From a virus, in the IMG/VR virus record IMGVR_UViG_3300042992_000431, positions 1-41,638 of that record: a stretch of 41,638 nucleotides of DNA; one strand, given 5' to 3'. The position numbers and the translations under genes were made by a program. Under the pieces are notes generated by a model. That model was given only the letters and a program-made list of their open reading frames with translations. It made no database searches and was not told the DNA's origin. Positions 1-41,638 of this stretch are shown piece after piece. Within the stretch, counting starts at the first letter, position 1, and every line of letters begins with the position of its first letter.

Positions 1-203
1 AGCTTCTGCCTTTCTACGATAAGCTCCTTACAGGCGAGTGCTGTGTCCTTGATGGCCTGCAGCTCTGCCTTGCGGGCGGACCCCGTTAAATCGGGGTCTA
101 CCGGCTTACGTATCTCCTCGGTCATATTACCGATTGCAGCCTCCATCGCAGAGATAAGGTTACGCGCAGCAGTAACTGTTGTGAACTTTACAGCTTTTGA
201 CAT
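1..203 (-). CDS. Unknown small protein, cut by left edge
   Basis: An open minus-strand frame starts at the ATG at 201-203 and runs off the window. The 67 visible residues (MSKAVKFTTVTAARN..., later TGSARKAELQAIKDTALACKE) look like a helical, Lys/Glu-rich protein. Its start overlaps the end of the upstream GroES-like gene by 16 bases, as is usual for co-translated phage genes. I do not recognise the family, and the C-terminus is outside the window. Confidence 0.6.
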   Translation of the reverse strand, partial: MSKAVKFTTVTAARNLISAMEAAIGNMTEEIRKPVDPDLTGSARKAELQAIKDTALACKELIVERQK

Positions 204-766
204 ATCAGGTGGTGGATTTGCATACGCCACAGCTTGCGGCCATTGATGTCCATCTCGTAGTCTGCGTCCTTGGCGAAGTACACAACATCGCCAACAGCGA
301 GACCTTCTTCCTCTAGCCACTGGCTTCCGTAAACGATACGTCCCCAGCGCTTCTCCGGCTCTTTGAGGGTGATGATTTCTATGAAGCTCTTCTCTTTATC
401 AGCATCAATGTCAAAGGGTTCTAGGAACACCCAGTCCGCAACAGCTATAAGGCTGCCGTCGGGCTTCTCGATGAGGTATGCCTGGTTACCCTGACCACCG
501 AAGGGGTCGTAGTTGACGCGGTATATCTTCTCTTTAGGGTCAACGACTTGGGTGTCGTTGAGCGCAACGTGGTGGTGGTGGAATACGTAGTCTCCTATCT
601 CTAGCTCAGACTTGAACTTAGCAGGAATGCCTACAACCTTAGCCTTCATAGTGCGGTGTTGGAACTCGTTGAACTTAGTGTCGAGGTAAAGCTCTGACTC
701 TCCCACCTTGATGGTGTCGTTTACAGCGCTAGGTATGTGCACTAGGATGTGGTACAATGGTATCAT
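188..766 (-). CDS. GroES-like co-chaperonin candidate, possibly tandem
   Basis: This 192-residue protein has features of the Cpn10/GroES beta-barrel. The N-terminal half starts PLYHILVHIP, like the PLHDRVIVK opening of GroES, and continues to AKVVGIPAKF and IGDYVFHH, matching the GxVLAVG and VGDIVIF strands. The C-terminal half repeats the later part: WGRIVYGS, VGDVVYFAKDADYEMDING, then LWRMQIHHLIC, which matches the GroES ending that reads roughly Y(L/I)IMREDDILA. GroES is about 97 residues and T4 Gp31 about 111, so this protein is near double length. That suggests two barrels in tandem, as in chloroplast Cpn20, or one barrel with a long insertion. A phage co-chaperonin would help the host GroEL fold capsid or other virion proteins. 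The family call comes from motif resemblance only. Confidence 0.55.
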   Translation of the reverse strand: MIPLYHILVHIPSAVNDTIKVGESELYLDTKFNEFQHRTMKAKVVGIPAKFKSELEIGDYVFHHHHVALNDTQVVDPKEKIYRVNYDPFGGQGNQAYLIEKPDGSLIAVADWVFLEPFDIDADKEKSFIEIITLKEPEKRWGRIVYGSQWLEEEGLAVGDVVYFAKDADYEMDINGRKLWRMQIHHLICQKL

Positions 767-807
767 ATGTTTAATTAAAATAAATAAAAGTTGTAAGTCG
801 GTTACAA

Positions 808-1041
808 CTAGAAGTTACAGTCGTACTCTACTATAACTGGCATACCCTCGATAGTCTTCCACAGCATAAGTGTGGAGTCCTTTTTTAGGTATATGAGGTA
901 CTTGCGCTCCCCGTGGTAGTGGAGGTGAGACCCGTCGAGAACGATTGAGTCGATCTCTCCGTCCCCTGCCTTCTGGCCTACATAGTAGGCTAAGGCTTTC
1001 AGTGGGTCGGTTCCCGCAATGATTTTTCTGATGAGTTCCAT
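808..1041 (-). CDS. Hypothetical phage protein, 77 aa
   Basis: A 77-residue minus-strand frame, beginning MELIRKIIAGTDP, sits in a co-directional run with short gaps on both sides. It has no signal peptide, membrane segment or catalytic motif that I can see. The composition is mixed and soluble, and the ATG lies just downstream of an A/T-rich leader typical of this phage. The family is unknown to me. The packing of the operon is the main support for it being real. Confidence 0.65.
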   Translation of the reverse strand: MELIRKIIAGTDPLKALAYYVGQKAGDGEIDSIVLDGSHLHYHGERKYLIYLKKDSTLMLWKTIEGMPVIVEYDCNF

Positions 1042-1052
1042 TTCATTTTAAT

Positions 1053-1355
1053 TTAGTTCAAATTTAGCCAATAATCTATATTGGTTGTATCGTCGGCTTC
1101 GTCGTCCTCGCTGTAGGATCCCATAAGGTATGTGACTAAGGAAATCATCTCCTCCTTGGTGTCTACGTTGATGTTGGACACGGACTCCACTATGCTGTTT
1201 CCGTCTACCTGGTCAACCACAAGTCCTGCTGATGCAATCATCATAAACTCATCGATAAGACCAAGTTCTTCGGCCTTGTTTAGTATGTCATCGAAGCTGT
1301 TCTTTGCAAACATAAACAGCTCAATCCTAGCCGCAGCCTTTTCTTCATCATTCAT
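1053..1355 (-). CDS. Hypothetical acidic protein, 100 aa
   Basis: This 100-residue acidic protein begins MNDEEKAAARIELFMFAKNS and ends in an Asp/Glu-rich tail (SYSEDDEADD). The first part is predicted to be mostly helical. Its stop lies 11 bases before the next start (1041) and its own start follows the fibre-like gene by one base, so translation is probably coupled. No known domain was recognised. Confidence 0.65.
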   Translation of the reverse strand: MNDEEKAAARIELFMFAKNSFDDILNKAEELGLIDEFMMIASAGLVVDQVDGNSIVESVSNINVDTKEEMISLVTYLMGSYSEDDEADDTTNIDYWLNLN

Positions 1356-1356
1356 A

Positions 1357-2334
1357 CTAGAATGCGTAGAAGGCTTTGAAGTTTAGAAGTACCGTCATAT
1401 TCGCGCCAAACGTATTGGTGGCACGAAGCTGTAGCGTAGTAGAATTTATAAATGCGTTGAAGACAAAGGTTGCAGCGGTAGAGGTTCCGATTGACGTCTT
1501 GATAGAATCGACAATTGATGGAGCTGTTGCTAGGTTTGATGGGTTCCACACAATGTGTATCTCCCCTACGCGGACCGTAGTAGACCCTGAGTTGTAAATC
1601 ATATAGTCAACAATAACAGCCCCTGCAAAAAGATTTGCCTCTAAGGTTGTTACCACACCATTGGTAACTGCATTATTGATTACAGCGCTGTCGGAGCGGC
1701 TATAGAATGCACAAGTTCCAGATGACACCTCGCGTTGAACGAAGTCTAGACCTGTAAATGTAAACTGCTCAGCAGCTGATGAGTCGTTGTACGACAGCCC
1801 TGAAGCTCCTGCTGAAGTTCCTCCGTCGTTGTAAAGAATCTGTCCGTTAGACCCCGGTGATGCAGCGGTGATGTTGGCCGCCATATACTGGGTTAGATCC
1901 TCAAGGGTCACATACTTGTATACGGTAGCTGTTGCATCATAGATAAGGAAGGTGTCAGCAATGGCAACGGTAGCCTCCGTAAGCTGCGACAAGGTCGTTG
2001 GCGCACTGATGGAGATTACATTACTTGCAATCGCAAGAGGAGCAACTGGAGTTAGGCTAGCCCCCGAGGTAAACGCTGCGGATCCAAGGTTACGCTTTAT
2101 AACATTATTGCTAGCATCAAGGAAAAGGGCTTCTACCTCAGTAGACCCAGTACTTGGGGCAGAGGTGAAGGCAAGAGTTCCGTTTACCTCAACCTTTACC
2201 GTTGACAGTTTGAGGGCGGTATCGTTTCCTGCTCCGTCTTCAATTATTTTAGTCGTCGAGGTTGCTGTTCCGCTCTCCATCTTAAGGAGTGAACCGAATG
2301 CATCTTTTACGCGCTGACCACTAAGTGTTCCCAT
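1357..2334 (-). CDS. Tail fibre-like or other virion structural protein
   Basis: About 325 residues from the ATG at 2332-2334 (MGTLSGQRVKDAFGSLLKM). The frame is open to 2388, but that longer start would run through the promoter and the divergent gene, so I prefer 2334. The sequence is rich in Ala, Ser, Thr, Gly and Asn with beta-type repeats. It contains a segment typical of phage fibres and appendages (SPGSNGQILYNDGGTSAG, residues about 160-177). There are no catalytic motifs. A role in the virion, perhaps host contact or an appendage base, is inferred from composition and from the neighbouring late genes. Confidence 0.6.
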   Translation of the reverse strand: MGTLSGQRVKDAFGSLLKMESGTATSTTKIIEDGAGNDTALKLSTVKVEVNGTLAFTSAPSTGSTEVEALFLDASNNVIKRNLGSAAFTSGASLTPVAPLAIASNVISISAPTTLSQLTEATVAIADTFLIYDATATVYKYVTLEDLTQYMAANITAASPGSNGQILYNDGGTSAGASGLSYNDSSAAEQFTFTGLDFVQREVSSGTCAFYSRSDSAVINNAVTNGVVTTLEANLFAGAVIVDYMIYNSGSTTVRVGEIHIVWNPSNLATAPSIVDSIKTSIGTSTAATFVFNAFINSTTLQLRATNTFGANMTVLLNFKAFYAF

Positions 2335-2351
2335 ATTTCGTACTTTTGCTA

Positions 2352-2359
2352 CAAAGATA
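2352..2359 (-). promoter_or_regulatory. Bacteroidota-type -7 box TATCTTTG
   Basis: Read on the minus strand the sequence is TATCTTTG, matching TAnnTTTG, the -7 element of the Bacteroidota primary sigma factor. It lies 17 bases before the fibre-like gene start at 2334. I see no good TTG at the expected -33 position, so this is a partial match. Confidence 0.5.
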
Positions 2360-2371
2360 CAATTTACTTCA

Positions 2372-3001
2372 TTGGCTAAAAAGTTCAAGAAAAAGGAAGA
2401 CCTAAAGTTTAGGGACTTCGCCTACCGCGACGATCGTGGACCTACCCTATACAAATTTGTCTGGCACGCCAACAAGTTTATGAAGCAGGAGTATAAGCTC
2501 CTGCCAATACAGGTGGACTTTCTCCTGTTCGCCTACGACCTAGAGTTTTTTACCATCGAGTGGATGGGACAACAGCTGTCGAAGTCCTACAACCAGACAA
2601 AAGACTGGCTTACTGTTAGGATGAAGAAGCGGGAATTGCTGTTCGACTACTTCTCGATGGAGGATATCGACATCCACAAGGATACCTCTATGTGGTTTCG
2701 TGATGAGAACAGGTGGAACTACCGCAAAAGGTACTCACTAACCCAGCAGGGGCGTATGATTGTAGAAAGATGGAGGGATATAGCCTCCGGAAAGGAAACT
2801 GTGGAGCTTCAGTACGACAAAAAAACCATCAACAAGACTATCCCAAATCGGGGAGAGGGCATCCCTACAGTTCTTTTGGGCAGAAAGCTAAAAGGCCACG
2901 AGGATACTCCCCTTGGCAAGAAGATTATCGCTCAGGCTAAGATTGATGGGCGGAGTATAGCCGGAATTTTGCCTCCTTCGAAGCACCTTCGTGAGGGGTA
3001 A
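2372..3001 (+). CDS. Putative winged-helix DNA-binding regulator, TTG start
   Basis: This 209-residue protein is encoded alone on the plus strand inside a minus-strand block. Residues about 43-135 (LLPIQVDFLLFAYDLEFFT, then helix-rich IEWMGQQLSKSYNQ, then YSLTQQGRMIVERWRDI) resemble the winged-helix layout of MarR-type regulators, whose last helix often begins with LTxxGR. The N-terminus is very basic (MAKKFKKKEDLKF). The only start giving this N-terminus is TTG at 2372; the next in-frame ATG would remove 35 residues. The 3' end overlaps the converging gene at 2937-3110. Its position between divergent and convergent neighbours suits a late-module regulator. A DNA-packaging role cannot be excluded. 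Confidence 0.6.
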   Translation: MAKKFKKKEDLKFRDFAYRDDRGPTLYKFVWHANKFMKQEYKLLPIQVDFLLFAYDLEFFTIEWMGQQLSKSYNQTKDWLTVRMKKRELLFDYFSMEDIDIHKDTSMWFRDENRWNYRKRYSLTQQGRMIVERWRDIASGKETVELQYDKKTINKTIPNRGEGIPTVLLGRKLKGHEDTPLGKKIIAQAKIDGRSIAGILPPSKHLREG

Positions 3002-3110
3002 ACTTCCCGTCCTTGTCAGCCATCACATAGTAACGACCTTTCTCCATCATCCAGTGGTGGCCCTTTGGGGCTGCAACCATTACGTGGCTGTCTTTCTTCT
3101 TGGCCTTCAT
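2937..3110 (-). CDS. Small phage protein, 57 aa
   Basis: A 57-residue minus-strand gene starts at the ATG whose A is also the last base of the upstream TAA (TAATG, 3108-3112). The protein begins MKAKKKDSHVMVAAPKGHHW and contains a KGHHWMMEKGRYYVM stretch followed by a Lys/His-rich tail. Short proteins with a KGxHW...G pattern are common near tail or lysis genes of Bacteroidota phages, as I recall. Function is unknown. Its 3' end overlaps the converging regulator gene by 65 bases. Confidence 0.6.
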   Translation of the reverse strand: MKAKKKDSHVMVAAPKGHHWMMEKGRYYVMADKDGKFTPHEGASKEAKFRLYSAHQS

Positions 3111-3805
3111 TATGGTTTTGCTTTTTTCTGTGCTTTCTTACTCATCTCCATAACGGGAACTGGTGTTCCCACCGGGTATGGCTTTCCTGCTATCGCTGCG
3201 GTGATTGACTTCATACCAGTCTTCACTTCGATAGCCCTACGCAGAGGAACAGCAGCCTCATTCATCGGTCCGTAGCATTTGGCAAGAACGATTCCTGTCT
3301 CAGTGGTATCGAAAACCTCACAGGGCATACAGAACATATTGCTCTCGCTAGTCACAGCGTAGTCTGTGTTAACGATAAACGAGCGGTTCTTTGGGTGCAT
3401 CATCTCCCAATCCTGAGTCTTTGGATTGTACTGAGGGATAAAGCTAGAGGTATCGAAGTACCAGTACAAAGACCACACTGACTTACCGTCCCATATTGTG
3501 CTCCCGTCGTTGTTCGGGTACTGAAAGTTTTTATCGGTGCTGAACTCAGAACCCCAGCTAAAGCTATAGCCTTCCATAGCAAGGTTAGAGACTGAAGGCC
3601 CATCCAACACTGGGCAGATAGAACAGCCTTCTTCAAACACTTTTCCTTGCACTATAATTTGCTTTCCAGTAAGCTCGGCACCTGATGCCCCACAGAAGGC
3701 ATAAAGGCCTTCGTGGATCTTAAGGGCCTTAGCGTCTTTTGATTCTTCGCTCGCGCAGCTTAGTAGTGCTGAAACAGCAAGTAGGGATAATAATGTATTT
3801 TTCAT
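3110..3805 (-). CDS. Secreted lipoprotein with paired CxxC motifs
   Basis: This 231-residue protein opens with a type II signal peptide (MKNTLLSLLAVSALLSC). The lipobox LLSC puts the lipidated residue at Cys17, followed by a polar Ala-Ser-Glu-Glu stretch. The mature part has Cys38, a CSIC motif at 61-64 and a CMPC motif at 159-162, so disulfides or metal binding are possible. The basic tail ends KKAQKKAKP. It sits among late genes next to a tiny phage protein that starts on its stop codon. Phage lipoproteins often block superinfection or alter the host envelope; that role here is inference. No enzyme family was recognised. Confidence 0.7.
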   Translation of the reverse strand: MKNTLLSLLAVSALLSCASEESKDAKALKIHEGLYAFCGASGAELTGKQIIVQGKVFEEGCSICPVLDGPSVSNLAMEGYSFSWGSEFSTDKNFQYPNNDGSTIWDGKSVWSLYWYFDTSSFIPQYNPKTQDWEMMHPKNRSFIVNTDYAVTSESNMFCMPCEVFDTTETGIVLAKCYGPMNEAAVPLRRAIEVKTGMKSITAAIAGKPYPVGTPVPVMEMSKKAQKKAKP

Positions 3806-3818
3806 ATTGGGGGGTTGT

Positions 3819-4037
3819 TTACTTTTTAGATCTGTTCTTTACCGCTGATATAAACCTACGCTCGGTATGGTCGTAGTCTAGACCATCTCCGTTTCCGTAC
3901 TTTCCAGCTTGGCGATTCTTTTTGTTGAGCTCAGCCCGATACTTCTTACGCTCATCGGTGGAGTGATACTCCGTATCGTACTCCTTCTTCTTTTGGTAAG
4001 CCTTAGGGTTGCTGTCGTAATACTTTTTAGTTTTCAC
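3819..4037 (-). CDS. Basic small phage protein, 72 aa
   Basis: A 72-residue, strongly basic and Tyr-rich protein. It begins MKTKKYYDSNPKAYQKKKEY and has a conserved-looking YGNGDGLDYDHTE segment near residues 47-59. I recall similar DSNPxAxxKKxxYxxE...YGxGDGxDxxH proteins of unknown function in many tailed phages. It may bind nucleic acid or the virion, but nothing here proves that. Its start overlaps the end of the methyltransferase gene by four bases. Confidence 0.65.
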   Translation of the reverse strand: MKTKKYYDSNPKAYQKKKEYDTEYHSTDERKKYRAELNKKNRQAGKYGNGDGLDYDHTERRFISAVKNRSKK

Positions 4038-4615
4038 TTCTCTAGCTCAAAAATTAGGTCGTCGCTTCTTAATTTGTTTTCTCGGAAGTCAAAGGTCCGA
4101 TATTTTTCGTAACCAAATTTCTTTGCGTGAGACGCTAGTTCCTCAAACCACTCTACGCTTTGTACGTCTTCTATGATGAGCTTGCCTCCCTGCCTAACCT
4201 TCGGCATCCACAGCTCAATGGCTATCTTCATACTCTCTATGCTATGGGGGCCGTCGTCAATGATGTAGTCATAGCTGTTGTCTTTATGTTGATCTATAAC
4301 AGATTTGTCATAACCGTCAGCAATGATGATCTCAATCCTCGGGAACTCACGACCAAGTGATGCTTCTTTATAGTTGTTTAAACACGCATCCATTATATCT
4401 ATGCCAACAATCTTAGCATTTGTAAACCATTCGTGCCAGAGTATCAGGCTTCCGCCGTTCTGTACACCAATTTCAAGTACTGACGTAACCCTCTCTGGGT
4501 TAGCAAACTCTTCAGTGTAGTATGCCTCTAGGTAGTCGTGGAACAAACCTTTATCCGTAGTAGGCCATCCGTTGGAGTCTACACAGTATTCGCTGTAGAT
4601 ATCAATTAGGTTCAT
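4034..4615 (-). CDS. SAM-dependent methyltransferase
   Basis: This 193-residue protein has the class I methyltransferase fold pattern. Motif I (LEIGVQNGG, residues 47-55) would bind S-adenosylmethionine, and an acidic residue at the end of strand 2 (VGIDI, Asp73) would contact the ribose. A later YDYIIDDGPHS stretch (115-125) and KLIIEDV complete the core. The IDDGxHS motif resembles the TylF/CmcI-like branch, which often binds metal through such Asp and His residues and methylates hydroxyl groups. The substrate here is unknown; sugar or small-molecule modification of virion or host surface glycans is conceivable. It overlaps the next gene by ATGA. Confidence 0.75.
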   Translation of the reverse strand: MNLIDIYSEYCVDSNGWPTTDKGLFHDYLEAYYTEEFANPERVTSVLEIGVQNGGSLILWHEWFTNAKIVGIDIMDACLNNYKEASLGREFPRIEIIIADGYDKSVIDQHKDNSYDYIIDDGPHSIESMKIAIELWMPKVRQGGKLIIEDVQSVEWFEELASHAKKFGYEKYRTFDFRENKLRSDDLIFELEK

Positions 4616-4636
4616 AAGCAGTTTTGCTTACAATAT

Positions 4637-4819
4637 CTAGTCCTCGTCCTCTTCGTAGAAGCAGGCCTTGAACTTGTAGCTGCTAGGAGTCTTGCCTGAG
4701 GCTTTGACAGCAGCTTCAAGCTGCTTCATCCCAGATGCCATATCCATTGACTTGATCTCAATCTCCTCGCCGGACTCATCACTCATCCTACCGCCGTAGT
4801 TGTACTTCTTGGCCTTCAT
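4637..4819 (-). CDS. Hypothetical protein, 60 aa
   Basis: A 60-residue protein begins MKAKKYNYGGRMSDESGEE and ends in the acidic tail FYEEDED. The MKAK...GG opening is shared with the neighbouring Gly/Lys-rich gene (MKAKMTVYKNGGK). This suggests a common N-terminal module, perhaps for virion attachment or processing. No domain was recognised. It lies six bases downstream of its neighbour in the same operon. Confidence 0.6.
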   Translation of the reverse strand: MKAKKYNYGGRMSDESGEEIEIKSMDMASGMKQLEAAVKASGKTPSSYKFKACFYEEDED

Positions 4820-4825
4820 AGCTGT

Positions 4826-5422
4826 TTACTTTTTCTTTAGCATCTTAAAGTCAATGGCGGAAATCTTTCCGTCCTTGTTCTTGTCAATCTTTACTTGGCC
4901 TCCCATAAGGTACTTCTTCATCTTGCCTCCCATACCGTAATCCATTTTACCTCCGCCGGCCATCTTCTTGACAGGAGCGGATTCTTTGGCCTTTATTACA
5001 CGGTTCTCTACGCGAGCTGCTTTCCCAAGAAGTCGGTCAGCCTTACGCTCCCTACCCTCGTCTACAGCTTTGCTGCCACGTGCTACAAGGTTGGCTTCAC
5101 GATTCTCAAGTCTTTTGACTTTGTTTCCTACCTTTCCGCCATTAAGGTACATATCCATCTTACCGCCGCCCATCATCTTCTTGACGGCTGCGGCAGCGGG
5201 CTTAGCGGCTGGCTTCTTTTTTACCATAAAGCCTTGCTCCTTGAGTCCACGATCAAACGCAGCCAGTGCATCGGGGTCATTCTTACGGATGGTGTTGCGC
5301 TCCTGGGTTAACATATCCATACGGTTTGCCTTGGCAATCTCCATATCGGTCATCTTCTTCTTGGGGTCTGGAACGATTGGCGTCTTGCCACCATTCTTGT
5401 AAACAGTCATCTTAGCTTTCAT
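4826..5422 (-). CDS. Gly/Lys-rich protein with C-terminal EF-hand-like loop
   Basis: I place the start at the ATG at 5420-5422 (MKAKMTVYKNGGK) because a TATCTTTG box sits only five bases upstream; the frame is open further but that extension is unconvincing. The 198 residues hold repeated Gly-Gly-Lys-Met blocks (MMGGGKMDMYLNGGK, KMAGGGKMDYGMGG, MKKYLMGGQ) and a basic helical middle with many Arg, Glu and Ala. The end carries DKNKDGKISAID (180-191), with Asp180, Asn182, Asp184, Gly185, Ile187 and Asp191 at the calcium-binding positions of an EF-hand or dockerin loop. One such loop alone rarely binds calcium strongly. A virion role is inferred from position; similar GG-rich repeats occur in the protein at 34685-35653. 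Confidence 0.6.
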   Translation of the reverse strand: MKAKMTVYKNGGKTPIVPDPKKKMTDMEIAKANRMDMLTQERNTIRKNDPDALAAFDRGLKEQGFMVKKKPAAKPAAAAVKKMMGGGKMDMYLNGGKVGNKVKRLENREANLVARGSKAVDEGRERKADRLLGKAARVENRVIKAKESAPVKKMAGGGKMDYGMGGKMKKYLMGGQVKIDKNKDGKISAIDFKMLKKK

Positions 5423-5427
5423 AGGTA

Positions 5428-5435
5428 CAAAGATA
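5428..5435 (-). promoter_or_regulatory. TATCTTTG promoter box, likely leaderless mRNA
   Basis: The minus strand reads TATCTTTG and then only TACCT before the ATG at 5422. A start site a few bases after the box would fall on or next to the start codon. The -33 region has no clear TTG at the expected spacing. Confidence 0.55.
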
Positions 5436-5900
5436 TTATTTAAACGGCTTGTATTTTGTCTTGGTGCCCTCCTTATAAGCCACAAGTATCTGCTTCCTGT
5501 TCTCCCCCTTGCGGTATCCCACGTGAACCCAGTCAGGGTTCTTAGTGGTGCCAAACTCGTAGATGAGCTGATCGAACTCTAAGTTGTCCTTGATAAACTC
5601 AAACACCTCCATATTAGTAACCCCATTACCCCTACCATCTTGGTCTAGGTCAAGAGCACGACCAAGATTATGGTCCGAGTTCTTACTGCCCCCTATGGCC
5701 TTATTTAAGGCAGCAGATCTGTAGCCCGATGAGATGTAGATAGGAACACCGAAGTGCTCACGGATCTTATCAAAGACTTCAGTACAGATTGTCTTGAGGT
5801 TCTCTAGATGCTCTGGGGTGGGCTCGTTGCTGATGCCTCGCCGCGTAGCGGTGTCACTCTTAGTGACCTCAGCTAGCGATACGTAGTTACTTAGTTTCAT
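5436..5900 (-). CDS. Endolysin, peptidase M15 family
   Basis: This 154-residue protein matches the M15A D,D-carboxypeptidase/endolysin fold. It has SGYRSAALNKAIGGS, then SDHNLGRALDLD, then WVHVGYR. The zinc ligands are predicted to be His77, Asp84 (H-x6-D) and His126; Glu115 may assist catalysis. The enzyme cuts peptide cross-links of peptidoglycan to release progeny. I start at the ATG at 5900; a TTG two codons upstream is possible. There is no signal peptide, so it would need a holin, which I did not find next to it. A strong terminator separates it from the GIY-YIG gene, and a TATCTTTG box at 5934-5941 probably drives it. Confidence 0.85.
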   Translation of the reverse strand: MKLSNYVSLAEVTKSDTATRRGISNEPTPEHLENLKTICTEVFDKIREHFGVPIYISSGYRSAALNKAIGGSKNSDHNLGRALDLDQDGRGNGVTNMEVFEFIKDNLEFDQLIYEFGTTKNPDWVHVGYRKGENRKQILVAYKEGTKTKYKPFK

Positions 5901-5933
5901 AAACAAACTTGTTTTGCGTTGTTAATCATAAGA

Positions 5934-5941
5934 CAAAGATA
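5934..5941 (-). promoter_or_regulatory. TATCTTTG promoter box before endolysin
   Basis: On the minus strand TATCTTTG lies 33 bases before the endolysin ATG at 5900 and just after the terminator of the upstream gene. A matching -33 TTG is not obvious. Confidence 0.5.
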
Positions 5942-5947
5942 ACAACA

Positions 5948-5970
5948 ATAAAAAAGGGCCCGAAGGCCCT
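5948..5970 (-). terminator. Rho-independent terminator after GIY-YIG gene
   Basis: The minus strand reads AGGGCC-TTCG-GGCCCT followed by six T residues. This is a perfect 6-bp stem with the very stable UUCG loop and a T-tract. It lies 34 bases past the stop of the GIY-YIG gene. Confidence 0.85.
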
Positions 5971-6003
5971 AATCGCAGAATCTGTCGTCACAACACAAAA
6001 CCA

Positions 6004-6528
6004 CTATGCAAATTTAGGGTTTTCCATCCTAAGTAAAAAATTCGCTGGCAACATAACCCACCTCTTGTATATCGATAGACCTTTACTGTTGCTGACCTTA
6101 GTAGCAGTGCTATATCTTACGTGCTTATCGTAACCCTTACTCCTCCCATTTCGGTTTACCCATTTAAGGAATGTTGATTGATGTACACCAACAGCTAAAG
6201 AGGCTGAAAATGAAGATAGGTAAATCAATTTTGTTTCAATGTCAACATATATGTGAGACACCCCTCCGTTACCACCACCAGATATGTTGTAGCAGTTCTC
6301 TATCCTATACGCAGATATCCACAGGTTCTCAAGATCATTTAGCTGTTGCATTGTTTCTGCCCAGCAAATCACCTCCGTATGAAAGTTCTCCTTACCGTAC
6401 ACCTCAAATGCATCAACAAGGACCTTTCCAGACCCCTTGTATGACTTACTAAACCTAGAAGACCTATGTTGTCCTATGTATATCCAGTTGTTTAACTTGT
6501 TGGTTGTCTTGTAGATGTATCCTATCAT
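6004..6528 (-). CDS. GIY-YIG homing-type endonuclease
   Basis: I start at the ATG at 6526-6528 (MIGYIYKTTN), which puts the GIY-YIG motif at the N-terminus as usual. Residues 3-6 (GYIY) and 17-19 (YIG, within NNWIYIGQHR) form the two halves of the signature. The KSYKGSGK stretch and the conserved acidic helix follow. The region after about residue 95 (VDIETKLIYLSSFSASLAVGVHQSTFLKW) looks like a NUMOD-type modular DNA-binding segment. Such genes are usually free-standing selfish endonucleases in phages. It lies at the divergent switch point, next to the structured control region, and has its own terminator. Confidence 0.85.
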   Translation of the reverse strand: MIGYIYKTTNKLNNWIYIGQHRSSRFSKSYKGSGKVLVDAFEVYGKENFHTEVICWAETMQQLNDLENLWISAYRIENCYNISGGGNGGVSHIYVDIETKLIYLSSFSASLAVGVHQSTFLKWVNRNGRSKGYDKHVRYSTATKVSNSKGLSIYKRWVMLPANFLLRMENPKFA

Positions 6529-6568
6529 AGCTGTATTTGTGTTGTGACAAGGCAAATATACGTAATAT

Positions 6569-6599
6569 TTGGTGGTTTGGAAAATATTATGTACCTTCG
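6569..6599 (+). promoter_or_regulatory. Promoter TTG-N20-TACCTTCG driving a structured leader or RNA
   Basis: TTG at 6569-6571 and TACCTTCG at 6592-6599 are separated by exactly 20 bases, the same spacing as the promoters at 13256 and 19556. No protein gene follows for over 800 bases, so the transcript is a leader or a non-coding RNA. Confidence 0.6.
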
Positions 6600-6602
6600 C
6601 GT

Positions 6603-6900
6603 TAGACTAAGGTCTAGAGCACTAAAGAAACTAAGGTAAAGCGATCTAAAAGACAATCGCTTTAGCCAACAAGAGACAGGGTGTCGTCGCCTAAGCAGAG
6701 ACACCCCACGTTCATCAGTGATAAGACGCTCAGCCACTAATGAATACGCGACAACTATAGTCTATTCGTTTTACCGCTATTATAGCTGTTGTTTACTCGT
6801 TTTCGCATATATAAAGCTAACAAGTAGGAGGTATACGGGTCCTTAGGGACCCTCCACCTCCCAGCCCCCAATCATTTAACAGCTATTAAGACTCCTACTG
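6603..6900 (+). ncRNA. Candidate structured phage RNA, multi-hairpin
   Basis: A chain of helices starts a few bases after the promoter at 6569-6599. They are TAGAC-TAAG-GTCTA at 6603-6616; a 9-bp stem 6637-6645/6656-6664; a 7-bp stem 6679-6685/6700-6706; and a 5+4-bp stem 6711-6720/6735-6744. Then a 9-bp outer stem 6782-6790/6878-6886 encloses a hairpin 6827-6832/6856-6861 with inner stem 6837-6842/6847-6852. An alternative 8-bp helix 6823-6830/6892-6899 would break the enclosed hairpin, which hints at a conformational switch. No convincing open frame or tRNA signature occurs here. This may be one or two RNAs; the 3' end and function are unknown. Confidence 0.45.
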
Positions 6901-6936
6901 TAGTCAATGTATAGGTTTACTTATGCAGCTTCTTCC

Positions 6937-6952
6937 TCAACCTAAGGGTTGA
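6937..6952 (+). other. TAAG-loop hairpin
   Basis: TCAACC-TAAG-GGTTGA is a perfect 6-bp stem whose four-base loop equals that of hairpins at 6603-6616 and 8168-8181, with unrelated stem sequence. Confidence 0.5.
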
Positions 6953-6969
6953 CGTCAGAAGCATTAGAG

Positions 6970-7048
6970 TTAGAAATAATTATCTGGAGTGGGTAATTTA
7001 TCTAGAATTAGATATAATTATCTGGGGTTAGATATAATTATCTAGGGG
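6970..7048. repeat. Iteron-like array, 19-20 bp period
   Basis: Three near-identical units match TTAGATATAATTATCTGGGG, at 6970-6989 (with two changes), 7008-7027 and 7028-7047. A degenerate fourth, TAATTTATCTAG, lies at 6993-7005. Starts at 6970, about 6989, 7008 and 7028 give a regular 19-20 bp spacing. Each unit holds the near-palindrome AGATATAATTATCT. The array is AT-rich and sits in the divergent control region. It could be an origin where a replication initiator binds, or an operator array. Confidence 0.65.
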
Positions 7049-7139
7049 ATAATATACATATATACACGTACGCACGCGCAAACGGAAACGCAATCCCAGA
7101 GGTATGGCCCTCGCGCGCGCTGATTCCTATTGCAGGCTT

Positions 7140-7300
7140 TTGGCGTTTTGGTAGGTCGGCTATGGTGAGCGGCTATGGCGTTTGGTTGGTAGGTTTGGTG
7201 AGGAGTTCCGAAGCGAGGAACAATAGCCCTCCCTAACTATGCCCTAACTACTCCCTTACCCTCCCACTACTCCCCACTTACCCCCACAAGGCTATGGGTT
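7140..7300. other. G/T-rich then C-rich tract with hairpin and quadruplex potential
   Basis: About 65 bases rich in G and T (7140-7204) are followed by GTTCC-GAAGCGA-GGAAC (7205-7221) and then about 65 bases rich in C. The C-runs at 7253-7255, 7259-7261, 7263-7265, 7272-7275 and 7281-7285 have loops of 3, 1, 6 and 5 bases. The minus strand therefore fits the G3+N1-7 quadruplex pattern. There is no convincing gene in this stretch. Confidence 0.55.
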
Positions 7301-7388
7301 ATGCATCTACGCTAACCCTCTGACTAAAACTTTTGTCGGTGATTATCAGCAAGTTACGGGTGGATTAGAAAAACTTTCACCTAAAAAC

Positions 7389-7420
7389 TTGCATATGTCA
7401 AAAGTCGTTATCACCTTTAC
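7389..7420 (+). promoter_or_regulatory. Early promoter copy 1 (TTGCATA-N18-CCTTTA)
   Basis: TTGCATA at 7389-7395 and CCTTTAC at 7414-7420, 18 bases apart, lie 28 bases before the first early gene. The same pair with the same spacing recurs at 9062 and 9982. Confidence 0.65.
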
Positions 7421-7447
7421 ACCATCAATCATTTAATCTACCATCCT

Positions 7448-7687
7448 ATGAGCAACGAAATCAAATCAACCAAACTTCGTGCGGGTCGTTACCAAGTAAG
7501 CATCAAGGGTTTTCAGCCCTTTATAGTTCAAGAACGATTGAACAATAATTGTATGCCAACGGGAGAGTGGAATATGTTTGCTCCCGATGGAGAGTGGATG
7601 GACACGCTCCCTACAAAATCTACTTGTTTATGGATGTTGGGTGAAATGCACAAGGAGGGAAGATTGAATGAATACCGATTATCTTAA
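7448..7687 (+). CDS. First early gene, hypothetical 79 aa
   Basis: This 79-residue protein (MSNEIKSTKLRAGRYQVSIK...) is the first gene after the control region. It is directly downstream of early promoter copy 1. The middle is rich in Trp, Gly and Asp (GEWNMFAPDGEWMDTLP). There is no membrane segment or known motif. First early genes of phages often counter host functions, but nothing in the sequence assigns that here. Confidence 0.65.
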   Translation: MSNEIKSTKLRAGRYQVSIKGFQPFIVQERLNNNCMPTGEWNMFAPDGEWMDTLPTKSTCLWMLGEMHKEGRLNEYRLS

Positions 7688-7722
7688 ATCAAGGTTAACT
7701 GAAGATGAGTTCAATACTCGAA

Positions 7723-7761
7723 ACCTACTTCGGTAGGTCTTAACCAAAAAAAACAATTGTT
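7723..7761 (+). promoter_or_regulatory. Hairpin leader before small gene, copy 1
   Basis: ACCTAC-TTCG-GTAGGT forms a 6-bp stem with a UUCG loop at 7723-7738. It is followed by CTTAACC, an A-tract and CAATTG just before the ATG at 7762. The single-strand part is almost identical to copy 2 at 8168-8203, while the stem differs. Confidence 0.6.
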
Positions 7762-8124
7762 ATGAAAACTTACTTCCTCGTAGAAAAAAACATTGACAAC
7801 CACAAAATGTCAATCATTTCTGATGCCACACTTAAGGACTTCATCAAGAAGAATTGCTATCGTGAAGAGTACCTTGACCAAAGCATTAAGGGCGTGCTGA
7901 ATTCAATGAAGAGTGCAAAGGCAGTTTACTATGACCAAAGCGACTTTGTGTCAATTAGCAAATATTACGTGTGCAAGTCAGTCGACCAAGCAAAGGCAGT
8001 AAAGCGCATCGAACTTCGTTTAATGATTGAGTGCCTTGAGGAGAGTTTTTGCTCCATTGATGAGATGTTCCCGAAATCAGAGGCCGTAGTAAGGCATAGT
8101 ACATTGTTAATTTATGAAGACTAA
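7762..8124 (+). CDS. Hypothetical early protein, 120 aa
   Basis: A 120-residue protein beginning MKTYFLVEKNIDNHKMSIIS. It looks helical, with a central YYDQSDFVSISKYYVCKS stretch. It has no recognised domain and no signal peptide. The start is fixed by the leader (hairpin, CTTAACC, A-tract, CAATTG) that ends two bases upstream. It is the second gene of the early run driven from 7389. Confidence 0.65.
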   Translation: MKTYFLVEKNIDNHKMSIISDATLKDFIKKNCYREEYLDQSIKGVLNSMKSAKAVYYDQSDFVSISKYYVCKSVDQAKAVKRIELRLMIECLEESFCSIDEMFPKSEAVVRHSTLLIYED

Positions 8125-8167
8125 TTACAATATTAATAGGTTAACCGACGAGGCTTCAGTAGCCGAA

Positions 8168-8203
8168 ACGCCTAAGGGCGTCTTAACCAAAAAACAATTG
8201 ACT
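8168..8203 (+). promoter_or_regulatory. Hairpin leader before small gene, copy 2
   Basis: ACGCC-TAAG-GGCGT at 8168-8181 is followed by CTTAACCAAAAAACAATTG, then ACT and the ATG at 8204. The stem sequence differs completely from copy 1 yet still pairs, and the tail is conserved. Confidence 0.6.
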
Positions 8204-8377
8204 ATGAACCATACATTTTTTTCAAGGACAGCCAACAAGGGAGTAACTGCCGAGGTAACGTTTGACGTTGTATCTGACAAGGCTCCAAGCGAGACTGCGT
8301 TCTCAAAGGAACTTGGCGACCTGCTTGCTCAAGGCAAGATTATAGCCTACGGCTACACTACTCTACAGCCTTACTAA
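8204..8377 (+). CDS. Hypothetical early protein, 57 aa
   Basis: The frame is open from 8114, but I start at the ATG at 8204 (MNHTFFSRTANKGVTAEV). The bases before it are the hairpin leader also seen before the gene at 7762, and the longer version would translate that leader. The 57-residue product is small and soluble with an aromatic C-terminus (YGYTTLQPY). Function is unknown. Confidence 0.6.
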   Translation: MNHTFFSRTANKGVTAEVTFDVVSDKAPSETAFSKELGDLLAQGKIIAYGYTTLQPY

Positions 8378-8397
8378 CCAATAAAAAGATAGAAATT

Positions 8398-8586
8398 ATG
8401 AAAACTGAATTAAACAATATGGTACGAGCATACGCCGAGTACCTAAATGCTGTTGGAGACTTCGTCAATGCAACTGATGACCAAACGCGAAACAAATTAA
8501 TTGCCTTCGACATCATTGAGATGCTATCCGTTGACCTCGGTGAGCAGATACAGGAAGCCCACAAAGTACTAACCGAAAATAAATAG
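8398..8586 (+). CDS. Hypothetical early protein, 62 aa, helical
   Basis: A 62-residue protein (MKTELNNMVRAYAEYLNAVG...) is predicted to be almost all helix with several heptad-like Leu, Ile and Val positions, so it may form a small helical bundle. The start follows the A-rich leader AAAAAGATAGAAATTATG. No family was recognised. Confidence 0.6.
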   Translation: MKTELNNMVRAYAEYLNAVGDFVNATDDQTRNKLIAFDIIEMLSVDLGEQIQEAHKVLTENK

Positions 8587-8591
8587 AAACT

Positions 8592-8813
8592 ATGGAAACG
8601 ATAAATGACCTCCGCGTGTGGACATACTTTGACGGAACCGAAGAGGACGTAAACGACTTCGTCCGTGAGTGGGAGACCTTGTTAGGTACTAACGTAACGG
8701 CAGACCTGACAATAGATAGTGACGGAGGATACTCTTGGTACTGCGAAGCGTTCGTTAGTCAAGCACAAATCGATGAGTTCAATATGGACGAAGATTGGTT
8801 CACGATTCAATAA
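8592..8813 (+). CDS. Hypothetical acidic early protein, 73 aa
   Basis: A strongly acidic 73-residue protein (METINDLRVWTYFDGTEEDV...) with many Asp, Glu, Trp and Tyr residues. Such acidic small phage proteins are sometimes DNA mimics, but no specific resemblance was seen. It starts five bases after the preceding stop with the recurrent TAGAAACTATG context. Confidence 0.6.
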   Translation: METINDLRVWTYFDGTEEDVNDFVREWETLLGTNVTADLTIDSDGGYSWYCEAFVSQAQIDEFNMDEDWFTIQ

Positions 8814-8833
8814 CAAATAAACAATTAGAAACT

Positions 8834-9040
8834 ATGACAATTAGCCAGATCAAAAAACTAACAGCAGAAACTGCGCCCTACTACTTTTCGAGGGACACAA
8901 TGCGATTCTTTAAACAAAGGATGAGCGACTTCAGCGTTAGCAAGTGCGAGGATGGTAGGTACCTAATCCAAGCACCATCAAAATACGGAACGTCCGTCAG
9001 GTACTTTAATCCAAGTAATAACGAGTTGGAAATTAAATAA
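8834..9040 (+). CDS. Hypothetical early protein, 68 aa
   Basis: I use the ATG at 8834 (MTISQIKKLTAETAPYYFSR) rather than the GTG-type frame opening at 8795. The start context ACAATTAGAAACTATG is the same as before the genes at 9378 and 10426. The C-terminal half holds a short strand-rich region (DGRYLIQAPSKYGTSVRYF). Function is unknown. Confidence 0.6.
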   Translation: MTISQIKKLTAETAPYYFSRDTMRFFKQRMSDFSVSKCEDGRYLIQAPSKYGTSVRYFNPSNNELEIK

Positions 9041-9061
9041 CAAATTGTTAATAACTTTCTC

Positions 9062-9093
9062 TTGCATATTCCAAAATCCATTATCACCTTTAC
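9062..9093 (+). promoter_or_regulatory. Early promoter copy 2 (TTGCATA-N18-CCTTTA)
   Basis: TTGCATA at 9062-9068 and CCTTTAC at 9087-9093 match copy 1 in both boxes, in spacing, and in the TTATCA bases just before the second box. The next ATG is 27 bases downstream. Confidence 0.65.
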
Positions 9094-9119
9094 ATAACCA
9101 ATCAAGTAAAACAATTAAT

Positions 9120-9332
9120 ATGAACAACGAAACATCATCAATCGACAACATCATCGCCTACGAACAAGGCGAACTAAACGACCAAGAAGTCGTGTGCCTC
9201 TTCGCTGACCTTGTCAAAAGCGGTATGGCCTGGAGCCTTCAGGGCTCCTACGGCCGAACCGCGACTGCCCTAATCAAAGAGGGGTGGATAGACCGCGAGG
9301 GTAACGTCACCCTTGCTGTTTTAGAACTTTAA
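9120..9332 (+). CDS. Small phage/plasmid protein with LQGxYGRTA motif
   Basis: I start at the ATG at 9120 (MNNETSSIDNIIAYEQGELN) because promoter copy 2 occupies the upstream part of the frame. The 70-residue protein carries the pattern YEQGEL(N/D)-x6-LFADLVKSGMAW-LQGSYGRTATALIKEGWI. This resembles a widespread family of small phage and plasmid proteins of unknown role with a conserved LQGxYGR(T/M)A core. The short strand-and-helix layout suggests a soluble adaptor or regulator. Function is not known to me. Confidence 0.75.
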   Translation: MNNETSSIDNIIAYEQGELNDQEVVCLFADLVKSGMAWSLQGSYGRTATALIKEGWIDREGNVTLAVLEL

Positions 9333-9377
9333 TAAACAAATCGTAAAATAAAATCAACCAATAAACAATTAGAAACT

Positions 9378-9974
9378 ATGGCTAATAACTGCTACAATTG
9401 GGTAATCATTCGCGGAGAGAAAGATATCCTTGACCTACTGCAAACCAAGTTCGAAACCTACCATTCTCACGAAGGCACATTCAGCGATTGGTGCGACACA
9501 TTCTTCACCGACAAGCGTGAGAAGAAAAATGATGTGTTCGAGGAAATCTATGACTACGGAACTAAATGGTTTGACTTTGAAGTAGAGCGTCGTCAAGACG
9601 ATGACCTACTGATTAGCGGAGATTCTGCTTGGTCACCACCACAAGGATTCCTGCGCCGTTTGTCAGAAGAATATGCTGTTCTTATTCGCGGAGAGTACGA
9701 AGAATCAGGTAGTGACTTTGGCGGATATGCTGACTACGAGAAAGGTGTGATGGATGACAAATGCTTCACATATAGTGAGTGGATGTACATCAACAACGAG
9801 GAGAATTTCTTTTACCGACTTGAAGATGAAGTAGAATACTACGATACGTTTGATGACTATAAATCGGCCGTGCTTGATGGCTTTGAAAACGAACTGACCG
9901 AACAGCAAATTGCTGAAGTGCGCGAGGAATTTGAGCGCCAGCAAGATGTTTACAGAAATAGAATTAACGCCTAA
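9378..9974 (+). CDS. YubB/DUF1281-like ferredoxin-fold protein, copy A
   Basis: This 198-residue acidic protein begins MANNCYNWVIIRGEKDILDLLQ. This is the N-terminal pattern of the YubB ferredoxin-like (DUF1281) family, where an MxNxCxNxLxVxG strand is followed by a helix. Further family features are YGTKWFDFEVE near residues 59-69 and DSAWSPPQGFLRRLSEEY near 82-99. The extended C-terminus is very acidic. These proteins are frequent on phages and plasmids, with unknown molecular function. A second, diverged copy lies at 10426-10968. Confidence 0.7.
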   Translation: MANNCYNWVIIRGEKDILDLLQTKFETYHSHEGTFSDWCDTFFTDKREKKNDVFEEIYDYGTKWFDFEVERRQDDDLLISGDSAWSPPQGFLRRLSEEYAVLIRGEYEESGSDFGGYADYEKGVMDDKCFTYSEWMYINNEENFFYRLEDEVEYYDTFDDYKSAVLDGFENELTEQQIAEVREEFERQQDVYRNRINA

Positions 9975-9981
9975 TTCTTGC

Positions 9982-10013
9982 TTGCATAAGTTAGAAAGCA
10001 TTTTAACCTTTAA
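9982..10013 (+). promoter_or_regulatory. Early promoter copy 3 (TTGCATA-N18-CCTTTA)
   Basis: TTGCATA at 9982-9988 and CCTTTAA at 10007-10013 have the same 18-base spacing as copies 1 and 2. The next ATG is at 10034. Confidence 0.6.
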
Positions 10014-10033
10014 CCAACTAATAAATAAATAAT

Positions 10034-10186
10034 ATGAAAACCCACATCCCCCAGCAAATCATTGTGCCAGTATACTACCACATTGACGCAAACGCAAAGG
10101 TTCACTTTGACTTTGAGCAAATGACTGAATTCTTTGAGAACGAATTGAGTAACATATGCTCTACCGACAAACAAATTAAATACTAA
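10034..10186 (+). CDS. Hypothetical early protein, 50 aa
   Basis: A 50-residue gene (MKTHIPQQIIVPVYYHIDAN) lies directly behind promoter copy 3 and ends four bases before the next ATG. The PVYYHIDANAKVHFDFEQM part looks like two short strands followed by a helix (TEFFENELSNI). Its tight placement between promoter and next gene supports it as real. Family and function are unknown. Confidence 0.6.
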   Translation: MKTHIPQQIIVPVYYHIDANAKVHFDFEQMTEFFENELSNICSTDKQIKY

Positions 10187-10190
10187 ACAA

Positions 10191-10412
10191 ATGAAAATCT
10201 ACATCCTCCACGAAGCACATTCATTGTGCGACTACAACGACCACGAACCCTTCACTACATACGAAGCCGCAAAGAAGTTCTTTGATGCCACAAAGGCATC
10301 AGTCGAAACAAGAGAGCAAATCGAAGAAGTGTACCACGACAACGATGACGATTACTACGTACAAGTGGACGGGGACAGCATCCGAATATACATCACCGAA
10401 CATCAATTATAA
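10191..10412 (+). CDS. Hypothetical early protein, 73 aa
   Basis: A 73-residue acidic protein (MKIYILHEAHSLCDYNDHEP) with a helix-like AAKKFFDATKA segment and a terminal strand (YYVQVDGDSIRIYITE). It starts four bases after the preceding stop, so the two are probably translated together. No recognised domain. Confidence 0.65.
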   Translation: MKIYILHEAHSLCDYNDHEPFTTYEAAKKFFDATKASVETREQIEEVYHDNDDDYYVQVDGDSIRIYITEHQL

Positions 10413-10425
10413 ACAAATAGAAACT

Positions 10426-10968
10426 ATGCCTAACTGGATGAGAACAGCCCTTGAAGTATCGGGCGACAAAACACAACGAGAAGAATTCTTTAATGCAATT
10501 GGTCAAGGACTTGAGTCCAATCAGCCAATTGACTTTGAGAAAATCATTCCCCCACCCGACAACTTGTTCCGAGGTAATCTCGGACAGCCAGAGGAGAAGT
10601 ACTGCAAGGACAACAACATTCCCGACTGGTATTCTTGGAATACTAAAAACTGGGGAACCAAGTGGAACGCGGCCTATGGCGAGGTCAAGACCTTTGGAAC
10701 CTACAGCAACGTGCTGTTCTTTGATACGGCTTGGAACTTAGCGCTCCCAATACTTGAGGAGATTGAGCGGATGCTAATAAACGACTACAAGGGACTGGAA
10801 GTCTACGGAGAGTTCGTCGAGGAGGGCTACAGCCAGGCTGGGTTCATCAAGATGGATAAAAACGGTGGACACATCAATGAGGTTACCATCGAGATGGATG
10901 AAGATAATAACTACAGCGTACGCTACTTTAACGAAGACGGAATTCAAGTAAAATTTAAACACCTATAA
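10426..10968 (+). CDS. YubB/DUF1281-like ferredoxin-fold protein, copy B
   Basis: The start is set at the ATG at 10426 (MPNWMRTALEVSGDKTQREE), giving 180 residues; the frame opens earlier only inside the preceding gene. The MPNW...LxVSGD opening, the DWYSWNTKNWGTKWNA block (about residues 66-81) and FDTAWNLALPILEEI (about 97-111) are strong marks of the DUF1281/YubB ferredoxin-like family. The product is a soluble cytoplasmic protein of unknown biochemical role. The pairing with copy A suggests an old duplication or two related functions in the early programme. Confidence 0.8.
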   Translation: MPNWMRTALEVSGDKTQREEFFNAIGQGLESNQPIDFEKIIPPPDNLFRGNLGQPEEKYCKDNNIPDWYSWNTKNWGTKWNAAYGEVKTFGTYSNVLFFDTAWNLALPILEEIERMLINDYKGLEVYGEFVEEGYSQAGFIKMDKNGGHINEVTIEMDEDNNYSVRYFNEDGIQVKFKHL

Positions 10969-11005
10969 CTATAAAGCCACCGAGTATGGGATATTTTCAT
11001 CACTT

Positions 11006-11035
11006 AGGGGGGTGGCTCGGCACCGCCCCTTTATT
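11006..11035 (+). terminator. Strong GC hairpin, terminator or leader element
   Basis: AGGGG plus GGTG pairs with CACC plus CCCCT around the loop GCTCGG, with one bulged G. The run TTTATT then TTAACC follows. The T-tract is short, so this may be a partial terminator. It also resembles the hairpin-TTAACC leaders at 7723 and 8168. Confidence 0.5.
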
Positions 11036-11058
11036 AACCCAATCAACAACTAACAACT

Positions 11059-11259
11059 ATGAAAAGCAAATCATTCTTCGGGCAGATATTCAGCCCACCA
11101 CTACCAGTCGCCAAGGTTAGCATTCAGCGCAAAGGCGGCATCTATGTCCTAAGGGACGATGCCGACCAAGACCTTGGGTACGAGTTCGATTCATTCGACC
11201 AAGCGTTTAGGTTCGCAAAGATTATTAGCCGAGAGGTTATGGACACGCAAACCTTTTGA
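11059..11259 (+). CDS. Hypothetical early protein, 66 aa
   Basis: A 66-residue protein (MKSKSFFGQIFSPPLPVAKV) with strand-rich middle and a helix ending FDQAFRFAKIIS. The next gene, two bases downstream, has a similar ending (SFTNQEDAFDLAKQLTN), so the pair may be diverged relatives. The start lies in the AACTAACAACTATG context. Function is unknown. Confidence 0.6.
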   Translation: MKSKSFFGQIFSPPLPVAKVSIQRKGGIYVLRDDADQDLGYEFDSFDQAFRFAKIISREVMDTQTF

Positions 11260-11261
11260 TT

Positions 11262-11414
11262 ATGGAGTACGTGGTATCATACAATCCAGACACCGAGAAG
11301 CACGATGTGCTACTTCAGGAGCCGTTCAGGTTCATCAAGTCATTCACCAATCAAGAGGATGCGTTTGACCTAGCAAAACAATTAACCAATAAAAACAACA
11401 GCAAAAACAAATAA
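11262..11414 (+). CDS. Hypothetical early protein, 50 aa
   Basis: A 50-residue gene (MEYVVSYNPDTEKHDVLLQE) fits between two other genes with two-base gaps on each side. The layout is strand, strand, then the helix EDAFDLAKQL and an Asn/Lys-rich tail, resembling the product of the gene just upstream. No family was recognised. Confidence 0.55.
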   Translation: MEYVVSYNPDTEKHDVLLQEPFRFIKSFTNQEDAFDLAKQLTNKNNSKNK

Positions 11415-11416
11415 CT

Positions 11417-12022
11417 ATGAAAGACTATTCAGATAAACCAACGGAGACCCCACTACAAAATTGTTCTGACTGCGACCGAGAGTTCGACCAAGACAACGAC
11501 TACTATGGCTACGACAAGGAAGACAATATAATCTGCGAGAGTTGCTTAGAGTCCCACTGGGAAGCCCCAACAATCTTGTATGAGTTTGACCCTAACGAGG
11601 AATCTATGGCGGTATTCCACTACTCGTATACGCTGAACCGATACCGAGACACCGAGAACTACGAGGAGCAGGAGGGTGCGCCATCCTGCATCAAGGGTGC
11701 TAAGTGGACTTCAATCGACGGATGGAGGGGATACGTTGATGTGGAAATCAATGAAGGCTACACCTTAGTGGCTGACGGATGGTCAACCGACAGGTACGAT
11801 GACGTTAGGTGGAAGTGGGACTTCAATGACTTTGTAGACAAGATCCATAACGGAGAACTTGTACCGCCCACTATGCTGTACTTCATCTTCTCCCAGACCA
11901 GTAACGTATTCTCTACGTCCTCTCAGATTGTCGTCAGAAGCCACGAGGAGGATACATTCCTTAACTGGCTTGGTGATGAGGCCGGCCTAACGAGACAAGA
12001 ACTTAAGGACGCACTACGATGA
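11417..12022 (+). CDS. Hypothetical protein with N-terminal CxxC...CxxC zinc motif
   Basis: This 201-residue protein has Cys16-SD-Cys19 and Cys39-ES-Cys42, spaced like a small treble-clef or zinc-ribbon site (NCSDCDREF ... IICESCLE). The rest is acidic and aromatic (HYSYTLNRYRDTENYEEQEG; DGWRGYVDVEINEGYTLVADGW). A short C-terminal helix ends DEAGLTRQELKDALR. A zinc-binding role in protein or nucleic acid contact is plausible; no precise family was recognised. It ends in an ATGA overlap with the next gene. Confidence 0.65.
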   Translation: MKDYSDKPTETPLQNCSDCDREFDQDNDYYGYDKEDNIICESCLESHWEAPTILYEFDPNEESMAVFHYSYTLNRYRDTENYEEQEGAPSCIKGAKWTSIDGWRGYVDVEINEGYTLVADGWSTDRYDDVRWKWDFNDFVDKIHNGELVPPTMLYFIFSQTSNVFSTSSQIVVRSHEEDTFLNWLGDEAGLTRQELKDALR

Positions 12023-12150
12023 AGCCGATAGTTAGAAACAAGAAGAGGCTTACCTCCGACAGCACGATGAGTAAAATCATCACGCGAGTACGATACGCAC
12101 AACACATAGTAATCAAAGAAGAACAATACGATGAAGAAGACTTCCAGTAA
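12019..12150 (+). CDS. Hypothetical micro-gene, 43 aa
   Basis: ATG at 12019 overlaps the stop of the previous gene (ATGA). The product begins MKPIVRNKKRLTSDSTMSKI and has a basic front half and acidic tail (EEQYDEEDFQ). Its last 20 bases overlap the start of the next micro-gene. The coupling supports translation; the function is unknown. Confidence 0.5.
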   Translation: MKPIVRNKKRLTSDSTMSKIITRVRYAQHIVIKEEQYDEEDFQ

Positions 12151-12271
12151 CGATGAGTTCTCTGAACTGATCGATAAGATAGCCGCCAAGGGTATGTCAT
12201 TCCTGCAAGTAGTTATTTTCGCTAACATTGTGGTGCTAATTGTAGCACAAATAATTAAAGCACTAAAGTGA
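12131..12271 (+). CDS. Single-pass membrane microprotein, 46 aa
   Basis: The 46-residue product has a polar N-terminus (MKKTSSNDEFSELIDKIAAK) and one clear membrane helix (residues about 23-44, SFLQVVIFANIVVLIVAQII) ending in KALK. The topology is probably N-terminus in. Small phage membrane proteins at this position often act as inhibitors or holin-like factors. It is too small and too early to call a holin. It overlaps genes on both sides. Confidence 0.55.
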   Translation: MKKTSSNDEFSELIDKIAAKGMSFLQVVIFANIVVLIVAQIIKALK

Positions 12272-12570
12272 TGAAGATGACCTACGAATCCTTTACCTCA
12301 AGCAAGTTCCTTATCCGCTTCTGCGCGAACGGAACTCGGGGCGAGGTGACCATAAGACCACTCGTTGACGATGAGTGGGCTACCACATCGGTAGGAGACA
12401 AGTACTACGATGTGAACCTATGGCTCGACGAGCAGAAGGGCGAGAGCCCAATAGTTCGGTTCGGGGTCTACAGCCTAAGTTATTCCGAGGACGGGATGCT
12501 TATAACCGACAGCAAGATGGCCTGCAGTAGCGACTGCCCTGATGCTGTTATACAAATAGTAAATTGTTAA
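12271..12570 (+). CDS. Hypothetical protein, 99 aa
   Basis: Starts at the ATG at 12271 (MKMTYESFTSSKFLIRFCAN), whose A is the last base of the preceding TGA; a GTG one codon upstream is possible. The protein is strand-rich with several Cys residues near the end (MACSSDCPDAVIQIVNC). No family was recognised. Confidence 0.6.
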   Translation: MKMTYESFTSSKFLIRFCANGTRGEVTIRPLVDDEWATTSVGDKYYDVNLWLDEQKGESPIVRFGVYSLSYSEDGMLITDSKMACSSDCPDAVIQIVNC

Positions 12571-12617
12571 TAACTTTTTTTCAAAGAGTACAAAAAACCT
12601 TGCTACCATAAATTCTG

Positions 12618-12634
12618 AGGGCTAACTTCGCCCT
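12618..12634 (+). other. Intergenic hairpin before micro-gene
   Basis: AGGGC-TAACTTC-GCCCT is a 5-bp stem in a 109-base gap (12571-12679). It is followed by CCAATTAAC, like other hairpin leaders in this arm. Confidence 0.4.
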
Positions 12635-12679
12635 GCGAGAGCAACCAATTAACGTCCATAACATTAACACATACAGCAT

Positions 12680-12811
12680 ATGAACGACCACTTTCATTCC
12701 TTAGTACGCTTCTACGTACTGCGAGTAACCGCGATGGAGACAGCCCTCAAGGCTGTCGAATCAGAGCGGGATGCACTGCTAAACGAACTGATGCTTCTGC
12801 GTCAAGAGTAA
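12680..12811 (+). CDS. Micro-gene, 43 aa coiled-coil-like
   Basis: A 43-residue frame (MNDHFHSLVRFYVLRVTAME...) ending in a heptad-like helix VESERDALLNELMLLRQE. It lies between two hairpin-containing gaps. The Leu spacing suggests a short coiled coil, perhaps for dimerisation. Function is unknown, and support comes mainly from codon pattern and context. Confidence 0.45.
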   Translation: MNDHFHSLVRFYVLRVTAMETALKAVESERDALLNELMLLRQE

Positions 12812-12822
12812 GGCTTCGTTAT

Positions 12823-12838
12823 CCTGGGGCAATCCAGG
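12823..12838 (+). other. Intergenic hairpin
   Basis: CCTGG-GGCAAT-CCAGG forms a 5-bp stem 11 bases after the preceding stop. CCAATTAACAAC and an ACTATG start follow at 12875. Confidence 0.4.
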
Positions 12839-12874
12839 CGCACTATATCCAATTAACAACAAACAAATAAAACT

Positions 12875-12967
12875 ATGAAACAAAAGATTGAAGCAATGGG
12901 TTATATCTATCTGACTATCATAACGATAGCGGTGTTCACAGCCCTAATAAACGCACACATACAATGA
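12875..12967 (+). CDS. Membrane microprotein, 30 aa
   Basis: The 30-residue product is essentially a single membrane helix (GYIYLTIITIAVFTALI) with a basic start (MKQKIEAM). The start context AAATAAAACTATG matches real genes nearby, and the stop overlaps the next ATG (ATGA at 12964). It is the second tiny membrane protein in this cluster. Confidence 0.5.
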   Translation: MKQKIEAMGYIYLTIITIAVFTALINAHIQ

Positions 12968-13101
12968 GAGAGCAGTTTATGCGGATAGCGATGGCGCGAT
13001 TGCGCCCCGCTTATCCTTTCAGACTACAGCGTATTGCTGTTGCCGCTAAGATGTGGAGCAGGTTTATATCGAGAAAAGTAGGCGCAGAAGGTGAAAACTA
13101 G
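12964..13101 (+). CDS. Basic micro-gene, 45 aa
   Basis: A 45-residue Arg-rich product (MREQFMRIAMARLRPAYPFR...) is translationally coupled by an ATGA overlap to the membrane microprotein. It may be amphipathic. There is no family match, and this could be a fortuitous frame. Confidence 0.4.
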   Translation: MREQFMRIAMARLRPAYPFRLQRIAVAAKMWSRFISRKVGAEGEN

Positions 13102-13111
13102 GTGCATATCT

Positions 13112-13255
13112 ATGAAACTTAAGCCCCTTGCAAACCTAAAGATTCAGCGACGTTTACTCGTTGAAGCAGTAGAGTACCACGACAATTTCTTAAATGATGC
13201 GTTTAAGCGCATCAATGAAATTGACCTGATCTTAGAAAGAAATAACAGCAAATAG
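13112..13255 (+). CDS. Hypothetical micro-gene, 47 aa helical
   Basis: A 47-residue helical product (MKLKPLANLKIQRRLLVEAV...) is followed at once by the promoter that drives the recombination operon. Its RRLLVEAVEYHDNFLNDAF stretch looks like an amphipathic helix. Function is unknown. Confidence 0.5.
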   Translation: MKLKPLANLKIQRRLLVEAVEYHDNFLNDAFKRINEIDLILERNNSK

Positions 13256-13286
13256 TTGCGTACCAGACATATTACTATTATCTTTG
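13256..13286 (+). promoter_or_regulatory. Promoter TTG-N20-TATCTTTG for recombination operon
   Basis: TTG at 13256-13258 and TATCTTTG at 13279-13286 are separated by 20 bases and lie 31 bases before the erf start. This is an excellent match to the Bacteroidota primary sigma factor consensus. Confidence 0.75.
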
Positions 13287-13317
13287 TACAAATTAATCAA
13301 TAATTCAATTAAACACT

Positions 13318-13914
13318 ATGAAAGAACAAACTTTCCAACAGCGACTGATCAATGTCCAGTCGCGACTCAAAGCCCCCAAGGGCCAATACAATTCTTTCGG
13401 TAAGTACTCTTACCGAAATCAGGAGGACATCCTCGAAGCACTCAAGCCACTGCTTGCAGAGAACGAACTTGTGCTTACACTATCTGACAGCATACACGAG
13501 ATCTTCGGACTTGTGTACGTGGAGTCAAAGGTTCGTGTGTCGTCGGGTGCCGAAGAAATCACCGTAACAGCTCAGGCAGGCATCGACCCGAACCGCAAGG
13601 GGATGGACATCGCCCAGTCGTTTGGCTCATCATCATCCTATGCTCGTAAGTATGCTCTTAATGCTATGTTCTTGATTGACGACACTAAAGATGCTGACTC
13701 TACCAATACGCACGGCAAGGGCTCCTCGGCTTCGGTGCCTACGGCGAAGCCGGTCGCCGCTAAGCCATCAGCAGGGTCTGAGCTTTTCCAAAAAGCTGTT
13801 GACCGAATGAAAGAGGTAGGTACTAAAGAGAAGTACGAAGAGATCTTAACAGCAATTGGGGACCAACTCTCTGATTCCCAGCGTAACGCGCTGTCTAAGT
13901 TCATCAAGAAGTAA
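13318..13914 (+). CDS. erf: Erf-family single-strand annealing recombinase
   Basis: This 198-residue protein matches the ERF superfamily. It has YSYRNQEDILEALKPLLAE near the N-terminus, a central strand region, then SFGSSSSYARKYALNAMF and LIDDTKDAD, the hallmark of Erf. The Ala/Pro/Lys-rich linker (about 135-150) and C-terminal helical region are common in the family. Erf proteins anneal complementary single strands and circularise or recombine phage DNA. It is the first gene after a strong promoter, and its stop overlaps the exonuclease start (TAATG), giving the classic exonuclease-annealase pair. Confidence 0.9.
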   Translation: MKEQTFQQRLINVQSRLKAPKGQYNSFGKYSYRNQEDILEALKPLLAENELVLTLSDSIHEIFGLVYVESKVRVSSGAEEITVTAQAGIDPNRKGMDIAQSFGSSSSYARKYALNAMFLIDDTKDADSTNTHGKGSSASVPTAKPVAAKPSAGSELFQKAVDRMKEVGTKEKYEEILTAIGDQLSDSQRNALSKFIKK

Positions 13915-14702
13915 TGAGCGAGATAATCTTGCTTGACGGCACGTCCTGGGAGAAGAACGTCTTGCTTGAGGCAATGATGGACGACGACTTCTACTATGGC
14001 TACCTAGGCTCTGCTTCACTATCATCTTCTTCCGACAAGCTTTTAAACGAAAGCCCGAAGGAGTACAAAAATATGCTAGAGGGGGCAAGGCTGGATACAC
14101 CAGCCCTTGCCATCGGCAAGCTAATCCACACTGCGGTCCTTGAGCCTGAGAAGGTAGAGGCTCTGTTTGTGAAGGTAGACGTGGCCTCCAAGGCATCGAA
14201 GATCTACAAGGATGCCAAGGAACAGCTGTTGAAGGGTCAAACGATCCTTACCACTAGCGAGTACGACCTTAGTATGGCTGTTGTGGAGGTTCTGCTTCGC
14301 AACGAGTTAGTTAAGGATATGCTAAAGGGTGGGGAGTTCGAGATGCCAGCCATTGGTGACGTATCTGGACTGCCCCACCGGGCGAAGGCGGACATCCTCC
14401 ACAGAGGTGTCGCCGTTTACGATCTTAAGACAACATCAGACATTGGCTCATTTAGCCACAGCGCAAAACGGTATGGATATCCAGCACAGGTATACATATA
14501 CTCTACGCTGTTTGGAATTGACTACAATAACTTTCAGTTCATAGTAGTCGATAAGGGAAGTAAGGATATTGGGGTTTTCTCCGTCTCTGAGTCCTTCTAC
14601 CTTGAGGGTAAGCGTTTAGTCGATAAAGCTGTCCGTGTTTACACGGAATACTTTATCAACGGCGAAGACCTCGATAATTATATAATAACAGGAGAACTTT
14701 AA
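13914..14702 (+). CDS. PD-(D/E)XK exonuclease, RecE/lambda-Exo type partner
   Basis: The 262-residue protein has the layout of phage PD-(D/E)XK exonucleases (PF12684-like). The N-terminal substrate segment reads LNESPKEYKNML, then ALAIGKLIHTAVLEPEK. The catalytic core is HRAKADILHRGVAVYDLKTTSD, with Asp160 and the Asp170-Leu-Lys172 pair, followed by YGYPAQVYIYSTLFG. It would resect duplex DNA to single strands for Erf to anneal. The start is the ATG overlapping the Erf stop. Confidence 0.85.
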   Translation: MSEIILLDGTSWEKNVLLEAMMDDDFYYGYLGSASLSSSSDKLLNESPKEYKNMLEGARLDTPALAIGKLIHTAVLEPEKVEALFVKVDVASKASKIYKDAKEQLLKGQTILTTSEYDLSMAVVEVLLRNELVKDMLKGGEFEMPAIGDVSGLPHRAKADILHRGVAVYDLKTTSDIGSFSHSAKRYGYPAQVYIYSTLFGIDYNNFQFIVVDKGSKDIGVFSVSESFYLEGKRLVDKAVRVYTEYFINGEDLDNYIITGEL

Positions 14703-14712
14703 TTTTAATTTT

Positions 14713-14991
14713 ATGTCATCATCAACAGATTATAAAAAGAAAATCAATTATATCGGCAATGTTTTTTACAACGAATACGAAGGTGAGTTCACTGGATATT
14801 CTCTGTACCTAACAGCAGAAGAGCTTGACAATGCTAAGGCATATCTAGCCGACACTGGTCGTGTATTGATTAAGCTTAGAACAGGTCGTGAGCCAAAGAA
14901 GCCTTACGCATCTATCGAAGCCGCTAAGACACCAGCACCACCTAAGACTGAACAGCCTCGGGTAATGCCAACTACCACGCTAGAATTCTAA
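14713..14991 (+). CDS. Hypothetical protein, 92 aa, recombination operon
   Basis: A 92-residue protein (MSSSTDYKKKINYIGNVFYN...) with a strand-rich front, a helix (TAEELDNAKAYLADTG) and a Pro/Lys-rich tail ending TTTLEF. Its place right after the exonuclease, the small size and the flexible tail with a short acidic-aromatic end are reminiscent of single-strand-binding accessory proteins. The resemblance is weak and no OB-fold motif can be shown. It overlaps the next ATG by one base. Confidence 0.6.
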   Translation: MSSSTDYKKKINYIGNVFYNEYEGEFTGYSLYLTAEELDNAKAYLADTGRVLIKLRTGREPKKPYASIEAAKTPAPPKTEQPRVMPTTTLEF

Positions 14992-15383
14992 TGCTGGAGA
15001 CTTCGATAGCATACCTGCTCTCGATGGAGTGGGGGAGGGACATCACTGCCCCCCCCTCTTCCTCCTTCTCCTTGACAAGCAGCAACGGATCAAAGGACGT
15101 TACGTTCTACATCATCCAGGCTACGCTTGACAATGGAGTTATACGATTCGTTCCTATGTCCACAAGCAAGGAGTTCATCGTTATGTTTATATGGAAGAAG
15201 GAAGGGGCCAACTGCGTAACTATCCCAACAGCTAAAATACAGGACGACCTACCTACTGGGATGATAACATCAAAGAAGATTGCAGATTCCTTAATCCATA
15301 AAACACAAATAGATGTCTCTTCCGATCTTTTACCTTCAGGCAACGATTTCATATACCAAAGGCAAGCAAAAGATAAAGCGTGA
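14991..15383 (+). CDS. Hypothetical protein, 130 aa
   Basis: A 130-residue protein (MLETSIAYLLSMEWGRDITA...) with strand-rich segments (VTFYIIQATLDNGVIRFVPM; EFIVMFIWKKEG) and a Lys-rich helical end. It is translationally coupled to the gene before it (TAATG). Its last 71 bases overlap the next gene in another frame. No family was recognised. Confidence 0.55.
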   Translation: MLETSIAYLLSMEWGRDITAPPSSSFSLTSSNGSKDVTFYIIQATLDNGVIRFVPMSTSKEFIVMFIWKKEGANCVTIPTAKIQDDLPTGMITSKKIADSLIHKTQIDVSSDLLPSGNDFIYQRQAKDKA

Positions 15384-15549
15384 GGAGTGGATTGTTTCTA
15401 AGTACGATACCGCAAGGGAGATAATGATCAACGACTCTAAGACCAATAAAAGCTTAGAGGACAGGGTCTACGGAAAGGCATACAAGGGAGAGAAGAAGAT
15501 TGTGATTGTAAAGATTAACTCAAAGAAAATAGTAGGATATGGAGTCTAA
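15313..15549 (+). CDS. Hypothetical basic protein, 78 aa
   Basis: A 78-residue Lys-rich protein (MSLPIFYLQATISYTKGKQK...) with the KREEWIVSKYDTAREIM segment typical of small nucleic-acid-associated phage proteins. The ATG at 15313 is the only good start before residue 38, so a 71-base overlap with the upstream frame is implied. Function is unknown. Confidence 0.55.
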   Translation: MSLPIFYLQATISYTKGKQKIKREEWIVSKYDTAREIMINDSKTNKSLEDRVYGKAYKGEKKIVIVKINSKKIVGYGV

Positions 15550-15808
15550 AAACAAAGGAGCCGGAGAGGATATGAAGTTTATATTCTGGGATGATGTTGG
15601 TGACAGCCAAGATCACGTCGACAACCAATGCGACTGCCCTCCTTGGAAAACTGAGATTGCTTACAACGAACTCAATAAGCCTTGCTGCATTGCTAAGGCA
15701 AGGCAACAAGACTTTCTAGAGCAGAAAAGACTCGATGAACGTATGAGAGTTATTATGCAGAATGGTAACACCGGCGAGCACTACCCAGAGTATGACGATG
15801 AAAAATAA
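15539..15808 (+). CDS. Hypothetical protein with Cys cluster, 89 aa
   Basis: This 89-residue protein (MESKNKGAGEDMKFIFWDDV...) has a Cys pattern NQCDCPPW...NKPCCIAKA that could bind zinc or an iron cofactor, followed by a charged helix. The start overlaps the previous gene by 11 bases. No named family was recognised. Confidence 0.6.
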   Translation: MESKNKGAGEDMKFIFWDDVGDSQDHVDNQCDCPPWKTEIAYNELNKPCCIAKARQQDFLEQKRLDERMRVIMQNGNTGEHYPEYDDEK

Positions 15809-15962
15809 AAGGCTAATACTTGAACAGTATAATAAGGCGAAGAACTTTCGCAACGTATGTATGTATGATGGTAAGCAGGCAGAGGCTAAGTACTGGTCTG
15901 GCTACATCGACGCACTCAGTTTAATTATAGAGACACAGATAGATGAAAAAGACAGCAATTAA
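15798..15962 (+). CDS. Hypothetical protein, 54 aa
   Basis: I choose the ATG at 15798 (MKNKRLILEQYNKAKNFRNV); an ATG two codons upstream is equally possible. The product is basic then mixed, with YDGKQAEAKYWSGYIDALSL as a likely helix. It overlaps both neighbours by a few bases. Confidence 0.55.
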   Translation: MKNKRLILEQYNKAKNFRNVCMYDGKQAEAKYWSGYIDALSLIIETQIDEKDSN

Positions 15963-16131
15963 AGAAGTCGAAGACAAACTAAACGAACTAGATTCCAAGG
16001 AGTTCTACCGATGGATCATAATGAATATGCCTAGGCTATTGGTAGTAGACAAGAAGTCTACTCAAGAGAAACGTGATGATGTATTGACGAGTTTGTACAG
16101 CCACCCACGGCACATAGGGTCGAAGTACTAA
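15943..16131 (+). CDS. Hypothetical protein, possibly broken or frameshifted
   Basis: The zero frame gives 62 residues (MKKTAIKEVEDKLNELDSKE...) ending SLYSHPRHIGSKY. A -1 shift at about 16083 (GTA then ATT) would instead read IDEFVQPPTAHRVEVLKLLG and continue to a stop at 16211. That gives a roughly 90-residue product that looks more like a natural protein than the zero-frame tail. Either a base was lost here, by mutation or assembly error, or the shift is programmed. No strong slippery heptamer is visible. Family unknown. Confidence 0.5.
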   Translation: MKKTAIKEVEDKLNELDSKEFYRWIIMNMPRLLVVDKKSTQEKRDDVLTSLYSHPRHIGSKY

Positions 16132-16237
16132 AGCTGTTGGGAGTTACTGAGGCGCAAGATGTAGCAGCTAATGCTACGAAAGTCAAGAGAAGTATCTTCA
16201 TAGAATGTTAATTTAATGTTAAATATACAAAAAACAA

Positions 16238-16462
16238 ATGAAAAACAATAAAACAACCAAAAGAGTAGACCTTCCAGTGGATGAGTTTATCAATCAATTT
16301 CCACTAACCGCACAGCTTGAAATAGACTACTTCTTCAAAGAGAATAGGTCAATACGGAAGTCAGTGCCAACAGTTCTTGACTTTCTTCTTGATGCATTCG
16401 AAGGGCACGAAGAGGAGAAGGAGATCAAGAAGCTACTCAAGTTGTACGACAAGGAAAAATGA
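16238..16462 (+). CDS. Hypothetical protein, 74 aa
   Basis: A 74-residue charged helical protein (MKNNKTTKRVDLPVDEFINQ...) with a C-terminal acidic-basic helix (EGHEEEKEIKKLLKLYDKEK). It follows a 106-base stretch that contains the shifted-frame tail of the previous gene. It overlaps the next gene by four bases. Confidence 0.6.
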   Translation: MKNNKTTKRVDLPVDEFINQFPLTAQLEIDYFFKENRSIRKSVPTVLDFLLDAFEGHEEEKEIKKLLKLYDKEK

Positions 16463-16746
16463 AAATAGAGATAACAATGACCGAGCTGTTACTAATCATT
16501 GATATGATTAAGAACGGCATCGAACCAGAAGACAACGAAGGCACGGACTTCTACACTGAAGATGAACTTAATAACAATAAAACAATGACTGACATAACAA
16601 AATGCTGGGGACACGGATGTGATCTCAAGGAATCTTGCTACCGCTTCACTGCCTCCGAAGGTATGTATCAATCCTACTTTATGAACTCACCTATTAAGGA
16701 CGGCAAGTGCGAATACCAGTGGGATACTAGCGCCAAAGAGAAATGA
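16459..16746 (+). CDS. Small protein with phage Cys motif, 95 aa
   Basis: The first 42 residues (MKIEITMTELLLIIDMIKNG...) look like a separate helical module. From residue 43 (MTDITKCWGHGCDLKESCYR) the pattern C-x4-C-x5-CYRF...YQSYF...C-x-YQW matches a common small phage protein family that I recall as about 50 residues long with four Cys residues, likely a zinc site. The N-terminal module may be a fusion, or translation may start internally at that Met. Function is unknown. Confidence 0.65.
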   Translation: MKIEITMTELLLIIDMIKNGIEPEDNEGTDFYTEDELNNNKTMTDITKCWGHGCDLKESCYRFTASEGMYQSYFMNSPIKDGKCEYQWDTSAKEK

Positions 16747-17030
16747 AAACACCAAGATTAACCAAACAGCAAAAGCGAGAGCAGGCAGTGATTGACCTAC
16801 TCAATCAGATGTTTGTTATTGCCGGACACGATGTTACCTACGATGACATCAAGGGTAGAACCGACAACTGGTGGGCCGAGTGGACTATGACTATGGATCA
16901 GTCCGACCAGTGGATGGCCTGGGGCGTAGACTACCTACGTAAGAATCTAAAGCTAAACAAAACCTTAGCTGAGAAAGAAATGCAGTGGATCAACGTACAA
17001 TGGGGGCTCAAGTATAGTGATTTGAAATGA
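16743..17030 (+). CDS. Hypothetical Trp-rich protein, 95 aa
   Basis: A 95-residue protein (MKTPRLTKQQKREQAVIDLL...) with many Trp residues (NWWAEWTMTMDQSDQWMAWG), resembling small phage proteins of unknown role. It overlaps the preceding stop by ATGA. It ends the run before a 199-base regulatory gap. Confidence 0.65.
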   Translation: MKTPRLTKQQKREQAVIDLLNQMFVIAGHDVTYDDIKGRTDNWWAEWTMTMDQSDQWMAWGVDYLRKNLKLNKTLAEKEMQWINVQWGLKYSDLK

Positions 17031-17044
17031 ACCCTTTATAGTGC

Positions 17045-17180
17045 ATTAAGGCGCACTTGACCTGTTAATGTACGTTTTAATGTACATTATGACTACAAAT
17101 TGTGCAATTAAAGGTACATTATCAAACGAAAAAATAAGTGTATTTATTTGCATATAGGCCAAACCAATGCGTACATTTAC
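17045..17180 (+). promoter_or_regulatory. Operator-like GTACATTA repeats and promoter
   Basis: TAATGTAC at 17066-17073 pairs with GTACATTA at 17082-17089 as an 8-bp palindrome with an 8-base loop. Part of it repeats directly at 17078-17085. Further GTACATTA copies lie at 17114-17121 and, as GTACATTTA, at 17171-17179. TTGCATA at 17148-17154 with CATTTA at 17174 resembles the early promoter, with one extra base. The last repeat copy sits on the promoter box, so a bound protein would block it. Confidence 0.55.
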
Positions 17181-17229
17181 AATTAAATACGTATAATATG
17201 TCCAGTAAATTTTATTAAAAACAAAACAA

Positions 17230-17493
17230 ATGAAAGCAGAATCAATTAAAGAACCAGATAACACTGTAGGATATGTGGAGTATAGCATAAAGCAGAAGTG
17301 TCTCCACTTCAATCAACATACGAAAGGACGATTCCGCCATAGTAGATCAGAAGATTGGGATGTTATTGGTTTCTGTACGTTTGACACTGGAGTGAAAATC
17401 GCAATGTATTGTCAGGACGTCTTGGATAAAGAGGGAAAGTTTGACATAAGAGATGTTAGGATTGCGTATGAACTATATAAAGAAACCGAATAA
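17230..17493 (+). CDS. Hypothetical protein, 87 aa
   Basis: An 87-residue protein (MKAESIKEPDNTVGYVEYSI...) with a mixed fold. A His/Arg-rich stretch (FNQHTKGRFRHSRSEDWD) may contact nucleic acid. It is the first gene after the operator-like repeats and is followed two bases later by the MazG/DUF1599-like gene. No family was recognised. Confidence 0.6.
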   Translation: MKAESIKEPDNTVGYVEYSIKQKCLHFNQHTKGRFRHSRSEDWDVIGFCTFDTGVKIAMYCQDVLDKEGKFDIRDVRIAYELYKETE

Positions 17494-17495
17494 AA

Positions 17496-17942
17496 ATGAA
17501 CGACTCAGCTATAAAGATTCTAAAAACAGCAAATGCTGTTAGGGATTTATTGTTAGAAAAAAATAAAGCATATGGGGACTCAGCACTTGAGCCTTCCAAT
17601 ATCTTTGCAAAGGGTTCCGCTGTAGAGAACATCTGCTGTCGTATTGACGACAAGCTGATGCGAATCAAAAACAAAGGGATCAACGACTCCACGGAGGATA
17701 CTATTCAGGACCTAATAGGTTATTTAATTTTACTTAAAATTGCAGTTGAAGATGAGCGTACTAGAACAATCAATAACCATATTTCCGAGTATTCTACACA
17801 CGGAGAAACCTTCGTACATAACGATATCCGCCGCACTCCAAAGAATCTCGACTGGTGGGAAACATCTACCTCTAGTTCAGCAAGTCAGAGAAGGCCAAAA
17901 AGAAGCGAAGAAGAAGCTTCCGGTGATCCTATGGGCGGGTGA
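17496..17942 (+). CDS. DUF1599/MazG-like nucleotide-associated protein
   Basis: Residues about 5-85 contain LLLEKNKAYGDSALEPSNIF, ICCRIDDKLMRI and DTIQDLIGYLILLKIAV. This is the pattern of DUF1599, also called nucleotide modification associated domain 1, a MazG-like all-helical fold. Such proteins are thought to act on nucleotides or in base modification in phages. The natural domain seems to end near EDE. The last 60 residues or so are low-complexity (SSSASQRRPKRSEEE) and overlap the start of the primase-helicase by 191 bases, so the stop codon may have been lost. Confidence 0.7.
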   Translation: MNDSAIKILKTANAVRDLLLEKNKAYGDSALEPSNIFAKGSAVENICCRIDDKLMRIKNKGINDSTEDTIQDLIGYLILLKIAVEDERTRTINNHISEYSTHGETFVHNDIRRTPKNLDWWETSTSSSASQRRPKRSEEEASGDPMGG

Positions 17943-19578
17943 GTTTGACTCACGCCGCGACGAATCAATACGACAGCACAGCGGACTGATAGTCCTTGAC
18001 TTCGACCACCTAGACGTGGAAGGAAGCAAAGACATTTTATCCACAGATCCATATGTATTCGCCTGCTGGATATCTCCATCCGGCGAAGGGCTCAAGGCAC
18101 TGGTCAACGTATCGAATCCAAGCCTACATAGAGACCATTTCCGAGCACTTCAGGCATACTTTGATGCTGAGTATGGTCTAGAGGTAGACCCCTCTGGAAT
18201 CAACGAATCTCGCGCCTGCTTTGACAGCTACGACCCAGAGATTGTAGTCAACGAAGGCTCCAAGATATTCGGGCAGATGATGTCCGAGAAGTCTATAGCT
18301 CAGAAGGTACAGCCGAAGGACCACTACACCGACTACAATAAGTTGGCGGTGGTGTCATCTATGATACGCCGAGCAGAGGATGGAGAGAAGCACGCGATAC
18401 TTCTCAAGGCAGCGATCCTATGTGGCGGCTATATTGCTGTTGGACGTATGGAAGAGGACGAGGCATACCACGTACTCGAGAGGGAGATCCTTAGGCGCGA
18501 TGTGGACTCCATAGAGACCGCACGCAACACAATCAAGGACGGCATAGAGAAGGGCAAGACGATGCCCATCCGTGAGGTACTAGAGGAGGAGAACTCCGCC
18601 AAGCTGGAGATGATGATCAACGACGGGGATATGTCGTTCATATCCTCCGACGATGAAGACTACCGATGGATTCAGGACTACATAGAGGGCAAGATACAGC
18701 TAGGCCTTACCACTGGGTGCAAGGACTTTGACAAGCACTTCCTGATCAAGAGAGACCTAACCGTAATCAACGGAATATCAAACATTGGTAAGTCTACGTT
18801 CTCTCTATATATGATTGTATCTACTGCAGTTAACCACAACTGGAGGTGGATTATATACTCATCAGAGAACCGCACCGCTGCAGTTAAGATGAAGCTCATA
18901 CAGTTTGCTGCAAATATGCAGGTCAAGGAGATGAATGGATACGACCTTAAGAGGTCGTACCAATGGGTCAATGACCACTTCACGATAATCAGTAACAAGA
19001 GCATCTACTCCTACAGCGACCTGCTGGTGTTCGGAGAGAAGCTAATACGCCAGGGAGACTACGATGGCTACTTCATTGATCCGTACAACAGCCTAAAGAT
19101 TCAGATGTCTTCTGGCTCTTCGCTCACCACCCACGACTACCACTACGAGGCTGCCTCTGAGTTCCTTTCGTTTACCCAGTCCCACAATATGGGCCTATGG
19201 CTGTCTACCCACGCCATCACCGAAGCGCAGAGGCGTAAGGGAGAGGACGGACTACCGAAGGCTCCCTATGCTGAGGACACCGAAGGTGGAGGTAAATTCG
19301 TAAATAAGTCTGATAATTTCTTGACATTCCACAGGAAAATTCAGCACCCAGAGTACGATATGAGGCGTACCGTTGAGGTACACGTAAGAAAGATTAGGGA
19401 GGTAGAGTCCGGTGGGGAACCCACAAGCCTCGACTATCCTGTTCTGTTTGAGATGAATGGGCTAAGCTCTGGCTTCGTAAACAAGTTTACAGGAAAGCCA
19501 TTGTTTAAGTCTATACTTGCCGATGTACCTCCACCAAAGATTAACTTCGAAGGTGTTGTGTATGAAGATGCTTTCTAG
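17752..19578 (+). CDS. Primase-helicase, BT4734-like N-domain plus DnaB-like core
   Basis: I use the ATG at 17752 (MSVLEQSITIFPSILHTEKP), which fits the usual start of the BT4734-like domain; an ATG four codons earlier is possible. Residues to about 170 match this domain (KLPVILWAGEFDSRR, SGLIVLDFDHLD, FACWISPSGEGLKALV, LEVDPSGINESRACF), which often fronts Bacteroidota primases. After an Asp/Glu-rich linker comes a DnaB/Twinkle-type ATPase with Walker A GISNIGKST (341-349) and Walker B IDPYN (Asp443), then LSTHAITEAQRR. It would unwind DNA and possibly prime. A perfect DnaA-box match inside it (18037-18045) is probably chance. Confidence 0.85.
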   Translation: MSVLEQSITIFPSILHTEKPSYITISAALQRISTGGKHLPLVQQVREGQKEAKKKLPVILWAGEFDSRRDESIRQHSGLIVLDFDHLDVEGSKDILSTDPYVFACWISPSGEGLKALVNVSNPSLHRDHFRALQAYFDAEYGLEVDPSGINESRACFDSYDPEIVVNEGSKIFGQMMSEKSIAQKVQPKDHYTDYNKLAVVSSMIRRAEDGEKHAILLKAAILCGGYIAVGRMEEDEAYHVLEREILRRDVDSIETARNTIKDGIEKGKTMPIREVLEEENSAKLEMMINDGDMSFISSDDEDYRWIQDYIEGKIQLGLTTGCKDFDKHFLIKRDLTVINGISNIGKSTFSLYMIVSTAVNHNWRWIIYSSENRTAAVKMKLIQFAANMQVKEMNGYDLKRSYQWVNDHFTIISNKSIYSYSDLLVFGEKLIRQGDYDGYFIDPYNSLKIQMSSGSSLTTHDYHYEAASEFLSFTQSHNMGLWLSTHAITEAQRRKGEDGLPKAPYAEDTEGGGKFVNKSDNFLTFHRKIQHPEYDMRRTVEVHVRKIREVESGGEPTSLDYPVLFEMNGLSSGFVNKFTGKPLFKSILADVPPPKINFEGVVYEDAF

Positions 19579-19586
19579 TATCTTTG
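19556..19586 (+). promoter_or_regulatory. Promoter TTG-N20-TATCTTTG, leaderless GTG gene
   Basis: TTG at 19556-19558 and TATCTTTG at 19579-19586 have the same 20-base spacing as at 13256. Only four bases separate the box from the GTG at 19591, so the mRNA probably starts on or next to the codon. Confidence 0.7.
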
Positions 19587-19590
19587 ACTA

Positions 19591-20121
19591 GTGATAAATA
19601 ATTATAATGAAATTGAGATATCAATACCAAAGCCTCCGTCACTTAATCAGCTCTACGCTGGCAAGTTTTGGACGTTCCGCCACAGGGAAAAAGAAAAGTA
19701 TTTTAATGGCCTTTCCACTGCGCTTGAAGGACACGACAAATGGTCTACGGACCGCTTCGCTATCCACCTACGCTATAATTCTAAATTCGACGTTGACAAT
19801 TCTGTTGTTGCTGTTAAGTTTCTTGCAGATTATCTACGCTATAATGGATACGTTATCGATGATACTCCTAAACATTTCTTGGAGCTTAGAATCACGTTTG
19901 ATGCGGAACTCAAAAAGGATCAATACATCGCTAAAATAATCTGTTATAACTATAATTTAATTCAAAACAATAACGATAATGACATTAGAGCAACTAAGCC
20001 GGGTGTACTTCATAGCGACCTCGAGGATATCAGCGGGGAGCGCGGAACTGTACGAAGACCTACACGACCAAAAAGGAAGCCCGCTGCTAGACCCAAAGCA
20101 GGTAAGCGAGATAACAAATAA
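19591..20121 (+). CDS. RusA-like Holliday junction resolvase with extra tail
   Basis: The start is GTG at 19591, the only one near the conserved N-terminus (IPKPPSLNQLYAGKFWTFRH). VDNSVVAVKFLADYLRYNGY and VIDDTPKHFLELRITFD match the RusA family, whose Asp residues bind magnesium and cut four-way junctions. The domain ends near residue 125. The remaining 50 or so residues are Arg/Lys/Pro-rich (GTVRRPTRPKRKPAARPKAG) and overlap the next gene by 143 bases. They may be a DNA-binding tail or simply a read-through of a frame lacking stops. Confidence 0.8.
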   Translation: MINNYNEIEISIPKPPSLNQLYAGKFWTFRHREKEKYFNGLSTALEGHDKWSTDRFAIHLRYNSKFDVDNSVVAVKFLADYLRYNGYVIDDTPKHFLELRITFDAELKKDQYIAKIICYNYNLIQNNNDNDIRATKPGVLHSDLEDISGERGTVRRPTRPKRKPAARPKAGKRDNK

Positions 20122-20197
20122 GTACTCTAGATCATTTCGTCTTGAGCTTGATATGATTCGCTCCGCACTTACGGAGTACGCAGAACAGCAGCGATGA
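19979..20197 (+). CDS. Hypothetical helical protein, 72 aa
   Basis: A 72-residue helical protein (MTLEQLSRVYFIATSRISAG...) with a possible membrane-free helix bundle. Its front half lies inside the resolvase gene in another frame, and its stop overlaps the glycosyltransferase start (ATGA). The coupling to the next gene supports it. Family unknown. Confidence 0.55.
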   Translation: MTLEQLSRVYFIATSRISAGSAELYEDLHDQKGSPLLDPKQVSEITNKYSRSFRLELDMIRSALTEYAEQQR

Positions 20198-21156
20198 TAA
20201 CCTTGGTGCACATCGATGGGCTTAGTGGGATTAACTACCACAGGCTCATCGTTCCACTTAGACGCCTTATTAATCAAGGCGTCAACATACATTGGATAGA
20301 ATCATTAAATGAGCTGAAGGACATCAATCTAGATGTTGTAACAAGCTTAATTATATCGCGTAAAGCTTCCGTTACTAACCATAAAAAGTTCAGTCAAATG
20401 CTTAAAAGTCACGGAGTTAAGTTGATACTTGACAACGATGACTACTGGGACCTGAACAACGGAAACCCCGCGAAGGGACTTTACGAAATATACTACGGCC
20501 CAGACATCAAGAAGACCATAAGGATTGCCGACGTCATATGGACGCCGTCTCACTACCTGGCCAAACAGATGAAGGCTGTAAACCCTAATGCTGTTATTGA
20601 GTTTGTAAACAACTCCATAGACGACGCAGAGGACCAGTGGAAGAACATCCGTAAGTACAGCTCTAGCGATCTTCGCTTCGGTTATGCCGGAGCACTTGGC
20701 CACCTAAGTGACATAAAGGAGATGAAGTACGACTTCTCAAAGGTGTATACCTTTGGAGTGAAGGGTATGGACTACGACGAGATCCTAAAGTTCGACAAGC
20801 TATCCGAGCCTAGAGACATCTGGAACTACGGAAAGCTCTACAAGAACTTTGATGTAAGTCTTGTTCCTCTTTCAAGGAACAGATTTAACTGGTGCAAGAG
20901 CGACCTTAAAATTGTCGAAGCGGCTTGGACTAGGACAGCGGTCATAGCGTCCAACACAAAGCCTTACAATGGCATTATACGCCACGGAGAGACTGGTCTT
21001 CTATGTTCCACACCTAAGGAGTGGGAGGAGGCTATCGAATCGATGGATAAGAAGACAGCAAAGAAGATGGCAAACAATCTCTTTGAGGATATCAAGGACC
21101 ACGAGGACTACAACCTCGACAAGATAAACCTCAAGCGATTGAAGCATCTTGTATGA
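20194..21156 (+). CDS. GT4-type glycosyltransferase
   Basis: The 320-residue protein shows the GT-B layout. The N-terminal acceptor domain has VHIDGLSGINYHRL and later LILDNDDYWDL. The C-terminal donor-binding domain has VSLVPLSRNRFNWCKSDLKIVEAAW (residues about 222-246), then TAVIAS, then IIRHGETGLLCSTPKEWEEAI. The ExxG/A-rich loop and KxxLKxxE element are typical of family 4 transferases. It may glycosylate modified phage DNA bases, virion proteins or a host target. The replication operon context favours DNA or early host modification, but that is inference. Confidence 0.8.
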   Translation: MITLVHIDGLSGINYHRLIVPLRRLINQGVNIHWIESLNELKDINLDVVTSLIISRKASVTNHKKFSQMLKSHGVKLILDNDDYWDLNNGNPAKGLYEIYYGPDIKKTIRIADVIWTPSHYLAKQMKAVNPNAVIEFVNNSIDDAEDQWKNIRKYSSSDLRFGYAGALGHLSDIKEMKYDFSKVYTFGVKGMDYDEILKFDKLSEPRDIWNYGKLYKNFDVSLVPLSRNRFNWCKSDLKIVEAAWTRTAVIASNTKPYNGIIRHGETGLLCSTPKEWEEAIESMDKKTAKKMANNLFEDIKDHEDYNLDKINLKRLKHLV

Positions 21157-21566
21157 TCAAGTACGAGAGGGAGCTCTTCAACCTCATAAAGGAGAGAATT
21201 GCCGATGACCTCAAGGTCAGCGAGCATAATATGTCTAAGTACGACTGCTACTCTCTTGTCCACAACTCGGACATAGAACTTAAGTGCCGTAACCTTCACT
21301 ACGATGACCTACTCATCGAGAAGGCCAAGTACGACGCCCTTATCGAAAGGGCGGCAATGTTTGGTACGCTGCCTGTATACATCAATTCAACCCCTAATGG
21401 GGTCTGGTCGTTCCGCTTGAGCGAACTCCCAGAGCCCAAGTGGGAGGAGCGAAGGATGCCAAAGACCACCCATTTCACCAATAACAATATGATTGTCAAG
21501 ATGGTGGGTTACTACAACATTTCTTTAGGAAAAGATATCACAGAGTTGCTAGGATTGAGCAAGTAG
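21153..21566 (+). CDS. Putative PD-(D/E)XK nuclease-like protein
   Basis: This 137-residue protein has a conserved-looking core with Asp31, NSDIELKCRN (Glu42-Leu-Lys44), LIEKAKYDALIERA, LPVYINSTPNGVWSFRLSEL, and TTHF...NNNMIVKMVGYY. A strand ending ELK, then a Lys/Tyr helix, then a YI-xx-GxxxF hairpin resembles small PD-(D/E)XK nucleases of the VRR or resolvase type. The call is from pattern only. It ends just before the nrd promoter and terminator. Confidence 0.5.
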   Translation: MIKYERELFNLIKERIADDLKVSEHNMSKYDCYSLVHNSDIELKCRNLHYDDLLIEKAKYDALIERAAMFGTLPVYINSTPNGVWSFRLSELPEPKWEERRMPKTTHFTNNNMIVKMVGYYNISLGKDITELLGLSK

Positions 21567-21577
21567 CACTATCTTCG
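21546..21577 (+). promoter_or_regulatory. Promoter-like TTG-N21-TATCTTCG before nrdB
   Basis: TTG at 21546-21548 and TATCTTCG at 21570-21577 (21 bases apart) precede nrdB. A terminator-like hairpin lies just past the expected start site, so transcription may be attenuated. Confidence 0.45.
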
Positions 21578-21588
21578 CAATCCGTTTT

Positions 21589-21616
21589 GGGCCACCTAGT
21601 GTGGCCCTTTCTTTTC
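21589..21616 (+). terminator. Rho-independent terminator or attenuator before nrdB
   Basis: GGGCCAC-CTAGT-GTGGCCC is a perfect 7-bp stem followed by TTTCTTTTC. It ends the upstream operon, or acts on transcripts started at 21577. Confidence 0.8.
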
Positions 21617-21635
21617 TAACCTTAACAATAATCCT

Positions 21636-22625
21636 ATGCTGTTTGACGAACGTATCCCCTACAAACCTTTCGAATATCCGATATACTATACTGAAGGGTG
21701 GCTCAAGCAGGCTCAGGCTTTCTGGCTGCACACAGAGATATCTATGCAGAACGACGTCAAGGACTTTAGGGAGAACCTAAGCCCAAGCGAGAAGAACCTC
21801 GTGGGTAACATCCTCCTAGGCTTCGCCCAGACAGAGACAGCTGTTGCCGACTACTGGACTGGGATGGTTACCAAGTGGTTCCCTAAGCACGAAATCAAGC
21901 AGATGGCTATGATGTTCGGCTCACAGGAGACCATCCACGCCACCGCATACAGCTACCTCAACGAGACGCTAGGTCTTGAGGACTTTGAGGCCTTCCTTCA
22001 GGAGCCAGCAACGGTCGCTAGGTTTGAGAATCTAGTAGACACCAAGGCCGAGTACAGCCATACAATACTTAAGATAGACCCCAAGGCACGTCAGGACGTC
22101 GCACGCTCTATAGCGGTCTTCTCTGCCTTCGCTGAGGGTATGGCGCTCTACTCCTCCTTTGCTGTTCTCTACTCGTTTCAGATGCGTAATCTGCTAAAGG
22201 GAGTCGGTCAACAGATGAAGTGGTCCGTGAGGGATGAGTCCCTCCACTCCAAGATGGGATGCATCTTGTTCAACCATATGTGCGAGGAAGATTCGTATAT
22301 CCGCGCAGGCGTCAAGGAAAAGATTGAGGAGGCTGCTAGGGTAGCTGTTGATATGGAGCTGAACTTTATCGACAAGATGTTTGAGATGGGAGACCTCGAG
22401 AACCTCAAGGCTTCGGACCTAAAAGAATTTATTAAAAAAAGAGGCAATGAAAAGTTGCGGGAGTTAGGCTACGATGGTATCTTTGAGTATGACGAGTCAA
22501 AGGCTTCACAGCTTGATTGGTTCTACCACTTAACCGGTGGGCATACTCATACTGACTTTTTCTCTATACGTCCTACTGATTACTCAAAGGCCAACGAGGG
22601 AGAAGACTTTGAGAACATTTGGTAA
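21636..22625 (+). CDS. nrdB: Ribonucleotide reductase small subunit, class I
   Basis: The 329-residue protein carries the class I radical-generating site. Ligands are predicted at Glu67 (QTETAVADY), Glu98 and His101 (SQETIHATAY), Glu167 (AFAEGM), and Glu201 and His204 (RDESLH), with the radical tyrosine at Tyr105, seven residues after Glu98. Spacing matches E. coli NrdB (84/115/118/204/238/241, Tyr122). The first ligand is Glu where E. coli has Asp84. It makes the radical that NrdA uses to reduce ribonucleotides to deoxyribonucleotides for phage DNA. Confidence 0.95.
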   Translation: MLFDERIPYKPFEYPIYYTEGWLKQAQAFWLHTEISMQNDVKDFRENLSPSEKNLVGNILLGFAQTETAVADYWTGMVTKWFPKHEIKQMAMMFGSQETIHATAYSYLNETLGLEDFEAFLQEPATVARFENLVDTKAEYSHTILKIDPKARQDVARSIAVFSAFAEGMALYSSFAVLYSFQMRNLLKGVGQQMKWSVRDESLHSKMGCILFNHMCEEDSYIRAGVKEKIEEAARVAVDMELNFIDKMFEMGDLENLKASDLKEFIKKRGNEKLRELGYDGIFEYDESKASQLDWFYHLTGGHTHTDFFSIRPTDYSKANEGEDFENIW

Positions 22626-22636
22626 GAATTAAATTT

Positions 22637-22945
22637 ATGAACAACAATACAATCGCATCTATTATTTTTTACGAGATAAGAAACGAGTATGGCCTCAGCA
22701 TTTCTCATATACGTAACAAGACTCGTATATCCTATGTGCGTGAGGCACGCCAGGTGTTTACTCAGCTTATGCGAGAGCACTCATCAATGACCACCACGGA
22801 GATTGGTAGGCTAGTAAACAGAGACCACTCTACGGTGGTCGCCACTACAAAGGCGGTAGGTCGTGAACTAGATACAAACAAAGTATATCGAAATCGTTAT
22901 AGTAAGATGAAGTTTAACATAGAATCAAAAATCAACAATGTCTAA
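22637..22945 (+). CDS. DnaA domain IV-like DNA-binding protein
   Basis: The 102-residue protein (from the ATG at 22637) is about the size of DnaA domain IV alone. It has ISYVREARQVFTQLMREHSS followed by MTTTEIGRLVNRDHSTVVAT, which matches the ARQxxMxL...IGxxFGGRDHTTVLHA signature (RDHSTV at 62-67). There is no AAA+ ATPase part. It may recognise DnaA-box-like DNA to control replication or transcription, for example of the RNR genes that flank it. It overlaps the nrdA start by eight bases. Confidence 0.75.
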   Translation: MNNNTIASIIFYEIRNEYGLSISHIRNKTRISYVREARQVFTQLMREHSSMTTTEIGRLVNRDHSTVVATTKAVGRELDTNKVYRNRYSKMKFNIESKINNV

Positions 22946-24716
22946 GAATTTTGCAGAGAGCCTAGGGTGGGAAGTCGGAGTTGACTTCCCCGAGTGGGGA
23001 AACACAGAGGAGTACGTGAAGACCATATCGCGTGGCTACCTCATCAATGACGAGAAGCCTAAGGATGCGTACCTACGGGTCGCTAAGGCGGCGGCACACC
23101 GCCTAAATCGACCCGAGCTTGCCAGCAAGTTCTACGGCTACATATGGAACAACTGGCTTGGCCTTGCCACACCAGTGCTTGCCAATATGGGAACAGATCG
23201 TGGGCTTCCGATCTCCTGCTTCGGCGTTGACATTGGCGACAGCATCCACGACATCGGGATGAAGAACCTCGAGACTATGCTGCTGGCCAAGCACGGCGGT
23301 GGTGTAGGCATCGGACTCAATATGCTACGTCCCGCAGGGTCACCTATATCCAACAGCAATGGGACAACCGATGGTGTGGTCCCCTTCTGTAAGATATACG
23401 ACTCAACGATACTCGCCACCTCACAGGGCAACGTGCGCAGAGGTGCTGCATCGGTGAACCTAAGCATAGAGCACGGAGACTTTTGGGAGTGGATTGAAAT
23501 CCGCGAACCAAAGGGAGACGTCAACCGTCAGTGTCTCAACCTAAACCAGTCGGTCATTGTATCCGATAAGTTTATGCGGAAGCTAGAGGACGGCGACGAT
23601 GAGTCACGCCGTCGCTGGTCTAAGGTGCTGCAGAAGCGCAAGGCCACAGGCCAGCCGTACATTATGTACCGCGGCAACGTCAACAAGCAGAACCCAGAGA
23701 TGTACAAGCACAACGGGCTGAAGGTCTTTATGACTAACATCTGCTCCGAGATTACCCTTTACACCGACGAGTCCCACAGCTTTGTTTGCTGTTTATCCTC
23801 ACTGAATCTTGCCAAGTATGACGAGTGGAAGGACACAGACGTTGTATACTACTCCACGTTCTTTTTGGACGGTGTGTTGGAGGAGTTCATCCAGAAAGCC
23901 AAGAATATGAGGGGCTTCGAAAATTCGGTTCGTTCTGCTGAAAAGGGACGGGCACTTGGACTGGGCGTACTCGGATGGCACACCTACCTACAGCAACGTG
24001 GAGCCCCATTTGAGGGGCTACAGGCGCAGATTGAGACGCGCCGTATCTTCTCCCACATCAAGATGGAATCAGAGCGTGCTAGCCGCGATATGGCTAAGAT
24101 GTTCGGAGAGCCTCTATGGTGCCGTGGCTTTGGTGTTCGCAACACCCACCTACGCGCTATAGCGCCTACGGTGTCCAACTCCAAGCTCAGTGGTAACGTG
24201 AGTGCAGGCATCGAGCCTTGGGCCGCTAACGTATTCACCGAGCAGTCTGCCAAGGGTACTTTCATACGCAAGAACCCAACCTTAGAGCGGGTTCTGCGTA
24301 AGATAGGAATCAACAACAAAGAGACCTGGGATCAGATACTCGCCGACGAAGGATCCGTTCAGAACATAGGCGAGCTTGATGGTTGGATTTACCAGAAGGG
24401 TAAGCTGATGCAAAGCAATGAGGCTGACCCTATGATGGATGTAGTTCTAGTAAAGGAGGTCTACAAGACCTTTAAGGAAATCAATCAGCTAGACCTAATC
24501 TACCAAGCGGGAATCCGACAGCAGTACATAGACCAGTCTGTGTCATTGAACCTTGCGTTCCCTACTGAGGCTACACCTAAGTGGATCAATCAAGTACATA
24601 TGGAGGCTTGGAACCAAGGAATAAAGACGCTGTACTATATGCGAACAGAGTCTGTGCTTCGTGGTGATATAGCCGTAAAGGCTATGAGCCCCGACTGTCT
24701 TTCCTGCGATGGGTAG
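22938..24716 (+). CDS. nrdA: Ribonucleotide reductase large subunit, class I
   Basis: The 592-residue protein has the catalytic residues of class I NrdA. The redox cysteines are Cys94 (LPISCFG) and the Cys284/Cys285 pair. The active-site loop is Asn267-Ile-Cys269-Ser-Glu271. The radical-transfer pair is Tyr566-Tyr567, and the C-terminal shuttle pair is Cys587 and Cys590. At under 600 residues it is shorter than E. coli NrdA (about 760), and no ATP-cone is seen at the N-terminus, so feedback by dATP through that domain is probably absent. It ends the plus-strand arm, converging on minus-strand genes six bases away. Confidence 0.95.
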   Translation: MSKNFAESLGWEVGVDFPEWGNTEEYVKTISRGYLINDEKPKDAYLRVAKAAAHRLNRPELASKFYGYIWNNWLGLATPVLANMGTDRGLPISCFGVDIGDSIHDIGMKNLETMLLAKHGGGVGIGLNMLRPAGSPISNSNGTTDGVVPFCKIYDSTILATSQGNVRRGAASVNLSIEHGDFWEWIEIREPKGDVNRQCLNLNQSVIVSDKFMRKLEDGDDESRRRWSKVLQKRKATGQPYIMYRGNVNKQNPEMYKHNGLKVFMTNICSEITLYTDESHSFVCCLSSLNLAKYDEWKDTDVVYYSTFFLDGVLEEFIQKAKNMRGFENSVRSAEKGRALGLGVLGWHTYLQQRGAPFEGLQAQIETRRIFSHIKMESERASRDMAKMFGEPLWCRGFGVRNTHLRAIAPTVSNSKLSGNVSAGIEPWAANVFTEQSAKGTFIRKNPTLERVLRKIGINNKETWDQILADEGSVQNIGELDGWIYQKGKLMQSNEADPMMDVVLVKEVYKTFKEINQLDLIYQAGIRQQYIDQSVSLNLAFPTEATPKWINQVHMEAWNQGIKTLYYMRTESVLRGDIAVKAMSPDCLSCDG

Positions 24717-24721
24717 GTATT

Positions 24722-24856
24722 TTACTTCTTGCTGCTGCAGGAAGCGTGGGGGCAGTTTCCGTCACAGGCTACTGGCCTTGTGACGCACCATCCAACTACT
24801 GCTGGATCGAGGGGCCTGCCTTCGTAAGACGGGTCTTTTTCTTTAACCCTGCCCAC
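24722..24856 (-). CDS. Cys-rich miniprotein, 44 aa, GTG start
   Basis: A 44-residue frame from GTG at 24854-24856 ends WCVTRPVACDGNCPHASCSSKK*, with Cys spaced 7, 4 and 5 residues apart. It overlaps the end of the basic miniprotein gene by 14 bases and stops six bases past the nrdA stop. No ATG lies upstream in frame. The four-Cys cluster suggests a metal site. The gene is supported by context only. Confidence 0.45.
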   Translation of the reverse strand: MGRVKEKDPSYEGRPLDPAVVGWCVTRPVACDGNCPHASCSSKK

Positions 24857-24983
24857 GATAGGACTTGGAGTACAGCTTAGAGGTCTTGAGCTTGCTGCTC
24901 TTGGTCTTGGAATGTACGCCCGGCCTGCTTACTTTAGGCTTTGCTTGGAAGGTTGATGCTGTTTGTGCTTTGGTTTTAGCCAT
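24843..24983 (-). CDS. Basic miniprotein, 46 aa
   Basis: Starts at the ATG at 24983, whose A is the last base of the upstream TAA. The 46-residue product is almost all Lys, Ser, Thr and Arg, with the core RPGVHSKTKSSKLKTSKLYS and end YRGQG. I recall similar VKRPGVHxKTKxSKLKxSKxY proteins in many phages. It may bind nucleic acid or the virion. No proven function. Confidence 0.65.
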   Translation of the reverse strand: MAKTKAQTASTFQAKPKVSRPGVHSKTKSSKLKTSKLYSKSYRGQG

Positions 24984-25396
24984 TATCTGAATCGGTATAA
25001 AAACATCATAACGACAAGTGCTGCCGCTAAGAACAAAAGTAGGTAATCTTTTACCTTGCCCGTTTTGCTTTCCGGCTGAACTAATTGCGGTGGACACTCA
25101 GCTTGGACGCTTACCGCGTAGGGAACTTCCTTTACCAATGTTTTCACTATCATCTTGTCTTGGTACTTCGTGATGACAATTTTGACGGTGTCGTTTTCAA
25201 TCACCGCAGAGTCGCCATTATCTAGAACAGCAACTGTGTCAACTAGATACACTGGTGGGGTGATGATGGTATCCCAGACCGTAATGGTGACTGGCTTCAG
25301 TATTGAAGGGTCCTTCTTTACTGCTTTGTTGAGATGATAGGTGGCGCTGCATCCTGTAAGAAGTGCAGCGACCACTAGGGTTGATAGGTATTTCAT
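24983..25396 (-). CDS. Putative unimolecular spanin (lipobox plus C-terminal TM)
   Basis: The 137-residue protein starts with a lipoprotein signal (MKYLSTLVVAALLTGC, Cys16). It ends with a membrane helix (residues 117-137, DYLLLFLAAALVVMMFLYRF). The periplasmic middle is strand-rich. An outer-membrane lipid anchor and an inner-membrane helix in one chain is the architecture of u-spanins such as T1 gp11, which fuse the two membranes at lysis. The M15 endolysin is about 19 kb away on the other minus arm, an uncommon separation. Other envelope roles are possible. Confidence 0.65.
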   Translation of the reverse strand: MKYLSTLVVAALLTGCSATYHLNKAVKKDPSILKPVTITVWDTIITPPVYLVDTVAVLDNGDSAVIENDTVKIVITKYQDKMIVKTLVKEVPYAVSVQAECPPQLVQPESKTGKVKDYLLLFLAAALVVMMFLYRFR

Positions 25397-28300
25397 TTTT
25401 TCTCTGGTATTTCGTATCCGTACAGCACGTAAGCTTCTTCGTTTGGTTTTAGTGCTCGTTTAACATTTTTGTTTGCATCAGCAATCATCTTGTAGTTTCC
25501 TTTCTTGATTCCAATGTTTGTAATTGACTTGTACATCTTCTTGATTTCGTCAAGCTCTGCAAGCCTGTTGTCCCTAGATGCCCCAGTTAAGTCGCTGTAC
25601 TGCTCCTTCTTTGTACGGAACTGATCCGTAAAGTAGTAGAACTGAACTGGGATGTTGAACTCATAGTCACGGATAACTGCACGAGAAGCAACTCGCCCAA
25701 CAGCATCAAGCGGGCTGTACTTATCGGCCTCGGTCTCAAGACGTTTTTGCTCATCGCGGTACGATGATGCAATAAACGGAGGAATAATCAATGACTTTAG
25801 TGTGTGACCACCATACTTGTAACCCTTCGTTAGTTTGCTGTCGTAGCTGTTGGTTATATCCCTTCCGTAAAAGTCCTTGTTTTCTGCAAGATTAGTTAAG
25901 AACGAGATACCCATATTAGGTTGAAGTAGGTCAACAACATACGCTGGGAAAGATAATGGGTCTGTAGCTAGGTCAAAGAAGCTTCCATATGGATCCTCCA
26001 TAGAGTAGTCATAGGCAGTTGCAATGCCTTCCTTACTAACCTTAGTAGGTATAATGCTGTGTCCCTCCATCCAGTTTGGGCGGTTGTTCTTGATGTCCTC
26101 CTCAAGCTCATCATCATCCCCAAGTGCAAGAGATGCCAAGATGGACGTTATAGCTAAACGAGCTCCCATAATTGCAGCAGACCCAGCAAGACGACGAGAC
26201 CCAGCTTTAATGTACTCAGCCTTTTGTTCTGGAGTCAAAGTCTTATCAGTCATACCCTTCATAAGGTCCTGCTGTCCGTTACGAATGTTTGCGCTGAAAC
26301 TACGAAGGGATTCAAACTCAAAAGACAGGAAGTCTCCCGCTGGAAGTTTAGCGAGTGATGCGTACCACTTTGGCAACCTAGAAAACGTTGGCGTGTTCTG
26401 CTTCACAAACTCAGCCGCCTCAGCGTGGACCTTATTCTTCTGAGCGTCAGTAAGCGAGTCGTATGACTTCCCGTACATCTTCTTTGCAAATGATTGAATC
26501 TCTGAACGGAAGATTACTAGCTTGGTGTAGTCGTCAACGGCAGCATACTTCTGACCCACTACAGAGTCAAAGTTCTTGATTAAGTTTCTCGCCCTGTCAA
26601 CATAACTAATGTAGTCGTTATCGTTCCCGGTTAAAGTGCGAGAGTATATGGCGTTTGTAAACCCTAAAAGGTTAGCGTTTACGTCTTGACCAATGATGCC
26701 ATTGTCACCCATAATCTTGATAAGGGCCTCAGTCTCCGCGTCTGTTTCTCCATTTGCAAATAATTGAGCACGACGCTTAATGTCTCTTACAATGCTAGGG
26801 TTAATCACTCCATTTGCTGCCATAGTATACCAGCCACCAGTAAGGTTTTTACGCCACGTCGGAAGGTTATATATAACCTTAGACTTACGAGCAAGCTGAA
26901 GGGTCGTTAGGTATCCACTCATCCATATGTTATCAGACTCATAGATGTTCTGATTTGTGATTGCCTCATACACATCACGGTGAACGAATCGCCCATTAAG
27001 GGGGGAGAACTTATCCTTTACCTCTTTGTATTCACCAGTTGACTTCTCAGCGTCCGTCACCTCGTTCTTGATGAACTGGGTGCCGCCAAGTGATTCGCTT
27101 ATCGCGTAGAGCATATGGCCCTTGTACTTGATGTTTGATAGAGCAATTGTCGTGTCAATAAATCGAATAATTGGATCACGCTCCTTGCCTAGCAAATTTT
27201 GGATTGTCTCAGGCAATTCTTTGCGGCGTAGGAACTGTTCGCTTGGCAGCTTTATTCCAGATGGACTTACAATTCCAAGCTTCTTAAAGTCGCTTCCGTT
27301 GCGAATCTTTTCGATGTCGGCAATGTAGTCGTCTATTGCTTTTGTTGCCTCCTTTAAAGTCTCGTCGTGAAGTAGCTCGAAGAACTCTCCAGCCTCATCT
27401 TCTTTAAAGCCTTCCTTATCGATGAGGTCATTAATTTTCTTTGACCGTAAAATCTCATACTCATAAGCAATAGCGTCACGACGTGCCGCATTTGACGGCT
27501 TAAAGTTCTTATCCTTCCAAAATCTATAACTGCCACGCATATATTGACCAAAGTTGTCAATAATTGTATTAACAGTTTCCTCTGGCATCGCGTGAAACTC
27601 TGGGCTGTTCACAAAGTCATCGGCAAACGAATCAATGTAGTTACGCATCGCATTTGCCTGTCCAAATATCAGACTCCCATTAGGCTTAGACTCTAGTATT
27701 CTTTGATTCTCCGGGGTAAGTGTTCCATCAAAGATGTTACCCACTAAGTCAATAGTCTGAACATCTGCTTTTTTAAGCAGTTGATTCAGACCTTTTGTGA
27801 ACTTCTTAATCTCACGACCCTCTACAGATAGCTGAGAACTCATACGCTCCTTAAATACCCGAATTTGCTTCTGGGTATCACTCCAAACAAAAGTCTTAGC
27901 TGTATTAACAGCTCTCTGCTTAAATGATAGCTGTTCTTTATCTAGGATTTCTTCACGTACATCACGAGAAGATGACTCTTTTAAATAGTTAGCTTCGTCC
28001 TTAATAAGGTTGTCGTTCAGCTTTCCAAAGTTGAAGATTACAGCCTCATAAAAGTCATCAGTTTGGAATCCATCATAACCAACAGATAGCATAGCTTCAG
28101 AAAAATCTGTGAAACTAAGAATGTAATCGTTATCTAAAAACTTACGCAAGTCATCAATAGAATACTTACCATATTTAGAATCACCAGATATGGTAGAACT
28201 TATTTTTAATGCGTTATCTAGTGGAGTCTTTAATGATTTTGGTATTAATTCAATGCCTTTAAATAGGCCCTGAAGTTTTAAAATCCGAGCTTCAGCCAAT

Positions 28301-31300
28301 GACTTAAGTTCGTTCGCAAAATCATTGTTTGCTTTTGCATCAATGTCAAGGAAGTTATATTTATTTAATGGCGTAAAAATAAATTTGTTCCCATAGTCTA
28401 ACGCCTTACTTGATCTTGATGTAAAGTAGAATCCGTATCCATATAGGGATCGTGCTCCTCCGTATATTCTTTGCGGATCAAATGTATCAAATGAACCTTT
28501 TGTTGCGTGTATAAGTAATCCAGCTTTACTAGCTTCTGAAAGCTCTTGGAACGACTTAGAACTAGACTCCTTAAGTATGTTGTCATATACTTTGTTGGCC
28601 TGACTAGAAGATGACTCAGATAGTTCTGAGTCCATAGCGTTATTACGCTCATCAAGAATTTCTAGGGCTTGGTTGAGAAGCTTAAGCGCACCTTCCCTTC
28701 CATCTTTTTCGTAGCGTTTGGAATCCCTAGCTTCTTGTAAAATTCTTCCGTAGTAAGCGCTTGATTCTCTGTCTGATCCGGGGAAGTTAACTTCTGCTTC
28801 ATAGTATTGGATTGATTTTTCATCGATTAGATTGTTTGACTTGGCAAATGTAACTAAATTTTCTAAATTATTACGCAAGCCCGAAATATTTACATCATCA
28901 TAAGGAATCATTGCGAGATGGAATGACTTGTCAGATGGCACATAAGTAAATCCGCCCCCGAATCCGTAGTCATTTAGGGAGTCAATGATTCGCTTGGCAT
29001 CGGCATCGCTCTTCGCCTTAAAGGTAACCTCCTGTGATTGGCCTCCAGTCTTGTACTCGACAATCATAACTCCATTCTGAAAGTCTTCTTTTTTCACTGG
29101 GGCCATAATGCCAGCAACAGCAGACATAGCAAGGATGTCTTCCTTATTTCCCGCAATAGCAGGTCGCATTGAAACCTCCTGTGTGACAGAGTTTAACTCA
29201 GAGTCGTACCATCCACCAATAGTCTTTTCAATTCCGTATACTTGAACATCAAACTTTTTTGCGATGTTATTAAATGCATTAATGAATCGTTCAAATGATG
29301 GCTTCTTATACTCATCGCGAGCCTCAGATATCTCGTTAACGTACTTTGCACGATATGGAGCAATACCCAAAATAGACTTAACGATGTTGTCGTTGATTTC
29401 GAGATTATTTACGGACGCACCGCCAGTAACAATAGCACGAGCAGCACGAATCTTAATTCGCTTCTTAAGCTCTGGGTCTCCCTTATCCTCGGCCATCTTA
29501 GAGCGATAATCGCCAAAGACATTCCTCACGTCTACGAACTCATTAAGAATCTTTAGGTCCTTAAATCCAGTAATAATCCAAGGGTACGCAGGGTGCACCT
29601 TTGCGCCTTTAATTTTGCGAGAGTCTTTGACATCCATTTTAGCCAAGTCAAACTCAAGTACGGCAACAAGGTCACCATATTGAGCATTTGCAAGTAGTGG
29701 CTCATTAACGTAGTCTAGGATGGCTTCAATCCTAGGCAAACCAAATCGTTTGTTTGCTTCTGCGGAAAACAAAGCCTCATTGAACTCAGCCCGTACTTCA
29801 TATCCAACCTTCTTTGGGCCATCGTTTGGCATAAGTTCATTGAGTTCGGATAGCTTTTTAATCTGAAGTGGTAAACCCTTCTCAGCTAGTGCTGACTGAA
29901 TTGGTTTTTTCTTTAGTTTAGAGTTGATATACTCAACAAGTTCAGCCTCAGTAGCCCGCTTATCCTTAACAGCCTTGTTTACTTCATCAAGCATATATCC
30001 CCAGAACTGAAAGTTTCCACGAATACCCCTGCTATCTTGAGACATAAGGAGCACACGACCATCAAACTTCTTGAGCTTACTTAATATTTTCTTTGCTGTT
30101 TTCTCATCCGTGAATGCCCAACCCCCCTCTCCGAGGAGCGGGTAAAACACACCACCATCAAAGGTGTATGTAACCCCCGTTGGTGACTTTACGGTACCCG
30201 TTACAGCAAGGTCCATAGCGTACGTTATTGCTGGCTTGCCCACATACTCGCTAAGGTCTGCAAATTGTATTTTCTCCTTATCAAATTTGCGATCAACGTA
30301 CGAAGCATCCCTACCTTGTCTAGAGCTAGACTCTGAAACGGGAGGTATAGACGTGGTTACCTCAGACTCTAGTCCGGTGTATGTCTGCTCGTCAATTGAT
30401 GACTCAAACAAGGCACCAGAGAACGAGTTCATAAAGTCAACGAACTCACCACGAGTGGTAATCTTAAGGCTTGGAAATACTTTTCCGATAAAGTTGTTTG
30501 TCCACTGGATCAGCTTGTCCATCGTGGACTTGCTAATCTTGCGACCATTAACAGCAATAATTCCTGCTGTCTGAGCCATAAACTCCTCGGGACTTTCTTT
30601 TGCTGAATACTCACCGCCTTGTACGAATCTTTCAACAGCATCAGCAAGTTGTTGGTCCTCTGCGGTTCCACTGCGAAGCACTCTAAGCAATCCTGATTGG
30701 AAGTCACTAGCAATCTTTTCTCTAGTCGCTTGGCTAGCCTTGGCAAACCTATTTACAAATGCTGCGTGGAACACCTCGTGGAAGGGAACCTCGGAGGTCA
30801 TATCCTCGAGGTTCAGATGTATCTCATTCCTGGATGGGATAAACCTACCCGACTCAACACCAGAGGCAACAGACCCGCTCTTAGACACCTCGTCCATAGC
30901 GTCATTGAATTCCTTTCTGCTGTTGTGTACTATTATCTTCGTAGGAAGACCTAGTCGCCTCGCTAGCCTTTCAGCAGCAGATACAGCTTCAGTTACTTGC
31001 TCGCTACTTAATCCTTTGTTATTCTTTACAGGCTCTTGTTCGACAACTTGCTCGGTCACCTGCTCAGCGACAACAGTCTCAGTGGGGAGTACTACCCTTG
31101 CGGCCTTGCGCTCTGGGCGCTTGGCCGCCGGTACCCGCTCCTTAGTAGTTACATCACGAGTAACCGTCTCGTACTCCTGCATCCAGATAACCTCTGGAAC
31201 ATCTCCAATCTCCTTCTTACGCGCATCAATAGCGATGTCTAGCGCAAGTTCTGGGCGATTGACTACTTGGATTCTAACAGGAGAAATATCTTCTCCCTTT

Positions 31301-33381
31301 GGTGTCCTTGGACGCATCACGACACCAGTAAGGTTTCCGTCAGCGTCAAGTATTGATTCTACGTATTCTAATCCCAAGATGTTCTCGGCAACTTTAGGTT
31401 GCCTAGAAACTTCTTGCTTGGTGGCCTTATCGTATGTTACAACATCAATCGACCCGTCTTCTTGCGTTTCGATTACTGATGTCTGCCCTTCGGTCTCTGT
31501 GCCAACAGCAACCTCAAGGTTGTTTAGCCTTTCGAAGAGGCGGAACTTTCCGCGTCGGACTTCTGGTTCGACAATCGTGCGGCTACCCGCTCTAGGAGCT
31601 CCAACTGGGACTTCTTCGGTAACTTGTTCAGTTGTAGTAATTGTTTTGTTGTCATAGTATTCGATATCATCAAATTTATCTTCTAGTGTCTGTATGTATG
31701 CTGTCTTTACATCGTCTGCAATGTCCAACGCATCAACCTCATCGATAGCGTTAAGTATTTGCTGTTGAGCCGCTTGGGCTTCAGTGTTGTCTACCTCTTG
31801 AGCCTCTGCTATTTTTTGGAAGACTTCTTGCTGCTCAAGTACTTGAAGTACTCGATCTGCTTCAGGCGACGTTCCGCTTGCGACTTGGATAGGTTGGACT
31901 TCGATAGGGGCTTGCCCTTCGACGACAGGACTTGGTATCCCTGCTTCTTCTTGAGTATCATATGCTGAGTATTTAGATTCTAAATCTTTTTGCTGTTGTA
32001 TTAGGCCTCCAACTTTAGCTTTAATGTCTTTTGTGGCTTCTGTATCCTTGATGACTTTGGCCATTGAAGCGTAGCGCTTAATTTCATTGTCAATCTCAAG
32101 AAACCGCTCTAGGTCTTGTGGGTTTTGCGTTCCTACATATTCGTAAAACTTAGCGTCATCCGTTGCATTACGAGTTCGAGTCTTAATAGACTCTGCTAAC
32201 TTCTGAGAATAGTAATCTTGTTCCTCAACAGTAGAAGAAGCATCAAGCTTCTCCTTGTACTTGTTAATCTCTGTTCTAGCCTTTGCGTTCTTCATATCGC
32301 GTCCAACAGAGTTGGCAAGCGCAGTAGCATCAGCTATAGTAGATGGTGTGTTGAAGACAGCACCGCCAACAGCACCCATAGCGGCGCCCTCAAATCCCTG
32401 ACGGAATGCATCTCCAAGGTTTACATCTCCAGTACGAGCATATTGATCAACAGCAGATTGTCCGAATCCAGTAGTAAACTCGGCAAGAGCCTCTTCTGTC
32501 ACAGCGACGCCATTGGACTTTAATGCTCCTTTAGCAATCTCTTTTGCTGTTTGTTCAAAGGCTTGTTTTGTGATTTGTTGAGCGGCAAGTTTCTTTACGG
32601 CTCCAGACAAAATCTTTCCGCCGATCCCTTCCCCAAGCACCTCAAGTCCACCCATTGCACCAGTATATCCTGCTCGCATAAGCGGACTCATATCCTCATA
32701 GAACTTCTCTCCTTTCGCATCAAGGTGAGCTGATTGGGCGCCATAACCGCCCATCAGCGCAAGAGATACTGGTGCTCCAAGTCCGCCAGTTCCAAGAGTA
32801 ATTGCTGCCGATGTAATAGCAAGAGGCGCAGTTCCTAAAAGAAACTCTTCTGCCTGAAGTGCGGCATCACCAAATTTACCCTGTGCAATGCTTTCCGTAA
32901 ATGTTTGCTCAAACTTTGGACCTTCATCTCGAATCTTATCAATGGCAGATTTTGCCTGAACGTCAATTGCTTCACGAGTAAGTGGCGTCGATAGTGGGGA
33001 TGCGTATGATGCTGCCTTAAGTAAAGCACTTTTGCCAATCTCGTAAGTTTGTCCGAGGGCAGACTTGGCTACATTATACCAATTAGGCGTATCTACTTCA
33101 GATACATCTTCCTGATTAGATCCTTCAAACTTGGGAATTTCACCAAATGCAGCGGGGACTTTATTTGATGTATCCGAAGCAGAAGGTTCTGCCAAAGATT
33201 GTAAATTGGATGCCTCGGAAAGTTCTTTTTTTTTTACGTCAAAATCTACCTGTTCAGAATACACTGGATACTTATCAAGCATCTTGCTAACCAATACAGA
33301 GTCATCAACGTCCTTATACTGTGGATATTTTAACTTTACCTTGGCCGAAAATTCAGCTACTGACAACTTAGGTTCTGGCAT
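25393..33381 (-). CDS. Giant polyvalent protein with zincin and ART-like domains
   Basis: This 2662-residue protein, the largest in the window, has a Gly/Ala-rich amphipathic region at about 150-345. Coiled or Gln-rich linkers follow at 350-560. A zinc peptidase-like site follows, with His868-Glu869-x-x-His872 (PFHEVFHAAF) and possible third ligand in SPEEF (932-933). An ADP-ribosyltransferase-like domain follows with His1625 (IHATKGSFDTF), Tyr1652 (GYGFYFTS) and Glu1779 (DFYEAVIFNF), an H-Y-E set. The long C-terminal part is helical. Such large multi-enzyme proteins are usually packaged and ejected with the DNA into the host. The stop overlaps the spanin start (ATGA). Exact domains need profile searches. 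Confidence 0.75.
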   Translation of the reverse strand: MPEPKLSVAEFSAKVKLKYPQYKDVDDSVLVSKMLDKYPVYSEQVDFDVKKKELSEASNLQSLAEPSASDTSNKVPAAFGEIPKFEGSNQEDVSEVDTPNWYNVAKSALGQTYEIGKSALLKAASYASPLSTPLTREAIDVQAKSAIDKIRDEGPKFEQTFTESIAQGKFGDAALQAEEFLLGTAPLAITSAAITLGTGGLGAPVSLALMGGYGAQSAHLDAKGEKFYEDMSPLMRAGYTGAMGGLEVLGEGIGGKILSGAVKKLAAQQITKQAFEQTAKEIAKGALKSNGVAVTEEALAEFTTGFGQSAVDQYARTGDVNLGDAFRQGFEGAAMGAVGGAVFNTPSTIADATALANSVGRDMKNAKARTEINKYKEKLDASSTVEEQDYYSQKLAESIKTRTRNATDDAKFYEYVGTQNPQDLERFLEIDNEIKRYASMAKVIKDTEATKDIKAKVGGLIQQQKDLESKYSAYDTQEEAGIPSPVVEGQAPIEVQPIQVASGTSPEADRVLQVLEQQEVFQKIAEAQEVDNTEAQAAQQQILNAIDEVDALDIADDVKTAYIQTLEDKFDDIEYYDNKTITTTEQVTEEVPVGAPRAGSRTIVEPEVRRGKFRLFERLNNLEVAVGTETEGQTSVIETQEDGSIDVVTYDKATKQEVSRQPKVAENILGLEYVESILDADGNLTGVVMRPRTPKGEDISPVRIQVVNRPELALDIAIDARKKEIGDVPEVIWMQEYETVTRDVTTKERVPAAKRPERKAARVVLPTETVVAEQVTEQVVEQEPVKNNKGLSSEQVTEAVSAAERLARRLGLPTKIIVHNSRKEFNDAMDEVSKSGSVASGVESGRFIPSRNEIHLNLEDMTSEVPFHEVFHAAFVNRFAKASQATREKIASDFQSGLLRVLRSGTAEDQQLADAVERFVQGGEYSAKESPEEFMAQTAGIIAVNGRKISKSTMDKLIQWTNNFIGKVFPSLKITTRGEFVDFMNSFSGALFESSIDEQTYTGLESEVTTSIPPVSESSSRQGRDASYVDRKFDKEKIQFADLSEYVGKPAITYAMDLAVTGTVKSPTGVTYTFDGGVFYPLLGEGGWAFTDEKTAKKILSKLKKFDGRVLLMSQDSRGIRGNFQFWGYMLDEVNKAVKDKRATEAELVEYINSKLKKKPIQSALAEKGLPLQIKKLSELNELMPNDGPKKVGYEVRAEFNEALFSAEANKRFGLPRIEAILDYVNEPLLANAQYGDLVAVLEFDLAKMDVKDSRKIKGAKVHPAYPWIITGFKDLKILNEFVDVRNVFGDYRSKMAEDKGDPELKKRIKIRAARAIVTGGASVNNLEINDNIVKSILGIAPYRAKYVNEISEARDEYKKPSFERFINAFNNIAKKFDVQVYGIEKTIGGWYDSELNSVTQEVSMRPAIAGNKEDILAMSAVAGIMAPVKKEDFQNGVMIVEYKTGGQSQEVTFKAKSDADAKRIIDSLNDYGFGGGFTYVPSDKSFHLAMIPYDDVNISGLRNNLENLVTFAKSNNLIDEKSIQYYEAEVNFPGSDRESSAYYGRILQEARDSKRYEKDGREGALKLLNQALEILDERNNAMDSELSESSSSQANKVYDNILKESSSKSFQELSEASKAGLLIHATKGSFDTFDPQRIYGGARSLYGYGFYFTSRSSKALDYGNKFIFTPLNKYNFLDIDAKANNDFANELKSLAEARILKLQGLFKGIELIPKSLKTPLDNALKISSTISGDSKYGKYSIDDLRKFLDNDYILSFTDFSEAMLSVGYDGFQTDDFYEAVIFNFGKLNDNLIKDEANYLKESSSRDVREEILDKEQLSFKQRAVNTAKTFVWSDTQKQIRVFKERMSSQLSVEGREIKKFTKGLNQLLKKADVQTIDLVGNIFDGTLTPENQRILESKPNGSLIFGQANAMRNYIDSFADDFVNSPEFHAMPEETVNTIIDNFGQYMRGSYRFWKDKNFKPSNAARRDAIAYEYEILRSKKINDLIDKEGFKEDEAGEFFELLHDETLKEATKAIDDYIADIEKIRNGSDFKKLGIVSPSGIKLPSEQFLRRKELPETIQNLLGKERDPIIRFIDTTIALSNIKYKGHMLYAISESLGGTQFIKNEVTDAEKSTGEYKEVKDKFSPLNGRFVHRDVYEAITNQNIYESDNIWMSGYLTTLQLARKSKVIYNLPTWRKNLTGGWYTMAANGVINPSIVRDIKRRAQLFANGETDAETEALIKIMGDNGIIGQDVNANLLGFTNAIYSRTLTGNDNDYISYVDRARNLIKNFDSVVGQKYAAVDDYTKLVIFRSEIQSFAKKMYGKSYDSLTDAQKNKVHAEAAEFVKQNTPTFSRLPKWYASLAKLPAGDFLSFEFESLRSFSANIRNGQQDLMKGMTDKTLTPEQKAEYIKAGSRRLAGSAAIMGARLAITSILASLALGDDDELEEDIKNNRPNWMEGHSIIPTKVSKEGIATAYDYSMEDPYGSFFDLATDPLSFPAYVVDLLQPNMGISFLTNLAENKDFYGRDITNSYDSKLTKGYKYGGHTLKSLIIPPFIASSYRDEQKRLETEADKYSPLDAVGRVASRAVIRDYEFNIPVQFYYFTDQFRTKKEQYSDLTGASRDNRLAELDEIKKMYKSITNIGIKKGNYKMIADANKNVKRALKPNEEAYVLYGYEIPEKK

Positions 33382-33392
33382 ATTTTAACTTC

Positions 33393-34685
33393 TTAAAGAT
33401 TGAGGCCAAGTGGATCACTTCCTGCTTGCGAAGATACGGCGTTTTGAGAAGTGGTTGCCGTGCGCTGCGATGAGGGAAGAATCTTAAAGTACTCGTCTGA
33501 CAAGCCATCTGTTGCCTTTCTTAGTAGTGATAGGTCGCTGTCCTTTGCCTTCCTACCCTTTTCTTTAGGGACGTTAATCTCAGCAAAATCACCTGTTTCA
33601 GCGTTTGTAACCATTTGCTTTTCATTGACTATCTCAATTATATATGGAGATCCGTTGATTTTACCAAAGCGAACAATCTTACCTCCTGCGGAGGCAACTG
33701 GTGCAAAGTCAATTGGAACCATAAATCCACTACCGATTGTTTTGTCTCCAACCTTTTGAGTGTATGGAACAGCATCAATACCAAAATACTTATTCTCCCT
33801 TTGTTTGTCGTTAAGCTTAGCGTACTCAAGCGCAATCTTTTGCTGCTGTAGGCGAAGTTCCGCAGGATTGACTCCCATACGAGGAATAACAGCCATAAAC
33901 GCATCAACAGCGTCATTGGTGAACTTACCAGCTAGGCGATCACCCTGTGGCTTGAACTGCTCAGTATCGAGGATATCTAAGTCAGCTCGGCTTGTAATCT
34001 CTCCATTGCGACCTATAGTTCCCTCACGAACGCCTTCATAAACGATAGCATTCTTTACCTGTTTTGGGTCAATATAGCGAGCGCTCATAAAGTTATTCAT
34101 ATACTCTCGAGCCTTAGCTTCGTCAATCCTTCCATCGGGAAGGATATAGTCATTAATATTCTTTCTGAAGTTGTTAGCAGCCTCATCTGCAATTTGAGTT
34201 GGGCTTTGCATATCATAGTTATACCTTGGAAGCAAGGTAAATGGATTAGCTGCAAGGGACATAATCTGATTGGCATCACGTTTAGTGGTGCGCTCGGCAT
34301 CAAATAATTCCGAAGCATTTCTCCCACCCAAGTCAAACTGATCTGGCTTGGTATTGTATGCTGACCATTGCTGGCGGTAGTTGTCAGCTAAGAACTGTGC
34401 TGTTCCTGCAACCTCGTTATATCCAGCATTAGCCTCACGAACCTTACGTCGTAGGTCTATATTATCTGGGTCCCTAGCAAGCTCTTTAAGTGAGTTTTCT
34501 ACCGCGCCATAGGCTGTCTGAACAGCCTCTCTGTCTCCATCAAGATATGTTCCCGACTTCTTGGTGAACTGAGAGGACCAATCGTCAAACTGAAGCTGCT
34601 TTTCGCGCTCACGCTCATTGAGCTTGTACTGAAGCTCCGCAAAGTTTGGCAGCTGGATTACGCCACTCGGAATAAGTTTAGCCAT
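33393..34685 (-). CDS. Phage internal or tail structural protein, 430 aa
   Basis: A 430-residue protein (MAKLIPSGVIQLPNFAELQY...) with a charged helical first half (KLNEREREKQLQFDDW; LKELARDPDNIDLRRKVREA) and a mixed second half. Its place directly before the giant polyvalent protein and after tail genes suggests an internal or ejected virion protein. No enzymatic motif was seen. The start overlaps the upstream gene stop by one base. Confidence 0.55.
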   Translation of the reverse strand: MAKLIPSGVIQLPNFAELQYKLNEREREKQLQFDDWSSQFTKKSGTYLDGDREAVQTAYGAVENSLKELARDPDNIDLRRKVREANAGYNEVAGTAQFLADNYRQQWSAYNTKPDQFDLGGRNASELFDAERTTKRDANQIMSLAANPFTLLPRYNYDMQSPTQIADEAANNFRKNINDYILPDGRIDEAKAREYMNNFMSARYIDPKQVKNAIVYEGVREGTIGRNGEITSRADLDILDTEQFKPQGDRLAGKFTNDAVDAFMAVIPRMGVNPAELRLQQQKIALEYAKLNDKQRENKYFGIDAVPYTQKVGDKTIGSGFMVPIDFAPVASAGGKIVRFGKINGSPYIIEIVNEKQMVTNAETGDFAEINVPKEKGRKAKDSDLSLLRKATDGLSDEYFKILPSSQRTATTSQNAVSSQAGSDPLGLNL

Positions 34686-35653
34686 TATTTTTGCTTATTG
34701 AATTTCTTTAACAGCTGACGGAAGTAAGCACTTTCTTTGCTAAGCTTTTGCTGTTGGGCTGGGTTGAGGATAACCTCTCCACCTGTCATCTCACCAATCT
34801 TCTGACCTTTCTTTACGATGTCAATTGGGTTGGTCTTATGGTCAAACTTACCGCCTGTAACCATACCGCCCTGCTCAAGCCTTCGGGGTTTTTTATTCCC
34901 CATAGAAGGCATATATTCGTCCGCTGTTTCAAAAATGCCTCTATCAAATAGACTTTGTTGCTCATCTAATTGATCTTGTAAATCAGTAATGTTTAAATCA
35001 ATAAGAGCACGATCACCCACTGTTCCCCTTAAAGAGGCAAGGGTTTCATTTCTAGCTATTGTTTCCGCGCTAAGTGGAGCCTCAGCAACAGGAGCAATCT
35101 TAGTAGGTTTTTTAGACGCTAATTGAGCGCCATATACACCTGCAGATCCAATCTGACCTACACCACCCGCGATGTTCTGGAGGCCGCCCTCAATGGCGGC
35201 CTGAGCAGCACCACGCTCCATCATCTCACGATTTATGTTACGTCCAATCTCACGCTCAGCGCCCTGCGCTCCAAAGCTAAGGGCCTCCATAGTCTGAGCC
35301 TGACGCTGACCTAGGATATCTAATGCACCAGCATCGGACGCACGAATCATTTTGGGAAGCGCTCCGACAACAGCACGACCACCAGCCCCTTGAGCGGCAG
35401 CTATTCCTGTAGCTATCGAGCGATTAAGTTCCTCAAGACGTCTTTGCTCTAGCTCAGCATTGCGAGCCTGCTTTAGCATCTCTGCGTATTCAGAAGGTCG
35501 AGCTGTTGAAGCTTCCTTGATCCTGTTTGCAGCCTGCTGTCCTTGAATCATTTGGTATGCACCAAGCCCAGCTTGTCCCGCACCTAATGCTCCAGCTAGA
35601 ACAAGTCCTCCCGCTATATATTTTTTTGGTTCTTTACTCTTCTTTGATCGCAT
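34685..35653 (-). CDS. Phage structural protein, helical, with GG-type C-terminal motif
   Basis: The 322-residue protein has a basic start, a possible membrane-active or Gly/Ala-rich N-terminus (KKYIAGGLVLAGALGAGQAG), a long Ala/Gln-rich helix and a C-terminal part with QGGMVTGGKFDHKTNPIDI and MTGGEVILNPAQQQKL. The TGGEVILNP motif recurs in tail and internal proteins of phages. The N-terminal hydrophobic stretch could insert in membranes on ejection. A TACCTTTG box lies five bases before the ATG. Confidence 0.6.
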   Translation of the reverse strand: MRSKKSKEPKKYIAGGLVLAGALGAGQAGLGAYQMIQGQQAANRIKEASTARPSEYAEMLKQARNAELEQRRLEELNRSIATGIAAAQGAGGRAVVGALPKMIRASDAGALDILGQRQAQTMEALSFGAQGAEREIGRNINREMMERGAAQAAIEGGLQNIAGGVGQIGSAGVYGAQLASKKPTKIAPVAEAPLSAETIARNETLASLRGTVGDRALIDLNITDLQDQLDEQQSLFDRGIFETADEYMPSMGNKKPRRLEQGGMVTGGKFDHKTNPIDIVKKGQKIGEMTGGEVILNPAQQQKLSKESAYFRQLLKKFNKQK

Positions 35654-35657
35654 ATTA

Positions 35658-35665
35658 CAAAGGTA
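35658..35665 (-). promoter_or_regulatory. TACCTTTG promoter box, likely leaderless mRNA
   Basis: The minus strand reads TACCTTTG, then TAAT, then ATG. This matches TAnnTTTG with the start codon where transcription should begin. No clear -33 element was seen. Confidence 0.5.
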
Positions 35666-35669
35666 CTAA

Positions 35670-38600
35670 TTATTGTCCCTGTTGGTTGTGTAGATTACTT
35701 TGGGCGAACACTGCATTGACGGCATACAATTCAATTTCAGATGTATCGGTGTTTGTTAGGTTGATGCGTGCGTAGTAGTCTCGCAGTTGGTCTCCCTCGA
35801 CACCAGCGTTGGCAAGGACCACTATTGTGTTTCCGTCACTTACACCAGCTATAGCGCCACTTGCAGTAATCTGCTTGTTACCGCTGATGGCAGTAACAGT
35901 TACTCCAAGAGTCACAAGGGTAGCACCGCTGACCTTGTAGAGTGTGCCTCCGAAAGGGAATGGCACATCTCCCACAGGAGTGGTGAACGTAATGGTTGAC
36001 CCAGAAACTCCACTTGTGGCTACGTTTCCGAGAACAAAAACCTCAGAGCTTCCGCTTAGCGAGGTGATGGTTGTGGTCCCAACGTTTGCGCTAGTGTCTC
36101 TTGGAACGTAGGCAAAGAACTCACGCTCCCTCTCGCTGAAGTCGGTAGTAAGGATTGACGTAGACTGGTCTGTGTTTGTGATTACAGTAGCCCAAGCATC
36201 CGTACCCTCAAGGCTTAACGACTCGTAGGACTTAACCATAGACGGGTTGTTATTGCTTATCACCTCCACGATAGTGCTTCCTGCAACGCCGTAGTATGTA
36301 GATCTGTTAGATGTATCGTCGTGGACGTACATCGTTCCAGCCTTGAATGTGTACAGCGTGTCGTCTAGGCTAGCAATCCTCTCTGGCGAGTAGGAGTACC
36401 TAGTGTTCCACACCTTGTCTTCGGTATCGTAGGCTACGGTGAAACCTGTGTCTGTAGTGCCAACATTAGAAATTGTTCCATTGTAGTTTCCGCAGGTGTT
36501 TATAAAGGTAAACGTTCCAGCGGAAAGGTCTATAGATATACCGACAAAGAAATCATACGTAGAGTTGGTCGCAATACCGTAGATGGTGCTGTTGGTGCCC
36601 TGAAACTCTTCTCCAACAATGATTGCCTGCCCAGCCGTAAGCCTGTCTAAATAAACAACAGCATTTACGCTGTTGTCAAACGTATCGCATATGTCTTGAA
36701 ACTCACGAACCTCTGTGTTGAACTGAGGAAGTTTGTCGTCGTTGTACTCTATTTCGGCAAATACAACAGAGCCTGCACAATTTGTTTGTAGTGTAAAGCT
36801 AAACGAGCCAAGAAGGACCTCTATTGCAGCATCAAAGCATATTGTGCCCTCAAAGGTTCCACCGTCATCTATGCAGCGATGTTCAAACGCTGCCGTTATG
36901 TCAACACCATCTGCTGTTATGGCAATTGTTGATGTACATATACTATCGCTAGCGATAATATATTCGCCTGCCTCGTCGTCAACGCCTCCAACTACTCTCT
37001 TTACTGAGGCAAACTGGACTATATCCCTAAAGTTGCCCTTGAAGAATGAGTCCATCTTGGTCTCACTGATTGCGGTCAGCCCATCTTGGGAGATGCGCAT
37101 CACCTTTCCATTGCGGATATCGGCAAAGTAAACACGACCACCCTCTACGGCAACAGACTCTGGGTTGTTTCCAACTCCAAAGTCGCCTACGTAGTAACTC
37201 GGTGTTCCAACAACGTTTGTGGACACTGTAACGCCTTGCTGTCCGCTTACGTACTCAATTAAATTACGTCCCACTGGTAACAGGCCACACTTCTTGTCCT
37301 GCAAGAATACTATGCTGTCGTCTCTGTTGACCATATAACGGATTGAACCGTGGATGTAGTTGAGGTCGTAGAAAGGCGCTAGGGATGGGTTAAATGAGGA
37401 CAGCCCAAGCCTTGTTACGTCAACAATAAAGGGATCAGAATAGGTTACGGATCCAGTCCTGTAGACTGTCTTTGCGTCTGGAAGAACAGCAAACGGACGA
37501 CCAATAGATGTGTTCTTTGATGTAAAAAAGTCGCTTACCTCATCGGACTCTACATACTCAACAAAGTAGTTGTATGCATCGGGGTCATTGCCATATCGAA
37601 GCTGTCGTAGACGGAAGTAGGTATCGCCCTGAGTTAATTCAACAGCTACTAAACTGCTGTTGGTTATGTTCAGTGTATATGTCTGCGCTGCAGTAAATGC
37701 TCCTGTGGAGAAGGTGGTGTCAACAAAGTAGTTGTAGATACCGCTTACCTCTGGGTAAACGTTTTGCACTTCAAAGGTATTTCCGCTGCCATCGCTAAGG
37801 GTGTCCCCAGCATAGAGCTCAATGTTTGTCCTAAACTGAAGTGGCCTTACGTTAGTGCAGATAGCAGAAACTGAGGATATAACAGTTCGATCACCAGTCA
37901 ACACTCCGTTGACCACGTCATAAGACTCTCCTACCTCATAGTAAACTTCTTCGTCCTGTCCTTTACGCTTACGGTATATTTCCACCAAACACTTGCTTGA
38001 CCAAAAATCTGTTCCGAGTACTACTGAGTTCTTATCGAATCCATCAATGTTCTTGTCTTTAAGGACAAGAAACTTTCCGGTTGTTTGATATATGCTGTTG
38101 TCGCTAGCCCTATTCAGTACTGGGTTAGTATCAAGATTATCAGTAAGTTCTTGGTAGTCAACTACTTCAAAGTCAATATCGATTGGATACACCTTTGTAT
38201 CAACATTAGCAACTGAGCTGTATATCGCTACTGCTCCAGTAACAAGATTTCCTAATGATCCAGATGATGGTGGTGTACTGCTTGAGGTTCCAGTAATTAC
38301 TCCTGCACCTCCAACTAGATTTACACTAGTTACTTGGACAAATACAAAGGTTCCTAGATTAAGCGTGAAAAGAACATCTCCTACATTTATTGTACCCGTG
38401 ACAGATGATATAACGAAACTATATTGATCGTCATCTTTTTGATAGGAAACTACCCTAAGGCGGTCCCCCTTGAGGAAGTTATACTCAAGGTTTGCTCCCT
38501 TCGCCTCCTTGTATGAGTCATCCTTGCCCTCTAATGATCGGAATGAAACAAAGATGTAATCGTTGTTTGCTACGTTTGATGGAGAGTTTATTGCCTCCAC

Positions 38601-40829
38601 ATTGGTTGCGGCAAATGCATCAATAACGCTGTACTGAACAAAACTATCGATTGATCCTTTTTTAGTGTACACTGGTGCCCAGCTTGCAGCAAATGCGGGA
38701 GCTGTACCAGCGAGTCGCATTACGATAGAATTCTTTCCTCTGTAGTTTCTGTTGCCGTACCAGTCAAGGTAAACCTTTCCAGCCTTCTGAACACCTGTTG
38801 CCCTACCGCGATTGTCAAACAAAACGTAGCCAAGCTCGTGGACAGCGCCAGACTTGAACTGCTTGTAACCTTCTATTTTGTCGGACAGAAAATTTGACGA
38901 TTCTAAAATCTCCGATGTCTCTACAAGATTTCCTTCATCACTAGTGGGCTGTTGAAGACCAAGGCTAAAAGTAGCATCACTTGAAGTGCCGCTCCCGTCT
39001 GGTATTACGTATTTGTCTTCATCGGCATCATCTGATCTACTTACACCAGAATATGATAGGTAGGATAAGTTTGAAAAACTTAACGTCCCAGATGAGTCTA
39101 TATTAAATTGTTTTTGCAGGTTTGGGTTAAATGGCCCACCACCAGCAACGCTGCCTAAGGTAAGGTTTATTGTTGGAAATCCAGAAATAATAAATTTTAA
39201 ATTACTACCGCTTAATCCAGCGCTTGAAACATCCATTGTACAGTTACCTTGGAAGAATCCCCATCTAAATATTATTGGGTTTACTAGTGGTGTTTTCCCA
39301 ATAACTATTAATTGCGATCCAGCAAGTGGTCCAAACCTAGAAGCGTATGCCCTTTCCGTAGGGTTGGAACCTATCGTAATAGTATAAATCTTTGCAACAA
39401 CAGATTCAATAGCTGCGGTAAAATCAGATATGTCTGACCCGGCGGGAAGAACTATACTTTCCGTTATTGATATTGGCGCTAGTTGAGCCTTTATTCTGTC
39501 AGCAATTACACCTCCAGCATTGTATTGGACAAGGTCTTCGTCTAATTCAACCCAATCAATAAATGCTCCAGGAGCAGACAATATGATATCATTAATTGCT
39601 AGGGTAAGGTCAATGTGCAGTATCGAATCAACCTGAGTTGTTAGCGATGAGATATTACTTAAATCGAAAGAAAAACCAGTTACACTATTTGGAGTTGAAC
39701 CTCCTGTACTCTTAGTAAAAGATACTGGTATGTTGTAGACTGTTGCCTCCTTATCATAGTTAGGATAAAGACTTACCTTGAGATTCGCATTTGGATATCC
39801 TTCGGTATAGTTGCCTAAAAACAATCGTGAGCCAGAAATGGTTTGAGACTGAGCCGTAAAAGGAACAGCATCATAGGTCTTGTTTGCCTCGTCTTGAGAG
39901 ATGAACTGATACAGCTCATCATTTTTAAAATCAGTATATAGTGTAGCTGGACTTGCAAGGGCGGGATTTGAAATCTCGCCCACAATAAACCAAGGTCCAG
40001 TGTTTCCTCTACGTCCCAGCACTCTGATGGTCTTTACATCAGCTGTTGAGGTCTCTACGTATACTCGGATAGCGTTAAATTGATTACGTTGATCGTCATC
40101 AATAAAGCCGTCTAGGTATTGGTTATTGGCAACAGCTAAATCTGTATACTTAGATAACGCTGAGTACTCACCGTCTAGGTAAACATACTGATAGGCAAAT
40201 TGAAAGTTATCCTCGTAGATGTTGTTATCGTCAACAGTTGTGTCGGTAAAGAACTCGTAGGTTGGAGGGTCCAGAGGTGGCTTCTTAGCCAACGTAATAA
40301 ACTCTAGCTTCTGCTCGTCTGTTCCGTTGGTGATGACCTCTGAATAGCCCCCTATAATCGCTCTGGTTACGTTAATCTTCTTTGGTGGAGTTATACCATC
40401 AGTGAAGTAAAGAAGAACCTCGTTGTAGAGATTATTGATTACATCTCCCTTTACGAAGCTGTCAGACTGGAAGGCCAAAACGCTGTCGCGGTAAACTAGC
40501 TCTACATTATTTTGCGAAGTGGTAAACCTATAGATTGAATGATCACCATTGCTGTTGTAGACAAAGTATATGATTACTCCATTCTTTAGGTCGCTGACAG
40601 AACCTACAACTTTATTTGTTCCTCCAGGAAGCGCGTGAGGCAATCCCTGCCAGTTGTTACCAGAGCGAAATACAACAGCTGAGTTACCAAAAGCGTTCTT
40701 GACAACACCGCCATCGCCATTCTCTTCAGACGAGATACGCACATTAAGTGCGTCTGTCATCTCTATGCTTTTGATTAGGCGCGCATCATCGTCCTTGTTA
40801 AGGTATCGAGGTATGAGTTTTTCAATCAT
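35670..40829 (-). CDS. Large tail-associated structural protein, 1719 aa
   Basis: The protein begins MIEKLIPRYLNKDDDARLIK and continues SIEMTDALNVRISSEENGDG. I recognise this opening from podovirus-type tail or stabilisation proteins, where a beta-propeller-like part follows. The remaining 1,600 residues are beta-rich, Asn/Thr/Ser/Gly-rich and low in Lys, with many VT, TIT and DGV repeats. There is no enzymatic motif. It probably forms part of the tail hub, knob or spike. Six bases separate it from the adaptor-like gene upstream. Confidence 0.65.
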   Translation of the reverse strand: MIEKLIPRYLNKDDDARLIKSIEMTDALNVRISSEENGDGGVVKNAFGNSAVVFRSGNNWQGLPHALPGGTNKVVGSVSDLKNGVIIYFVYNSNGDHSIYRFTTSQNNVELVYRDSVLAFQSDSFVKGDVINNLYNEVLLYFTDGITPPKKINVTRAIIGGYSEVITNGTDEQKLEFITLAKKPPLDPPTYEFFTDTTVDDNNIYEDNFQFAYQYVYLDGEYSALSKYTDLAVANNQYLDGFIDDDQRNQFNAIRVYVETSTADVKTIRVLGRRGNTGPWFIVGEISNPALASPATLYTDFKNDELYQFISQDEANKTYDAVPFTAQSQTISGSRLFLGNYTEGYPNANLKVSLYPNYDKEATVYNIPVSFTKSTGGSTPNSVTGFSFDLSNISSLTTQVDSILHIDLTLAINDIILSAPGAFIDWVELDEDLVQYNAGGVIADRIKAQLAPISITESIVLPAGSDISDFTAAIESVVAKIYTITIGSNPTERAYASRFGPLAGSQLIVIGKTPLVNPIIFRWGFFQGNCTMDVSSAGLSGSNLKFIISGFPTINLTLGSVAGGGPFNPNLQKQFNIDSSGTLSFSNLSYLSYSGVSRSDDADEDKYVIPDGSGTSSDATFSLGLQQPTSDEGNLVETSEILESSNFLSDKIEGYKQFKSGAVHELGYVLFDNRGRATGVQKAGKVYLDWYGNRNYRGKNSIVMRLAGTAPAFAASWAPVYTKKGSIDSFVQYSVIDAFAATNVEAINSPSNVANNDYIFVSFRSLEGKDDSYKEAKGANLEYNFLKGDRLRVVSYQKDDDQYSFVISSVTGTINVGDVLFTLNLGTFVFVQVTSVNLVGGAGVITGTSSSTPPSSGSLGNLVTGAVAIYSSVANVDTKVYPIDIDFEVVDYQELTDNLDTNPVLNRASDNSIYQTTGKFLVLKDKNIDGFDKNSVVLGTDFWSSKCLVEIYRKRKGQDEEVYYEVGESYDVVNGVLTGDRTVISSVSAICTNVRPLQFRTNIELYAGDTLSDGSGNTFEVQNVYPEVSGIYNYFVDTTFSTGAFTAAQTYTLNITNSSLVAVELTQGDTYFRLRQLRYGNDPDAYNYFVEYVESDEVSDFFTSKNTSIGRPFAVLPDAKTVYRTGSVTYSDPFIVDVTRLGLSSFNPSLAPFYDLNYIHGSIRYMVNRDDSIVFLQDKKCGLLPVGRNLIEYVSGQQGVTVSTNVVGTPSYYVGDFGVGNNPESVAVEGGRVYFADIRNGKVMRISQDGLTAISETKMDSFFKGNFRDIVQFASVKRVVGGVDDEAGEYIIASDSICTSTIAITADGVDITAAFEHRCIDDGGTFEGTICFDAAIEVLLGSFSFTLQTNCAGSVVFAEIEYNDDKLPQFNTEVREFQDICDTFDNSVNAVVYLDRLTAGQAIIVGEEFQGTNSTIYGIATNSTYDFFVGISIDLSAGTFTFINTCGNYNGTISNVGTTDTGFTVAYDTEDKVWNTRYSYSPERIASLDDTLYTFKAGTMYVHDDTSNRSTYYGVAGSTIVEVISNNNPSMVKSYESLSLEGTDAWATVITNTDQSTSILTTDFSEREREFFAYVPRDTSANVGTTTITSLSGSSEVFVLGNVATSGVSGSTITFTTPVGDVPFPFGGTLYKVSGATLVTLGVTVTAISGNKQITASGAIAGVSDGNTIVVLANAGVEGDQLRDYYARINLTNTDTSEIELYAVNAVFAQSNLHNQQGQ

Positions 40830-40835
40830 AAGTTA

Positions 40836-41579
40836 CTAGTACTTAGGAGATTGCTTGAAATTCTTGCGAATCGTCTTCAGTGCTTCGTCCTTAGAGAATG
40901 ACTTTAGTCGTGAGTTTGCTAGACGGCGCTCGGTGTAGTACTCCTGACGCGCACGAGCCTTCTCTCCTAATGGGACATTACTCTTGCGCTCGATGAGATG
41001 GTTGTAGATGTACGCCCTCAGGGCCTGCTCTGCGTAGATGTGGATGGTGGGGCTCGCTGCACGAGCCTCGTCTGCAATGTACTCTAGGTAGACGGTGTCT
41101 ACGCTGGTCCCAGTGGTGAGCTCTATCCTGTTCTGCTCTGTGTTTATTCTGTACTCTCCGCTGTAGTGGCCACCACCATAGCCGTATAAGCGGCCATTGG
41201 TTGTGGCGTACACATAGTTGCGATAAATAAAGTCGTCAAAGCCAAGAAGGTAATCAGGAATCTGATAAGGCTGCTGGTTGGCGAGTATGTTTTTGTTTTT
41301 GTTCTCTCCGAATATATATACAAGTCCATCTGCTCCTACTATTCCAATTTTTACTAAGTCAACATAATCGTTTGGTAACGTCACGCTATTAGTGTTTACG
41401 TTAACATTAAGCTCAGTGGCCTTTAAACGCTTCAGGATGTCGAATCCCATCTCCCTGATACCTCTTAGCGCTAAGTTGCGAATAAGGGTGTCTGAGGCGG
41501 TATTTGCATAGTCATCACTCTCCATCGATATGACGAAGTCCGTAATGACCTGCTCAAGTGATACGGTATCCTGTGCCAT
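40836..41579 (-). CDS. Tail tube or head-tail adaptor-like protein, 247 aa
   Basis: The 247-residue protein has helical ends and a strand-rich middle. DTLIRNLALRGIREMGFDIL and VTLPNDYVDLVKIGIVGADG resemble the T7 gp11-type tail tubular/adaptor family, in which a helical bundle meets a beta domain with an LPxDYxxLxxV segment. It lies directly before the large tail protein and shares the TAATG junction with the gene upstream. Assembly into the neck or tail ring is inferred. Confidence 0.6.
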   Translation of the reverse strand: MAQDTVSLEQVITDFVISMESDDYANTASDTLIRNLALRGIREMGFDILKRLKATELNVNVNTNSVTLPNDYVDLVKIGIVGADGLVYIFGENKNKNILANQQPYQIPDYLLGFDDFIYRNYVYATTNGRLYGYGGGHYSGEYRINTEQNRIELTTGTSVDTVYLEYIADEARAASPTIHIYAEQALRAYIYNHLIERKSNVPLGEKARARQEYYTERRLANSRLKSFSKDEALKTIRKNFKQSPKY

Positions 41580-41638
41580 TATTGCTGTTGAGTTTCTTGT
41601 TTAGCGTAAGTGTAAACGTCAGTGTCGCGTAGGTTGAC
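41579..41638 (-). CDS. Unknown protein, C-terminal end only
   Basis: Only the last 19 residues (VNLRDTDVYTYAKQETQQQ) and the stop are inside the window. TAA overlaps the adaptor gene start (TAATG). Its function cannot be judged. Confidence 0.5.
   Translation of the reverse strand, partial: VNLRDTDVYTYAKQETQQQ

What the first reader, a model, noticed from the sequence alone, without database searches (positions are those of the whole stretch)
25393..33381. 2662-residue injected-type polyvalent protein with toxin-like domains
The protein combines an HExxH zincin, an H-Y-E ADP-ribosyltransferase-like domain and long helical or Gly-rich regions. Iyer, Burroughs and Aravind described such polyvalent proteins as packaged arsenals delivered with DNA. 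It is probably the strongest candidate here for a host-takeover or anti-defence system.
Basis: partly seen in the sequence, partly recalled or inferred. Interest (0 to 1): 0.75.

Follow-up and report, generated by a model that had tools for sequence, protein, structure and literature searches.

The report
Swappable phage-injected effector carrier protein
A phage from an environmental sample encodes one huge, completely cysteine-free protein, probably the last and largest protein shot into the bacterium through the tail, built from exchangeable enzyme modules (a metalloprotease and an ADP-ribosyltransferase) that related phages swap at fixed linkers.

Summary
The ORF is real: 2662 aa, minus strand. 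It carries an HExxH zincin (868-872; second Glu 932/933; invariant in 8 relatives) and an ART-PolyVal-type ADP-ribosyltransferase (H1625, Y1652, E1779; H and Y invariant, E not). It follows a crassvirus-like muzzle gene and two short genes, the order of crAss001 gp43-44-45-46-47. A homologous C-domain protein in Cellulophaga phage phi18:3 is a mass-spectrometry-verified virion protein. 'Polyvalent protein' is supported.

Further results. (1) It has no cysteine, nor do its relatives: 2 Cys in 100,589 aa against 0.84% in neighbouring ORFs. The two genes upstream are also nearly Cys-free, as are ejected proteins of T7, P22, N4 and crAss001. This marks the giant as the probable third ejection protein. 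(2) It is a mosaic: relatives match at over 90% in some modules and not at all in others, with DNA breakpoints at residues 1594-1597 and 1801. (3) All four 'SSS' runs are [ED]SSS[R/K/S] linkers at module joints.

Host target and anti-defence role are untested; structure models were poor. New member of a known kind, with a useful compositional signature.

The parts
25393..33381 (-). the giant polyvalent protein gene, 2662 aa, 0 cysteines
33217..33381 (-). residues 1-55, YPxY head, also in L052 (63%)
31837..32961 (-). residues 141-515, Gly/Ala-rich N region with hydrophobic segments (180-210); probable membrane/ejection domain; aligns at 25-30% in distant relatives
31891..31962 (-). residues 474-497, conserved linker YDTQEEAGIPSPVVEGQAPIEVQP; lies in a DNA-conserved island (residues 464-516, 84-86%) with divergent flanks versus L003/L004
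31012..31836 (-). residues 516-790, unassigned cassette
30355..31002 (-). residues 794-1009, zincin metallopeptidase, HExxH at 30766-30780, EEF at 932-934
30319..30336 (-). linker SESSSR (1016-1021)
29287..30318 (-). residues 1022-1365, unassigned conserved MID domain (GGxxYP, HxxYP), shared with L003/L004/L006/L027/L031
28621..29286 (-). residues 1366-1587, unassigned X2 domain; part of it has a weak homologue at another position (about 590-690) in L003/L004
28603..28620 (-). linker SESSSS (1588-1593); recombination breakpoint versus L003 (1594) and L005/L006 (1597)
28555..28572 (-). linker KESSSK (1604-1609)
27982..28560 (-). residues 1608-1800, ART-PolyVal-type ADP-ribosyltransferase cassette; H1625, Y1652, E1779
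27964..27981 (-). linker KESSSR (1801-1806); breakpoint versus L004 at 1801
25396..27975 (-). residues 1803-2662, C-terminal anchor domain; homologous to virion protein phi18:3 gp123; 132 viral-contig stretches encode relatives
33393..34685 (-). 430-aa protein, 0 Cys, position of crAss001 cargo gp46; probable second ejection protein
34685..35653 (-). 322-aa protein, 0 Cys, position of crAss001 cargo gp45; probable first ejection protein
35670..40829 (-). muzzle-like tail protein (crAss_MUZ_C E=1.9e-9; phrog_14478 virion structural), 10 Cys: non-ejected control
40836..41579 (-). phrog_13977 virion structural protein at the ring/adaptor position

Best explanation
The gene encodes the third and largest ejection protein of a short-tailed phage. 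It is packaged in the virion, threaded (probably at least partly unfolded) through the portal and muzzle with or just before the DNA, and refolds in the host. Its N region (hydrophobic, Gly/Ala-rich) and C-terminal anchor domain serve delivery or packaging. The middle carries exchangeable enzyme cassettes: here a zincin, unassigned domains and an ADP-ribosyltransferase that probably modifies host proteins at the start of infection. Shown by sequence: ORF, conserved catalytic motifs, purifying selection, mosaic exchange with breakpoints at linkers, operon position, absence of Cys. Inferred: packaging and ejection of this particular protein, ART activity, host targets, and any self-cleavage at the SSS linkers by the zincin.
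For: Operon order ring-muzzle-322-430-giant equals crAss001 gp43-gp44-gp45-gp46-gp47, whose last three are MS-detected cargo. The C-domain homologue gp123 of phi18:3 is annotated as a virion protein from MS/MS. 0 Cys in 2662 aa, while this phage's muzzle has 10 in 1719. C-domain giants from 43 distinct loci hold 2 Cys in 100,589 aa against 0.837% in neighbours, all other residues within 0.47-1.18x. The two genes upstream of those giants: 24 Cys in 23,979 aa, 63 of 73 with none; other neighbours 1043 in 87,887. Proteins known to be ejected: P22 gp7/gp20/gp16 0/1309, T7 gp15+gp16 0/2065, N4 vRNAP 0/3500, crAss001 cargo 7/7478. The ART domain family has 0 Cys inside giants but 3 in 193 aa as a stand-alone protein. 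ART and zincin evidence. Cassette exchange.
Against: No proteomics for this phage. P1 (a myovirus) DarB has 9 Cys in 2255 aa and DarA 1 in 639, so Cys avoidance is not universal for injected proteins. Some smaller virion proteins not known to be ejected are also Cys-free (e.g. a 641-aa fibre and a 474-aa virion protein of this phage group). The ART match of this cassette is below Pfam's cut-off and its third residue varies; AlphaFold pLDDT was 55 and Foldseek found no significant match.
Confidence: 0.75

Rival explanations
1. It is a static internal scaffold, tape-measure or head protein that stays in the particle; the enzyme domains act in assembly (zincin) or are decayed.
For: Homologue named only 'virion structural protein', phrog_22602 'head and packaging'. 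The zincin could process virion proteins.
Against: Near-total Cys absence matches ejected, not static, large virion proteins (muzzle 10, crAss001 muzzle 10, N4 sheath gp65 11, P22 tailspike 8). ART under purifying selection (dN/dS 0.18). Third place after two Cys-free genes, like T7 gp14-15-16 and N4 gp52-51-50.
Confidence: 0.12
2. The zincin is a maturation protease that cuts the polyprotein at the [ED]SSS[RK] linkers, so separate effectors are packaged or released in the host (an addition to the best explanation rather than its opposite).
For: All four SSS runs of the protein lie at module joints. SSS[RK]: 12 observed versus 1.1 expected in 9 relatives, 0 of 2000 shuffles, against 1 in 142,364 aa of distant giants. 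Codons differ between copies, so the peptide is kept rather than the DNA. Linkers co-occur with zincin type A (W, L003-L006, L027, L028, L031) and are absent with zincin type B (L010, L014, L017, L022), although C-domain similarity groups these differently. P1 DarA is processed and N4 vRNAP is not (PMC5512222).
Against: Few independent lineages; linkers may be mere flexible spacers or recombination joints: two of them share 14 of 15 bases and breakpoints fall on them. No cleavage data.
Confidence: 0.25
3. The ART-like domain is not an active ADP-ribosyltransferase but a degenerate or different H-Y domain.
For: Third residue not conserved; the D of the H-Y-D motif described by Iyer et al. is not evident; models inconclusive.
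Against: H and Y invariant in all 11 aligned relatives, E present in both close copies; profile hits to tankyrases and PARP14 cover the H-to-Y stretch, though only at E 0.08-0.6; dN/dS 0.18.
Confidence: 0.2

Closest known systems
Phage polyvalent proteins (Iyer et al. 2017, PMC5512222), incl. LPD38/DarB-like giants
   Same: Giant multidomain, zincin + ART, late virion operon; sister loci L005/L006 carry a true LPD38 C-terminus (L005: E 6.9e-34) at the same locus
   Different: This protein has no Pfam match above cut-off; its C-terminus is of the phi18:3 gp123 type; SSS[RK] linkers were not seen in the sections read and absence of Cys is not mentioned in that paper
N4 virion RNA polymerase gp50
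   Same: Giant, ejected, 0 Cys in 3500 aa, next to Cys-free gp51 and gp52; absence of Cys already linked to tail/periplasm passage (PMC3715699, PMC2784036)
   Different: No RNA polymerase domain recognised here; ART and zincin instead; sequence homology to gp50 was not tested
Phi-crAss001 cargo proteins gp45, gp46, gp47
   Same: Same gene order after ring and muzzle; near Cys-free (7 in 7478 incl. gp49/gp50)
   Different: gp47 is annotated as an RNA polymerase subunit; no homology to this protein shown
Cellulophaga phage phi18:3 gp123 (Baltivirus, Pachyviridae)
   Same: C-domain homology (24% over 573 residues, E 2e-22), 0 Cys, behind a gene matching the muzzle; MS/MS virion protein
   Different: No ART or HExxH seen; different N half
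T7 gp14-gp15-gp16 and P22 gp7-gp20-gp16 ejection proteins
   Same: Small, medium, large Cys-poor proteins in a row; third largest and ejected
   Different: No sequence homology claimed; gp16s are smaller

Membership tests
Polyvalent proteins (phage type) | several domains of unrelated activity in one polypeptide | tested here: met
   zincin and ART-PolyVal-type domain plus unassigned modules
Polyvalent proteins (phage type) | encoded among late virion genes | tested here: met
Polyvalent proteins (phage type) | shares named polyvalent domains (LPDs, ART-PolyVal, MPTase) | tested here: inconclusive
   own match only ART-PolyVal below cut-off; positional homologues carry LPD38 and relatives carry LPD1/3/5
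Polyvalent proteins (phage type) | packaged in the virion and injected | not testable with these tools
   indirect only: homologue MS/MS, Cys absence
ART-PolyVal / Tox-ART-HYD2 (H-Y-D) clade | H in strand 1 and Y in strand 2 | tested here: met
   H1625, Y1652 invariant in 11 rows
ART-PolyVal / Tox-ART-HYD2 (H-Y-D) clade | D in strand 5 | tested here: inconclusive
   E1779 at the start of the last strand, N after it; relatives vary; model too weak
Zincin metallopeptidase | HExxH plus a Glu in a following helix | tested here: met
   HExFHAAF and EEF invariant in 8 relatives; the fold itself was not predicted
Podovirus ejection proteins | row of three genes, third largest, nearly Cys-free (my working signature, not a published definition) | tested here: met
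Podovirus ejection proteins | leaves the particle on infection | not testable with these tools
   needs infection experiments
N4-like virion RNA polymerase | RNA polymerase domain | tested here: not met
   no Pfam or PHROG RNAP match in the protein, though 516-790, MID and X2 are unassigned

The most novel reading that the evidence does not exclude
Absence of cysteine is a general law of proteins ejected by short-tailed phages, and it marks polyvalent giants as the third subunit of the ejection machine; the enzyme cassettes are cargo on a delivery protein and are exchanged, and perhaps cut free, at conserved [ED]SSS[RK] linkers. Ejected proteins could then be recognised from sequence alone.
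Probability: 0.5. Interest if true: 0.75.

Novelty: new member of a known kind. Interest (0 to 1): 0.6.

Why it matters
It ties two literatures together: polyvalent proteins (predicted effectors) and podovirus ejection proteins (delivery machines). Since cassettes with no mutual homology are all Cys-free inside giants, while an ART of the same family standing alone has Cys, composition gives a cheap test for which phage proteins enter the host. In the papers read here this is stated only for N4-type vRNAPs; it can be checked in any phage with virion proteomics. The natural cassette swaps between otherwise near-identical proteins give ready-made comparisons for what each effector does.

Tried and rejected
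AlphaFold of MID+X2 (1005-1600): pLDDT 40, not searched further. AlphaFold of the ART: pLDDT 55, pTM 0.58; Foldseek against PDB gave no significant hit (two ART structures at ranks 3 and 8 with E above 1), so it is not used as support. PDB profile search of the C-domain: nothing; of MID+X2: only weak matches, mostly coatomer, taken as noise. HK97-type prohead protease as cutter of the linkers: S78 not found in six related records. Mixed alignments A6 and A7 misaligned partial rows and were dropped. GNAT guess for the extra L027 cassette: no Pfam match. The MID alignment was too divergent for a collection scan and MID has no match in the phage collection. Relation between the C-domain and LPD38: only a 104-column profile match, probability 75%, not claimed as homology. 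Periplasm-only explanation for Cys loss: weakened, not excluded, by a Cys-free 1679-aa giant in a Bacillus phage.
Full report
OBSERVATION. The window is a virus record. The gene runs on the minus strand, 33381 to 25393, 2662 aa, with no competing plus-strand frame. Pfam and PHROGs scarcely recognise it. The zincin HEVFH lies at 868-872; eight relatives keep HExFHAAF and a later EEF. The ART-like cassette has H1625, Y1652 and E1779. ART-PolyVal matches it at E 0.0016 or 4.6e-5 in a one-record search; homologous cassettes in other giants pass the curated cut-off. H and Y are invariant in 11 rows, E is not.

SURROUNDINGS. Upstream on the same strand lie a virion protein at the ring/adaptor position, a 1719-aa muzzle-type protein (crAss_MUZ_C E 1.9e-9) and two unknown proteins of 322 and 430 aa. 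This is the crAss001 order gp43 ring, gp44 muzzle, gp45 and gp46 cargo, gp47; gp45, gp46, gp47, gp49 and gp50 were found in virions by mass spectrometry (PMC10172136). Genes on the other strand include ERF, exonuclease, primase-helicase and ribonucleotide reductase. A 59.7-kb sister record, identical over the compared genes, adds portal, terminase and fibres.

RELATIVES AND MOSAICISM. Collection scans gave positional homologues at the same locus. Against L003 the protein is 93% identical from 1594 to the end but about 28% in the first 500 residues; against L004 it is 92% identical only from 1800; against L005 and L006 it matches only over residues 1-1619, and the C-terminus of those two is instead a true LPD38 (L005: E 6.9e-34), related to DarB-like and other giants. 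L014 and L017 are 94-96% identical except for one cassette, an ART in L014. DNA breakpoints fall at residues 1594, 1597 and 1801. ART is present in 3 of 11 related records. Modules with measurable dS are under purifying selection, dN/dS 0.04-0.39; between this phage and L003 the ART has dS 0.05 against 0.38 for the adjoining C-domain, so the two parts have different recent histories.

LINKERS. All four SSS runs of the protein sit at module joints: SESSSR 1016, SESSSS 1588, KESSSK 1604, KESSSR 1801. Twelve SSS[RK] occur in nine relatives against 1.1 expected (0 of 2000 shuffles), and one in 142,364 aa of distant giants. Codons differ between copies, though the two copies flanking the ART share 14 of 15 bases. 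The motif occurs in proteins with zincin type A and not in those with type B. Whether these are cut sites, spacers or recombination joints is open.

C-DOMAIN. Residues 1803-2662 define a large family: 132 viral-contig stretches and ten loci in bacterial genomes, all Pseudomonadota by their record titles. Cellulophaga phi18:3 gp123, a member, is annotated as a virion protein from MS/MS. Other parts of members include LPD1, LPD3, LPD5, ART-PolyVal and ddrB-ParB.

CYSTEINE. The protein has none, nor have its close homologues. In 43 distinct distant C-domain giants there are 2 Cys in 100,589 aa; neighbouring ORFs have 0.837%; no other amino acid departs beyond 0.47-1.18 fold. ART relatives inside giants have 0, a stand-alone ART 3 in 193; zincin relatives 1 in 14,233; giants in bacterial genomes 1 in 21,060. 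LPD38-type giants of Vibrio, Burkholderia (4515 aa) and Bacillus phages have 0. Because unrelated cassettes all lack Cys, common descent alone does not explain it. Known ejected proteins behave alike: T7 gp15 and gp16, P22 gp7/gp20/gp16, N4 gp50, crAss001 cargo, whereas muzzles, sheath and tailspike do not. P1 DarA/DarB do not follow. For N4-type vRNAP the absence of Cys and its possible meaning are published (PMC3715699, PMC2784036, PMC4837373); the polyvalent paper and a review of ejection proteins do not mention it. Only open-licence papers were searchable, so earlier statements of the general rule may exist.

THE TRIPLET. The two genes just before the giant have 24 Cys in 23,979 aa, 63 of 73 with none; other neighbours have 1043 in 87,887. 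Sizes of roughly 150-240 and 300-520 aa before a giant recall T7 gp14-gp15-gp16, P22 gp7-gp20-gp16 and N4 gp52-gp51-gp50. I infer that the giant is the third ejection protein.

MECHANISM AND LIMITS. Most likely the protein is packaged, ejected through the muzzle and refolded in the host, where the ART modifies host proteins; the zincin acts on the protein itself or on a host target. Shown: sequence, conservation, exchange, position, composition. Inferred: packaging of this protein, ejection, activities, targets. The anti-defence claim is neither supported nor excluded. Structural models did not help.

Noticed in passing
window 24983-25396 (-): 137-aa lipobox protein with weak Rz-like spanin match directly after the giant; conserved in all close relatives (77-98%)
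   Followed up: partly
window 188-766 (-): GroES-like co-chaperonin (phrog_13932, E 3.1e-22); might serve folding of giant proteins
   Followed up: no
window 21636-22625 and 22938-24716 (+): NrdB and NrdA ribonucleotide reductase; NrdA is 99% identical to L003/L004 although the nearby giant is only about 28% identical in its first 500 residues
   Followed up: partly
window 20194-21156 (+): phage glycosyltransferase (phrog_7162)
   Followed up: no
window 17740-19578 (+): primase-helicase with a BT4734-like N-terminal domain, a hint (not tested) of a Bacteroidota host
   Followed up: no
L027 residues about 1124-1357 versus L028: an extra cassette after the zincin, present in L027 and absent in the 90% identical L028, just before RPSSSK
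   Followed up: partly
L133 1952-2581 (-): HNH endonuclease near the portal gene in the sister record
   Followed up: no
43 loci L033-L096: His (0.47x) and Trp (0.70x) are also depleted in the giants relative to neighbours, though far less than Cys
   Followed up: no
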